From Gautieria morchelliformis (lineage: Eukaryota > Basidiomycota > Agaricomycetes > Gomphales > Gomphaceae), in contig WHVA01000333.1 in NCBI GenBank assembly GCA_015179125.1, forward strand, positions 62,001-126,000: a DNA stretch of 64,000 bases. The letters run 5' to 3'. Below are positions 1 through 64,000 of this stretch, one piece after another. The notes under the pieces were generated by a model that saw only the letters and a list, made by a program, of their open reading frames with translations, was not told where the DNA came from and made no database searches. A program made the translations under genes and the position numbers. Position 1 is the stretch's first letter. Each line of letters begins with the position of its first letter.

Positions 1-180
1 ATGTATGATGATAGAATGTAGAGGCAAGCATGGACCATATGAGTATATGTTAGAAGTATATATGAAGCTTGTTAGATGTATGATGACAGAATGTAGAGGC
101 AAGTATGGACAATACCTGTACTATCTTATTATATATGGTTGATAGATCTGATTAGAAGGTATGTTTAAAATAATATGCAT
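1..180. repeat. Direct duplicate of 44503-44682
   Basis: The first 180 bases match 44503-44682 in the same orientation with about one mismatch (cttatt against attatt), and the match stops sharply after aataatatgcat. It is AT-rich with no convincing gene. The window start cuts it, so its full length is unknown. It lies beside family A sequence here and beside the inverted copy of 2613-2900 at the other site, so it is probably part of the same duplicated block. Confidence 0.8.
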
Positions 181-479
181 CTCCGTCGTTTCATGTTCGC
201 ATTCTTCCCTCACTCTATTGTATGTTTATTCCATCTACTTAGTATCATGACTGCGCACCCCTATCGGACCCTGACTCACGAGGGCCTCTTTCCTATTCGC
301 TAATACCTTGCGAGCATTCGATATAAGTAGTTTATATTCATATCATACGTCGTCCATCTTGTGCAAACTTGACCTCGCTGTGATCATCGTCTTGAGCCTT
401 CTCTTGGAGATTTCTATCTTCGACCAGCAGAGGACTTAGGCATCACTGGTGAGTTCTCATACTTCATCTTCATTACTTT

Positions 480-2640
480 AGTCTTCGAACTATTTTCTGC
501 GCTGTTGGCGAAGGGCTCCGTATCGTCAAGCACTCACAACCGTCCCAGCCCTTCCCATAGCACCTGCCCCTGTCCTGGTGTCTATGTACCATGGCGCCGT
601 TTCACTTCCTCTGTGATTCGTACTATCTACAATGTCCTGGCGATCTTCACAGCCATGAGGGACAGCTGGTGCGACGCAATACCTGAAGTAACCATCCCGA
701 GACCATATGAAGGCGACATGAATAAGGTATGATATGGCATTTATCACGCACGGTTGCCTTTTTGTAAGGCATTAAGGCCTAACTGAAGTCCATTTGCTGT
801 CGACTCCGCATCGACCCACTGGTGAGTGTGTTGTCCACTTTCCCTTGGGGTTTCCTTGGAAGCCTCCTAAGATAGTGCTCTACTGGGCGGAGGCCTTCAG
901 ATGATGGTGTGTGAGCCGGACATAGTGTTGGTTTCTGGCGTGGCCTAGAGCTGATTGAGCACGCGCGCGCTTGGAGAAATTCTCCAGGTTATGCCCTATT
1001 ATATGTAGCTCCACTATTACCTTCTTCCTCTAGCATGGGATCGTCTGTAAGGAACTTCCTCTTGCGCTTGTTTGCTGGGATTCTACTTATGGAATTCATC
1101 CCCATCTCCCCTTCAGATCCTCAGCAAACCTACTAATCGCTAACACGTCAACCTGACTATTCCTGCAGAGGATCAAGGTTGCCTATGCGCCACGCCATGG
1201 TATTCTACTGCTTGGTCCATGTTGCCATCCATTGTTGCTATCCTTATTTGACTTTCGTCTTGATTCTCCAAGGCGTGCCCTCCTGAAATATCTGTCAAGC
1301 TCGTAATCTTGCCTTCTTCGAAATTTGAGACTCGCTAGTCTCTTAAGTGTGCATACCCTTTGCACTTTGAGGCTCGCTTGTATTGACCATGAGCACATTT
1401 TGTCCAACTTTCTGTCATTCTTCCCTGCGCGACGAATACATCTGTTATAATCTTGTAGCCTTGCGTTTTTAAAACTTGAGGTTTACTAGCACTCAGGTGT
1501 GTGATCCGAGGCTTTCTTGTCTTGAACACGAATACTCACGCTTGATCGGTGAAAACAATCCCACGCCATCTTTGCGATATGTGCAACCTCGGGAGGTTTG
1601 AGAGTTGCTGGTCTGTAGTATGACTTGCGTTTGATCTTTGAATCTTGAGGTTTGGCAGGGAGACATTGATCAGTGGAGCATGTGGAGCTGTAAGTGTTAT
1701 TGAAGAATTGCATGTTCATCGTCACTATGCAAGAACCCCGTTCCACTCGACGTCGCGTGGCATTCTGTAGGATGTCTGACTGTTGTAGAGTAGTACTCGT
1801 TTGCGTATCTAGACCCCGCACCATTCCGTACGGCGCCGATTCCGACTCGACGTATGTGACATCACGACTAGCGTACCACCAGAGCACCCCTTGCTACCCC
1901 GACTCTTGCTCAAATCGACATGCAAACGAGCGATAATTTGTCGTGTCTAGCTTAGTTGTTGGCTCCAGAGAGCGGAGCGCAGGTATGGGTTTGGAAATCC
2001 ATCCCATGGTGCTGATGCCCCAGTAGCAGGTTCACCCATTCCCACTCGCTGGCCACTAACGAAGTAAAGTCAATGTCATATCCACCACAAGGCAGGGTGT
2101 ACTATCCCATTTTCCGATGTGTAGGAGATCGTGTGAACCGTCGGCGAGGGGATTCCTCACGTTGCTGGATGGATTAGTTCCCATGGTGTACACCAGGTCT
2201 CTTCAGCCGTACGTGCGGCGATATTCGGCATGGACAGAGGATACATTGAGCCCGATCCGTTCGGCACGTAGACTCCTAGACTCCTAATCGGGTTCAAAGG
2301 CAATTCCATTTTGAAACAGATGCGACAACGAATGTTAACTCTTCTACAGGCGAGTTACATACCTGTTAGACCGTAGTCCATTCGTGAATATCGCCGTGTC
2401 AGAAAATACAATTCCCAACGATGACCAACAGTTTTATTACCCCATATTATAATCAGAAGGTGGATAGGACCAAGAATCAGGAAAGAAACACACAGATGCT
2501 GTATTCTGAGCCTAAGGAAAGCCACCCGAGTTTAACAGAACGATTGATCCGGCGCTTACTCAGGTCATTTCCGACTCAATGCTCCGAGTCGACCAAGCGT
2601 CATCCATGTCAACAATACCATACGGTGCAGTAGCTTGTGT
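480..2640 (+). pseudogene. Family A host segment, copy 1 (unknown multi-exon gene, decayed)
   Basis: I do not recognise the product. The segment is alignable with 35258-36560 in the same orientation and with 64000-62500 in reverse. Two stretches look like former exons because the copies keep one reading frame through their differences. One is at about 590-732, with residues RRFTS, TIYN, RDSWCD and IPEVTIPRP shared with copy 2, followed by a possible donor gtatgatatgg. The other is at about 1694-1936, with PRSTRRRVAFCRMSD and DSDSTYVTSR shared with copy 3. A third shared stretch is at 2421-2480 (MTNS, ITPYYNQKV, NQERN). No copy has an open frame across all parts, so I treat it as a pseudogene or fragment family. 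It could also be an unknown mobile element; no terminal repeats were seen. Confidence 0.4.
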
Positions 2641-2900
2641 AAGTCTCACTCTAAGTGTGCCTCAATATTATCCTTCTGATATGTGGGAGAAGTTGGAGTC
2701 AATTGAGGATTCATCATGAGAATCAGATCCATCATCTCATTGACTAGGTGCTTCTCTGGACCACTTCTTATTTCAACTATGTAGGTAGACACCCCCATCT
2801 TTTACTATACTGTGAATCAAACTCACACACTTGGTACGAGCACTGGGATGTAACGACACGTCACTAGCGCCCCTCGATGATCTTTGCACGCAACAGGTAA
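2613..2900. repeat. Left flank of the Helitron-like block; inverted copy at 43959-44240
   Basis: Read in reverse, 44240-43959 matches this segment almost throughout, including the stretches gtgtgcctcaat, cttctgatatgtgggag and gtgaatcaaactcacacac. The match ends at caacaggtaa (2891-2900). On the other copy it continues into taaca with no insertion, so the pair gives the pre-insertion state of the block that follows. No gene seen. Confidence 0.85.
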
Positions 2901-3049
2901 TTACACTATATGAAAACAGCTCGGTGGGTTGTGGGCGTCGAGCTTATGTCAGGTTTTAGGTCAGCCTTAGTCAGCTGGCCAATCGGACGCAAGCGGCGCA
3001 GCCGCGAGCCCTAGGTGGCCAGACCATTGACGCTGCGCAGCAGCGTCCC

Positions 3050-3110
3050 AGGTCACGTGACCCGTTCACGCGTGGTCCGTGCACGACACGCGCGCGGTAT
3101 ATAAAGGCAG
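3050..3110 (+). promoter_or_regulatory. Promoter-like module of unit 1 (CACGTGAC plus TATATAAA)
   Basis: CACGTGAC at 3054-3061 is an E-box (bHLH-type site). TATATAAA follows 37 bp downstream at 3098-3105. The same pair at similar spacing is found in units 2 (6087 and 6144), 3 (8178 and 8245) and 5 (11730 and 11785). Conservation of both motifs while the sequence between varies suggests function; transcription is not shown. Confidence 0.45.
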
Positions 3111-4214
3111 AACGGTAGGATAGAATGCCAGGAATCTGCGTGATCGGCGATTCCTCTCTGCGGTCTGCTGTCTGCTCTGTCTGCTCTGTCTGCTCTGTCT
3201 GCTCTGTCTGCTCTGTCTGCTCTGTCTGCTCTCTCCTCTATGCTCTGTCTGTGCTGTTTGCTGTCTGCTCTCTCTGGTGTCTCTCTCCTCCTTTAGCTGG
3301 CTGCCTGTCTATGGCTTTGGTTGGCTGGCTATCTATTGCTTTGTTGGCTGGCTTTCTATTGCTTTGCTTTGCTGGCTATCTATTGGCTTTGCTGGCTTTC
3401 TATTGGTAGGGAATATCTCTTTTTTAATGCATTGCCATGTATTTTATTTTATTTGTGTTTGTAATTTTATTGGTTGGTTTTTTTTCCATTATATTATATT
3501 GTCACATATGTGCTTTATATTTTTGTGAATTTTTCGCAAATACATTTAAATAAAATCCCAAGACTGTGCTGAAAAAAATGGATTTTAATATCTATATTTT
3601 TCAGGTTTTTTTCGCAAATAGACATCAATGAGTTTCTTCTAAAATTCACCACAACAGATTCTGCTTTCAATGTGGTTTTTTGTTGTTTTATTTACTGTAA
3701 AGCTGCTCACCAGGCACTCCTCTCTGCTGTTCTCTGGCTATATTGGGGGCTGGCTTACTATGGCTTTGGCTGGGCCCTGGGTTTCTCTGTCAGTCTCTGG
3801 GTTCTCTGGTTTTGGCTGGGCATTAATAACAGCTTCTGCTTCAATGTACTGTACTTTTTTGACATTTTTTCGCAGATAGATGTCAATAAATTATCCTGAC
3901 TTTGTGAAAATTGACAACAGCTCCAGCTTAAATGTACAGTGCATTTTTTTGACATTTTTCAAAAATAAAATCCTATCTTAGCTAAAATTAATAACAGTTT
4001 CAGCTTACATGTACTGGACATTTTCTTGACATTTTTTTTCAAAAAATAGATAATCCTGACTTTGCTAAAATTAGTGACAGCAGCTGCTTAAATATGGCTT
4101 CCTTTACTATTTTATTTATGTCTGTATATGTCACAAAACAGATATTGATACATGTCCCTGAGTTTGCGAAAAGTTAATGATAAGTAACAGCCTCTGCTTG
4201 CTTCACTTTGAAGC

Positions 4215-5005
4215 CCTTGGGGATATGCTACACATGCCATTGGGACATGCTATGCATGGGGACACGCATGTTATGCATGGAGACACATATGTTATGCATG
4301 GAGACATGCATGTTATGCATGGGGACACACATGTTATGCGTGGAGACACACATGTTATGCATGGGGACAAGCATGTTATGAGTGGAGACATGCATGTTAT
4401 GCATGGGGACAAGCATGCTATGCATAGGGACACACAGGCTATGCATGGGCACATGCACACTATGCATGGGGATGTGCACACTATATGTGGGGACACACTA
4501 TGCTTGGGGGACACGGTACGAACAAGGGACACACTACAGGGGAAAACACTACAAACAAGGGACATTCTACACATGCTATACTTGGGGGACACGCTACAAA
4601 CAAAGGACATGCTATGCACACTATACTTGGGGGACATGTTATGCATTGGGGACACACTTTGCACACTATACTTGAGGGAGATGCTACACACACTACATGT
4701 AGGGAGATGCTACACATGTGGACACGCTATGCATGGGGGGACACACATGCTATAATTTAGGGACATGCTACATTTGGGGACACACTATGCACACTATACT
4801 TAGGGACACATTACAAACAAGGGACACACTACACACACTATACTTGAGGGACACACTATGCACACTATACTTGGGGACACAGTACATGTGGGGACATGCC
4901 ACCTGTGAGGACAGGCTACCTGTGAGGATGCGATATATGTGAGGACAGATGAAGTGTGATGACAACTACAGGTGGGGACATGCTACACGTGAGGTAGGGG
5001 ACACA
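4215..5005 (+). repeat. Minisatellite of unit 1 (about 21 bp, then mixed)
   Basis: Repeats of the type ggggacacgcatgttatgcat, 21 bp, give seven-residue repeats such as MHGDTHV in one frame. The right half turns into ggggacacactatgcacact units and finally the 17-bp type gggacacgctacctgtg seen in units 2 and 5. Both strands stay open over long runs, which is a by-product of the repeat. Confidence 0.85.
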
Positions 5006-5037
5006 CAGACATGGGAGAAATGTGTAGAGTCATTACC

Positions 5038-5727
5038 TGTTATGTATTGGGCTGGGCTCTAAAAGGACTGCGGCTTCAACTTATATGTTGCACCCCCAAC
5101 TATCATCCTAAGTATTTTGGAGATTGGAGATCGGAAATTGGAAGAGGTCAAGTATTATAACTGAAGAGGTAAGGGTTCAAGAATTAAGTGAAGTTGGATA
5201 TCAGAAATCGAGTTGGAAGACGGAGGTCAGAGAGACAGAGGCCTTGCAAGTACTTGCTGTGGTAAGAACAGGAAATGGTGCAAAGGGAGTCACATATCAA
5301 AGTCAATTATCTGATTGCAGAACAGAGGCACACATGACTGGGTTTTATTCAAAGAGCTGAGACAACATGTCAGAAGGTAGAGGTAAGCAATTCCAGTGGA
5401 AGCAAAAGTAACTAGGATAAATGGAGTAAGTAACTAATACGGAACAAGGGGAACTACAAGGGGGTTCCGGGTAGAACTAAGAACAATCAATAGGCAAAAG
5501 AACAAGGGGAATGTGGGTCTAATTGATAGTGGAACAAATGGATCTCCTGATGCTCTGGACTTGCTATGCTAAGGGTCAAGTAGGGAAGGCCGGTGAATAG
5601 AGTCAAAAGGGGAAGTATGTGAATAGTAATGAACAAGGGGATCAAAAGGTCAAAGTGTGGACGTTGCAGAATAGAGCCAGAGGAGGCATGGAGGTACCAG
5701 AGTTGGTCAAGCAGCATGGTCATAACA
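5038..5727. mobile_element. Solo LTR, family D, inside Helitron-like unit 1
   Basis: 690 bp, starting TGTTATGTATTG and ending GGTCATAACA, flanked by the 5-bp duplication TTACC (5033-5037 and 5728-5732). Unit 3 lacks it at the matching place (gagacattacatatcttgatg). Superfamily is not certain without internal sequence; a 5-bp duplication fits copia or gypsy. It carries the transitions TpG and CpA where the younger copy D2 (10245-10984) has CpG. Confidence 0.85.
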
Positions 5728-6959
5728 TTACCTACCTTGACCTGTTACTTAGAGCTACTTTCAATCAATAAGATGTGTTTTACTTATCTGAATGAAATTT
5801 TCTTATCCGAATGTGGTTGACTTATCCCAAGTTTGATTTACCCAAGGTGTTTGACCTTACCGATGCGTTTGACCTTACCGAGGCGTTTGACTTGCACCCT
5901 CGCGCGAAGCGCGGGTATCCACCTAGTCTAAGAGTTAAACGCGGGGTGGGTGGTTGTGGGCGTCGCTTATGTCAGGTTTTAGGTCAGCATTGGTCAGCTG
6001 GCCAATCGGACGCGAGCGGCGCAGCCGTGAGCCCTAGGCCCCTGGCCCAGGCCAGGCCATTGATGCTGCGCAGCAGCGTTCCAGGTCACGTGACCGGTTC
6101 ACGCGACCATACGAGGGTGGTCCGTGCACGACCCTTCGCTTGGTATAAAGAGAGCGATGCTGCAGAACCGCACTCCTCACTGGTGTCCTCCTGTGTTCTG
6201 GCTGTGGTGGGCTTACTACTTCTTTGGCTGGGGTCTTGGTGTCTTTCTGTGTGTCTCTGGGTGTCTTTCTGTGTGTCTCTGTGTGTCTTTCTGTGTGTCT
6301 CTGTGTGTCTTTCTGTGTGTCTCTGGGTGTCTTTCTGTGTGTCTCTGGATGTCTCTGGGCTTCTTTGGCTGTGAATTGACACCAGCTTCTGCTTCAATGT
6401 CCTGTATATTTTTTGATATTTTTTCGCAAATTGCTATCAATACACCTAACTTACTAACCTTAATAATAGCCAACTTAAATATCCTGTACATTTTTTTGAT
6501 ATTTTTTCGCAAATAGCTATCAATAAACCTAACTTGCTAACCTTAACAATAGCCAACTTACATATCCTGTACATTTTTTGATATTTTTTGGCAAATAGAC
6601 ATCAATAAATCAAACTTGCTAACCTCAATAACAGCCACCTTAACTATCCTGTAATTTTTTTGACATTTTTTTCGCAAATGGATATCAATAACTTATACTG
6701 ACTTTGCTCAAGTTGATAACAACTTCTGTTTTAATGTAGTGTGTTTTTTTTTTATCTTTTTTTGAAAAATAAATATAGATATCAATGAATTATCCTGACT
6801 TTGCTAAAATTAATACCAGCTTCAGGTTAAATGTACTGTACATTTTTTGACATTTTTTCAAAAGGTAGATATTAATAAATTATCCTGACTTTGCTAAAAT
6901 TAATAAGAACAGCTGCTTAAATGTTTATATGTCACAAAATAGATACTGATACATGTCCC

Positions 6960-7515
6960 TGATATGTGTGAGGACACGCTACCTGTGGGGACACGTTACC
7001 TGTGAGGACACACTACGTTTGGGGACACGCTACCTGTGAGGACATGCTACCTGTGAGGACATGCTACCTGTGAGGACATGCTACCTGTGGGGACACGCTA
7101 CCTGTGAGGACACGCTACCTGTGAGGACACGCTACCTGTGGGGACACGTTACCTGTGAGGACATGCTACCTGTGAGGACACGTTACGTGTGAGGACACGT
7201 TACGTGTGGGGACACGCTACCTGTGAGAACACATTACGTGTGCGTTACATGTGAGGACATGTTACGTGTGGGACATATTATGTGTGGGGAGTTATCTGTG
7301 GGGACACGTTATGTGTGGGGATGTGCTTCCTCTGAGGACACGTTATGTGTGGGGACACAGTACGTGTGGGGACACGCTACCAGTGGGGACACGTTACGTG
7401 TGGGACACGCTACCAGTGGGGATACGTTACGTGTGGGGACACGCTACCAGTGGGGACACGTTACGTGTGGGGACACGCTACCTGTGAGGACACGTTACGT
7501 GTGAGGACATGCTAT
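6960..7515 (+). repeat. 17-bp minisatellite of unit 2
   Basis: About 32 copies of gggacacgctacctgtg and variants. Because 17 is not a multiple of three, the frames rotate and several overlapping open frames appear; none is a credible gene. Unit 5 has the same array, shorter, at 12535-12845. Confidence 0.9.
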
Positions 7516-7647
7516 CCAACTGCACTTTGGGTCTTCCCCCATTTCTGATTTTGGTATTGTTTCTGGTTCTGTGAGAGTGTCACCAGAGGATCAGCTGGCA
7601 TATCGATATAACCACATTGTCAACATTCAGGATCCCCAAGATCACTA

Positions 7648-7830
7648 TTGGATCTATTTCACAATGCACAAGCTTTGAAACCTGTGGATTATGACAATAG
7701 GCGCAATCTTATAATCTCTGATGATTCAGTCACGACCATTACCACTTTCATGTCTAGAGCCGCTGGGAAGGCCATCCCAGAGGTCAAGAGGGAGGTCTGC
7801 ATGTTCAGCTGTTCCAGGGGGCATACATGA
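7648..7830 (+). other. Short open frame shared by units 2 and 5
   Basis: An unrecognised 60-residue frame (MDLFHNAQALKPVDYDN...). Its counterpart at 12973-13173 keeps the frame for 66 residues, with ten changes in the shared 60. The conserved part lies in the only non-repetitive stretch of these units, so it may be a captured host gene fragment, or sequence common to the subfamily with no coding role. An upstream frame (residues PEDQLAYRYNHIVN) ends just before it. I cannot name a family. Confidence 0.3.
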
Positions 7831-7986
7831 TTCATGATAATATATGAACAGGGATATAATTTGCATGACACTTTTTATTTGCCACAATGCACTTGACCTT
7901 ACTGATTCACTTGACCCTACTGATGTGTTTGACTTTACTGAGGCATTTGACCTACACCCCTGCGCGAAGCGCGGGCACCCACCTAG

Positions 7987-9883
7987 GTACACTATATGAA
8001 AGCGCCTCGGTGGGTTGTGGGCGTCGAGCTTATGTCAGGTTTTAGGTCAGCCTTAGTCAGCTGGCCAATCGGATGCGAGCGGCGCAGCCACGAGCCAAGA
8101 ACGCTGCGCAGCATAGTCACGTGACCGTTTGCGTTCCAAATTAGGTCAGCGGCGAGTATAGAACGCTGCGCAGCGGTCACGTGACCCGTTCGCGACCAGA
8201 GCGCGCATACGCGAGCGTGGTCCATGCACGACACGCACGTGCGGTATAAAGGCCGAACGGTAAGGAGGGAACGCCAGGAACCTGCCCAACCGGCGATTCC
8301 TCTGTCTGCTGTCTGCTCTGTCTGCTCTGTCTGCTCTGTCCCCTGTCTGCTCTGCTCTGTGCTCCTTTAGCTGGCTGGCTGTCTATTGCTTTGGCAGGCT
8401 GGCTATCCTTTGCTTGGGTTGGCTGGCTATCTATTGGGTTGGCTGGCTATCTATTGGGTTGGCTGGCTATCTATTGGGTTGGCTGGCTTTCTATTGGTAG
8501 GTAATATCTCTTATTTAATGCATTGCCATGTATTTTATTTTGTTTATGTTTGTAATTTCATTGGTTCCTTTTTTTTTCCATCATATTGTATTGTCACATA
8601 TGTGCTTTATATTTTTGTGAATTTTTTCGAAAATACATTTAAATAAAATCCCAAGACTGTGCTGAAAAAATTGGATTTTAATATCTATATTTTTCAGGGT
8701 TTCTTTTTGCAAATAGACATCAATGAGTTTCTTCTAAAATTCACCACAACAGATTCTGCTTTCAATGTGGTTTGTTTTGTTGTTTTATTTACTGTCAAGC
8801 TGCTCACCAGGCCCTCCTCTCTGGTGTTCTCTGGCTATACTGGTGGCTGGCTTACTATGGCTTTGGCTGGGCCCTGGGTTTCTCTGTCAGTCTCTGGCTG
8901 GGCATTAATAACAGCTTCTGCTTCAATGTACTGTACTTTTTTGACATTTTTTCGCAAATAGATGCCAATAAATTATCCTGACTTTGTGAAAATTGACAAC
9001 AGCTCCAGCGTAAATGTACAGTGCATTTTTTTGACATTTTTCGAAAAATAGATAATCCTATCTTAGCTAAAATTAATAACCATCTCAGCTTACAAGTACT
9101 AGACTTGACATTTTTTCAAAAAATAGATAATCCTGACTTTGCTAAAATTAGTGACAGCAGCTGCTTAAATATGGTTTCCTTGACTATTTTATTTATGTCT
9201 GTATATGTCACAAAATAGATATTGATACATGTCCCTGACTTTGCTAAAAGTTAATAAGTAGTAACAGCCTCTGCTTGCTTCACTTTGAGGCCCTTGGGGA
9301 TATGCTACACATACCATTGGGACATGCTACACATGCTATACTTGAGGGGCATGCTACACACACTATGCATGGGGACACGCATGTTATGAGTGGAGACATG
9401 CAATGCATGGGGACACACAGGCTATGCATGGGCACACGCACACTATGCATGGGGATGTGCACACTATATGTGGGGACACACTATGCTTGGGGGACGGGAC
9501 ACACAGGCTATGCATGGGCACACACAGGCTATGCATGGGGATGTGCACACTATATGCATGTGGGACACGCCATGCACACTGTACTTGGGGACATGCTACA
9601 TGTGGAGACACACTATGCATGGAGGACATGCTACGCACACTATACTTGGGGACATGTTATGTGTGGGGTCATGTTACAAACCAGGGACACAATAAGCATG
9701 CTATATTCGAGGCTATGCACACTATACTTGGGCACATGCAGACATGTGTAGAGACATTACATATCTTGATGTGTTACTTATAGCTACTTTCAACTGCAAT
9801 GAGATGTGTTTTACTTATCCCAAGTTTGATTTACCCAATGCGTTTGACCTACACCCCCATGTGAAGCATGGGTATCCACCTAG
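7987..9883 (+). mobile_element. Helitron-like unit 3
   Basis: It starts GTACACTATATGAAAG right after the CTAG of unit 2 and resembles unit 1. It has two CACGTGAC sites (8118 and 8178), tataaa at 8245, ctctgtctg microsatellite, ggctggctatctattgggtt repeats (8370-8490), AT-rich units (8600-9260), minisatellite (9295-9750), and tail. Its 3' hairpin has decayed to CCCATGTGAAGCATGGG, with CpG lost on both arms so that pairing is kept, followed by CCACCTAG at 9876-9883. It lacks the solo LTR found in unit 1. Confidence 0.65.
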
Positions 9884-11381
9884 AGGTAGGGGTTCAACAA
9901 TCGAGTTAAGTTGGATATCAGAAATTGAGTTGGAAGGCAGAGGTCAGAGAGACAGAGGCCTTGCAAGTACTTGCTGTGGTAAGAACAGGAAACAGTGCAA
10001 AGGGAGTCACATATCAAAGTCAATTATCTGATTGCAGAACAGAGGCACACATGACTGGGTTTTATACAAAGAGCTGAGACAACATGTCAGAAGGTAGAGG
10101 TAAGCAATTCCAGTGCAAGTAAAAGTAACTAGGATAAATGGAGTAAGTAACTAATACGGAACAAGAGGAACTACAAGGGGGTGCCAGGTAGAACTAAGAA
10201 CAACCAATAGGCAAAAGACCAAGGGGAATGTGGGTCTAATTGATTGTTACGTATCGGAATTCCCGGAGGTCGGAACTGGACGGGACAACAGCTTCAACTT
10301 ATGTGTTGCACCCCTGATGAACTACCTTCCTAAGTATTTCGGGATTGACTTGTGGATATCGGAGAAGGCAGAAGTCGGGAACAGAGTACTGAGAGTCGAG
10401 GTTTGAGGGTCGGAGAACAAAGGTCAGAAGAGGCAGAAGAGGCGGAGGACACAGGGTCGAGAGCGTAAGGAGACAAGACTAGCAAAACTCGCTGTGCTAA
10501 GAACAGGAGACAGTGCGAGGGGAATCACGTATCAAAGTCGATTATCTGGTTGCAGAAACGGAGACATACATGAGGGGGTTTTATACAAAGAGCTGAAGCA
10601 ACAGGTAATGGTATGGTACTAAGCAAATTCCGGAGAGTGCGGGAATCGGACAGACATACGGGGCAAGTAACTAATGCGGAACAATGGGATGACAAGGGGG
10701 GTGCAGGGTAGGGTAAGTACAATGGCAAAGAACAAGGCGAGTAAGTACAATAGGCATCGGAAGAAACGGAATGACGGAAATGGTATCTTGCTGTGTTCAG
10801 GGTCGAGTACGGGGGCCGGTATCTGGAGGTGGCCAGGGGTACTGAAATCACAAGGGTTGAGGTAGAGGGTTGCGGATGGTGCGGATGTTGTGGAATAGAG
10901 TCGGAGGTGGTGTGGAGGCGGTGCAGAGGTGGTGCAGAGGATATGCAGATATGGTGGAGATGGTTGAGCGGAACAGTCGTAACATTGATCAAATGGACCT
11001 CCTGATGCTCCGGACTTGCTATGCTAAGGGTCAAGTAGGGAGGGCCGGTGAATAGAGTCAAAAGGGGAAGTATGTGAATAGTAAAGAACAAGGGGATCAA
11101 AAGGCCAAAGTGTGGACGTTGCGGAATAGAGCCAGAGGAGGCATGGAGGTACCAGAGTTGGTCAAGCAGCATGGTCATAACATTACCTACCTTGATGTGT
11201 TACTTAGAGGTACTTTCAATCAATAAGATGCGTTTTACTTATCTGAAAGAAATTTTCTTATCCGAATGTGTTTGACTTATCCCAAGTTTGATTTACCCAA
11301 GGCGTTTGACCTTGCTGATGTGTTTGACCTTACCGAGGTGTTTGACTTGCACCCCCGCACGAAGCACGGGTATCCACCTAG
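9884..11381 (+). mobile_element. Helitron-like unit 4: duplicated tail of unit 1
   Basis: This begins abruptly in sequence matching position about 5168 of unit 1, inside the family D LTR, and runs on through the LTR end and the unit 1 tail to a hairpin and CTAG at 11378-11381. The junction cataacattacctaccttga is the same as at 5721-5740, so the LTR was already in place when this copy arose. It is a duplication, not an independent insertion. A further family D LTR (10245-10984) then landed inside it. Confidence 0.75.
10245..10984. mobile_element. Solo LTR, family D (D2), nested in an older family D LTR
   Basis: 740 bp, TGTTACGTATCGG to GTCGTAACA, flanked by TTGAT on both sides (10240-10244 and 10985-10989). 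It keeps CpG at sites where the other copies have TpG or CpA, which fits its being the youngest. No internal retroelement region is present. Confidence 0.85.
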
Positions 11382-11604
11382 TGCTTAATAGAAGTCTGAT
11401 AGTTATTACATAATCCCAGTGGGCCCCTTAGGGACCCACTGTATAGTTTATGCGTGGGAACCGGCTAGTGGTCCCCATCGTATCTTACCCTTACACTGTC
11501 ACTACGTAGCATCAGAATACCACACATTGGTCAAGTTCTGTTGTGCTCTTGTGACTTAAGGCTTAAGATAGACATCCTTTACACCTTTTTGAACTATCCT
11601 GCGG
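11382..11604. other. Spacer between Helitron-like units 4 and 5
   Basis: 223 bp with no match elsewhere in the window and no gene. It contains a short palindrome (gtgggccccttagggacccac near 11420). It may be old flanking DNA carried with unit 5 or the real 5' part of that unit. Confidence 0.4.
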
Positions 11605-13308
11605 TCTAAGAATAAAACGGGGGCAGTGGGTTGTGGGTGCTGCTGACCAATGCTTGGTCATCAGTTGTCAGCGGAGCACGCGAGTGGCGCAGCCGCGAGC
11701 TACAAACGCTGCACAGCAGCGTTCCAGGTCACGTGACCGGTTCGTGACCATACGCGAGTGGTCCATGCACGACCCGTCGCTTGGTATAAAGAGAGCAATG
11801 CTGCACAACCGCACTCCCCACTGGTGTCTTCCTGTGTTCTGGCTGTGGTGGGCTTACTACTGCTTTGGCTGGGGTCTTGGTGTCTTTCTGTGTGTCTCTG
11901 GGTGTCTTTCTGTGTGTCTCTGGGTGTCTCTGAGCTTCTTTGGCTGTGAATTGACACCAGCTTCTGCTTCAATGTCCTGTATATTTTTTGATATTTTTTC
12001 GCAAATTGCTATCAATACACCTAACTTGCTAACCTTAATAATAGCCAACTTAAATATCCTGTACATTTTTTTTGATATTTTTTCGCAGATAGAAATCAAT
12101 AAATCTAACTTGCTAACCTTAATAATAGTCAACTTAAATATCCTGTACATTTTTTTGATATTTTTTCGCAAATAGACATCAATAAATCAAACTTGCTAAC
12201 CTCAATAACAGCCACCTTAACTATCCTGTAATTTTGTTGACATTTTTTCGCAAATGGATATCAATAACCTATACTGACTTTGTTCAAGTTGATAACAACT
12301 TCTGTTCTAATGTAGTGTGTTTAGCTTTTTTTGAAAAATAAATATAGATATCAATGAATTATCCTGACTTTGCTAAAATTAATACCAGCTTCAGGTTAAA
12401 TGTACTGTACATTTTTTGACATTTTTTCAAAAGGTAGATATCAATAAATTATCCTGACTTTGCTAAAATTAATAAGAACAGCTGCTTAAATGTTTATATG
12501 TCACAAAATAGATACTGATACATGTCCCTGATATGTGTGAGGACACGCTACCTGTGGGGACACGTTACCTGTGAGGACACACTACGTTTGGGGACACGCT
12601 ACCTGTGAGGACACACTACCTGTGAGGACACGTTACGTGTGAGGACACGTTACGTGTGAGGACACGTTACGTGTGGGGACATGCTACCTGTGAGGACATG
12701 CTACCTGTGAGGACACAGTACCTGTGGGGTCACGTTACCTGTGAGGACACGCTACGTTTGGGGACACGCTACCTGTGAGGACACGTTACGTGTGAGGACA
12801 TGCTACCTGTGAGGACACGTTACGTGTGAGGACATGCTATCCAACTGCACTTTGGGTCTTCCCCCATTTCTGATTTTGGTATTGTTTCTGGTTCTGTGAG
12901 AGTGTCACCGGAGGATCAGCTGGCATATCGATGTAACCACATTGTCAACATTCAGGATCCCCAAGATCACTATTGGATCTATTTCACAATGCACAAGCTT
13001 TGAAACCTGTTGATTATGACAATAAGCGCAATCTTATAATCTCTGATGATTCAGTCAAGACTATTACCACTTTCATGTCTAGAGTTGCTGGTAGGCCCAT
13101 CCCAGAGGTTGAGAGAGAGCTCTGCATGTTCGGCTGTTCCATGGGTGCATACATGATTCATGATACTATATGATCAGGGATATATTTTGCATGATCCTAT
13201 TTACCCCAATGCACTTGACCTTACTGATTCACTTGATCTTACTGATGCATTTGACCTTACCAAGGCGCTTGACTTGCACCCCCGCGCGAAGCGCGGGTAC
13301 CCACCTAG
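11605..13308 (+). mobile_element. Helitron-like unit 5
   Basis: It starts TCTAAGAATAAAACGG. It has CACGTGAC at 11730-11737, tataaa at 11785-11790, a tgtctttctgtgtgtctctg repeat, AT-rich 83-bp units, a 17-bp minisatellite, the short shared frame at 12973, and the best preserved 3' end of the array (CCCGCGCGAAGCGCGGG, 11 nt, CTAG). Host T follows. Confidence 0.7.
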
Positions 13309-13762
13309 TAACTGGGAACGACGACTCATATTACTGTAATACAGGCGAAAATATTAAGCGCAGGATGTCCAAACTATATTGAAGCCTTAATAACACCAAC
13401 CGAGGCGGGATTTTGGCACAGCCAAGTCCTAGTCAACAAAGCCTGAGGCGGCAGTAGACATGGAGCACCAAGTTAGGGTAATTTTAGGAAGGGCTGAGAT
13501 GTTCTGCCGCACTGATCTACCTTTGCAACATTGAGATAGCTAGCATCGTCAGTTATGTACAGGACCCAGGATAGCCTATAATTTGTACAGCTTCCTTCCG
13601 CTTGAGTTTAATTTCCCCCGCAGGCAAACTCCGCGGTGCCAGCGGGGCTTTGATGATGGCTTCTCTGGCGGGGTTTTGAAGACTTAATGGTCAGAAAGAC
13701 GGGTAATACTGAATCGTGCTTCACCTTTGAAGTCTCCCAATATCCCCCCATTCCCCTAGTCC

Positions 13763-15860
13763 ATGCCCATCCACCTCCCGCCACCGGCCACTCTTTCGAG
13801 GCTGGAGACATGCCCCGTCGAGGTTTTGGAAGCTATCGTCCTCGCAACCGTTGGTAGAAACCTACCTGGTCCTCCCGCCGACCTGGCTTCACTCCTTTGC
13901 GTCTCAAAAGCCATATATTTCTCAATATCCATGAAGAACAACACATCACTCTATGGAAAGATCTTTGTACTGAAATTCGACGACCGAGCACCTGTGCGCA
14001 GACTAGGAGAAACTTGCAAGCATGGAAGCATAAGAACGGAAGAACTTGTCAAACGATTTCAGTCGTTGAAAATGTTCAAGATGATGAAATGTCGGCAATT
14101 TTGTGCTGCCCCAACGGCTCGCGGGGATCTATGGGTGGCATACCTGCTGTTTCTGGAACACGATCGCCAGAACTATCAACAATTAGTTTCCTACGCAGCC
14201 GTCGACAAGTTTGCCAGCAGCTTCATCAAGATGGAGGACCCTTCCACGATGGGCTTGAGGGCAATGGTGGTTGGAGAATGGACACTGAAATAAACGCGCT
14301 GGGAACATGGATAATTTGGTTGACGGACAAGGGTAAAATCAATTGTTTTCTATATTGTGCAGTCTGAGAGGTCATATGGTACCAGATCGCTTCGCGAGTG
14401 AAGCTGGAGCTGACCGTGCAAGTGTACTGGAGGCCTTTTCACATATGTTTGTAGGGTCGTTCAAAGTGACTGACTTGTTCATTCTATTCGTAATTTCCTG
14501 ACTCAACGACACTCAGTACGCATCCACCCATGCCCCAATAACTTCCTTTGATATTCCGCTCACTGGACCCACCACGCCACTGCTGCCGCCAACCACGTCT
14601 GCACTCCCTCTCGCTGCGCTTCCATCCTCGCGGCGGAGCTATCTACAGGACTACTTCGGCGTCACTCTACCCGTCACCCACCCGGTTCTTGCACCCGCAG
14701 TGTTCTTGAGCTGTGCCGTCCGTCTTGAGGCTGCCGGAGCTGAAATGGCGAGGCGTCTTCCAGAAGGACACGGCACCCCAACAACTATGTTTGCAGACTG
14801 GGGCCAGGGTTGTGGCAGCGAGCAATATGACCATGACTGGAGCTGTCTGCTCACTTGCTACATCCCGTGGATGCCAGTGATCAGCGTCATCATACCGCGT
14901 GTGTTCACGCCTGGGATGCTAACTGGTACTTGGGTTGGCCGCTGTTTTGTAGGCCTCTTTCCTAAACCATATTATCGTCGCCTTCACTCTATTACATCAA
15001 GGAGGTTCCTGAGGAACAATTCGATGATCTTCTGGCTCCACAGCCTTCGGAAGATGATCCCATGCCTCCAGAACCTGATGTATATCCTACACTGATGCAG
15101 TTTCTTCTTCGGTGAGCCTGGATTGCATTGCACAATATGCACATACTCTCACGGCGTGAATAACCCAGTGAATACCATGCCCACGACCATTCTCAAACGC
15201 TCGGGTTTAATGATTCGAGTCAGGACTTGGGAAGCAATGGCGTGTTCAAAGCTTGGTTGCCGCAAGGTGTAGGCATGAGCGAGACTGAGGTGTGTCCTAT
15301 ATATGTGTGTGTGTGTGTGTAACGATCATCTCAGTCCTTTGCTGGTCGATAGCGCGAGCTATGCTTCTCAGTCGACAACCCTGGCACCATGCGGCTGTGC
15401 AAGTATGATATTTATGATCCGGCCACAGCCGCGAGAAGGGCATTGGATGAAGAATTCAGACCGACTGCTCCCTTCAGCGATGGTGTCTACGACATCGTTC
15501 TAACTGCTCAGGTACGTACAAAGAGCGTTGAACATATTTGTCTTTTGAATCATGCATATATGCAGACCGGGGATCACTTCGGTTCCGTATGGGGACACAA
15601 GTCCTACTACGGTCGTGTCAGAGGCTGGGATGGCCTTATCCTGCTCTTTAGCGTTGCAGTAAGTGCTTGTTTGCTTCTTACGCACATGCCATTGGCATTA
15701 ATGCTCTTGGGTTGTGCTGCAGACACCAGGGGAACCGTCACTGATATTCAGTGGCTATATCCACGGGAGCACAAACCTTGTGGGTAGATGGCATGAAACT
15801 GCCACACCAGTGGACTTGCCTGGCTGGGAGGGTGTATGGAGTATGATAAAAATAGAATGA
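13763..15860 (+). pseudogene. F-box domain protein gene, copy 1 (multi-exon, probably inactive)
   Basis: The predicted protein resembles a large Agaricomycete family of F-box proteins (substrate adaptors for SCF ubiquitin ligases). The N-terminus has the F-box-like CPVEVLEAIVLATVG and LLCVSKAIY. The middle has WVAYLLFLEHDRQNYQQL and YASTHAPITSFDIPL. The end has GRVRGWDGLILLFSVA, GYIHGSTNLVGRWHET and PGWEGVWSM, the usual C-terminal pattern. Supported introns are 14466-14516, 15512-15565 and 15659-15722, and the stop is at 15858-15860. A further exon starts at 15353. Against the inverted copy, one base seems missing near 14229 (SFIKMED for SVIQDGG), which breaks the first exon. The exon border near 14935-15000 is unclear. 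ATG at 13763 is chosen because it precedes the F-box-like stretch closely. Confidence 0.6.
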
Positions 15861-16261
15861 CCCAAGGCGATAGCCAGGTGAATCTCGTTGAAATAGAAGC
15901 ACATGTCTGTTTTGCTCGGCCTGCTGGTTAATAGATGGCGGATGGCGTGGTCTCTAACTGAAAACCTGTCGTATTCAGCCTCCGACAGTCCAACATCCTG
16001 TACCATTACGACCATAGGTTCAGAGCTCGGCGGTGTGACATGAAATTTTACCTAGTTCACTGGTTCAGAGGAAACCGTGACATGTGACTGAACTTAAATT
16101 AGTTCAATGAACATCCGACTCAGGTGCGAAAAAATTTGCTACTCTGGACTTGCTCAGCCTGTATGTGTAACAGGTGACTACGGCTCTGGGAGTTCAGGTT
16201 GAAGGGGTCTTGTGACGCGTGAGTGAACCTATGGTCGTAATGGTACAGTATATTCACTATC

Positions 16262-16440
16262 TATGCTACTCCAATTGCACTTTAATTATTTGTCGTGCAC
16301 ACATGTAAAATGCGCACACACAAGTCATGATAGCGCCGCGTTTCGAGCTTTTCTGACAAGACACGTGGAGGCAAGACAGACACATATGGTCAAAATGCAC
16401 AAATATGTTATTTTGCCCACGCGCGACGAATATATTGTCT
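16262..16440 (-). repeat. Repeat family E, inverted copy
   Basis: In reverse this matches 20525-20770 and 58230-58490: agtagcat, caaataattaaagtgca, gcatgacttgtgtg, and a segment with acatatggtcaaaatgcac. About 180-260 bp, non-coding, no clear terminal repeats. Possibly a MITE or a duplicated gene end. Confidence 0.6.
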
Positions 16441-16559
16441 TCAAATCTCTAGATCACGTCGATAGGTCAGTGTTGCTTTTGGACCGACTAAAGCTCTTGC
16501 ATCTGTTTCTGGGCCAACTCAACTGCCGAACAACCGTAGAGCTACATTTGAGGTTTTAG

Positions 16560-16640
16560 TATGACCTCTGTCTGGTATCTCAGGTAAGTTTGAGTTGATT
16601 ACTTCTCTGTACTTTACACCATTGACATGCACTTTTAGAT
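16560..16640 (+). other. Possible host intron interrupted at its acceptor by a copia element
   Basis: tctcag|gtaagtttgag... runs to ttgacatgcacttttaga, a good donor, branch-like and acceptor set, and the copia LTR starts exactly at the acceptor end. Sequence after the element (20365 on, ttagataccgatg) continues as it would after the acceptor. The host gene itself is not recognised. Confidence 0.3.
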
Positions 16641-16863
16641 GTTAGTAATCGGGACGATGACACCGCCAAGGCAAAGCCGGCACGCACCTAGCCGGAAGTT
16701 CGAGATCGCTCTCGACCCCGGGTTGCTGGTGCACCGGCATCGCATCGGCACAGCAGCTCGAAGAGATTGGTAATACAATGGACATCATATTTTGTATATA
16801 AAGGCAGAACAATCTACTTGAGATCGTAGAATAACCAGTTCATTATATCTCCTTCGTTCCACA
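16640..16863 (+). repeat. 5' LTR of copia family 1
   Basis: 224 bp, TGTTAGTAATCGGG to CTTCGTTCCACA, with a TATA-like gtatataaagg near 16796. Other copies in the window: 20141-20364, solo 27966-28186, partial 45955-46060 and partial 62063-62197. Confidence 0.95.
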
Positions 16864-17060
16864 GGTTATGGGCCCCGGCCATAACTAAACTACTACAGAC
16901 CTAGCTTACTCCAACTACGCTCTATACTCCAACGACTCAATACCGATCGACGATGTCGAGTAGCAACAACACGTACAAGATCGACCCCTTGAACGGGGAT
17001 AATTACGCGGCGTGGCGCCAGCGGCTCGAGTGGATACTCGATGACTTAGATCTGTGAGAC

Positions 17061-18440
17061 GTGGCTATCGGCAGGGAGATGGAACCGAGACCGGCAGATG
17101 CCGACAACGTGACTGGGACCGAGCAGCAGGAGATCGACGATTGGAGAAGGAAGGATAAGAAAGCTAGAAAAGCGATTTGCCTCAGAGTCGCCAATGAACA
17201 GCTAGTTTACATCAATCAGACAATGTCTGCATTTTCTGTATGGACTAGTTTACAAGCTATATTCGAATCCAAGGGAGCAGTGGGGATTGTAAATCTCCGA
17301 AGAGATTTCTTCCGGACGCTTGCCGAGGACGGCGCGAACATGGAGGAGCACGTACACAAGCTCCGCGGCATTCAACAGGAACTAAATTCGCAGGGACATT
17401 ACATCAGTGACACCGAGTTCTCGAACACGTTGCTGACGTCATTACCAGATTCTTGGTCGGCGTTTATTACGGCAGTAAACGCCAGTGGAGCCGGGACAAC
17501 AGCTGATATATTAATAGCTCGGGTCCTCGATGAGGATCGAGCACGGAAATCTGGATCGGCACAGCAGACGGTGCTTAAGGCGCAACAACGTCACAAGCCC
17601 AGGAAAGATGACTCAGGAGCAACAAAGGGAAAATGCCAAAATTGCAGCAAGAAGGGTCATTACGTGAAGGACTGTTGGGCAAAAGGTGGCGGCAAGGAGG
17701 GCCAAGCACCGAAATGGTTCAAATCAGGGAACAAAGAAACAGTCAAACAAGTGGAAGAAAAGGACTTCGCATTTGTATCTAAGGAGGTAGCATACAGTGC
17801 TATATCTGCATCCGACTGGCTAGCCCATTCAGCGGCAACAACACATATAGCTCGAAGCCGAAACGATTTCGCTAGCTATGCCGAGGAACATGGCATTATC
17901 ATGGAGACCACAGCTCCATACTCCCCAGCCCAGAATGGAATCGCCGAACGACTCAACCGGACCTTACTCGAGCACGCACGGGCAATGATATTTGCCAAGA
18001 ACCTGCCAAAAATACTCTGGCCCGAGGCCGTGGCTTACGCGTGTTATATCAAAAATCGATCACCCACGCGAGCGCTTGGAGATGACGCAATGCCATTCCA
18101 GGCACTATTCGGCAAGAAGCCGAACATAGCACGTCTAGAGGAATTCGGGACAAATTGCTGGGTTATGGTACCGGATCAACGTCGAGCCAAACTTGATCCA
18201 AAGGCAGAAGAACATATCTTCGTTGGAGTAGCAGAACATGCAAAAGCCTGGAGGTATTACAATAAAGCCTCAAAGCATGTTCAAATTTCGAGAAATATTA
18301 CATTCGATGAAAACGACAACAGACTCTACCCTACCCCAGATAACGACGATGACGACACGGCACCGCTCAAGGGGGAGCACTCACCGCCCGAGCATGTGCC
18401 GGACCTGATCCCATCTACCCCGCAGATGTCATCACCCTAG
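17061..18440 (+). CDS. Copia family 1 gag/integrase region (fossil)
   Basis: A 459-residue frame. The N-terminal half is a copia-type gag (UBN2-like; residues about 1-190). A CCHC zinc knuckle CQNCSKKGHYVKDC is near residues 195-210. After a short protease-like stretch comes the integrase end (PYSPAQNGIAERLNRTLLEH, near residue 290) and a C-terminal region. The parts are those of a copia polyprotein, and the element is non-functional as it stands. Confidence 0.85.
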   Translation: MAIGREMEPRPADADNVTGTEQQEIDDWRRKDKKARKAICLRVANEQLVYINQTMSAFSVWTSLQAIFESKGAVGIVNLRRDFFRTLAEDGANMEEHVHKLRGIQQELNSQGHYISDTEFSNTLLTSLPDSWSAFITAVNASGAGTTADILIARVLDEDRARKSGSAQQTVLKAQQRHKPRKDDSGATKGKCQNCSKKGHYVKDCWAKGGGKEGQAPKWFKSGNKETVKQVEEKDFAFVSKEVAYSAISASDWLAHSAATTHIARSRNDFASYAEEHGIIMETTAPYSPAQNGIAERLNRTLLEHARAMIFAKNLPKILWPEAVAYACYIKNRSPTRALGDDAMPFQALFGKKPNIARLEEFGTNCWVMVPDQRRAKLDPKAEEHIFVGVAEHAKAWRYYNKASKHVQISRNITFDENDNRLYPTPDNDDDDTAPLKGEHSPPEHVPDLIPSTPQMSSP

Positions 18441-18791
18441 ACGACGCCCGTTCCTGATCCACCTGAACAAGCGCCAGCTCCACAGATTCGACGGAGCGCG
18501 CGTATCACTCAAAGACCGGATTACCGGAAGCTGAATGATTCAGGACGCATCGAACAGGTTTACATAACGAGAGAAATCGTCACTGAACCTGAGAATTACA
18601 GAGCGGCGGTATCACGTGATGATGCGCCGATCTGGGAGAAAGTGATGGAAATTGAAATGGATCAACACAAGACATTAGGAACATGGGAATTAACAGAACT
18701 ACCACCCAGACGAGTAGCTATCGGTTGCTGATGGGTATATGCTGTCAAAACGCAACCGGACGGGCAATTCGATAAGGCTAAAGCAAGGGTT

Positions 18792-20192
18792 GTGGCTCAA
18801 GGGTTCACACAGAGGCCAGGGATGGATTACTATGAAATAACTTCACCTGTGGTCAAGTTCGATTCACTACGTGTTCTATTAGCCATCGCAAACACACTCG
18901 ATTGGGAAATCGAAATGATGGATGTCAAAGGCGCCTATCTCAATTCAACTATAGATGAGGAGATCTACATGCGCCAGCCTGAAGGTTTTGATGATGGATC
19001 TGGACGTGTTCTAAGAATATACAGAGCGCTCTATGGACTCAAGCAATCGGGACGAGCTTGGCATCAGCGCTTACGCAAATTACTACTCGACCTCGGCTTC
19101 CATCAAAGTACAGCCGATGAATGCGTCTACATCAGGCAAGATAAGGACTCAATCGAAGTCATATCAGTATACGTGGATGACTTCGGACTATTTGCCAACT
19201 CCAAAGGAGGGATGATTAAGCTCAAGGGGGAGCTTCATGGAAAATTCCCTTTAACAGATTTAGGAAAAATGAAGAAAATCTTGGGAATTAGAGTTGAGAG
19301 GAATAGGGATGAGGGAATACTGATCATGTCTCAAGGACATTACATCAACATCATACTCGATCGATTCAACATGGCTACGGCACATTCCGTATCTACACCC
19401 CTGCACAAAATGATCAAACTCACGACACCTATGGACTCAACAGGTCCAACTGCCGAAGTACCCTATGCTAAAGCAATCGGATCGCTAATGTATGCAGCAC
19501 TCAGCACGGGACCTGATTTGGCCTTTACCATACAACATCTGAGCCAATTCACTACTACTTATGGAGCCGAGCACTGGACGGCGATCAAGCATGCGCTCAG
19601 GTACCTCAAGGGGTCACGTGACGACGGCATAACCTTCCGACGAGACGCTGGTCTCGACCTCGAACTATTTGTTGACTCGGATTATGCTAATAGAAACGAC
19701 GCACTGTCTATTAGCGGCTATGTAGCTATACTAGGAGGGGGAGCTATTGCATGGAGCTCGAAGAAGCAGCGAACGATCGTGCTATCTACTACGGAGGCCG
19801 AATACATGGCACTCACCGAGGGTGCCAAGCAATTGATCTGGCTGAGGCACTTCATCAAGGAGCTAGGAATAGATCAAGCCCAGCCCACGTCACTCCGATC
19901 AGACAACCCAGGCGCCACTACACTATCGCATGACGCAACGTATCATGCGCGTACCAAACACATCAATGTTGCATATCACTTCATCCGCGAGAAAGTGGCC
20001 TCTCACGAGGCATCACTTACCTACGTACCGACGAAGGAGAACGTAGCGGACATATTTACAAAGGGATTGGATTTACACCAACATAGGTATCTATTAGGGA
20101 AATTAGGATTTTGCCGAAGGGACTTCTCGCTGAGGGGGAGTGTTAGTAATCGGGACGATGACACCGCCGAGGCAGAGCCGGCACGCACCTAG
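18792..20192 (+). CDS. Copia family 1 reverse transcriptase and RNase H region (fossil)
   Basis: A 466-residue frame. The copia reverse transcriptase includes VKGAYLN, ALYGLKQSGRAWH and the catalytic YVDDFGLF near residue 125. The RNase H follows, with VDSDYA, WSSKKQ, STTEAEYMAL and SDNPGA, and a C-terminal HINVAYHFIREKV block typical of copia. The frame ends just inside the 3' LTR. Confidence 0.9.
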   Translation: MAQGFTQRPGMDYYEITSPVVKFDSLRVLLAIANTLDWEIEMMDVKGAYLNSTIDEEIYMRQPEGFDDGSGRVLRIYRALYGLKQSGRAWHQRLRKLLLDLGFHQSTADECVYIRQDKDSIEVISVYVDDFGLFANSKGGMIKLKGELHGKFPLTDLGKMKKILGIRVERNRDEGILIMSQGHYINIILDRFNMATAHSVSTPLHKMIKLTTPMDSTGPTAEVPYAKAIGSLMYAALSTGPDLAFTIQHLSQFTTTYGAEHWTAIKHALRYLKGSRDDGITFRRDAGLDLELFVDSDYANRNDALSISGYVAILGGGAIAWSSKKQRTIVLSTTEAEYMALTEGAKQLIWLRHFIKELGIDQAQPTSLRSDNPGATTLSHDATYHARTKHINVAYHFIREKVASHEASLTYVPTKENVADIFTKGLDLHQHRYLLGKLGFCRRDFSLRGSVSNRDDDTAEAEPART

Positions 20193-20364
20193 CCGGAAGT
20201 TCGAGATCGCTCTCGACCCCAGGTTGCTGGTGCACCGGCATCGCATCGGCACAGCAGCTCGAAGAGATTGGTAATACAATGGACATCATATTTTGTATAT
20301 AAAGGCAGAACGATCTACTCGAGATTGTAGAATAACCAGTTCATTATATCTCCTTTGTTCCACA
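20141..20364 (+). repeat. 3' LTR of copia family 1
   Basis: 224 bp. All 7 differences from the 5' LTR are transitions, six of them at CpG in one copy. The TTAGA duplication follows. Confidence 0.95.
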
Positions 20365-20524
20365 TTAGATACCGATGCAAAGTCATTTTCGACAGTGCGC
20401 CATACACGATGTAAAATTGAAATGCTTGTAGACGACAAGATAGCATGGTAATGCGAGGCTTCTGACACATGCTCAGCAGGTCGGTGTGATGGGTATGACG
20501 CACAACCGAGCCAGTCACACCGAA

Positions 20525-20770
20525 GGATTTGTCACCGGTGGCCTACAACCACCCAGAGCCACCCATGTTGGCACATACCCAGGTGCCATTTCAATTCGTC
20601 GCGCATGATCAAAATAGTATATTTGTGCATTTTGACCATCATATATCATATATGCCTTGCCTTATCTTGTCAGAAAAACTCGAAGATGCAGCGGTAGCAT
20701 GACTTGTGTGTGCGCATTTTACATGTGTGCACGCCAAATAATTAAAGTGCAGTTGTGGAGTAGCATAAGT
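20525..20770 (+). repeat. Repeat family E, copy 2
   Basis: It starts tttgtcacc and runs through cacccatgttggcacataccc and tcagaaaaactcgaagatg to ggagtagcata. About 85% similar to 58230-58490. It lies in opposite orientation to the copy at 16262-16440, so the copia element is flanked by an inverted pair. Confidence 0.7.
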
Positions 20771-21081
20771 ATCTGCCAGTCCCAGCACACGCCGTCTCAA
20801 ACTCATCGACACCAGTCCACACTTGGTGTTGTCTAAATTTCCCGAGCAATTCCGATCAATATACTTATCTGTTCATCATGGGTATTATGAACACTGGAAT
20901 GAATAATATCATTTCATATTCCATTTCGTCACCTACATGCCTTTTGCGTCCCCTTGCTTTACACCTAGTGTCCTTTTTGGTACCTTTTCTGCTGTGCCAC
21001 TGTTGTATTTCCGTCTCTTTGCTAATTCTGTCACGCTGCAGATGAGTTACTGTCACCTCACCAATGAGTCACCATGACACA

Positions 21082-21303
21082 TCAGTCCCAAGTTTTAGCT
21101 GCTGCCCAGCCGCTGCGTCGAATTATAGAGGTGTGCTCATGACCTGTCCCAAGCAGCCACATAAATTGCAAGAGGCCAAACATGTGTAGGTCTGAGTCGA
21201 GGATGCTTGTACTTTGATCTAGCAGTCCCACGATCACGAGAACTAGTACAAGAAGCGCGATCGAAACACCCAGACAACAGGCTACTGGCCAGGTTGTCAG
21301 CAT
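21082..21303 (-). pseudogene. C-terminal part of a host membrane protein, cut by copia family 2
   Basis: A 73-residue frame ends in a normal stop. WPVACCLGVSIALLVLVLVI is a strong membrane helix, followed by MFGLLQFMWLLG and a polar tail ending RSGWAAAKTWD. It resembles the end of multi-pass membrane proteins seen in Agaricomycetes, but I cannot name a family. The frame is open right up to the target duplication of the copia element, which suggests that the insertion split the gene. Minus-strand sequence beyond 32652 may hold the 5' part. Function unknown. Confidence 0.4.
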
Positions 21304-21537
21304 TGAAAATGTCTTTGCACTTAAGACAGGTTATCTCAGTGAACGGCTGTTTCACTATGTATATAGTAAAGTACCTTAAGACAGGTTATCTATGGGGATA
21401 TGATAAGTAAACTGTCTGTCCAACGACAGGTAAGTCTCACCTCAGTGAACGGCTGTTTCACTGAGGTGTGATGATGTTCCAGCGAGATTATATAATAGCG
21501 TCATGGTCCGTGCGTTCTCTGCTTACTAACACTAACA
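21304..21537 (-). repeat. 3' LTR of copia family 2
   Basis: 234 bp. On the plus strand it runs TGAAAATG...ACTAACA. It contains a perfect 12-bp stem-loop (CACCTCAGTGAA, 7-nt loop, TTCACTGAGGTG) at 21438-21468 and a partial earlier copy of the same motif at about 21332-21353. Confidence 0.95.
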
Positions 21538-21544
21538 CTCCCCC

Positions 21545-24472
21545 TTAAGCTGAACGCACTCCAACGGATATTCTAAGACAAGCGAGCTGTGGAGCCGGCA
21601 GGGCCTTTGTGAGCATGTCCGCCGGCATGTCAGCGGTAGGGCAGTAGTCAATGGAAATCAGGCCACACTTGACCACATCGCGGATGAAATGGTATCGTAC
21701 ATCAATATGCTTGGTGCGTGCCTTGAACTGATCGTTTTTCGAGACTGATATCGCTGACTGGTTATTGCAGTACATGGTGACGAGCTGTGTGAGAGGATGG
21801 GCAATTTTGGCGATGAACATGCGAATCCACAGGCCTTCTTTCGTTGCGTGAGTGGCAGCTATGTATTCTGCTTCCATTGTAGATAACGCGACGATGGACT
21901 GCTTCTTTGAGCTCCAGGACACGGCACCTCCATCTATGGTGAACACATAGCCGGATATTGAATATCGATGGTGCTGTGAGGCTCCATCGGCATCCGAAAA
22001 CCCTTCGAGTCCGGTGCGTTCTTGTTTTCCTGGCTTTGCCCATGTCCACCGATTCCTGACACTGATAACTAGCTTCTGGTCGATCATTCCTTTCAGGTAA
22101 CGAAAGACTCGCTTCACCTCTTCCCAATGAGGCTGTCCCGGCTTCTGCATGAACTGTGACAGAAACGTGATGGCAAACATGATGTCCGGCCTCATCCCTA
22201 GGGCTGCGTACATTAGGGATACGATGGCCTCATGGTATGGGACTCCCCGGACGGCTTCGTAGTGGTGCAGTGTGACAGGGCATTGGGCTAGGCTCAATTT
22301 GTGATGCGGGTCGAGTGGGGTCAACAGGCCCTTTGCATCTTGTAGTCCGAATCTCTCCAGTATCTTCGTAATATACGCGTGCTGCGAGAATGATATCGTT
22401 CGAGCCTTCCTGTCCCTTGCGACTTCAATGCCTATCATCCAATGTAGGTCGCCTAGATCTTTGATTTTGAGCTCCTGGCTAAGTTCCAACTTAAACTTGC
22501 GGATGACCTCTCTCAAGCTTCCGGCAATAGTCATATCATCGACATCTGCAGCGACGAGTAACGTGTTATTGTCTTCCTGCTTAAGGAATACGGCATGTTC
22601 AACCCGGCATCTCCTAAACCGGAGTTTGAACATGATCGCGCACAGGTGGTCATACCATTCGTGCCCAGACTGTCTCAGTCCATAGATCGCTCTTTTTAGG
22701 AGACATACGTGGTTCTCTTTGCCTTGAACCTCGTATCCTCTGGGCTGGCGCACGTAGATGGTCTCCCTCAGCCGTGCATTGAGGTATGCTCCTTCCACAT
22801 ATGTCTGCTCCAATTCCCAGTCATTTCTGATGATCCAAATTGCTGAGAGATTCACTGTCAGCGCGAAGGTCTCATTGTAGTCTATGCCTTCGACTTGCGT
22901 GAACCCCTGGGCGACGACTCTGCTTTTGCGGCTGACAAGGTTGCCGCTTGCGTTGTGTTTATAGTGGAGGATGATCCGACTTCCACCGATGTTCATGTCC
23001 TTAGGTGGCTCCACCAGTTCCCAGGTACCAACCTCTTCGTGCTGTTTTAGCTCCCTTTTTATTGACACGTCCCATTCTAGCCAATCGTCGAGTTCACGGG
23101 CTGCCTCAACGTTCTTAGGGTCATTTCCCACGCTTTGTGCTGCCAGAATCGCGTACTCCATATACTCTCCCTCGAGTTCTACGTCGTCGTGGTCTGAATT
23201 GACGGGATACTTGGAATCATGGAGGGCTGCGATGGCAGCGGTCTCCCTGGAGTCCCCATTTGGGCTTTGGGGCGGGATCGGCATGCCACGTGGATACGCA
23301 GGTGCGTTCACACGTCCGGAGCTCGTGCCCTGGCCCTGAGCAATATCGTGGACATACACTGACGGTTTGCGTAGTCTATGTCCGCGCCCTTGCTCGGGTC
23401 CCGTTGCAGGTTCGGGCGCCTCAAAACCTTCGAGTGGGTCTGTTTGCGGTGTTTGCGGATGCGGAGGTAGCTCTTCGCTGGTATCTTCTTGAGGTAAGTC
23501 GTGACTTTGGTTTGGAGCACCACGCTGACTGCGCTTTGTTGCTCTCCCCCTCATTTTCGGCCGATACATCGCTCGGACCAATGGTGACGTTATTGTCGAA
23601 CGCAATATTGCATTCGTCTGTCACTCGTTGTTTCCCCGGCCAATAAACTCGGTGAGCTTGACTTTGCCTGCTATATCCAACCCAGCGTCCTTCGTCCACC
23701 TTCGCGTCTAGTTTCCCACGATCCTCCTTCAATACCCAGACCTTGGCGCCCCATTCCGGTAAGTTTGACAAATCCGGTTTTTTGTTGAACATGAGCTCAT
23801 AGGGGTTTTCCCATCCAATTGGTGAGTGGATGTGCGGTTTTTGAGCCAAACCACATGCTGAATTGATTCCGGCCATAGGAACTTGGGTAGATCGGCTGCA
23901 TAGTGCATGGCGCGTGCATGCTCTATCAATGTGTGGTTCAGGCGTTCCGCTACACTGTTCTGTTCGGGCGTATCATGAACAGTAAGGCTTCGGATTATAC
24001 CTTTCGACTTCAAATGCTGATCGAACTCCTCGGATAGATATTCCCCCCCTCGATCGCTTTGACTTCATTTGACTTTCCCGCCATGCTGTGTCTCTATCCA
24101 AGCCTCGTACTGCTTGTAGCAAGTAAGTACTTCGCTTTTTCTTTCCATTGGTTTGACGCGTGACCAGCGAGTGAAATCATCAGTAAAACTGACGAAGTAT
24201 TCCCTCCTGTCGTAGCTCTGAGGGGTGGTAGGTCCCCATACATCGCTGTGTATTTTTTCGCCGAGCTTTGTAGCTTGCGGCCCTATCCTTTCCCTAGGGA
24301 TGGGCTTGCGCGTCATTTTCCCTTGTGCGCACGACGTGCAGAACGTAGGTACGCTCTTCTTGTCTACTTCAATGCCAGTGATAACACCTTTAACTACAAG
24401 GCTTTTTATGGCGCGTGGGGAGATGTGACCCATCCGGCGGTGGAGTTCATCGATGGTGAGGATTTTCTGCAC
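21545..24472 (-). CDS. Copia family 2 integrase, reverse transcriptase and RNase H region (fossil)
   Basis: Read on the minus strand from 24472: an integrase zinc-binding stretch (H..H..C..C: HRRMGHISPRA ... CTSCAQGK), core (HSDVWGP, FTDDFTRW), then TPEQNSVAERLNHTLIEHAR. The long 686-residue stretch at 21545-23605 holds the reverse transcriptase (VEGAYLNARL, AIYGLRQSGHEWY, AADVDDMTI) and RNase H (SWSSKKQSIVALSTMEAEYI, HIDVRYHFIRDVV). These are the usual copia parts in the usual order, in more than one reading frame. Not functional as it stands. Confidence 0.85.
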
Positions 24473-25017
24473 GGGCCGATTCTGTAGGTGGTGCGTGTTC
24501 CACCTTTTTCTTTTTTTTTTTTCTTCATTTTATTCGACCGCAGGGTATCCTATGGTGGTCGCTACACATATGGTACCTAACAATGGAGTGGGCCTTCCCC
24601 CTCACTCCCTGGGGCTCCCACCCCGCTGCATCCTCGAGTGGGCAGCTGCACCGGCGATGGATCCTCTCCCCCGCGGGCCCGGCCCCCTCGGGGCCGTTTG
24701 CTGCCCCCCTCTGGTTCGTGAGGCAAGGCATGTTCTCTCTCCGCTTGAGTGTGTCATATTTGGTCTATCCTCGTAAGTGCTCAGCTGCCGAAGCGAGCCT
24801 GCACGACGTGTGAGAGCGCCGCAGCTAGAGAAAAGAAAAGAAGGGTCCAGATGGTGTCGCCGCGCCATCTTGAGCGCCACGTCCGGCCTTGCGTGTCTTG
24901 AACCTGCCACGCCGAGTCCTTGCACGCCGCTGCCCGAGCATGTGGTTGTGTGCGTTGTGGTATTGGGGATTCTGTCCTACCCTGTATTCTACCCACCTAT
25001 CTGTCCAATAGAGTAGC

Positions 25018-25929
25018 TCACTGTCTATCAGCTGTGCGAGGGAGGACATCACCGAAAGTGCCCTCCAGCCTTCTCGTGGCAGCTACAAAGCTGAGCATCG
25101 CCCTTATCCCTTTTTCCTTTCCCAGCAGCTCCTTGAGTGACTTGGCCTTACTCCCTAGCGCACTTCGTAGCCCATGTCTGGCATGCTCGTGAGACCGGCA
25201 GTCGAAGAGGTAGTGATGGACTGTCTCGTCAGCCTTTGCGCACGCCGGGCACAGCGGTGTTGTCGCCTTTTTAATCCTGTGTAGGTGGCTGTTGAGTGGG
25301 GTGTGCCCTGTGCGCAGCTGTGTGACCAGGCTAGCTTGGGCCCGGGTGAGGCCATCTATTGTTTCGGAGTACCTCTTGGAAGGGAGGGTGCTGTCTATCT
25401 TGACCATTCTAGCGTACTGGGGCAAGGCTGCCCACCTCCCTCTCCATGCTTGTCTCAGGCCTGCTTTAAATGATTGTCTTGCAGTGGCTATGCTGTACGG
25501 TAGTGGTGTCTGGCTTATAAATGCAGGCAACTCACCGGGTGGGCTGCTGTTCCCCACCGATGCCTCCTTTGCCTCTGTGTCTGCCTCGTCGTTACCTCTC
25601 ACATTGTCGTGTCCCGATATCCAGGCCAGCCTGAGCTTTATTTGGCATCGCCGTGTCGGCCTGGCCACTTTGTTGGCCATGTCGCAGACCTGTGTCAGAA
25701 TGTGTTGAGCTGGCCTGGGCCGTATATATCCGACCAACTGTAGCACTGCTTGGTTGTCTAAGAGGACCGTCACGGAGGTGACTCTCTTCTCCTTTGACAC
25801 TAGCTCTAGCGCCAATGACACCCCGATTGCCTCCGCCTCATATGTGTTATGGTCCATTAGTGGGCCCAGGCAGTACCTCAGGGCTGCCTTGCGCTGTCCA
25901 TCCCTATAGAGGACCGCTGCTGCCCCCAC
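25018..25929 (-). pseudogene. LINE ORF2, RNase H and C-terminal zinc motif
   Basis: A 303-residue frame. The RNase H domain covers residues about 1-125: a degenerate start, then EAEAIGVSLALEL, LLDNQAVLQL and ISGHDNVRGNDEAD, which place the acidic active-site residues. Near residues 225-245, CPACAKADETVHHYLFDC is the C-x2-C-x7-H-x4-C motif common at the ends of I-type LINE proteins. It normally forms one polypeptide with the reverse transcriptase; here a stop at 26077 and a frame change separate them. Confidence 0.8.
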
Positions 25930-26076
25930 CTGCCCGTCCAGCCCAGACCCATCTGTGTATACCTTGACCTCTTCTGTATCTCCCGCGTCATCCTCCTTGG
26001 AGGCCTCCCTGGACTCCGCAATGCTAGTGTCGAAGAGCTGGGCTGCCTCTGGCGGCTGTAGGGCAGGGTAGATCGT

Positions 26077-27396
26077 TTAGTAGCTGTCAGGCGTGAGGTG
26101 GAATGTGTGGAGTAGCGTGTGTAGGGGGGATGGGTGGCGCTTGACCAGGCGCCTCGCGCAGGAGCACACGGGCTGGTGCAGAGGGTGGGCCTTTGGGAGG
26201 GCGACCAGCCAGACGGCCGCTCGGTGGCAGACATCCAGCAGTAGCAGCTCAATGGGGAGCACATTGGCATGGACCTCCAGGATGTCGGTGGCCGTCGTCC
26301 GCATCGCGCCCGTAATGGCTATGGTTGCCATCCTCTGTATCGAGGTTAGCTTACGCACCACTCCTGCCGACCCCTTCGTCTTTTTGGCCCCATCTGGTTT
26401 TTGTAGCGGGGTGAACCAGACATCCGCCGCATACATGAACTTCGGGATTGCCACCGCTCGGTAGAGTTGCCTCATTAGGCTCACCCTGACACCTGTGGAT
26501 GGCTTAGATAACCTGCGGAACAGCAGTGTCCACTTAGTGGCTTTAGCAACGGCTTTCTCTGCCTGTATATTCCAGCGTAGTTCCTCATCCAGATAGACCC
26601 CCAGGAATTTCTGCGCCTCTGCGGGCTTGATGACGGTGCCCTTGTAGACGAAGTCGGGCCTTGCTGCTGGCACCGTTTTTCCTGGTCAAGCCGGGTCTTG
26701 GACACGTCTTCTCGAGAACCCCACTATTGCAAACTTCGACTTTTCGAACCTTGAGTGGTGGGCCTGGGTCCGGTCTCTGGCCCCCCCTTGCTTCAACATC
26801 ATGTGCCGCAGGCTGTTGTAGGCTTCCTCATATGTATCACCCTCCACATAGAGGTTCGCATCGTCCACGAATGCCACCGCTGCCTGTCCTTTTCCTACCG
26901 GGATGTCAATGAGGTCAGCGTTGTAAAAAAGGTAGAGAATCATGGACAGGGGATCCCCCTGTCCTATACCGTTGTTTATAGCTAGCCAGTCCGATGTGAA
27001 GTCGTCAAAGTGCAGCTTCATGCGTCTGCCTGCCAGCATTGCTTCTACGAACAGCACATATGCCTCAGGCACTCGGCGTTTGCGCATGTTGTGGAGCAGC
27101 CGGTCAGTGACCACGTTGGGAAATGCGCCCTCTATGTCCAGGAACAACATGACTGCCACTTTTTTGCGTCTCCAAGCACCCTTGATCTTGTTGGTGACCA
27201 GGTGTAGGGAGTCTGTTGTCGTTCTTCCCGGCCTTCCCCCAAAGTGGTTTGCCGGGAGGAGGCTGTATTTCTCCATCATATACACCATGTCTTCCGCCAC
27301 GATTGCTGTGAGCAGTTTGCCAATAGTGTTGAGGAGCGCTATGGGCCGATAGGATTTGGGCGTGTCATAGTTGGCCTTGCCTGGCTTCCTGAGCAC
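26077..27396 (-). pseudogene. LINE ORF2, reverse transcriptase palm and thumb
   Basis: Two adjacent frames. The frame at 26686-27396 holds SYRPIALLNTIGKLL, FGGRPGRTTTDSL, LFLDIEGAFPNV, GIGQGDPLSMILYLFYNADL and the catalytic AFVDDANLY (FVDD in place of the more usual FADD). The frame at 26077-26673 continues with KFLGVYLDEEL and the thumb region (YAADVWF, LTSIQRMATIAITGAMRTT). The change of frame between them near 26680 shows the gene is broken. It would copy the element RNA at a nicked target. Confidence 0.85.
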
Positions 27397-27450
27397 TACT
27401 GTAATCCACGTCTTCCACCTGCCGCTGTATGTTTGCAGCGCAAAAGTAGC

Positions 27451-28549
27451 TCAGAAGATCCAGAGGAGGTACTCAGCTATGAGGTCAACCGACTCTTTGA
27501 GCACTACGTTTGGTATACCATCATCCCCTGGGGCCTTATGCGGCTTCAACTTGGCTATCTGTCGCCTGAGCTGGTCCTCCTGCAGCTGGAAGCAACGGGG
27601 CACTCTTCTTGGATAGCGGAAGCCGGCCGGCACCTGCGACCCCGCCGGCTTCAGGGGGAAGAAGGCAGACGCCAGAAACTTGCTCTTGTCCTCGTTAGTT
27701 TCTGCTGTCTGCCTGATGCCACCTTCATCGGTGACCCCCAGCGTTGGTATCCTTGATCTGCCGCCATCTGAGGCCGGGTTGGTGAGATACTTGTTGGCTG
27801 ACCAGAGCATGCCGTCGTCAAGGTCCTCCAGGTAGTCCGCCCAATGCTGCGCCTTGGCTCTCTTTATCGCCTCCCCATATTCGCTGCTGATTGTTTGATG
27901 TTCCTGGTGGGATGGGTGGTCAGCAACAGCTTGGTGGAGATACGACTCATTATTTATCCTGTTCTTGTTAGTAATCGGGACGATGACACCGCCGAGGCAG
28001 AGCCGGCACGCATTTAGCCGGAGGTTCGAGATCGCTCTCGACCCCGGGTTGCTGGTGCACCGGCATCGCATCGGCACAGCAGCTCGAAGAGATTGGTAAT
28101 ATAGGAACATCATAATTAGTATATAAGGACAGATGATCTTGTACAGATCGTAGAATAACAGATTATTATATCTCCTTCGTCCCACAGTTCTTGGCTTTCT
28201 TTAGCCCCGAGAGCTCCCTGCTCCACCAACGCCTCGAGTGCGGCACCGGCCTCGACAAGGGCACTGCTAGCTCTATGGCTTCCTGGATGGCGGCCGTTAG
28301 CGCACCCACGGCAGCATCGAACTCCTCAATCGTCTCTAGCTCTTTGGGGTCAGGCAGGACTTCCAGCTGCTCAGCTAGCTGCTCTCTGTATCTCCCCCAG
28401 TCCACCATCCTATAATTGCGGAACGGGACCAGCGGGCTGACTCGCATGTCCATGTCGAACACCGTGAGGATCGGTACATGATCCGTGCCTCCCTTAGGCT
28501 GGGGCAGGTGTTGCACGTGACCACCATTTCTGCTATATTGTCTGTGCAA
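27451..28549 (-). pseudogene. LINE ORF2, linker and reverse transcriptase fingers, split by a solo LTR
   Basis: The minus-strand frame from 28549 (PKGGTDHVPILTVF...) runs on into SRRWWSRELSGLKKAK. The solo LTR at 27966-28186 then interrupts it. Beyond the LTR the frame continues with SEYGEAIKRAKAQHWADYLE, QLRRQIAKLKPHKAPGDDGI and PNVVLKES, the start of the reverse transcriptase domain. A stop near 27451 and a frame change precede the palm. Confidence 0.75.
27966..28186 (+). mobile_element. Solo LTR of copia family 1 inside the LINE
   Basis: 221 bp, TGTTAGTAATCGGG to CTTCGTCCCACA, flanked by GTTCT (27961-27965 and 28187-28191). About 10% different from the LTRs of the 16640-20364 element, so it comes from another member of the family. 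It entered the LINE after the LINE had entered copia family 2. Confidence 0.95.
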
Positions 28550-29382
28550 AACGTGTTATCAACCCTTGTCCAATTTTTGGTGGACATCGATTGCAGTGTG
28601 GGCATGCGTTTCGGCAATGTCATTACCATGTTGTAGTCCGCTAGCATTGAGATAAGCTCCTCCGCCTCCCGTGTCGCCGCTGCTGTGAAGAGGTGGTGAT
28701 TCCTCTCTTCGTCCCACATGGCATGGTGACGGTTGAAGTCCCCGCACCACACCATAGCGTCAGAGTTCTGCTGTATGATGCTGCGTCTTTCCCTGTCGAT
28801 GAAGCGGTCGAGCACGTGCAGTGTATCCGAGTGGGTGCAGTTGTTATATATGTTGAATATTGTAACTTTTCCCTGGTAGTGCCTGAGCTGTAGCACCGTG
28901 ATGCCGTTCGTGCCCTCGAATGATACCTGGGACCAGGAGTTTGTGTCCAGCGCAGCGTTGACAAGTATGATGGATCTCTTTGCGGCGTCGTCAGCTAAAT
29001 GAGAAGTGGGATAAATTACTCGCCAGTTGTGGTTAGCCTTAGTGTTCCCCAGGGTGTCGATGTATGGTTCCTGGAGCAGTATGATGTCCCAGTCCTTGTG
29101 TATGGGGGAGTTGATGAGGTCGTACTGCGCCTGGTCGGATTTGTTGAGGTTTTGTTGGTAAATTCTCAGTCTCTTGGGTAAATTCTCAGTCTCTTGGGTG
29201 GCGGCTCCATGGTGTACGACATCAGGCTCGGCCTGGTGGGGGCAGCCCGGCGTCGTCACCTGTGTCACTCCATCTGGTATTGGATCCTGGGTTGATCCTG
29301 TTGGCTGAGGTGGCTGGGCTGGCCTGGCGATGTGTGGGCACCGGGTGTGCCTGGTTGTCCCGCTGCCCCCCTTGCTGCACAC
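28375..29382 (-). pseudogene. LINE ORF2, APE-type endonuclease
   Basis: A 335-residue frame. After about 80 proline-rich residues, RLRIYQQNLNKSDQAQYDL, WDIILLQEPYID and WCGDFNRHHAMWDEE match the N, E and D/N blocks of the AP-endonuclease fold that nicks the target. The frame departs from the domain near 28520, where another frame takes over (PKGGTDHVPILTVF), so a frameshift is present. It overlaps the end of ORF1 by about 160 bases in a different frame, a layout common in these LINEs. Confidence 0.85.
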
Positions 29383-30982
29383 TCTGGAAAGGGAGGGTCA
29401 ACTGCTTATACTTACCTTTGCGGCGTGCTGCTATCTGCCAGCCGCCGCTATCGCCCGCTGGCAGCTTGGTGAGCGCCCATTGATTCGGGAGGGCGGGCTT
29501 GGGTGGCTGCAAGATATGCGTCCACGGCTCGTCTGTAGGGAAGTACGGCATCTGATTCTCCAGCATCCTGCTATTGATCTCCTCACACCTGTGCAGGAAC
29601 GACGGGCAAGCCCTGTCCCAGCTAGCATGGTCGTCGGTTCCGCAGGAGATGCATCTCAGCTTCCCCGCCTGATTGCAGGCCACTGTCCTGTGGCGTTCTC
29701 CACAGGAGCACCAGGTATCGTACTGTTGCGGGCATGCATACGAGAGATGATTCCACCCCTGGCACTTGAGGCACCGGGTGGGTTCTTTCTTGCACTTCTC
29801 CGCGTAGACATGTTTCTGGCCGATGATCAGGCCCTCAGTCAGCACCTTGTTGGCAGTCTCTGGGCTCGTGAAGGTGAAGAGTGCATGCCTGCAGGTCTGA
29901 TTCGCTGTGCGGCGGTGGGCCGGCTTGAGCCACCTCGCTTTATCAATTGCCCCACATGCGAGCCTATTGAATCCCTCTATAGCTCGCAGCTCCTCGTCTC
30001 TGTCTGGGCTGAAATGGAGTAGGATGAACTGTAGGACAACCGGAAAGCGGCGGGTTTTCATCCGCACCTCCGGGGCTAGGGCGGTTGTAAACTGAATCCT
30101 GCGCTGTGCTTCGTTAATCCACTTAGCTGAGTCCTCCCTCCCGAATTCCAGGAGGACTCCCCCATTGTTCAACTGCCTTGCACTGACTATCGTGTGCTCT
30201 GCGTCCGCATCCAGCCCTTTTACGATCTCGTTGGCCTTCCTTGCCAGGCCTGCGTTGTCCTCCCCTTCCAGGATCTGCCCGCCCGGCTCCCCGGCATCTA
30301 TGAGGACCTGCCTTAGCTTCACCCCCTCCCTCGCCTGCACTCTCGCATCACAGCTCCACCCGGCAGCCACTGCGTACGTTGGGAGCTGCCTCATGCCTCT
30401 TGGGGGGGAGTCACTGCTTGGGGTGGGGGCCTCGGGCATTTGAGCAGTTACGGCCTCTACGATCCTCTGCGCTGTGCCGTCGCTTTCTTGCCTGAGCTCC
30501 TCTACCGTTCCTGCTAGACTATTGGTCGATGCCCTGATCGTTGCCGTGGCGTCCTCGATCTTTTGCATGACAGGCGCTAGGATTCCGTTCAGCCGCTCGT
30601 TGATGTTGGTTGCCACAGTGGACATGATTGCACGGTCCGCTAGGTCAGTTAGTAAGGTGGAGATCGCCCTCATACCTTCCTCTATGGTCTTGGACATTGT
30701 CTGTGACTTGGCCAGATGGAGCAGTGCTACGGCAAGGTTGTGGCATGTGATGATCTGTCGGTCTGGCAGCAGCTTCTTGGATAGCAGGTAGTCGTGCGCC
30801 TTCACCGGGTTGGAGGCATCCACGCTTTGCTCGGTATCGCTTCTACGGGTGTTTTGTGATTTGGATCGCAGTCGGCGTTGGCTGTCGGGACGTGTGGCCA
30901 CGCTCGCGGGAGGGGCGCGCCCCTTGGCGCCGGCGGCTGGTGTTGGGGCCGCCATTTTGGGTGCCTTATGTGGATGCTGCAA
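29222..30982 (-). CDS. LINE ORF1 (nucleic-acid-binding, gag-like)
   Basis: An open frame of 586 residues, intact. The N-terminus is basic and serine-rich, then a predicted coiled region around residues 110-190 (RAISTLLTDLADRAIM...). A cluster of CCHC-type zinc knuckles lies near residues 400-470 (CLKCQGWNHLSYACPQ, CSCGERHRTVACNQ, CISCGTDDHASWDRACP). This is the usual plan of ORF1 in Tad1/I-type LINEs, whose protein coats the element RNA. The start at 30982 is the first ATG after the 5' untranslated region of about 100 bases. Confidence 0.85.
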   Translation of the reverse strand: MQHPHKAPKMAAPTPAAGAKGRAPPASVATRPDSQRRLRSKSQNTRRSDTEQSVDASNPVKAHDYLLSKKLLPDRQIITCHNLAVALLHLAKSQTMSKTIEEGMRAISTLLTDLADRAIMSTVATNINERLNGILAPVMQKIEDATATIRASTNSLAGTVEELRQESDGTAQRIVEAVTAQMPEAPTPSSDSPPRGMRQLPTYAVAAGWSCDARVQAREGVKLRQVLIDAGEPGGQILEGEDNAGLARKANEIVKGLDADAEHTIVSARQLNNGGVLLEFGREDSAKWINEAQRRIQFTTALAPEVRMKTRRFPVVLQFILLHFSPDRDEELRAIEGFNRLACGAIDKARWLKPAHRRTANQTCRHALFTFTSPETANKVLTEGLIIGQKHVYAEKCKKEPTRCLKCQGWNHLSYACPQQYDTWCSCGERHRTVACNQAGKLRCISCGTDDHASWDRACPSFLHRCEEINSRMLENQMPYFPTDEPWTHILQPPKPALPNQWALTKLPAGDSGGWQIAARRKGKYKQLTLPFQSVQQGGQRDNQAHPVPTHRQASPATSANRINPGSNTRWSDTGDDAGLPPPGRA

Positions 30983-31055
30983 TGATATTAGTATCTGCCA
31001 GGTTTCTACTTAGGTATGTATGGAGGGTATATGGATAGGGTAGTTTTCTGGTGGG

Positions 31056-32435
31056 CTAGGAGCGTGGGAATTTTTGTTGTTCTTGTTCCACCTTGTACAG
31101 TCCATCTCTGAGCGGTATCTTTCCCACAGTCGTGCCTTTCGCGTCTCGGATCGTGCAATGCTGATCGCATAGCAATACGGCAAATCCAGCTTTATCACAT
31201 CGCACTAGCGATATCAATGTGAATGCCAAGTCATGGCAATAAAGTATGTCCTTCAGCGTTATGTGAGTCGTTGTTTTCCCATTCAGGATGACAACACGCA
31301 TGTCTCCAACACCGGTCGCGGTGAAGATTGTCTGTTTGGCTGCGGCAATTCTACGGGGTGGGATTTCTTTGAAGGTAGTGAACCGATGGCGATCCGGGGA
31401 CATGTGAGTCGAGGCTCCCGAGTCGTAGACGTTGACTTCGGTTCCTTTGTGCTTGCTACTCTCCCGAGAGAGTATGTGACCGGCGAATGTGGTGGTGAAG
31501 GCCCACTCGCTGTCTTCGGTCACAGCATTTACTGACTCGCTCCCCTTCTTTTTATCGCCGTCCTTCTCCTTTTTCCCTTTTGACCTACAATCAGCTTTTA
31601 TATGCCCCCTTTTTCCGCATTTCCAGCACTCAATGTCTGATTTCCCGGCATTGTTAGAGCTGTCGGTACATCTGCCTTTTCCGCAACCCTTCGCGACTGT
31701 GAGTGTGCTCTTGGTAGCCTTAAGCTGCCGCTCCTCAATCTTGAGCCGTTCGAACTCGTCAAGTAGACTCTGGACAACCATATCGGGTGTGAGTGTGACT
31801 TGCGCGTGCGTAGCTGACAATGAGATAGCGTTGATGAGTGGTCGGTACCCTTTTGGCAACGATCCTAGAATCACGGTGACGAGGTCGTCGTCGGTAAGGC
31901 CTGCATACATTCCAGCTAACTGCTCTTGCATTTTCATGAGAGCTTCGAGGTGGGTGCAAACATTCGACTCATCCTCACACTTCATCTCGTACATCCTGCG
32001 CCATATATCGACCTTGACCGTGAGAGCTCTACAATCGTGCTTTGCACATATTGCCTCCCAGATTTCCTTCGCTGAACCGAGCTTCTGGACCTCTATTAAG
32101 AGTGAGTCCGGTATTGTCGTAAAAATCTGTGCAGTAATTAAGGCCTCGCGTTGGTGATATTCATCCCAACGCTTCTCTGCCCTCTCGAGTGCCTCCTCCT
32201 CGTCCTCGTCCAGGACCTGATTCGGGGGGTACATCGGGATCGGGGCTGGTACCCGAGCTGTGCCATCGAGGTGTCGTAGCACACCTTTGTTTGCCATGAG
32301 GGTAGCCCTCGTCTGTATCTTCCATGTTACCCAGTTCGACCCATCCCGGGCGAGCTTGGGAACTGTGAAAGACTTTGCGCCGCTGGTAGGTACTGTACTA
32401 TCACCGGGGCCCATAACCTGAAAATGTCTTTGCAC
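31056..32435 (-). CDS. Copia family 2 gag and protease region (fossil)
   Basis: A 459-residue frame with copia gag (VPKLARDGSNWVTWKIQTRA, CEDESNVCTHLEAL, ILGSLPKGYRPLINAIS), zinc knuckle CWKCGKRGHIKADC near residue 265, and protease-like VYDSGASTHMSPD near residue 320, ending just past the LINE junction. The first in-frame ATG lies inside the LTR edge; a later one after the primer site is as likely. Confidence 0.9.
   Translation of the reverse strand: MQRHFQVMGPGDSTVPTSGAKSFTVPKLARDGSNWVTWKIQTRATLMANKGVLRHLDGTARVPAPIPMYPPNQVLDEDEEEALERAEKRWDEYHQREALITAQIFTTIPDSLLIEVQKLGSAKEIWEAICAKHDCRALTVKVDIWRRMYEMKCEDESNVCTHLEALMKMQEQLAGMYAGLTDDDLVTVILGSLPKGYRPLINAISLSATHAQVTLTPDMVVQSLLDEFERLKIEERQLKATKSTLTVAKGCGKGRCTDSSNNAGKSDIECWKCGKRGHIKADCRSKGKKEKDGDKKKGSESVNAVTEDSEWAFTTTFAGHILSRESSKHKGTEVNVYDSGASTHMSPDRHRFTTFKEIPPRRIAAAKQTIFTATGVGDMRVVILNGKTTTHITLKDILYCHDLAFTLISLVRCDKAGFAVLLCDQHCTIRDAKGTTVGKIPLRDGLYKVEQEQQKFPRS
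32407..32418 (-). other. Primer-binding site of copia family 2
   Basis: GGTTATGGGCCC on the minus strand, directly next to the 5' LTR. The identical 12 bases follow the family 1 5' LTR at 16864-16875. It is complementary to the anticodon stem-loop region of initiator tRNA-Met. Confidence 0.75.
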
Positions 32436-32652
32436 TTGAGACAGGTTATCTCAGTGAATGGCTGTTTCACTATGTATATAGTAAAGTACCTTAAGACAGG
32501 TTATCTATGGGGATATGATAAGTAAACTGTCTGTCCAACGACAGGTAAGTCTCACCTCAGTGAACGGCTGTTTCACTGAGGTGTGACGATGTTCCAGCGA
32601 GATTATATAATAGCGTCATGGTCCGTGCGTTCTCTGCTTACTAACACTAACA
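32419..32652 (-). repeat. 5' LTR of copia family 2
   Basis: 234 bp, three differences from the partner LTR, two of them at CpG. The duplication AGCAT follows at 32653-32657. Confidence 0.95.
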
Positions 32653-32727
32653 AGCATCGCAAGGCACGGTCTGAAATACGCTTTCTCATGCCCATCCCAA
32701 CATCCAAAATTCCCAGAACGCTTATTC

Positions 32728-33722
32728 TCAGCAAAACACTATCTCAAAACGTGTAGAGAGCAACACCAGTAGATGAGGGAGATATTCCAGATACACATAA
32801 CATAGAAAGGGGACATGCCACCCAGCACAGACCCCAGGCCGCCCACTACGTCGCAGGCATGCACGCGCGCCGGCAACCGACAAGGAGGCACTAAAACCAG
32901 CGCTGAGCTCATGGCAGACACATATGCCGCGATCCGCACCAGAAAGGGAGCATGCATGTTCTTGGACAAAAAATGGATTCGTCGCCAAGGATGGGCCGAT
33001 TACAACAGAGATAAAGGTGGCGAGTGGCACGTAGAAGGACCCGAACGTGTGGTTCGACTGGAGCCAGAGGAGCGCTGCGAGACCTCGACGGCATGGGAGG
33101 TGCAAGTGGGGAGTAAAGGGCCTCGGGCATGGAAAACACCGGCGTCGAACATAAATACAGGTGAGCACGTGACCTTGCGGTGGGTGCCATGGATCCACAA
33201 CGCTCCATTCGGAGTCCATAGCTGTATAATTGTCTATATGAGCTGAGGTTGGCCTGATATGAACGGGCTTCATTTTCGCGATTTGCGTATGGACACCGGG
33301 GTCGCCTCAGCAGGCTCGCGGCTCATGACATAAACAATTATTATGCTGATATGAGCACCCATCGATATCGCCGACAACACCGCGCGGAGGACGGTTGTCC
33401 ATAGGCCTATAGCCTCGATAAAGCACTTGTCACCGTGCGCGATTGATCTTGGCTCGACATGCCATTCGTGAGCGCCGTGACCAGTGCGTGGAACAACATC
33501 CCGAGCCCGGCATTCTTTGGGTATATCTCCCTCTTGGCGATCCTCTACGTCACATCCAGTAATGTGAACCGTCCTAAGGGAGAGGATGAAGGTAGAATTA
33601 GACTTAATTATGTACCATACTTGACGGTGCGACAACACGGCACGCACCAAAACCGATTGTGGCGGTGGCAAGCCGGACCGTAACAGCCGTAAGGCCTTTC
33701 TTGCCTGTGCAAGGTGCGCCAT
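32728..33722 (-). pseudogene. Possible 5' part of the interrupted host gene
   Basis: Minus-strand open stretches of 181 residues (32728-33273) and 150 residues (33270-33722) overlap and share GT..AG-like borders (for example a donor-like gtatggtac after SHRQ near 33620). Some segments are hydrophobic (VLRAVLSAISMGAHISIIIVY). No family is recognised. The link with the membrane-protein tail at 21082-21303 is inferred only from their positions on both sides of the copia insertion. Confidence 0.25.
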
Positions 33723-33729
33723 TTTGTGG

Positions 33730-35140
33730 AATAAGCGTGTCTGCGCTCACAATTACTTGGCTGGTCGAATCAAGTTTTTAAGTCCTGCTTGTGTGGTGAC
33801 ATTGGCCATCTTGGCGGCTGGTGGGCAGCTGGGGCCAGGACGGCAGCGCAACGGCGACCCTCGGTCAGGGTGAACCGTAGAGGCGCCTGTCTGAGCAGAC
33901 GTACCCGGTCTCTTCTCGTCGCTCCTAAGTAAAGGAATCGGAGCTTTAGAGAGGGCAAACGTCCTGAGAACGAACATACATGATTATCAGATAGGCCATG
34001 TAGTTCTTTTGTTGTGGGTTAGAGTACTTTTCTCGGTGATTGATGTTTGCTATATGAAACGTTTAGCGATGTTTCAGTGACCTGTCTTGCTTGTGTGGAG
34101 GCAGAAAGCGTCGGCCGCTTGCTGACAGTGGTAAACTGAGAATGTTTGAGGTTTGAAATTACGTCGCAAAACACAGTATACAGACTTACATAAATCCGTT
34201 CTGAGGAAACTCGGCCTCCGCGTCCTGGGCGGGCGGCACTACCGGTTGCGCTGTTCTGCTAACGAACACCAACCCGTCTAATATTCTCGCACGGTAGAGC
34301 CGGTAGGCACTGCCATGCAAGACGGGAAGCCGCCTTGTGCGCGACAGAGCCCGTCGGCACCGTCGTGCAAGACAAGACACTCCTCGCGGGAAAGCTCCGC
34401 TCGACTGTCACGGTCCACAGCAAGCTCAAAATTTATCCTCATGCCGACGTTCTCTTGCACAGTTATCCTCCCTTCATGACGACTAGCGAATATGTCGGTG
34501 TCAGATTGCGTAGCAGGGTTGGTTGAGCCACTGGAGGATCACCTGCTGATGCTTCAATCGGACCTTCTGAAGCTGTGAGGAGACCCATAACGGCCGTAGG
34601 CGGTCATCCGATTTATTGTGAATGTGTTTGGTTGCCCGACACCCGGCGGCAGCTGCGACGAAATGGAAAGCCAGTCATGCAATGGTACTTTTCAGTGAGC
34701 CCATTCAGTCATTGAATATGTTCGTAACCTTTGAATAGGAGCTTTGTCGCCACTGAGGGGTATGAGAGCAGAAAGAACCCACGTCTATAACCATGCCGCA
34801 AGAGGAGTTCATTCATTGTGACTGTGCCATAATAAGATACGGTGCGTGCAGCGGCCTTGTTGGTGTTTTCTATATGGTTGCTTGGGGATGTGCGTGCTTC
34901 GATAAGTAACCACCCAGCCGTGGTCCTGGACGAGTGCAGAGCAGGAAAGGATCAGGCCGTTGTTGAGGTGAGTTTGAAAAGAAACAGAGATAACGTTGAA
35001 AGTAGCCCGAATGAATAGTTGGGGCACGATTAGAATGGGGTATCACCTAGTTGTCGAGGAGGGGGTCTGGGTAACGTCCCTTACAAGCCAATGCTGAAGA
35101 GATTTCAGCTTGTGGGGGATAATGACACATTGATTGATCT
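33730..35140. other. About 1.4 kb without a supportable gene
   Basis: Only short open frames (60-75 residues) on both strands, none recognised. Base composition is mixed, with no repeat shared with the rest of the window. Confidence 0.5.
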
Positions 35141-36560
35141 CACAGCGTATTGTTGTTCTGCAAGACACACAAAAGGTCGTACTTGGAGGGTCCCGTGTCT
35201 CCATTCACGAGCTACCAGCATCCCAGATATCTCAGCAATCAAATCTCCTGTAGGATCATCAAGCACTCACATCCGTCCCAGTCCTTCCCGTGCCTGTCCT
35301 GCTGGTGCTGTCTAGATGTATCATGGCGCCGCTTCACTTCCTGGGTGATTTGTACTATTTACAACATCCTGTCGATCTTGAAAGCCTCGAGGGACAGCTG
35401 GTGCGACGTGATACCGGAAGTAACGATCCCGAGGCCACATGAGGGCGAAACGGAGAAGGTATGATGTGGTATTTATCACGCACGGTTGCCTTTTTTTAAG
35501 ACGTTAAGATGTAACCGAAGTCCAATTGCTGTCGACTCCAGATCGAGCCGCTGGTGAGTGTATCGTCCACTTTCCCATGGGTTTGCATTGGCAATAGTGC
35601 TACCCTTGTTCCACTAGGGGTGGGGCCTTCAGGTGACGGTGTGTGAGCTGGACATAGTCATGGTTTCTTCACTGGCGTGGCCTTTGATCGAAGCGTACGC
35701 GCGCGCGCTTGGAAAAATTAACGGATATGCTCTATTTAGCTCCGCTATTACCTTCCCCTACAGTGGGATCGTTTGTACAGCACTTCTATTTTGCTCTTGC
35801 TTGGCGAGATTCTATGGAATTTACTCCCAATCTCCCCTCCGGACGCTCTTGATGGTGCCTCAGCAAACGTACTAATCACTAACACGTCAAGCTGACTATT
35901 TCTAGGCGTTCAGATGGAATGTTCCCAATACGCCGCGCCCGATCCACTATAGTATTCTACTGCTTGGCCCATGTTGCCATCCATTGTTGCCCTGCATATT
36001 CCAGATATGAGACTCGCTAGTCTTTTAAGCGTGCGTACCCTTTGCACTTTGCGGCTAGCCTGTCTTGACCATGATCACATTTTGTCCTATTGACTTCTGT
36101 CATATTTTTCCCCGCGCCGAATATATCTGTCAATGTTGTAACCTTGCGTTGCTAAAACTTGAGGTTTGCTGGCCTTTAGGTGTGTGATTCGAGGTTTGCT
36201 TGTCTTGAACGCGAATATTCACGCTTGATGAGCGAAGAACAATACCACGTTATCTCTGCGATACTTGCAGCCTTGGGAGGCTTGAGAGTTCCTGGCCTGT
36301 GATATGACTTGGTCGTTTGACGTCATCCTTGCCTTAACTTCAATATTGAGTTTTGGGCGCGAAACGTTGATCAGTGGAGTTGCAAGTGTCAATGGCGAAT
36401 TCCGTGGCCATTGTCATTATAAAAAATCCCCGTTCCATTCGACGTGGCGCCTTTTGTACGATCTCTGAGCATTGTGGAGTCCTCGTCCAACTTTGACTAG
36501 GCCGGGTGCCGCTCCACGACGCCAATTCCGACTCGATGTATGTGAGTGACTTCACGGTCC
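35140..36560 (+). pseudogene. Family A host segment, copy 2
   Basis: Same-strand copy of about 530-1880. Shared exon-like part: RRFTS, TIYN, SWCDVIPEVTIPRP at about 35330-35464, then a gtatgatgtgg donor-like site and a shared intron-like stretch (ggtatttatcacgcacggttgcc). A second open frame at 35633-35875 (80 residues, VCELDIVMV...) has no open partner in copy 1. At about 36553 the similarity ends and a short piece of the F-box locus (like 14570-14640) follows. Confidence 0.4.
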
Positions 36561-36659
36561 ACCATCCATCACGCCACTGCTGCCGCCACCCACGCTGCAC
36601 TCCCACTCGCTGCGCTGCCATTCTCCCGGCCGACTTATAGATTATTATATGAAACAAAT

Positions 36660-37270
36660 TGGTGAAAGATATCCTGTTTCTGGGCGCACTCAAACTAGGA
36701 AATGTGATTGATTTTCTATTTAAACAAATGTTTAGTGTGCATCAGCGGTTTAAGAGTCATATTTGAGTGTTGATATACGTCGGTTCGATATTTCCGAGGC
36801 CTTTGCTTCTGCGCAGTTTCTCATCAATAATCTTTTTCCGCTGAGTGAAATTTTAGTTACTTGTGTCACAGTAGTGCGATGTTGCGTTGATTAAATCATG
36901 GAGCAGTATAGCTCACGGGGTACTCATCCATTTTAGGTACTTGTGTCGTGACGGTAATTCAATGTTGCATTGATTAACTCATGGAACAGTTATGTAAATT
37001 CACGGCGCTCACGGGGCCCCCATACTATTTGGATTGCACAACCGAGGCTTTAGCGCGACCTGAACCCGGTTGGGGGGCCCTCCGAGCCTCGATCGAGTCG
37101 GTGGATGGTCGGTCCTCTTCGTGCTGGGAGACGCAATAAACCCTGGATACAAATTAAATTCCTTTCGTTTACTTTGTTTATGGTTTATTTTTTATGTTCA
37201 TGGTATTATAGTATTCAAATAAAAACATTGTAACATTTACTGGTAAAGGTCTGGCTTAAGCAGACACGCG
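36660..37270. other. AT-rich intergenic stretch
   Basis: It contains two similar segments (gattaaatcatggagcag near 36890 and gattaactcatggaacag near 36973). No gene or element recognised. Confidence 0.5.
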
Positions 37271-38100
37271 CGGGAACATTACCTAAGGCATCTAAGATGG
37301 GGACGAGCTGGGCTCCCGTCGCTGCGTCACTGACACTGACGCCTCTCCAGAACCCACTGCATCTGCTCTTCGACCAGCGCATTAAAATCCACATCCGCAA
37401 GGACATCTACTCTTCGACCAGCGCATTAAAATCCATATCCGCAAGGACATCCGTGTGCGTAGCCTCCCTCCCGCTAACCCGTCCGGCGCGGGGGTGGGGG
37501 GCGGCGGGGCGCACGGCGGCGATGAGGACGAGAATGATTATGAGGTGGTCGAGATGAGGACATGGCGATGCGTGGGGCGGAGATAGCGGGAGACGGAAGC
37601 TGACTAGGCCGGAGGAGGAGCAAGGCGGCCATGCGCTTGTACAACAGCAGCAGCACCTGAGTCGAAGACACGGTCAAAATCAGCGTGATAGACCCCGCGC
37701 TGACGGGCGGGCCCTCCCCGCCGCCGCACTATGGAGATGCCAACCCCGGGGGCTGCCGACACCGCCAGGGTCAGGAGCTGCTGTCGGCCTGCAGCCCCGC
37801 CCCCCGCGCTGCCGCCGACGCAGTGAACGACCAAGTACCGCGGGACCGATGCGTACCCTCGCCGGCGCCGCCGAGTCTCAGCACCAGCAACCTCAGCACG
37901 CGGGCCAGCACCCTTACCATCCACATCCACGTCACCAGCGACACACAACCTCCGCCCCGCGAGGAGAGCACGCGGAGCCCGAGTATCGCGGGACGAGTGA
38001 GGGCGGCGAGGGTGCGAGGGTGTATCTGAGGCTGCCGGCAGGCCCTTCGCCGTCGGACCCGCCTGGGCGAGAGGGCTGGGTGAGAGGGTGAGAGTATAAG
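37270..38100. other. GC-rich island, possible host gene of unknown function
   Basis: It is much richer in G+C than its surroundings, so frames stay open on both strands (114 residues at 37685-38029 plus; 114 at 37604-37948 and 156 at 37771-38241 minus). An acidic stretch GGDEDENDYEVVEM can be read near 37520 plus, and YNSSST ... VEDTVKISVIDPALTGG near 37640-37710 plus. A 45-bp direct repeat (cttcgaccagcgcattaaaatcc) lies at 37366-37450. I cannot choose a strand or name a product. Confidence 0.3.
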
Positions 38101-39840
38101 CTCAGGTGAGTTTTCGATGATAGCTACCTTTTTTGGTGGGGATGGTGAGAGGATGAGTGCTGGTGTCGAAGTTGGGGGAGGGGGTTTTATATCATTTTTG
38201 GGTGGCTTTTTGTTTGGGGCTTCTCGTGTGGTGCCGGGCATGAGCGGAGGTGGTGCCTCGCCTGTGAGTGGGGGTGAGGTGGCAGTGAGTTCTTGGCAGA
38301 GCGCGTGGTAGGTTTTTTTGTTTCCTCGGCTTTGGGAATCAACTCGAATGACATGAACTGAATGCGAGAAGCAAAAGTATCGCTACCTCCTAGAATCGTT
38401 ATTTTCAGCCTGTAATCCCAGATGGGGATGGAAGCGGCTGCGCTATGCATATGGCCTTGTTCCATTCCTGCAATCGACGATGGTGTTCCCAATAGAAGCG
38501 TTCGGAGTTGTCGGGCGTTGGGCTTTGACGAACTGAGTTCCCGGAGCCGACCCGCCTTTGGACGCGACCTACGTCCAGTCACGGCTCCCGACTCCGGTCT
38601 CTACACCTCATTCACAGATACCCTCTCCCACTCATTCCCAAGCGGAGACGTGTCTGCTCTCCGTCCGCTCTTGGGCGCAAGGACGGGACGAGAGTGGCGA
38701 CGCGTTCGGTTCAACTTTCGGCTTTTGGCGGTAATGCCAACAACACGCACGCCTCACGCTCCCGATAGGTTACCCCCTTTGAGCTCAATCTGGTGTTCAC
38801 TGCCTCTGGAAGCTCGACTGGCACCGAGGAGGTTCAGGCGCGCCCGTCGGAAATAAAGGGTTTATGCTCTCTGGGCTGATTGATAATGAGAATCTACGAT
38901 CTAACAATTTTTTTGGGATTGAACCTTCTACACATGTTCCTTTTCTGTTTCCGCCTTTCTCCCCATAAGTAATACCGAGGGTGCTTAATCTTCGCTGGCG
39001 CTCCGTGGTCGAATTGCGGCTGCATAATACTGGCCATTTGGGGTGCTATATCCCCAGCGAAATTGGCGCGCGAGTCCTGGCGACGTTCGGGGTGCTGGTG
39101 GACTCGTGCACCTGACGCTGATTGAATTCCTCTTCCCACTGGCTTGACTTCCGCCCTCCTTCTATGGCTTTCTGTGTTGCATCCGTCTGTAGAATATGGA
39201 CAAGTAGACAGCGGGGAGGAAGTATCGGTGGCAGTGGGAGGCCTGTAGTCATCTTCGCTGCGTGGCGGACAGGCCTCTCGCTTGCAGTGCGAATGTGATC
39301 ATCGATGTTCCAGTCCTAGCCAAGCAACCGTCGTGCCACAAAGATAAGCCAGATCTAGATCGTGCTCGTGACTTTAGGTTGAGTTGAATGTGGCCGTACT
39401 CACCAGTGGCAAGTTGCCCTCGTGATACGCCCGTCCGCCTGTAGTGTTTCGCTGGAGCTCCTGGGAACGTCTGATGGAGCTGCCCGATCGAAGCAGCGCG
39501 TGGGGGTGCGGCGGGATGATGATATCAATCGAGCGCGCCAAATGGCGTAGCTCAAGACCCTTGCGAAGAACGAAAATGGCGACGCGCCGATAATTCCCGC
39601 CTTGCCATGCGTAAATTTAGCGGTGCTCCTACACCATGGCGAAAAGATGTATAATAACCATAATAAACAAATACATGGATCGGAATATTTTGAGCGGGAG
39701 ATTAAAACAACACCAAGTGGATGGTCAATGAGTTTGAGACGGCACAGCGTGCAGTCCCTGTGGAAGAACACTCGTAATCGTTGGCAGACTGAGTATTAGC
39801 TTAGTCAGAGGCTGAATCCGACAGTTTTTTTAATTAGAGA
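38100..39840. other. Unassigned stretch with short open frames
   Basis: Open frames at 38422-38856 plus (144 residues, serine/arginine-rich) and 39400-39771 minus (123 residues) match nothing I recognise. Neither has a clear start context or intron pattern. Confidence 0.3.
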
Positions 39841-39911
39841 CCACGCCATCCGCCATCTCCTAACCAGCAGGCCGAGCGAAACCGACATGTACTAGTCTAT
39901 TTCAATGAGAT

Positions 39912-41967
39912 TCACCTGGCTATCGGCTTGGGTGATTTAATTTTTGTCATACTCCATACACCCTCCTGTCCCTCCCGGCCAGGGAAGTCCACTGGTGTGG
40001 CAGTTTCTCGCCATCTATTCACAAGGTTCGTGTTTCCGTGGATATAGCCACTGAATATCAGTGACGGTTCCCCTGGTGTCTGCAGCACAAGCCACGAGCA
40101 TCAATGGCATGTGCATAAGAAGCAAACAAGCGCCGCCTGCAACGCTAAAGAGCAGGACAAGGCCATCCCAGTCTCTGACACGACCGTAGTAGGCCTTGTC
40201 ACCCCATACGGAACTGAAGCGATCCCCGGTCTGCATATACGCATGATTCAAAAGACAAATATGTTCAACGCTCCTTGTACGTACCTGAGCAGTTAGAACA
40301 ACATCGTAGACACCATCTCTGTAGTGACCAGTCCGTCTGAATTCTTCATCCAGTACCCCTCTTGTGGCTGTGACCGGATCATAAATATCGTAGGTAGACG
40401 GCCCGCATGGTGCTGGGGTTATCGAAGGACAAGCATAGCTCGCGCTATTGACCAGCAAAGGACTAAGGAGGTGATGGTCATATAGATATATAGGAACACA
40501 CCTCAGTCTCGCTCATGACTACACCCTGCGGCAACCAAGCTTTGAACACGCCTTCGCTTCTGAAGTCCTGACTCGAGTCGTTATACCCGAGCAATTGAGA
40601 AGGGTCGTGAGCATGATATTCACTGGGTTATTCAAACCCTGAGATTATGTGCACATTGTGTAATGCAATCGAGGCTCACCGAAGCTGAAACTGCATCGGT
40701 CGAGGATATGCATGAAGAAGCGGAGAACTGGCAGCATCTGCCAAAGGCTGTGGAGCCAGAAGATCATCGAATTGTTCCAGCAGAATCTCCTTGACGCAAT
40801 AGAGTGAAGGCGACGATAATATGGTTTAGAAAAGAGACCTACGAAACAGCGGCCAACCCACGTACCTTTTAGCATCCCGGGCGTGAACACACGCCGTCTA
40901 ATCATGGGTGGCATCCACGGGATGTAGCAAGTGAGCAGACGGATCCAGTCATGCTCATATTGCTCACTACCACAACCCTGACCCCAGTCTGCAAACATAG
41001 TTGTTGGGCTGCCGTATCCTTGTGGAAGAAGCATCGCCATCTCGGCTCTGGCTGCCTCAAGACGGACGGCACAGTTCAAGAACACTGTTGGCACAAGAAG
41101 CGGGTGTGTGACGGGAAGAGTGAAGCCGAAGTAGTCTTGTAGAGAAGTCGTCCGGGAGAATGGCAGCGCCGCGAGAGGGAGGGCAGACGTGGGTGGCGGC
41201 AGCAGTGGCGTGATGGATGGCGGAACGTGGAAGGAAGTTATGGGGGCGTGGATGGATGTATACTGATGGATGTCGAGTGAGGAAATTTACGAATAAAATG
41301 AATAAGTCAGTCACTTTGAATGATCCTACAACCATATGTGCAAAGGCGGCCAGTACACGGGCACTGTCAGCTTGAGTTTCACTCGAGACGCGCTCTGGTA
41401 GTATATGACTTCGTCAGACTCCACGAATACAGAAAACGATTGATTTTACCCTTGTCCGTAAACCAAAATATCCATGCTGCCAGCGCGTTTACCTCGCTAT
41501 CAAATCTCCAACCACCATTGCCCTCCACCCCATCGTGGAAGGGTCCTCCATCTTGTATCACGCTTCTGGCAAACTTGTCGACGGCTGCGTAGGAAATTAA
41601 CTGTTGATAGTTATGGCAATCTTGTTCTAGAAACAGCACGTACGGCACCCATAGATGCCCGCGAGCCGTTGGGGCAGCACTGATGACATTCCATAACCTT
41701 GAACCTTTTCAACGACTGAAATAGCGTGACAAGTTCTTCGGTTCTTCTCCTTGCGTGCTTGCAAGTCAGCTACTCGGTTGTCGAATTTTATTGCAAAGAA
41801 GGATTGTTCCTCGTCGACATTGAGACGTGTATGGCTATTGAGCCGCGAAGGAGCGAAGGTACGTGTGCGGGAGGACCAGGTAGGTTGCTACCAACGATGA
41901 CGATGACGATAACTTCCAAACCCTCGACGGGACATGGCCCCAGCCTCGAAAGAGGTATGTGGATGGG
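39912..41967 (-). pseudogene. F-box domain protein gene, copy 2 (inverted duplicate)
   Basis: The inverted counterpart of 13763-15860, in the same exon order: GPCPVEGLEVIVIVIVG start, VLFLEQDCHNYQQLISYAAV, DSARVLAAFAHMVVGSFK, then the DWGQGCGSEQY block and RRRVFTPGMLKGTWVG, and the C-terminal GRVRDWDGLVLLFSVA with the same intron positions. The 3' exons are well kept. The first exon has an early stop after NNPSLQ, where copy 1 reads on into GKIFVLKFDD, and a short stretch is missing there, so this copy is also unlikely to make a full protein. The stop used is at 39912-39914. Confidence 0.6.
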
Positions 41968-42411
41968 CATGGACTCGGGGAATGGGAGGATATTGGGAAA
42001 CTTCAAGAGTGAAACCCGATTGAATGTCTTTCTGACCATTAAATCTTAAAAACCCAGGCAGAAGTAAGCATCAGAAAAACCGGGTTCCCCTGGCACCGCG
42101 GAGTTTGCCTGGGGTAAATTAAACTCAAGCGGAAGGAAGGCGTACAAATTATAGCGTATCCTGAGTGCTATACATAACTTCTGAGGGTGCTAGCTATCGC
42201 AACGTTGCGAAGGTAGATCAATACGGCGGAAAATCTCTCAGCCCTTACTAAAAATATTGCCCTAACTTGGTGCTCCGTGTCTACTGCCGCCCGAGGCTTT
42301 CCTCCTCCCCTGGAGGACCAATGCCGCAAGATATATGGGCTTGTATATTTGTCAGGGTCGATGGTGTGTGCCAATATGATATATGGGGAGGCAGTGGTAG
42401 TGAAATGTGGA

Positions 42412-43840
42412 CTCACTGGGGGCATAGGAAAGTTTTTCCATGGGGAAAACCCTGAGTAAAACTGGAAAAAAGTGGTTGAATTATATTTTAATATTTTGGC
42501 CAGGGAAAACGGTAACAAACCTCTGAATTGTCCTATGATTTGGCCTGCAAAATACAAGAAAAATCATAGGATTCTGGCAGGTAAAACTCTAAATAAAACC
42601 TTGAGAAGACATAGTATTATGAATAGGTTTTTTGCCCTGGAAAGACTCGATAAAAACATGAGGTTTAACATGGATTTTTCCAACCTACAAAATCTTAACA
42701 AAACAATAATATTTTTCCAGTTAAAATTATAAACACATACATGGTAATACCCAGGTTTTCCCTGGGGGGAGCATAAAGCAAACAATGAGTCTTCATGGCA
42801 GGAGAAATCACAAAAATCAATTACTCTTATGATTTTTCCTACCTTGAAGACTCAATGGTTGCTTTGTCTTTTCAAGGGAAAATGTTATGTATCAAGATTT
42901 CTGCAAGTCGGAACTAGAAAGGACAGCGGCTTCAACTTATATGTTGCACCCCCAATGAACTATCATCCTAAGTATTTCGCATCATGAGTCGGAAGTCGGA
43001 AAGTATTGAACTGAACAGAAGTCGGAAGTTTGGTTGGAAGGTGGAAGGCGGAGAGATAGAAGTCTTGCAAAACTCACTGTGCTAAGAACAGGAGATAGAG
43101 CCAAGGAAATCACATATCGAAGGCGATTATCTGATTGCAGAATAGGGAGCATACATGAGAGGCTTTTATACAAAGAGCTGAGACAACATGTAATGGGGCA
43201 GTACTAAGCAAATTCTGGAGGGAGTGGAAGTCAGATAGACATATGGGGTAAATAACTAATTGGGAACAAGGGGAATACAAGGGGGGTGCAGGGTAGGGTA
43301 TAACAAGGGCAAAAGAACAAAGGGTCGGAAAGGATATCTGACATGAAGAAGCAACAAGACTCCAAAAGGGGCCGGACATATGGTCTTGCTGTGCTGCGAG
43401 GCGAGTCCGGTGGGTCCGAGTAATAGAGTCGAAAGAACAAAGGATAAAACAAGGGGCGGGAATATAGGAACTATCAGAGGGTTGGAATGTGAGTGGAACT
43501 GAGTGTTGGAAGTTGGAGATGCATGGTCGTAACAGAAAATCTGGGTAATACCATGTATTTGAACTGGCAAAACATTATCATTCTGTTACAGTTTTGCAGG
43601 TTGGCAAAATCCATGTTAAACCCCATGTTTTCACCAAGTCCTCAGGACAAATAACCTATTCATAATACTATGTCTTCTCAAGGTTTTATTTAGAGTGTTA
43701 CCAGCCAAAATCCCACAATTTTGGTTGGACTGTCATGGCATGCCAAAGAATTGGTATGGTTTTCCCTGGCCAAAATATTATAATATAATTCAACAACTTT
43801 TTCCAGTTTGACTCAAGGTTTTTCCTATGCCCCCAGTGAG
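42412..43840. mobile_element. Fold-back (long inverted repeat) element, with a solo LTR at its centre
   Basis: The left arm from 42412 (CTCACTGGGGGCATAGGAAA) is the inverse of the right arm ending 43840. The arms share long blocks such as aaccttgagaagacatagta and ttgaattatatt. Without the solo LTR the element is about 770 bp and has almost no unique centre. It codes for nothing seen. The matching place in the F-box copy 1 locus (about 13435) lacks it. The class is unknown; a MITE or fold-back DNA element is most likely. Confidence 0.6.
42883..43534. mobile_element. Solo LTR, family D (D3)
   Basis: 652 bp, TGTTATGTATC to GGTCGTAACA, flanked by GAAAA (42878-42882 and 43535-43539). Inserted near the centre of the fold-back element. 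Confidence 0.85.
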
Positions 43841-43869
43841 ACTTAGCTGTGCCAAAGTCCCACCTTGGT

Positions 43870-44240
43870 TGGTGTTGCTAAGTTTCAACATAGTTTGGAC
43901 ATTGTGAGCTTTATTTTCCCACCTGTATTACAGTAAAATGAGTTGTCATTCCTTGTTATTACCTGTTGTGTGCAAATTGAGGGGCACTATTGATGTGTTG
44001 CTACGTCCCAGTGCTTGTAACCAGTGTGTGTGAGTTTGATTCACAGTAAAGGATGCAGGTGTCTACAGTAGCTACATAGTAGAGATAAGAAGTGGTACAG
44101 AGAGGCAACTAGTCAACAAGATGATTGATCTGATTCTCACGATGAATCCTCAATCGCCTCCAAACCTCTCCCACATATCAGAAGGACAGGATTGAGGCAC
44201 ACTTGGAGAGAGTGAGACTGACATATCAAGCTACTGCACC
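43870..44240 (-). repeat. Inverted copy of the host DNA around the Helitron block (empty site)
   Basis: Read in reverse: the match to 2613-2900, then caacaggtaa|taaca with nothing inserted (junction 43958/43959), then the match to 13309-13430 (gacaactcattttactgtaatacagg). It thus holds both flanks of the 10.4 kb block joined together. Confidence 0.85.
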
Positions 44241-44502
44241 ATATGAGAGGATGTTCAGATTGACAACAATGTATACTCTTCTAGGATATATTAGATACCT
44301 TTTAAAATATCAACCCTAACCGAATTCATAGTCCATCATTTTGAGCAACTTGTATATTGCAGATATCCTAAATTTTTTTGAATGTTCTGATATTTTAAAA
44401 GTATGGTTGTATGTGCTAAAGCATGGCGTGTATTGAGATACAGAGCAATTTCAGATAGGATTTGGATGACTATATATTAAAAGTATATAAGAAGTTTGTT
44501 AC

Positions 44503-44682
44503 ATGTATGATGATAGAATGTAGAGGCAAGCATGGACCATATGAGTATATGTTAGAAGTATATATGAAGCTTGTTAGATGTATGATGACAGAATGTAGAG
44601 GCAAGTATGGACAATACCTGTACTATATTATTATATATGGTTGATAGATCTGATTAGAAGGTATGTTTAAAATAATATGCAT
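44503..44682. repeat. Direct duplicate of 1-180
   Basis: About 99% match with the window start. The two copies diverge after aataatatgcat. Confidence 0.8.
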
Positions 44683-44689
44683 GTATAGT

Positions 44690-45950
44690 ACAAAGATATA
44701 TAACTATTGATGTTTAGACAATAGGGTATACATCCTTTCCTGGGGGAGCTGCAGACTGTGAGAAAGAACTTTAGGGCTAGGATTAAGCATGTCTTACAGG
44801 TGCCAGTAACTGTCTCAATTGTGATATATTTTATAAAATATAGATTAGCTAAGCTATATATACATATATATGACAGTTATAAATATCTGCCATGGTAATT
44901 GTACACGCTAAAAGGCAGCAAGTCTGCCACCAGCGCCAAATTGCACCACAGGCCACCAAATTTAAAATTTATAGGGAAACTTAGTGAAATGTGCATAATT
45001 TCAAAAAAAAAACTGAAAATTCCCCGGTCACGTGATCAGTCCAAATTCTGGTCAAAAAATTTTCACCTCACCAAACTTGCCCTCAACCAAAAGAGCCAGA
45101 CAGACAATGCTTCAGCGAGCTTCAGGCTCTAAAATCTTTGACTTCGCACTGATTGTAGACCCTTTAGAGAGCTTAACTGACCCAGATTTCATTCCAGAAG
45201 TCAGTGATATGGATGATGGAAGATGGCATGGACTGGTTGTTTGGCCTTCTGAATGCCCTGAATGAAGTTGAAGAGGTCTTGGATGACAGTGAGACTGAGG
45301 TGGACATGGTTCAGATTCAGCATGGCAAGAGAAAGGAGTGGGATCATGACTCCAGGAAGCTCACAAATATGCCACTTGTGCAGTTATGAATTATGGTCCA
45401 AAAAACACAGTCTGGTAAGGTTGTAAAGAGTTTCTCAAGATCTAATTGATGAATTCATTTCAGGAATGTTCCTCCAAGCAAAACATGATAAAACCTCTCA
45501 AAAAACCCCAGCCTACATATAGAACAATTGGTATATATTTTACACAATTGTTATGTGCAGGAGCAACACAGTGATATCACTCAGCGACCACTGGCAACCG
45601 GCAAGGCTCAGCTAACTTGGCTAACACCAAACTCTGACATCTCCACTCAAAGTCCAAAATTTGGATGAGGTCCCTGGGTAAAACATTGGAATTTTGAAAA
45701 AGTAATCAGATGCACTTCTAGCTAAGCTCAATCAAAGTCGATTCCACCACTTTTGGAGTGACTAAATTAAATATCCAAGGAGGAGATACAATCTGCCTGG
45801 TGCCTATGACCAAGTGGTCGGTCTTAAGTGTCTCACACTGTAGAACGAAGGAATATAAAACATGAGATGGTATTCTATCTACTTGAGATTCATTGCCTGT
45901 TATACTAAATATAATGTCCTTTATTACTAATGTCTTCAAGCTGTTACTGT
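44690..45950. other. AT-rich stretch with weak open frames
   Basis: Frames at 45032-45265 and 45204-45389 (the latter acidic: LNALNEVEEVLDDSETEVDM) are not recognised. One GTCACGTGATC site lies near 45030. No terminal repeats were found. Confidence 0.35.
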
Positions 45951-45954
45951 GCCG

Positions 45955-46590
45955 ATGCCGTGCCAGTGCACCAGCATCCCAGAGTCAAGAATGCTCTTGA
46001 ACACCCGGCTATGTGCGTGCTGGTTCATTGGCTGACTCATCCTCCTGATTACTACCACTCCCCCTCAGTGAGAAGTCCCTTTCCCTAAAACCTAATTTCC
46101 CCATTAGATACCTATGCTGGTGTAACTCTAGTCCCTTTGTAAGTATATCCACTGTATTTCCCTTCATTGCTACATATGTAAGTGCTGTCTCATCAGAGGC
46201 CACTTTCTCACAGATAAAGTGATAAGTGACATTGATCAGGTGTGTGGTAGGTTGTGTCATGCAATAGAGGTATAACACCAAGATTACCAGATTAGAGTGA
46301 GATTCCATATGTTGTAGTGAATTGACTGAGGTGTGTACTGTAAAAGCCAAATTGGGCCTTGTACTGAGTGCTGCATACATCAGTGATCCGACTGCCTTGG
46401 TATAAGGTACATTGATAGTCAGACCCATCTAATTTAAAGGTGCAGTGGAGTTTGATCATATTGTTCAACAGCGTGGATACTGAATGCGCTGTTGTCATAT
46501 TGAATCAATGAAGGATGACATCAATGTAATGTCCCTGAGACATAGTTAGCATCCCCTGCTCCCTGTTCCTCTCAATCCTGATGTGCACAC
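45955..46590 (-). mobile_element. Degraded copia family 1 fragment (RNase H end plus part of the 3' LTR)
   Basis: The minus strand shows MSQGHYIDVIL, MTTAHSVST, VPYTKAVGSLMYAALSTRP and HRYLMGKLGF, all closely like the 16640-20364 element, followed by the purine tract and about 105 bp of LTR (gtagtaatcaggaggatgag...). TpG and CpA replace CpG at many places. It is the oldest copy in the window, with many breaks. Confidence 0.85.
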
Positions 46591-46888
46591 AACCATAGCT
46601 GCTCCCGGTCTTGCTTTGGCCCCTAGCAAGGGCTTGAAGCTATATTCTCACTATCTCCATCTATGAACCTCACGATCCTCATACACATATGCATCCCCAC
46701 CCTGCAGGACTTACAACATATACAATTTGTTTCATACAAGTCAGTGAGAGGAGTGCCACATATTAGAAACTTACATACCATAAATATAGTAGTCCCATCT
46801 CACCAATGAAAATTTTCATGATGAACTGGGGCCGAGTTCATTTTCATTGCATTGACGGCATAAGTCAAGTGGTATTGGAAGTTCAACC

Positions 46889-47624
46889 TGTTGAAAGTAT
46901 TGAAAAACACAATATTAACATATTAATTACAACAAACACAAGCCCACATCACAACCGACACATTGATAATCCCTCTCCAAGCATACACATTACGGCACTA
47001 GCACCCGAGACCGCTGGACCATCATATGCCCACTCGACCTGACCCGATCGCAGTCCCCGACTCCTCCGATGTCACAAGGATACATAACACGTGTTACCAC
47101 GACCTATAACACCCAAGGAACCCTATCCAAGACCACCGAGCCCATCCCGAATCACGCACCTTCCATCAGTCACGTGTCCCAATCAAGGGACGCGACGCGT
47201 CAAGCCGACCCTGCCTATACCCAGACTATGCCCCCTATCCATCACCAAACATCCGTTTCCTCATCCTTTTTTATGCTCCATCTCCAAGCCCAACTTATAT
47301 AGTGCGCGTCGACACTCCTATCGTTGTCCATGCGCCACTCACCCCATTCCATCATTCCCTTAGCATCGCACCACTAATTTCTTGACCGCCAAGCACCATC
47401 AATAACTAATAAATACCTAGCTCCATGTACAATTAACTAGCAGTGAAATCACACTTCGTTTTGCTCCTCACACAGTAGTAGAACTTCCAGTCGACATAAT
47501 TCATAAGACACACACATTTATTGCGTGTGCAGATATTCCTGTCAACTTCAAGCCTTACTCGATTTATCTCATAATTGAGAGATTAAATCATATTGTCTCA
47601 TAATATTCCTAGCACTAAACAACA
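46889..47624 (+). mobile_element. Solo LTR, family C (C1)
   Basis: 736 bp, TGTTGAAAGTATTG to CACTAAACAACA, flanked by CAACC (46884-46888 and 47625-47629). The inverse of 49820-50559 is the same family. Confidence 0.9.
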
Positions 47625-47847
47625 CAACCATTGCAAGTGCAACCATGGTTCTGGAACTACCAGCAGCACGCCATGGCCCAGGACCTCCAAGCAAGAACAT
47701 CCTTCAAGCTTATCAAATTATATCCAAGGCATTTAACTGTGGCCTGCAGTCTTGTGATTTATGTCAGATTAAAGGGATAGGGTGGATGATGAAGCACTCA
47801 GGAATGAGTGTGTCTCAATATACACCGCTTGTCCAATGTGTGCACAA

Positions 47848-47951
47848 TCTGACTAAGCAGGGTAGCTACTTCCCTGCTGACAAATCAGGTTGGTGGACTG
47901 GACCGCTGAGAGAATGACTAAGCAGGGTAGCTGCTTCCCTGCTGACAAATA
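47848..47951 (+). repeat. Short tandem duplication with hairpin potential
   Basis: tgactaagcagggtagct(a/g)cttccctgctgacaaat occurs twice, 69 bp apart (47848 and 47917). AGCAGGG...CCCTGCT within each could pair. It lies at the end of an unrecognised 90-residue frame (47645-47917). Confidence 0.7.
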
Positions 47952-48292
47952 AAAGGAGCAATGAGAGGATGTCATCAAAGAAGAGAACAAGAGCTCTGAA
48001 GTTCTTGCTTCTGGAGTAGTAGAGAGTAGACAGTTATAATAAACCCTCAACCAAGATTCGAAGTAAATTGATGGGGAATGGACCATACAGTGATCAAACA
48101 CACTAATTATGGATGTTCAAGTGAGGACAGTTAATTTCTGGCTAGAGTAGCATACAAGAGATACTACTGTATTTATAGGCAATCAAAGAATTAGATGTCA
48201 TGCTTTAGTTCTGGGTGAAAGAGCCCGTGAGCGTATCTGGACAGGGCAGAGGATGTTATGGTGAATAAGAAGAAAAAAGATGGGGATTATTC

Positions 48293-48980
48293 TGTTATGA
48301 AATCACAAGTGCCATCCATTTAATTCAAACTACTATACATATCCCCAACTCACACTCCACACACACGTCCACACCAGCCACCCGATCCACATTAATACAT
48401 ACTCGTCTCCGCAGTCCCACTCAGACCCACATAGCCCACAATTGCATCATCCCGAAGGGCCACGGATTGGCGGTCGATACATCAAACTGTGGACACATCC
48501 CCGAACCCGAGCAAGTCTGATCCATGGAGTGGCATGACAGCTAGCCCGCAGGCCACTCATATCCCCTTTTCTTTTCTTTCTTCTCTCTTCTACATCACTC
48601 ATTTCTGATATCCACATCATACTCCACTCCTCCCATTTGATAGAATACATATATACATTCTGCAGCTACCGGTACACCAAACACCGTCCTAGCCTCCGCA
48701 ACTTCATACGCTGGTCGCATTTATCTGTCTTAGCTTGTTCCATGCACTAGTTAAAAGAATGTTGTGTGTATAGTACAACTCCAGTCAAATCGTACTCACT
48801 TGTTCGACATACGAAGCATCACATCGACATATATTGCTTGTGTGTATCTTGTTTTACTGCACATATCATTTGTGTGAATCATTCTCTCTCACATCGACTC
48901 CCACTCGATTCGATTTCATCTTGAAGTCTGAATCATATATCTACCTAACCAAGTAGTCTTAGGAACTTTTATTCTTTTCA
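48293..48980 (+). mobile_element. Solo LTR, family F
   Basis: 688 bp, TGTTATGAAATCAC to TTTATTCTTTTCA, flanked by TATTC (48288-48292 and 48981-48985). It differs from families C and D. No other copy is in the window, so it rests on the ends and the duplication. Confidence 0.65.
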
Positions 48981-49639
48981 TATTCTACAGGAGGATTTGA
49001 ACGATAGGGATTATAGGGAACACACATAATGCTCCTCTCAACATGTAATAGCTCCATGATTGACTGTCTTTATCCTGCAGACAGTCAGCATGATCCCCTT
49101 TCTCCGTGAGATCCAATGTATGTGCACCTGCATATGCACTTGATCTCCGTGTCCCTTCCAAAGGACAATCAAATAATCTTGACACATTACTCTACTTGCA
49201 TCCTGCAAGTTCCGGTGTCTCCATATAGCACTTGTGGTGCTATAGAAAACATTTTCTCTTTTTGCCCCCTGCTCAAGCTGTCCCCCTGATCCAGCACTTG
49301 ATCAACACACAAGTGCCTCTACTCAGTTAGGTCTATCAGCTGATTGGAAGCCGCCGACTGATGTTTATGATGTCATGACATCACCAATATCCTTGTCAGC
49401 CCCTTAACCAGTAAGTGTTGATGTTTTTGGATTTGCGAGCGGTGTCGAGTCACCGGCATATCAAGTCACCGAGCCGTGACTGACAAATACAGTATTTTAC
49501 ATGTATTTGTCCCATCCGTTTGTAACCTGCCACAACACCAAGTCGGTGCTGTCCCCTTCCCTTGTGTCCTCTCTCCCTGAAATCCCAACACAAATGGATC
49601 ACCACCTCTGTCTAGGTGCTGCCCGCCAAGAAGTCGCAC

Positions 49640-49800
49640 CTACTGGAAGTGTGCCACGCATAAAGAAAGCGTGCCAAACCGACCGTTGACCGTACGCGTG
49701 CCTAGTGAAAGCACGTCAACTGCGCCTACCGAAAGCGCACTGAATCTCAGCCTACCGAAAGCTCTGCCCACACCTACCGAAAGTGTACCCACCCCATTTT
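49640..49800 (+). repeat. Coding tandem repeat in the mini-element leader
   Basis: Five irregular copies of gcctaccgaaagcgc (PTESV-type in one frame) upstream of the gag region. Confidence 0.6.
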
Positions 49801-49819
49801 GTCCACCATGCCCGACCCG

Positions 49820-50559
49820 TCTTGTTAGTATTGAAAGTGATATCGAAAATGATGTGATTTAATCTCTGAAATGTGAGATAAAACGAGCAGAAATCAAAGC
49901 TAGCAAGAATATCTGCACACACAATTATATGTGTGTGTCTTATGATATATGCTGATTGAGAGTTAACTAATGTAATGTAGAGCAAAATGTAGTGGGATTT
50001 CGCTACTTCTTTATGGTACATGAGACTAGCTATTTATCAGTCTTTGATAGTACTTGGCTGTCAAAACGCTGGTGGAATAGGAACAAAGGAAAGATGGGAT
50101 GGGGGGGAGCAGCGCATAGCCATTGATAGGAGTGTGGATGGGCATTGTGCAAGTTGGGTTGGGGTGTGGAGTGTAAAGTAGAGAAAGGGAACGGTCTTTA
50201 GAAATGGATAGGGGACGTGATCTAGCTACAGGAAGGGTCGGCTCGACGCATCGCGTCCCTTGATTGGGTCATGTGATTATGGGATGCGTACCATCTGAGT
50301 TGGGCTCGGCGTGCTTGGGAAGGATCTTTAGGGGTGTTCTAGACTACAGTAGCATATGGAGTGTGATCCTGTGATATCAGAATGATTGAGGGCGTGAATC
50401 GGGTTGGATCGAGTGGGCAGGTGTGAGTTCGGCGATCTTGGGCATAAGTCGTCGTAATGTATATATGTGTTCGGGGGAATATTGACGAGTTGGTTGTGGT
50501 TTGGATTTGTGTCGTTATGATCATCATGTCAATATTGTGTTTCCTCAGTACTTTCAACA
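49820..50559 (-). mobile_element. Solo LTR, family C (C2), inside the gag-only element
   Basis: 740 bp. On the minus strand it runs TGTTGAAAGTACTG to ACTAACAAGA. The duplication ACCCG lies at 49815-49819 and 50560-50564. Homologous over its length to 46889-47624 in opposite orientation. Confidence 0.85.
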
Positions 50560-51146
50560 ACCCGCACTTCGAAAAACTCAACGAAATGAAATACAATGAC
50601 TGGCGCTACGTAATGGCTGCCCTACTGGTCGAGAAGGATCTGTGGTATGTTGTTGATGGCACTGAGACACAACCCACTGGCTCCCCGAACTCAAAAGCTG
50701 TCCGTGCGTTTACGAAAAAGCAACAGCTTGCCCACACGAAGATCATCCTTAACATCGACAATACCCAGCTTCCACACATGCGCTACGATGACCCAAAGGA
50801 GATTTGGGAGAGCCTGGAGAAGGTCCACTGGGCCAGTGGATTTGCCATGCGCCTTTCACTCCGCTGCCGTTTTCTTTACATGTGCAAGCGCGACGACCAG
50901 CCAATGGTCTCATGGATCTCTGACATCAAGAATGCTGCCTTCCAGCTTGAAGCTGCTGGAGTTAGCATCATAGATGAGGATGTCATTCTTGCACTCACCG
51001 AAGGGCTCCCAGAATCATTCTCCACCTTCATCGTTGTACTCAACAGCATTCCGGCCGATGATCTCACCCTCAACGTCGTTATCACCTGCCTACTGAATGA
51101 GGAGGCGTGGCACAGCTATCTTGGCAGATACTGGAGAAGAGGATGA
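50560..51146 (+). CDS. Gag region of the mini-element (copia/UBN2 type, fossil)
   Basis: About 190 residues beginning PHFEKLNEMKYNDWRYVMAA and running through DPKEIWESLEKVH and ILALTEGLPESFSTFIVVLN, the standard copia gag (UBN2) pattern. It ends soon after LLNEEAWHSYLG without the zinc knuckle and protease seen in full elements. The leader lies on the far side of the solo LTR. Confidence 0.8.
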
Positions 51147-51399
51147 CAAGGGGTTGCATTCTAAGTTTCAGGAGGTGCATCGGACTCTCCCCCGCTCGAG
51201 GAGGTGTGTTGATGTTTTTGGATTTGCGAGCAGTGTCGAGTCACCAGCATATCAAGTCACTGAGCCGTGACTGACAAATACAGTAGTTTACATGTATTTG
51301 TCCCATCCGTTTGTAACCCGCCACAACACCAAGTCGGTGCTGTCCCCTTCCCTTGTGTCCTCTCTCCCCAAAATCCCAACAGTAAGCATACTGGTTAAA

Positions 51400-51750
51400 C
51401 TATTAGATAACTCCTTTCAAAACCCTGTAATTGTGTTTTTAATATGTTCTGTTAAAGAGTGTGAATGCTGGACTTAAAGAGAGTCCAACTACAAGGCATT
51501 TATCACAACATGCTGCTCCTTAGACAAGTGACTGAGTGAGTTAATCAATTAGAGATTGGTTTCTTTGTGTTTTCACAAAGAAACTTATAAAAAGACATAA
51601 AAAACCCTGTAAAAAACTTTAAACTTTTTTACAATTTTCTTGCTCAACAAATTCTAACAAGAACACAAAATTATGTTAATTTTTTTTAACAGTTTTTCAG
51701 ACCATCACTAGTTGGAGTAGGTCACGTGACCGAGTCGAGGGGGAAAAAGA
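51400..51750. other. AT-rich spacer
   Basis: No gene. gtcacgtgac at about 51721-51730. Confidence 0.5.
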
Positions 51751-51938
51751 CAATAAGAAAGCAGACACCAGGAACCAGCGACATTTACGTAAGCGGGCAC
51801 TTAGATCACGTGACATGCCAAATCAAAGGGCTTGGATGCTGATTTTCAAAAAGTGTGCTATGGGCAATTTTGATATATAATAGTTGTGAAAATTATTTTC
51901 TATAGTACTCTACTTTTGAGTTCAGTCATCAAGCTCTG

Positions 51939-52760
51939 CTAATATGTTATTAGGCAAGGCATGGTGCCCATGATTCGGTTTGCCCAGGTCGCTTGCAAAC
52001 CATTCAAGCCCTTTTGATATGCATCCATAAAGCATGCAGATCTATTGGCATACCTAAGAAAAATGAGCACATATTTAGTAAGAAAGGTGGGAACCATACC
52101 GTTGAATCTGCACCAATGGGACATCATCAAGGCAGGCAAGGACATTTGCCTCCATTTCATCAATGTTTGCTGTCAGAGCGGTAGGCCAATAGCGTAATTT
52201 GACTGCACCCCAATATTGTTCAATAAAGTTCAGTTCACAATGAAACTTTGGATAGAAGTCACAGATGTGCCCCCTGGATGTCACATACTCTTTGAGCTGA
52301 GACTTTTGGGATGTGAAGTCAGGTTGTGTAAAAAGAAGACGTCGGCAACAGCAATTTGTACTGGCTTTGCATTTGAAGCCATCGCATTGTGCCCGCAAAC
52401 CATCTTCAGGCCATAAACCCCGTTCTTTGATAATGACTTCCATGCCCTTGAACCACCCAGGCATTGTCTCATGATCCTCTGGGAAGTAAAGATCCCGTGG
52501 GCTTCCATCTGCAAAGATTGCTGGGCACATCTTTGGACCATTTTTGTGATGGGTCCAGCCTTTGGTTGGTTTTTTAGGCATTTTCTGTGCCGAGAGGGCA
52601 TCAGGAGCTCATTTTTGATGACTTGGAGCATTATCGAAAAGAAAAAGGCCTGTAGCAAGGCCTTTTGTTTTTCCTTCAAAGATATCAATAGCATGATCTA
52701 CTTGCTTCAGCAAGTCTTCAGCTGTAAAATAGCCATCACGATTTTTCCAGCTTTGAACAC
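51939..52760 (-). pseudogene. Transposase fragment (DDE, basidiomycete IS630-like)
   Basis: Read on the minus strand: NRDGYFTAEDLLKQVDHAI, then GLFLFDNAPSHQ with a catalytic D, a stop just after HQK, then KPTKGWTHHKNGPKM, LYFPEDHETMPGWFKGMEV, CKASTNCCCRRLLFTQPDF and FHCELNFIEQYWGAVKLRYW, which carries the catalytic E. A further piece (RYANRSACFMDAYQKG) lies in another frame at 51939-52040, probably after an intron or frameshift near 52070-52090. These motifs are very common in Agaricomycete genomes. The in-frame stop and missing N-terminus make it inactive. Confidence 0.75.
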
Positions 52761-53258
52761 CAGTCGAGCTTCTCTGATTAGGCCATCAGTGTCAGGGGAC
52801 ACCCTGTTTTCCATTTCCAGTTCCGACACCACACCCAGTTCCGACTCCATTTCCGACTCCGCTTCCGGTTCCGATTCCATCTCCGCATCCGCTTTCGGGA
52901 ACGATTCCACTTCTGGGAGAACTTCCACCAGTTCCGTTCGCCTTGCCAGTTCCACTCCAATTTCCGACTTCCGCCCCGGAACAGTGTCGGAAATCAAGCG
53001 ACTCGCATAATAGGTGGCATCAAGGGTCGATCAAGGGTCAGGGGGATGCAGGGTTGATGGCGGGTGCCAAGCGTTGTCCCTGGCTGCGCAGCATAGTATA
53101 ATACGGGCTCGCTGACATTGGGGGTCCTTAGACTTTTCTCTTTGGATTTCCCCTTGTCAGGTGAGAACCCCCTCTCTTGTATGCTCTGTTCATTTATACA
53201 TACTTTGGATTTCCCCTTGTCAGTTGTGTGGTAGTGTGATCTCCACGACTAGCCAGGG

Positions 53259-54632
53259 TTGCCCTTACAGCAGAAAAGTCTCTCCCCTAGAGGACCGGCG
53301 GTCGTACTGTGCGTTGCATTCGCCATAGGTGCGTTCGGAATCGGAGACAGCGACTCGGAGATCGCAACCTCTTCCGCACGTACAGCGTACGACAGCCCCT
53401 CTTCTTACGTCGAGCTCCCAACCCCGGAAATCCCGTCCCATATTTCTCCTTCCAACATGGATCCGGACGATTGTCTTCGGAATATGGAGGAGGAATTGAC
53501 GCGGAACCGGATGAAGACCGACGCGATTGAAACAGCCTTACAAGCGATTTTGGCTAAGTTAGATATTCCACAAGGTGGTGGAAATGAAATGCTGGATGAT
53601 CCGGATTTCGGAAAAGCGGAACTAGCGGAAAAGAGGATGTCCGCGAAGTTAGCAAACGTCAAACCCGCAACTCCGGCGGACTTTGACGGAGATCGGGAGA
53701 AGGGACGCGCATTCTTCAACACATGCAGCATCTACTTCGCAATTGTCGGAGACCTCTTTCCGAACGACCAGGCTCGGATTCACTGGACGTTGTCCTTTTT
53801 CAAATCGGACCGCGCAGCCCGTTTTGCAAACAAGGTGATCCGACATGAAGCAAAGGGCAAGGGGAACTACTTCCGGGACTGGGACGCGTTCGAGAAAACA
53901 TTTTCCGACCAGTTCTGCCCGAAAAACGAGCAGCTCACAGCCCTTACAAAGCTCGAGGGGACGAGCTGGTACCAGGCCAAAGATCCGGTCGATGACTACA
54001 TCGATCGCTTCCAGGAGCTCATCGACCTTGCGGAATATGGCGACGACAAGACGATCGTCATCAAATTCCGACGAGGACTTGATCCGACGCTCCAGAACCA
54101 AGTTGCGCTGCTTGGGGATGGAGCTCCGGATTTTGATGACCCGGAAGGGTGGTACCAAGCTGCGCAGAAGGTTTCTCGGAACAGGGAGGCAAATGAGGCC
54201 TTCGTGGAGACGAGTCGGAACACGACACGCAGTTCCGCTCGTCCTACTCAACCTGTGCCAAAACCCGGAAGCGCATTCATTCCCACACGGAAATTATTTC
54301 CGATGTTTGCTCCGCCTGCTCCTATTAGGAACCATAGCCCTCCTCCCTCGAAGAGTGGCCCTGCCCCGATGGATGTTGACCGCATGCGCGGAAAAGGCCA
54401 CGGAACTATCACCTGCTTCCGCTGCCGACAACCAGGCCACTACGCTCGCGAGTGCCCCCAAGCCTTTGATATCCGGCTTATGACCACAGAGGAGAAACTC
54501 GAGATCCTTCCAGAGTTCCTCGCGCTTGCAGACATAAACGGAGTGCCCACTGCGGAAGAGCTTTCCGAAAATGCGGAACATGGTCTACCGGAAGCGGAAG
54601 ATGCATCGGATTTTGTGACACGCAGCGGGTGA
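53259..54632 (+). CDS. Ty3/gypsy gag (fossil element)
   Basis: A 457-residue frame. The likely true start is the later ATG at 53458 (MDPDDCLRNMEEEL), just before a coiled stretch. Capsid-like retrotransposon gag at residues about 130-300 (FNTCSIYFAIVGDLFPND, FCPKNEQLTALTKLEG, YIDRFQELIDLAEYGD), then a proline-rich linker and one CCHC knuckle CFRCRQPGHYARECP near residue 390. It overlaps the pol frame by a few bases, as is common for gypsy. Confidence 0.85.
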   Translation: MPLQQKSLSPRGPAVVLCVAFAIGAFGIGDSDSEIATSSARTAYDSPSSYVELPTPEIPSHISPSNMDPDDCLRNMEEELTRNRMKTDAIETALQAILAKLDIPQGGGNEMLDDPDFGKAELAEKRMSAKLANVKPATPADFDGDREKGRAFFNTCSIYFAIVGDLFPNDQARIHWTLSFFKSDRAARFANKVIRHEAKGKGNYFRDWDAFEKTFSDQFCPKNEQLTALTKLEGTSWYQAKDPVDDYIDRFQELIDLAEYGDDKTIVIKFRRGLDPTLQNQVALLGDGAPDFDDPEGWYQAAQKVSRNREANEAFVETSRNTTRSSARPTQPVPKPGSAFIPTRKLFPMFAPPAPIRNHSPPPSKSGPAPMDVDRMRGKGHGTITCFRCRQPGHYARECPQAFDIRLMTTEEKLEILPEFLALADINGVPTAEELSENAEHGLPEAEDASDFVTRSG

Positions 54633-56974
54633 GATGTGTGCCCCTGCTGCCTGTACATAACCGGTTTGCCTGTCTTGAAGTAGAGAATGAAAAGCCCCCA
54701 CTCCCCTCACTTCGTACAGACCCACCGGATAAAGTCACACAAAAACCAAATCTGACACCCCATCCATCCCGCATCCGCCCTTGGGAGAGACGCCTTCCGA
54801 AGCGCTATGTTGTTGCTGCCACCCCTGGCCCCAAGTCACTAGTCATTAAGGTGGAGATCCAGACAACAGATACGGCGGAAGTCAAATCCGGACCCGCCCT
54901 TGTCGATTGCAGGGCCACTGGTCAGTTTATGGACCGGGACTATGTGGAACGGAACCGACTGACCACGCGGAAGTTGCAACGTGCAATCCCGGTGTTCAAT
55001 GTGGATGGAAGCCCCAATGAGGCAGGGTCCATCACGGAGATAGTAGACACAATTCTCCGCTACGATGGACACTCAGAACGCACTTCCTTTGCAGTCACCA
55101 GCCTGGGGAAGCAGGACATCATCCTCGGGTTTACCTGGCTTCAGGAGCACAACCCGGAGATCAATTGGCAGACTCGGAAGGTACTGATGAGTCGATGTCC
55201 AGCCAAGTGTCACATGTGCAGGTCGGAACTGCGGAAGGAGCGCCAGGAGCAGCGGAAGACTGAACGGCTCATACAGACATGTCGTTCTGGCCCCCATCCA
55301 CTGCTTGCAGAAGAAGACTCGGAAGCGGAATTTGAACCGGATCCCACTTCCAATTCCGATTCCGATTCCGATTCCGACGTCATCCGACTCGGCCTGGAAG
55401 ACATTCTGGCGGAAGGGGAGCGCTTGCTGTACGTAAACCTTCCGCCGGAAGCGGAACACATCCGCGCCACCGGAAATATTTCGCAACGCCTTGCTGAAGC
55501 CTCCAAGAGGCATGATAGAGTAGAGGCGGAAATTCCGGAGTACCTGCGAGAGTTCGAGGACGTCTTTTCCAAGGAGTCGTTTGATACCCTGCCTCCACGG
55601 AAGCTGTGGGACCACGCCATCGAGTTGGAGCCTGGGTCAAAGCCCACCAACTGCAAGGTCTACCCGCTGTCACCCAAGGAGCAGGTAGAGCTCGATGCGT
55701 TCCTTGCGGAAAACCTCCGTACAGGGAGGATCCGCCCCTCCAAGTCACCCATGGCATCTCCGGTGTTCTTCATCAAGAAGAAGGATGGCTCGCTCAGACT
55801 TGTGCAGGACTACCGGGCCTTGAATGCGATCACGATCAAGAACCGGTACCCCATTCCACTCATTTCCGAACTGATCACACAACTCCGCGGGGCGAGGTAC
55901 TTCACTAAGCTGGATGTCCGCTGGGGCTTCAACAATGTCCGGATCCGGGAGGGAGACGAGTGGAAGGCCGCATTCCGCACCAATCGAGGACTCTTTGAGC
56001 CACAGGTCATGTTCTTTGGCCTCACCAACAGTCCCGCCACATTCCAGACGATGATGAATGACATTTTCCGTGACATGATAGCAGAAGGGGTTGTCTGCGC
56101 CTACCTCGATGACATCCTCATTTTCACGAAAACAATGTCCGAACATCGGGAAGTCGTGCGGAGAGTGCTGGAACGACTCCGGGAGTACAACCTGTGTCTC
56201 AAGCCGGAAAAGTGCGAATTTGAGCGGACGCGGATAGAGTATCTTGGGGTGATTGTGTCGGAAGGAAAGGTGGAAATGGACCCAGTCAAAGTTTCCGGTG
56301 TATCGGATTGGCCCGTGCCGCGAAACAAGAAGGAGGTCCAGTCCTTCATTGGGTTTGTCAATTTCTACCGGCGGTTCATCAAGGACTTCTCCTGCCACGC
56401 CCGTGACCTCTTCGACCTCACCAAGAAGGAGGTTGGATGGCGGTGGGGAGAGCCGGAACAGACTTCCTTTGACAAACTCAAGGAGCTGATCACTTCCGCC
56501 CCGGTCCTGATCTTTCCCGACGACTCTCGCCCTTATCGAGTCGAGGCGGATTCTTCCGACGCAGCTACCGGAGCAGTCTTGTCACAGCAGTCATCGGAAG
56601 ATGGTGGGGGGTGGCATCCGATTGCCTTCTTCTCTAAGAGCCTTAGTCCGGTCGAGCGGAACTATGAGATCCATGACAAGGAGATGCTGGCAATCATCCG
56701 AGCGCTGGAGGAGTGGCGACACTTCCTCGAGGGTGCTCTATGCCCTTTTGAGATCTGGACAGACCACAAGAACCTCGAGTATTTCCGCACATCTAAGAAG
56801 TTGAACCGACGACAAGCACGGTGGTCCCTACACCTGTCCCGGTTTGACTTCATGCTCCACCACCGCCCCGGCCGCACCATGGGCAAGCCCGATGCCCTAT
56901 CCCGCCGCGCGGATCACGGAAGCGGAAGTGGAGACAACGCGGATATGACACTGCTCCGCCGAGTTGGGCCATGA
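54629..56974 (+). CDS. Ty3/gypsy protease, reverse transcriptase and RNase H (fossil element)
   Basis: A 781-residue frame. A retropepsin-like region is near residues 75-190. An acidic SDSDSDSD run is near residue 248, encoded by ttccga repeats. The reverse transcriptase follows with RLVQDYRALNAITIKNRYP, FTKLDVRWGFNNVRI, FGLTNSPATFQ and catalytic YLDDILIF near residue 495. RNase H has ADSSDAATGAVLSQ, EIHDKEMLAI, WTDHKNLEYF and HRPGRTMGKPDALSRR. The frame stops inside the tandem repeat that follows. Confidence 0.9.
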   Translation: MRCVPLLPVHNRFACLEVENEKPPLPSLRTDPPDKVTQKPNLTPHPSRIRPWERRLPKRYVVAATPGPKSLVIKVEIQTTDTAEVKSGPALVDCRATGQFMDRDYVERNRLTTRKLQRAIPVFNVDGSPNEAGSITEIVDTILRYDGHSERTSFAVTSLGKQDIILGFTWLQEHNPEINWQTRKVLMSRCPAKCHMCRSELRKERQEQRKTERLIQTCRSGPHPLLAEEDSEAEFEPDPTSNSDSDSDSDVIRLGLEDILAEGERLLYVNLPPEAEHIRATGNISQRLAEASKRHDRVEAEIPEYLREFEDVFSKESFDTLPPRKLWDHAIELEPGSKPTNCKVYPLSPKEQVELDAFLAENLRTGRIRPSKSPMASPVFFIKKKDGSLRLVQDYRALNAITIKNRYPIPLISELITQLRGARYFTKLDVRWGFNNVRIREGDEWKAAFRTNRGLFEPQVMFFGLTNSPATFQTMMNDIFRDMIAEGVVCAYLDDILIFTKTMSEHREVVRRVLERLREYNLCLKPEKCEFERTRIEYLGVIVSEGKVEMDPVKVSGVSDWPVPRNKKEVQSFIGFVNFYRRFIKDFSCHARDLFDLTKKEVGWRWGEPEQTSFDKLKELITSAPVLIFPDDSRPYRVEADSSDAATGAVLSQQSSEDGGGWHPIAFFSKSLSPVERNYEIHDKEMLAIIRALEEWRHFLEGALCPFEIWTDHKNLEYFRTSKKLNRRQARWSLHLSRFDFMLHHRPGRTMGKPDALSRRADHGSGSGDNADMTLLRRVGP

Positions 56975-57360
56975 AAGAAATCGAAGTGAAACAGCGCTGT
57001 CCAACAGACAGACTAGACATGTCCCCAACAGCCAAAGCATGTCAAAACAGGCAAAGAGACAATGGCTGGAGCACTCACGCGAGGGAGGGGGGAGTTGGGC
57101 CACGAAAGAACCCGAGGTGAAACAGCGCCATCCAACAGACAGACTAGACATGCATGTCCCCAACGGCCAAAGCATGTCAAAATAGGCAAAGAGGCAATGG
57201 CTGGAGCACTCACGTGAGGGAGGGGAGAGTTGGGCCACGAAAGAACCTGAAGCGAAACAGGGCCGTCCAACAGACAGACTAGACATGCCACTGAAGGCCA
57301 AAGCACATCAAAGACAGGCAAACAAACAATGGCTGAAGCAATTCACATTCAAAAATGGAT
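56962..57360 (+). repeat. 131-135 bp tandem repeat, three copies
   Basis: Units start agttgggccacgaaagaa at 56962, 57093 and 57228; the third is partly diverged. It joins the end of the gypsy pol frame directly. Open minus-strand frames here come from the repeat. Confidence 0.85.
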
Positions 57361-57883
57361 ACAGCCAGGTGTCCGGTAAGACAGGAGATGTGACACCAAC
57401 GGGTGAGACGAAGTGGAAATGGAGGGGACGACAAGAAGCGTTGTGACCAAAACCGGCAAAGTGCAACGAACGTCGCAAACCACAGCAAGGCTTTGAAATG
57501 ATTGCGGGTCATCTGCCTAATGCTTAGAAGAGTCTGCCTAACACTTGGAAGAGTCTAGAGCTAAGAAACAGCTTTGGAAAGCTGCACAGAGGGTTTTTTT
57601 CGTGGCAGGAGCGCCGTGAGAAAGCTGACAAATCATGTCATGTGATGTCGGAAAATACAAAATGTGTCCCAAACGGTTCAAAAACATGAAATAAAGTATT
57701 TGGGAAAAATTTCTTACTCTGCACTTCAACAGTATATAACTCAGCTACCCTGCATTATTTAGCTAATCCCTTTCCTACAATTTCAAACTAGATATATTGA
57801 GAGAAACTCTTAGGATTCAGATAGGTCAAAACTTAATGTAGGTGGGTGGAATTGAGGATGTCAGAGGGCGGCTGCTACTGGCC
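57360..57883. other. Unassigned interior of the DNA transposon
   Basis: No supportable gene. It might hold remnants of the transposase 5' part, but I recognise none. Confidence 0.35.
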
Positions 57884-58229
57884 TGCTCGCTTATGTAAAG
57901 GTCGCTGGTTCCTGGTGTCTGCTTTCTTAACAGACGAACAAGGGGTCGAAAGCGTTCACTTTTGGAACAGTTTAGTTTAACCAGTTATAGTAGACTCACA
58001 ACAAAGAATTAGAGAAAACTATCAAGAATTAAGCTCTGTGGCTATCAAACACGTCTACAGTGACTTCAGGGGGTGAAACAGTAATTTCTGGATGTTTTGT
58101 TCATACATTTATGGTAGCTACTTATACTAAAATAGTAGTGACTACCAGTGTTCAAGATAGTGAGGGAATGGGTTGGATTAATGTCCTTTTGATATAGGAA
58201 ATGCTCCACAGGCTGCATACAGCTGTGGG

Positions 58230-58490
58230 TGCAAAGTATTTGTCACCCATGGCCTATAACCACCCATAGCCACCCATGTTGGCACATACCCAGGGGCACG
58301 CGGTCCCATTTCAATTCGTCCCAAAATAATATATTTTTGCCTTTTGACCATCATATATCATATATGCCTGACTTGCTTCCACATATATCGTCAGAAAAAC
58401 TCGAAGATGCGGCGCTAGCATGACTTGTGTGCACGCATTTTACATTTGTGCACGCCAAATAATTAAAGTGCAAACGGAGTAGCATAGAGA
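58230..58490 (+). repeat. Repeat family E, copy 3
   Basis: It matches 20525-20770 along its length (tttgtcaccc, cacccatgttggcacataccc, tcagaaaaactcgaagatg, gtgcacgccaaataattaaa, gagtagcata). Confidence 0.7.
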
Positions 58491-58770
58491 GCAGGCAAAC
58501 AGACATGCACCTCTCCCCCTTTGCATAACCAGCTGATTACAGGCTTGTTTTCTATGTCAAACATTTATCCATGTACATTACTGTAATCTGAGTAAGTTAT
58601 AGCCCTTATTGAAAGAATTTGAGGGCATAATGATGCATATAAGCGAAATTATTCAAACATTAAACAACTCATAATATGCCATGATCTTTATATGGAATTA
58701 TGGCTACTACACAGTATATAATGTGCACCAAGTTCCACCTCTTAATCATCAGTTGTTGGAGAGATACAGC

Positions 58771-59850
58771 TCAATATGCTTCGGCGGCACCGGGCGGCAT
58801 GTATTTCAGACTCCGCCTTGTGTACCTGAAATAGCTGTAAGTTTTGCTTGCTTGAGAGAGATTCAAGACAGGCAGTTGGTGACTTAGCCCTGCTAGCTGC
58901 AAAGCGAGATCGGTATCATTCATGTCCGCACAGAGAGGCACGCTCGTCGGATCTACTGCCTTGAACGAACGAGCAGGGTTTGTAAATGGCAGGGTACGGG
59001 TACGGGTGCAGGCGGGGGCCTCGCACTCGGCATGACTGACAAAGGGGTTGAGGTTGAACACAGCATCGCATGCAGTCCGTTCTCAAGGAGTAAGGCGCAG
59101 TGCAACTTTGTGCTGTGCATACACGCACAGCGTAACGAGAAGGATAAACCACACACCAGCCTGTATGTTCTTATTGTATTTCCTATCCATGTCCACGGCA
59201 CCACCCTGGTTGTCGTCTTCCCCTGGCACATTCAGCAATGATCCAGATATAACAATTGCTTCTCCAAATCCTGGCGGAGAACTACGGCGGGATGAAAAAT
59301 TAGGTGCATTTACGAGTGTAGCTAGCTAAACGTGTGATGGTAAGGTCCGACTCTCGAGGCTTATTCCAGCAGTCGATGGAGGGGGAATGTGTGGGTGCTT
59401 CCACAAAGCTCAAACGTTCATCATGCTGGAGCTAAACGACATACAGTGCTGGGTCACCACCAAGGACAATGTTACGTTACCTGAAATACGCACGTATTCT
59501 GGGGAACCTAATGTAGTCACATCTACGGTCAAGCTTCCAGCCAGAAAGTAAGCCTGTGCAGGCCCGGCATCTCTTTTGCGCACTGATCGCAAAGGTAGGC
59601 CTATATAATACATTGGTTCTCTAAAGCACCTCTTACAGCATTGTGCGAAATTCATACGAGAAACCCATATGGCGAAATTTCGAAAGCCGTAGCCACATGC
59701 GAAATGGATGCTGCTATGCCTTGGACACAACGACGGTCATCAACAGCTCATACTCACTCGGGAAGAAACCTAAGGTTCCAGAAACTTAATAAGCGTAAGG
59801 TCCTTCAAAGCCCTCATCTTCATGATACTTTACTCACTTGTATCTAACCA
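58771..59850 (-). CDS. Possible multi-exon host gene, membrane or secreted protein of unknown function
   Basis: Minus-strand pieces read as exons separated by short intron-like gaps. AYFLAGSLTVDVTTLGSPEY is at about 59480-59560. Next is HDERLSFVEAPTHSPSIDCW at about 59345-59430, with an intron of about 50 nt between (gtaacgttac...gtttag). GEAIVISGSLLNVPG and the membrane helix AGVWFILLVTLCVYAQ follow at about 59110-59260, then a stretch with AECEAPACTRTRTLP and LALQLAGLSHQLPVLNL at 58771-59061, ending at 58771. The single helix and cysteine-rich tail suggest an exported or membrane protein. I do not recognise the family, and the exon borders are not all certain. Confidence 0.35.
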
Positions 59851-59987
59851 CAGACACCACGCATTTGGAACCGCTTGGTTAGAAATACGACGCGCAACGT
59901 CGTTCAGCGTCACCGAAATGTCAACGGAGTAAAGGAGATGAATTTCGATTGGGTTCCATCTGATCTAGGGTTCCTTATGTAACATTT

Positions 59988-60985
59988 ATGTTCAATTTCG
60001 AACTTATTGGCCCCGAAGGAGATAATTCGCCTTCCGCGCGTCAACAGCGTACCCCTCTGGCCACACAGGCTCTCTCCCTGGGGATCAATAACCCGTCTTC
60101 TGCCCTGGCTTATTCTCTGCTTCAGACATCACCTGGTTCTTCCAGTGCTCCCTGTGCACCTCCGCCATCCTCGCCTGCATCAGATTCAATGGGAGGGGTA
60201 CCCAGCACCTCCCCCAACTCATACCCATTCCGTTCTTCTTCAAGTCACCCGTTCCTCGAGCATCCGCCCATGGCGTCGACATCCCGGACGGACGGATATG
60301 TTACGTTCCAAAGCACTGCCTAATTTGAGAAAGAGACCCCGTCCGGATCCATCGCCCAGCCCTCCCCAAACGGATGATCAATTAGAACATTCAGTTGCAA
60401 GATGTCATGACCTTTGACGATGATGAAAATTATTCTACCAAGATCGCGGGAATAGACGTGTGTACTGTGTCTTCCTTTTGAACCATGATTTTCGCAGAAG
60501 CGTATTCAATTCTTGTTGTTATAGATGAAACTTGGGTCTGTGATTCAGAAACTCGTTGCTATACAGGGAAAAGAAGAATATTGCGAACCAGGGTTAGTCG
60601 TCTTATCGTTGATTTGGATATTCGTTCAACTACTTAACAGCAAGAATGGGCGCAAACGCTGGATCGCATACGATCTGCTGAACTCGAGTGCGGGTCGCTG
60701 TCGCCTGGCAAGTCTTTCTTTGAATATTGGACGTCTACATATGATTCGGATGAAGACGGGACTTTGTTACTAAACGTGGAAAAATTGAGGTTGGGTTCAA
60801 ATTATCTCTATATACAGTCTGATGCATGGATGGTTTTGTTTCAGGTCGAATTACAAGAACTTCGAAAGCATCTGTCAGGCCTCGGAGAAAAGATATATCG
60901 TCAGAGAGAGGTATGTAAAGATTGCGGACGGAATTAGAGCTGCGGTCTGCGTGGAATATACACTCGCAGGCTTATTGACGAAGAC
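59988..60985 (+). CDS. Possible host gene: serine/proline-rich start, coiled-coil end, unknown function
   Basis: The start at 59988 (MFNFELIGPEGDNSP) opens a 111-residue serine/proline-rich region. A basic LRKRPRPDPSP stretch (NLS-like) and FDDDENYSTKIAGID follow near 60330-60460 after a frame change near 60300. Later exons read KLGSVIQKLVAIQGKEEYCE (about 60527-60590), QTLDRIRSAELECGSLSPGK (about 60650-60720), STYDSDEDGTLLLNVEKLR and ELQELRKHLSGLGEKIYRQR, ending after a gtatgt..cgcag intron at about 60911-60978. Intron candidates of 48-70 nt have good borders. The frame change near 60300 and one near the last exon leave open whether it is functional. The family is unknown to me. Confidence 0.4.
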
Positions 60986-61261
60986 CTTCGAAGGCCAAAC
61001 TAGCCCGACTACAGGTTAACATACAAGACGCTAACGTCGGTGCGAAGATTTATCATCGAATATCTCCAATATTCTAGCGTCAGCACCGAGTTTCGGTTCT
61101 CAAGCTTCTCGAGCTTCACGGGCGGCTTAAGCTGCTGCGCTGAACTCGACATCCGATTGTTCGAGTAAGGCGGATTTCTGGCTCTGCTGATTGGATTCAC
61201 GACGTTTTGTCTCAGTGTTCGACCTACGCGTGCTAAGGTGCGGAAGGCCAATTACATTTTT

Positions 61262-61864
61262 GTCTATCAAGCGACGTTGTCGGGCGACTGTTGTTGTTTT
61301 GATTTTCAACCACCTGTATTTCGTATGGTCATCGACACTTGACGGTTTTCTTGGATCTGTGCACGATGCAGCGCCTTGCTCAAAATTTGTGTAAAAGCTC
61401 AAGCAACGTTGTCGGGCAACTAGTACTGTCAACCACTATTTCATATGGTCATCGACACTGGAGGGTTTTCTTAGATCTGTGTGCACGATGCAGCGCCTTG
61501 CTCAAAGATTTTGTGTAAAAGCTGAAGCAACGCTGTCGGGCGACTGTGTGTTGTTTGATTTATTTCACATGGTCATCGACACGACGCTTTCTTGGCTCTG
61601 TGTGCACGATGCAGCGCCTTGCTCAAAGATTTTGTGTAAAAGCTCCAGCAACGTTGTCGGGCAACTAGTACTGTCAACGACCTGTATTTCATATGGTCAT
61701 CGACACTGGAGGTTTTCTTAGATCTCCAAAGAGTTTGTGTAAAAGCTCAAGCAACGCTGTCGGGCGACTGTTGTTGATTTGATTTATTTCACATGGTCAT
61801 CGACACGACGCTTTTCTTGGCTCTGTGTGCACGATGCAGTGCCTTGCTCAAAGATTTTGTGTAT
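61262..61864 (+). repeat. Tandem repeat, about 125 bp, five copies
   Basis: Units contain caacgttgtcgggcgactgt, atggtcatcgacac, ttttcttggctctgtg and gtgcacgatgcagcgccttg with small gaps. Short open frames over it (80 residues at 61479) repeat the unit and are not genes. Confidence 0.85.
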
Positions 61865-62062
61865 CATCATATATATCTTTTGACGTATGACCCATCCGCA
61901 GTTAAGCACGCATTCACGAGTAGTTGGTTATCCATCAAATAAAGTACTGTGCATAATACATACTGTACTTCGAAGGCCACGTCTTGCACTGATCGTATTG
62001 GGGTAAGAGCTACAGAGATACTACAGCAGGCAACATTGCGTGTGCGGTTGCGTGACACTAAA

Positions 62063-62197
62063 GGTGCGCCGGCACGGGATCGGTACAGCAGCTCGAAATC
62101 ATCAGTAATATATTGGACATGGTATTTAGTATAAAAGCAGACGATCTAAAGTAGATTGAATAATAACAACAATTTATTATACCTCCTTCGTTCTACA
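62063..62197 (+). mobile_element. Partial LTR of copia family 1
   Basis: The last about 135 bp of the LTR (ggtgcgccggcacgggatcgg ... cctccttcgttctaca), about 80% similar to 16640-16863. The first 90 bp are missing. Confidence 0.7.
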
Positions 62198-62499
62198 TTT
62201 CTTCGCCCTCCTTTGCTCTCCTGTGCGTCCGTGGTTCATTCCTGACCCCTTTCCCCTTTCCGCATTCACTCAGCCCGCACAGTTTCCCTCCTCCGATGAC
62301 GACATGTCCTCAGCATACGGTTTTACAGTTTTTTCCCTTCGGCTTTCCTTCCCACAGACGTCTTCCGTCCCATTCATTCCTATCCCGCACCTCTCCAGGG
62401 GCTCAGCCCCAACAGAGCTAAGGGCCCGAAGAATCAAGCTAAGCGCCAGCCAGCATGAGAGGCCAAACAAATGCTGAGGCAAATGTGAACCGCTATCTT

Positions 62500-64000
62500 T
62501 CCAATTACGGGATGACTGTCATACTAAATTGAATCCAACAGTCCGTAAGCAACTTCGTCCGGTCCAGTTTCAGAGCAGTAATTTCTGGTCCATCTGGCAC
62601 CTCATCATGTCTCGTCGGAGGATGAGCGACTGGTGTTGCTGGAGATGTTGGGTGAGCCTCGCTCAGCGCAATTGAATCGGCAATGGAGGGTGCGGGAGAA
62701 ACTTGCCGTTCAGGAGCTTCCTGTAAAACCTTTCTCGCCGCCGTCAATGATTGTACAGATTGGTCGATGGTCAATCGTCCACTCACGCGGTGAAGCGGAA
62801 GTCGGTCAGAGACATGGGCCAGCGGCAAAGACATGGAGGCAGCACGTGAAGAGACAGCTCGAAGTCCAAAAGGGAGAGGCGTATCTGGCAGCCGTTGCGG
62901 GTAATGTGGGTACCAATGCCGTGAAAGATCAAGGGCTGATGGTGGGGCAGAAAGGACGGGACGCGGGAACATTAAATCACTCATGAAAGTCCGGGGCCGT
63001 ATCGCCTTCGGTGCGAATGATGGACACCGTCCAGCAGCGTGAGGTGAGACTTGAGGCCCGCGTCTGGCGCACGCTGCGAATGGGGCCACACTGTCCAGCC
63101 AGCGTGAGGTGAGAGTTAAGGACGGGAGGGGAAAGGGCCCGGTAAAGGGGTAGACGACCTGAAAAGGGTGCGAAGTCAGGCACAGACTACAGTCGCCCAC
63201 GACTGCAAAGCTGGTCAAAGCCCGGAGGGAGGTTTGGTAAGGAGACGGGTAATACTGGGTCTGTATGTTTCTTTCTTGATTCTTCACCTTCTTCACCTTC
63301 TGATTATAATATGGGGTAATCACACTGTTGGTCATCGTTGTGAGTAGCATTTTCTGACACGGTGATATTCACGAATAGACTACGGTCTAACAGGTATGTA
63401 ATTGCATCGGGCAATGCCCCTCGCCGACGCTTCGCCCCAATTCCTCACACCTGGTAAAATGGGTTGGTGCACCTTGCCCAGGCGGCTTTGACACTGACTT
63501 TACTTCCTTAGTGGACAGCGGCTGGGAACGGGTGAATCCGCTACTGGGGCATCAGCACCATGGAATGGATTTCTAGACCCATGCCTGCGCTCCGAACGCT
63601 GGAGCCGACAACTAAGCTAACGCCACGAATGATCGCTCGTTCGCATGTCGATTCGAGGAAGAGTAGGGGTGGCAAGGGGTGCTCTGGTCAGTCGATACGC
63701 TGGTCGTGAAGTCACATACGTCGAGTCAGAATTGGGGCCGTAGAACGGTGCAAGGCATGGATGCTCAAAGTCGGACGAGTAAAGTATTCCACAACGGTCA
63801 GACATCCGACAGAATGCCACGCGACGTCGGGTGGAACGGGGATCTTGTATAATGACGATGAACACGGAATTCATCAATGACATTGACAGCTCTACATGCT
63901 CTGCTGATCGATGTTTCGCGGCCCAAACTCAAGATTCAAAGGCAAGGATAGCGTCAAACACGCAAGTCATATTACAGACCAGCAACTCTCAAACCTCTTA
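62500..64000 (-). pseudogene. Family A host segment, copy 3 (inverted, cut by the window end)
   Basis: Inverse of about 1590-2480. Shared exon-like parts: PRSTRRRVAFCRMSD and DSDSTYVTSR at 63617-63883, and MTNS.ITPYYNQKV with NQERN at 63190-63340. Here the second part opens into a 281-residue frame (62505-63350) rich in serine, proline and arginine that ends SMTVIP. That extension has no partner in copy 1, where the frame stops after 70 residues. Product unknown. Confidence 0.4.

Follow-up and report, generated by a model that had tools for sequence, protein, structure and literature searches.

Organization of the Block

Positions 2901–13308 of the DNA that we analyzed, a stretch of 64,000 nt from Gautieria morchelliformis (hereafter the window), form a block of 10,408 bp containing five non-coding units of Helitron type, all in one orientation and lying at a single A|T site. 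The block was read directly, compared with itself and with the whole window, and the ends of its units were aligned. The units, hereafter U1 to U5 and all on the plus strand, account for its full length together with one spacer (3026 + 2060 + 1897 + 1498 + 223 + 1704 = 10,408). Two element types are represented: U1, U3 and a U4 lacking its 5' part are of type A, and U2 and U5 are of type B. The types have their ends in common, along with families of short repeats and a module resembling a promoter.

U1 (2901–5926, 3026 bp) begins with TTACACTATATG at the A|T of the left border (A|TTACACT), ends with CCACCTAG and carries a nested solo LTR. Its CTAG is followed directly by the TCTAAGA start of U2 (5927–7986, 2060 bp), so that the join at 5926|5927 is an exact CTAG|TC. 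Between U2 and U3 (7987–9883, 1897 bp) the CTAG is followed by a single G and then by TACACT; U3 starts with GTACACTATATG, and its homology with U1 begins at TACACTATATG (7988). U4 (9884–11381, 1498 bp) starts inside an LTR, flush with the CTAG of U3, and matches U1 in two stretches, 9882–10247 with 5165–5530 (94.8%) and 10987–11382 with 5532–5927 (94.7%); at its join with U3 there is a 2-bp overlap, AG, with the U1 sequence 5165–5166. The spacer of 223 bp then follows (CTAG|T on its left, GCGG|TC on its right) and separates U4 from U5 (11605–13308, 1704 bp), which again starts with TCTAAGA and ends with CTAG before the T of the right flank. The bases after CTAG are therefore T, G, A, T and T from U1 to U5, and the set of junctions is mixed: one is exact, another has an odd base, a third leads into the interior of an element and a fourth contains extra DNA. 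The non-TC start noted in the original prediction is a property of type A only (TTACACT in U1, GTACACT in U3; U4 has no 5' end), type B having the textbook TC.

The block has two nested solo LTRs, whose boundaries could be read directly. The first, LTRa (5038–5727, TGTTATG...CATAACA), lies in U1 and is flanked by a 5-bp target duplication, TTACC; U3 retains the unoccupied version of its site, and in U4 the corresponding position is occupied by the 3' part of LTRa. The second, LTRb (10245–10984, TGTTACG...CGTAACA, target duplication TTGAT), is nested in U4 and missing from U1. The unassigned spacer between the CTAG of U4 and the TC of U5 (11382–11604) matches no other part of the window significantly and lacks a convincing target duplication; a 7-bp inverted match lies near its ends (GATAGTT/AACTATC), and neither a matching target duplication nor a relative in the window was found for it as a solo LTR. 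In view of these 223 bp and the two nested LTRs, the notion that host DNA is touched at the outermost borders alone needs some correction.

All four units with a 5' end contain, within approximately 260 bp of their start and in the same order, the motifs CCAAT, CACGTG, GTGGTCC(A/G)TGCACGAC and TATAAAG, a module which we take to be promoter-like from the layout of fungal promoters. In U3 a third CACGTG stands directly behind the GTGGTCC motif, and in U5 the position of CCAAT differs from that of the other units. The module is followed by pyrimidine-rich and AT-rich repeat tracts and by minisatellites of 17–21 bp. Rfam searches over 2600–13600 gave no matches up to E = 1. The 20 open reading frames scanned with Pfam, out of 44 in the window (at least 150 aa), contain retroelement domains or nothing, and among them no Rep or helicase domain was found. 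The mobilizing enzyme would be a Rep-helicase encoded elsewhere.

Terminal Sequences of the Units

The 3' ends terminating in CCACCTAG lie at 5926, 7986, 9883, 11381 and 13308, all on the plus strand as originally predicted, a reading borne out by direct inspection, by the alignment of the ends and by a scan with a 23-bp motif of the 3' end. With up to three mismatches, this motif has four matches in the whole window, all of them on the plus strand and inside the block, versus a mean and a maximum of 0 in 100 dinucleotide shuffles. The remaining end, at 9883, has diverged further; the repeat finder places it with the others in one 60-bp family (D17), at 77% identity to the reference copy.

All five ends carry the CTAG that agrees with the 3' CTRR of Helitrons. 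A GC hairpin had also been claimed for every one of them; 10–12 nt before the 3' end, where Helitron1 elements have theirs, it is clear in U5 (0/200 shuffles folding equally well), modest in U1 (12/200), U2 (7/200) and U3 (10/200), and weak in U4, in which the DNA fold reaches –3.2 kcal/mol and 64/200 shuffles are equally good. The CpGs of the U3 hairpin have decayed while its fold is retained. A generic scan for hairpin plus CTRR proved too unspecific to identify such elements: it caught three of the five block ends on the plus strand (0–2 sites in 20 shuffles of the block) together with seven minus-strand sites within the block, and its total for the window was 13 plus-strand and 18 minus-strand sites. 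The asymmetric terminal inverted repeats of Helitron2 (Helentron) elements were not detected when the first 40 bp of four units were compared with the reverse complement of their last 80 bp (fractions of shuffles equally good, 0.45, 0.06, 0.88 and 0.49).

Beyond the window, patterns of the 3' end had no match in genome_contigs, and those of the 5' end had none in either viral_contigs or genome_contigs, collections of viral and prokaryotic sequences in which absence says little. The sole viral_contigs match to the 3'-end patterns (L001) looks like chance, since the 401 bp around it show no other feature of the array.

The Paralogous Empty Site

The flanks of the block have an inverted paralogue in the same window. 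The left flank (2619–2900), which ends with GGTAA, corresponds to 43960–44245, and the right flank (13309–15986), which begins with TAAC, corresponds to 43959–39804, its match interrupted over about 1.5 kb; the paralogous duplication thus extends as far as 39804. The empty site itself (43838–44245, minus strand) reads CAACAGGTAA|TAACAAGG at about 43959|43960. When the joined flanks (2601–2900 plus 13309–13500) were aligned with the reverse complement of 43750–44260, the alignment ran unbroken across CAACAGGTAA|TAAC, with 389 matches, 66 mismatches and 93 gap columns. In the paralogue, which lacks the block, the two flanks meet precisely at GGTAA|TAAC and no target duplication is seen. The empty site is therefore real, as had been proposed, and insertion into A|T without duplication is supported for the block taken as a whole, at its two outer borders, which is the level at which this alignment speaks, rather than unit by unit.

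Divergence between flank and paralogue is 11.4% on the left (271 aligned bases), 19% on the right and 13.7% in the adjoining 2.5 kb. Sister units differ by only 2.8–5.4% outside CpG (2.8–5.7% in total) in the cores that were compared, which argues that the block entered after the duplication of the flanks.

Exact entry at A|T without duplication, common 3' ends with subterminal hairpin and CTAG, the TC starts of type B and the exact head-to-tail join of U1 to U2 make it very likely, at the sequence level, that the units are Helitrons. In this argument it is the common 60-bp ends and the empty site that count, rather than a hairpin by itself. The best explanation is that five non-autonomous elements of the canonical kind (Helitron1 type) make up a mixed array at one A|T dinucleotide, all oriented alike. 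It is Helitron-like but less uniform than it had first been read, and the type of arrangement is already known.

Divergence between the Units

Outside CpG, U1 and U4 differ by 3.2% (n = 753), the cores of U2 and U5 by 2.8% (n = 614) and those of U1 and U3 by 5.4% (n = 829). On counts back-calculated from these rates by rounding, the U2/U5 value is similar to that of U1/U4 (Fisher p 0.75) and the U1/U3 value is different from it (p 0.036). The divergence of U2 from U5 is uneven, rising outside CpG from 2.8% in the core to 6.8% in the 3' part and 12.7% in the 5' part, and 27 differences fall within the first 100 aligned bases; the last 60 bp of U5 differ from those of U1 at 5 sites and from those of U2 at 10. 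Decayed CpGs number 6 in U1 versus 8 in U4, and between U2 and U5 the counts are 2 and 7 for the 5' part, none in either core, and 4 and 1 for the 3' part. An age order from left to right was sought in these figures and no clear order emerged.

Possible Origin of the Array

The most likely history, to which we give a probability of about one in two, is that the array grew stepwise by repeated Helitron insertions at its left border. An insertion would convert A|T into A|[T...CTAG]|T, in which the 5' side again reads A|T while the 3' side becomes G|T. Since A|T is renewed at the 5' border only, newcomers at the same spot would land to the left of the resident, flush with it and head to tail. There is precedent for this process in the canonical insertion at an A|T made by the 5' T of a resident Helitron (PMC2267711). 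Stepwise growth is consistent with the empty site at A|T, with the five matching 3' ends, with the exact CTAG|TC at 5926|5927, with the T after CTAG at three of the five ends (U1, U4 and U5) and with the internal differences between units, which are expected of separate insertions. It fits the U1|U2 junction, the T following U4 and, if one base has changed, U2|U3; it does not account for U3|U4 or for the 223 bp. The 5' part of U4 would have been lost when the 3' end of U3 was joined inside U4, which requires a deletion of about 2.26 kb halting exactly at CTAG on one side and in the LTR interior on the other. Further difficulties are that G or A follows CTAG at two of the five ends, a T at three of five being near chance, that the start of U5 is preceded by GCGG and 223 bp instead of A, and that CpG decay does not make the left units younger. 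Moreover, the succession of type A with its LTR and type B is found twice, with similar divergence, suggesting that the pair was copied as one. Some copies at least are probably derived from units of the array itself, because U1 and U4 have the LTRa insertion in common and U2 and U5 are sisters.

The order of the units, U1 (A with LTR), U2 (B) and U3 (A) followed by U4 (A with LTR) and U5 (B), also lends itself to rolling-circle read-through of several units at once, which we regard as possible but clearly second to stepwise growth. A source A-B-A would have been copied past its terminators, and a partial second lap (U4–U5) would have run from inside LTRa to a proper CTAG of type B. The divergences of U1/U4 and of the U2/U5 core, alike and both lower than that of the U1/U3 core, agree with such a history, and terminator bypass and circles with exact head-to-tail CTAG|TC joins have been shown experimentally for Helraiser (PMC4778049). 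However, the junction between the laps leads from CTAG into the interior of an LTR instead of a 5' end, the 223 bp would have to sit exactly at the U4/U5 junction, the divergence of U2 from U5 is unequal along their length, and the source trimer is not seen. In its simplest form, the homogeneous concatemer of identical units joined end to start, the rolling-circle product suggested earlier is not what the block contains, given its two unit types, one unit without its 5' part and the 223 bp in one junction.

Slightly less probable, and equally tentative, is a history in which, after a few Helitron insertions, the U1–U2 stretch was duplicated by unequal exchange or break repair and microhomology joined the end of U3 to LTRa. 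The AG overlap at U3|U4, the plentiful homologous repeats (LTRa and the tracts of types A and B) and the mosaic look of U2 in its 5' parts and of U5 in its last 60 bp speak for it; yet it requires a break placed precisely at a CTAG end, and the right end of the block lacks the additional U3 that a simple tandem duplication of 5167–9883 would leave there. It is very improbable that the array is an assembly error or a repeat of another kind merely resembling Helitrons. It is known from one assembled copy, the generic scan is unspecific and type A has no TC start, but sister units 3–7% apart over hundreds of bases do not represent one locus assembled twice, and the empty site, being exact, speaks for a single clean insertion boundary.

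If stepwise growth is extended to its limit, Helitron termini could act as a one-way trap: with A|T restored on the 5' side only, growth to the left could be endless, the array would hold a dated stack of elements and residents would also seed copies of themselves. The array might then be a partly preserved record of this process, including an A-B pair moved as one, a speculation that we hold to be rather unlikely as it stands.

Comparison with Known Helitron Arrays

Head-to-tail Helitrons joined by CTAG|TC and tandem Helitrons are already published for maize, bats and other organisms. In maize AF466202, a CTAG is followed directly by TC between elements that differ internally, as in our block, and consecutive insertion was argued, either at the A|T formed with the 5' T of the resident or by noncanonical insertion at G|T (PMC2267711). 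That pair consists of two elements, whereas five 3' ends are found here, together with sister units, a truncated unit and foreign DNA in a junction. Bat and silkworm arrays are thought to follow bypassed termination (PMC4067079), and exact CTAG|TC joins are known from Helraiser and Helibat circles; these circles, and the arrays of bats and plants likewise ascribed to bypassed termination, come from animals and plants, and the present block differs from them also in mixing two element types (PMC4778049, PMC5876387, PMC4067079). The A|T targeting of Helraiser had 46 exceptions among 1,751 insertions (PMC4778049).

Among fungi, HELPO1 and HELPO2 of Pleurotus ostreatus share with our units the insertion at A|T, the 3' CTRR and the subterminal hairpin, and their relaxed 5' end, T[C/G], indicates that a relaxed start is not unheard of in fungi, even if type A here starts with TTACACT (PMC4289320). 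These families include Rep-helicase elements, of which none was found among the open reading frames scanned here, and the portion of that report's text searched mentions no tandem arrangement (PMC4289320). Tandem fungal copies do occur among the Helitron2-like FoHeli elements of Fusarium and in Metarhizium, with three copies in tandem, for which insertion into the 5' end of another copy or rolling circle was offered as explanation; unlike our units, those elements do not end in CTRR and carry asymmetric terminal inverted repeats (PMC5148889). The one open literature library searched yielded no other array that is mixed, has five ends and is accompanied by a paralogous empty site.

Whether tandem Helitrons arise by read-through or by successive insertion is a long-standing question, raised already for maize (PMC2267711). 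Taken alone, the array is one more fungal example of a known pattern; with its five ends, two element types, nested LTR common to two units as a lineage marker and paralogous empty site, it would serve well as a natural test case, provided that sequences of haplotypes or sister species are obtained.

Promoter-like motifs and CpG depletion in the Helitron-like array

In all four array units that possess a 5' end, CCAAT, CACGTG, GTGGTCCRTGCACGAC and TATAAAG lie close to that end, a set that is common to units of type A and type B and, judged by its motifs, is promoter-like. The set is found at ~3019-3106 in the first unit (U1), ~6002-6150 in U2, ~8065-8251 in U3 and ~11647-11791 in U5, coordinates that are approximate because they derive from offsets within the units. 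The array is also low in CpG, with observed/expected ratios of 0.40-0.65 vs 0.78 for the window, a pattern such as may be left by cytosine methylation. The hairpin of U3 (9856-9872) has its CpGs altered to TpG or CpA with stem pairing kept, whereas a CpG change of the same kind has weakened the stem in U4.

Other repeats in the window

A third solo LTR, read from the sequence at 42883-43534 with the duplication GAAAA, belongs to the same broad family as the two solo LTRs of the array, and self-comparison of the window places it between inverted arms (42439-42760 and 43535-43829, 78%). The same comparison revealed an LTR pair (21304-21537 and 32419-32652, 98.7% identity) surrounding Copia-type ORFs, between which other ORFs contain endonuclease, reverse transcriptase and RNase H domains; 21304-32652 is thus probably a LINE nested inside a Copia element. 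It further detected a short LTR pair (96%) at 49415-51381, on either side of an ORF of Copia type that encodes gag only (50448-51146); this is probably an LTR element of the non-autonomous kind. A 180-bp pair in direct orientation (1-180 and 44503-44682), also found in this way, is at 99.4% identity much more similar than the flanks of the inverted duplication, which are 11-19% diverged.
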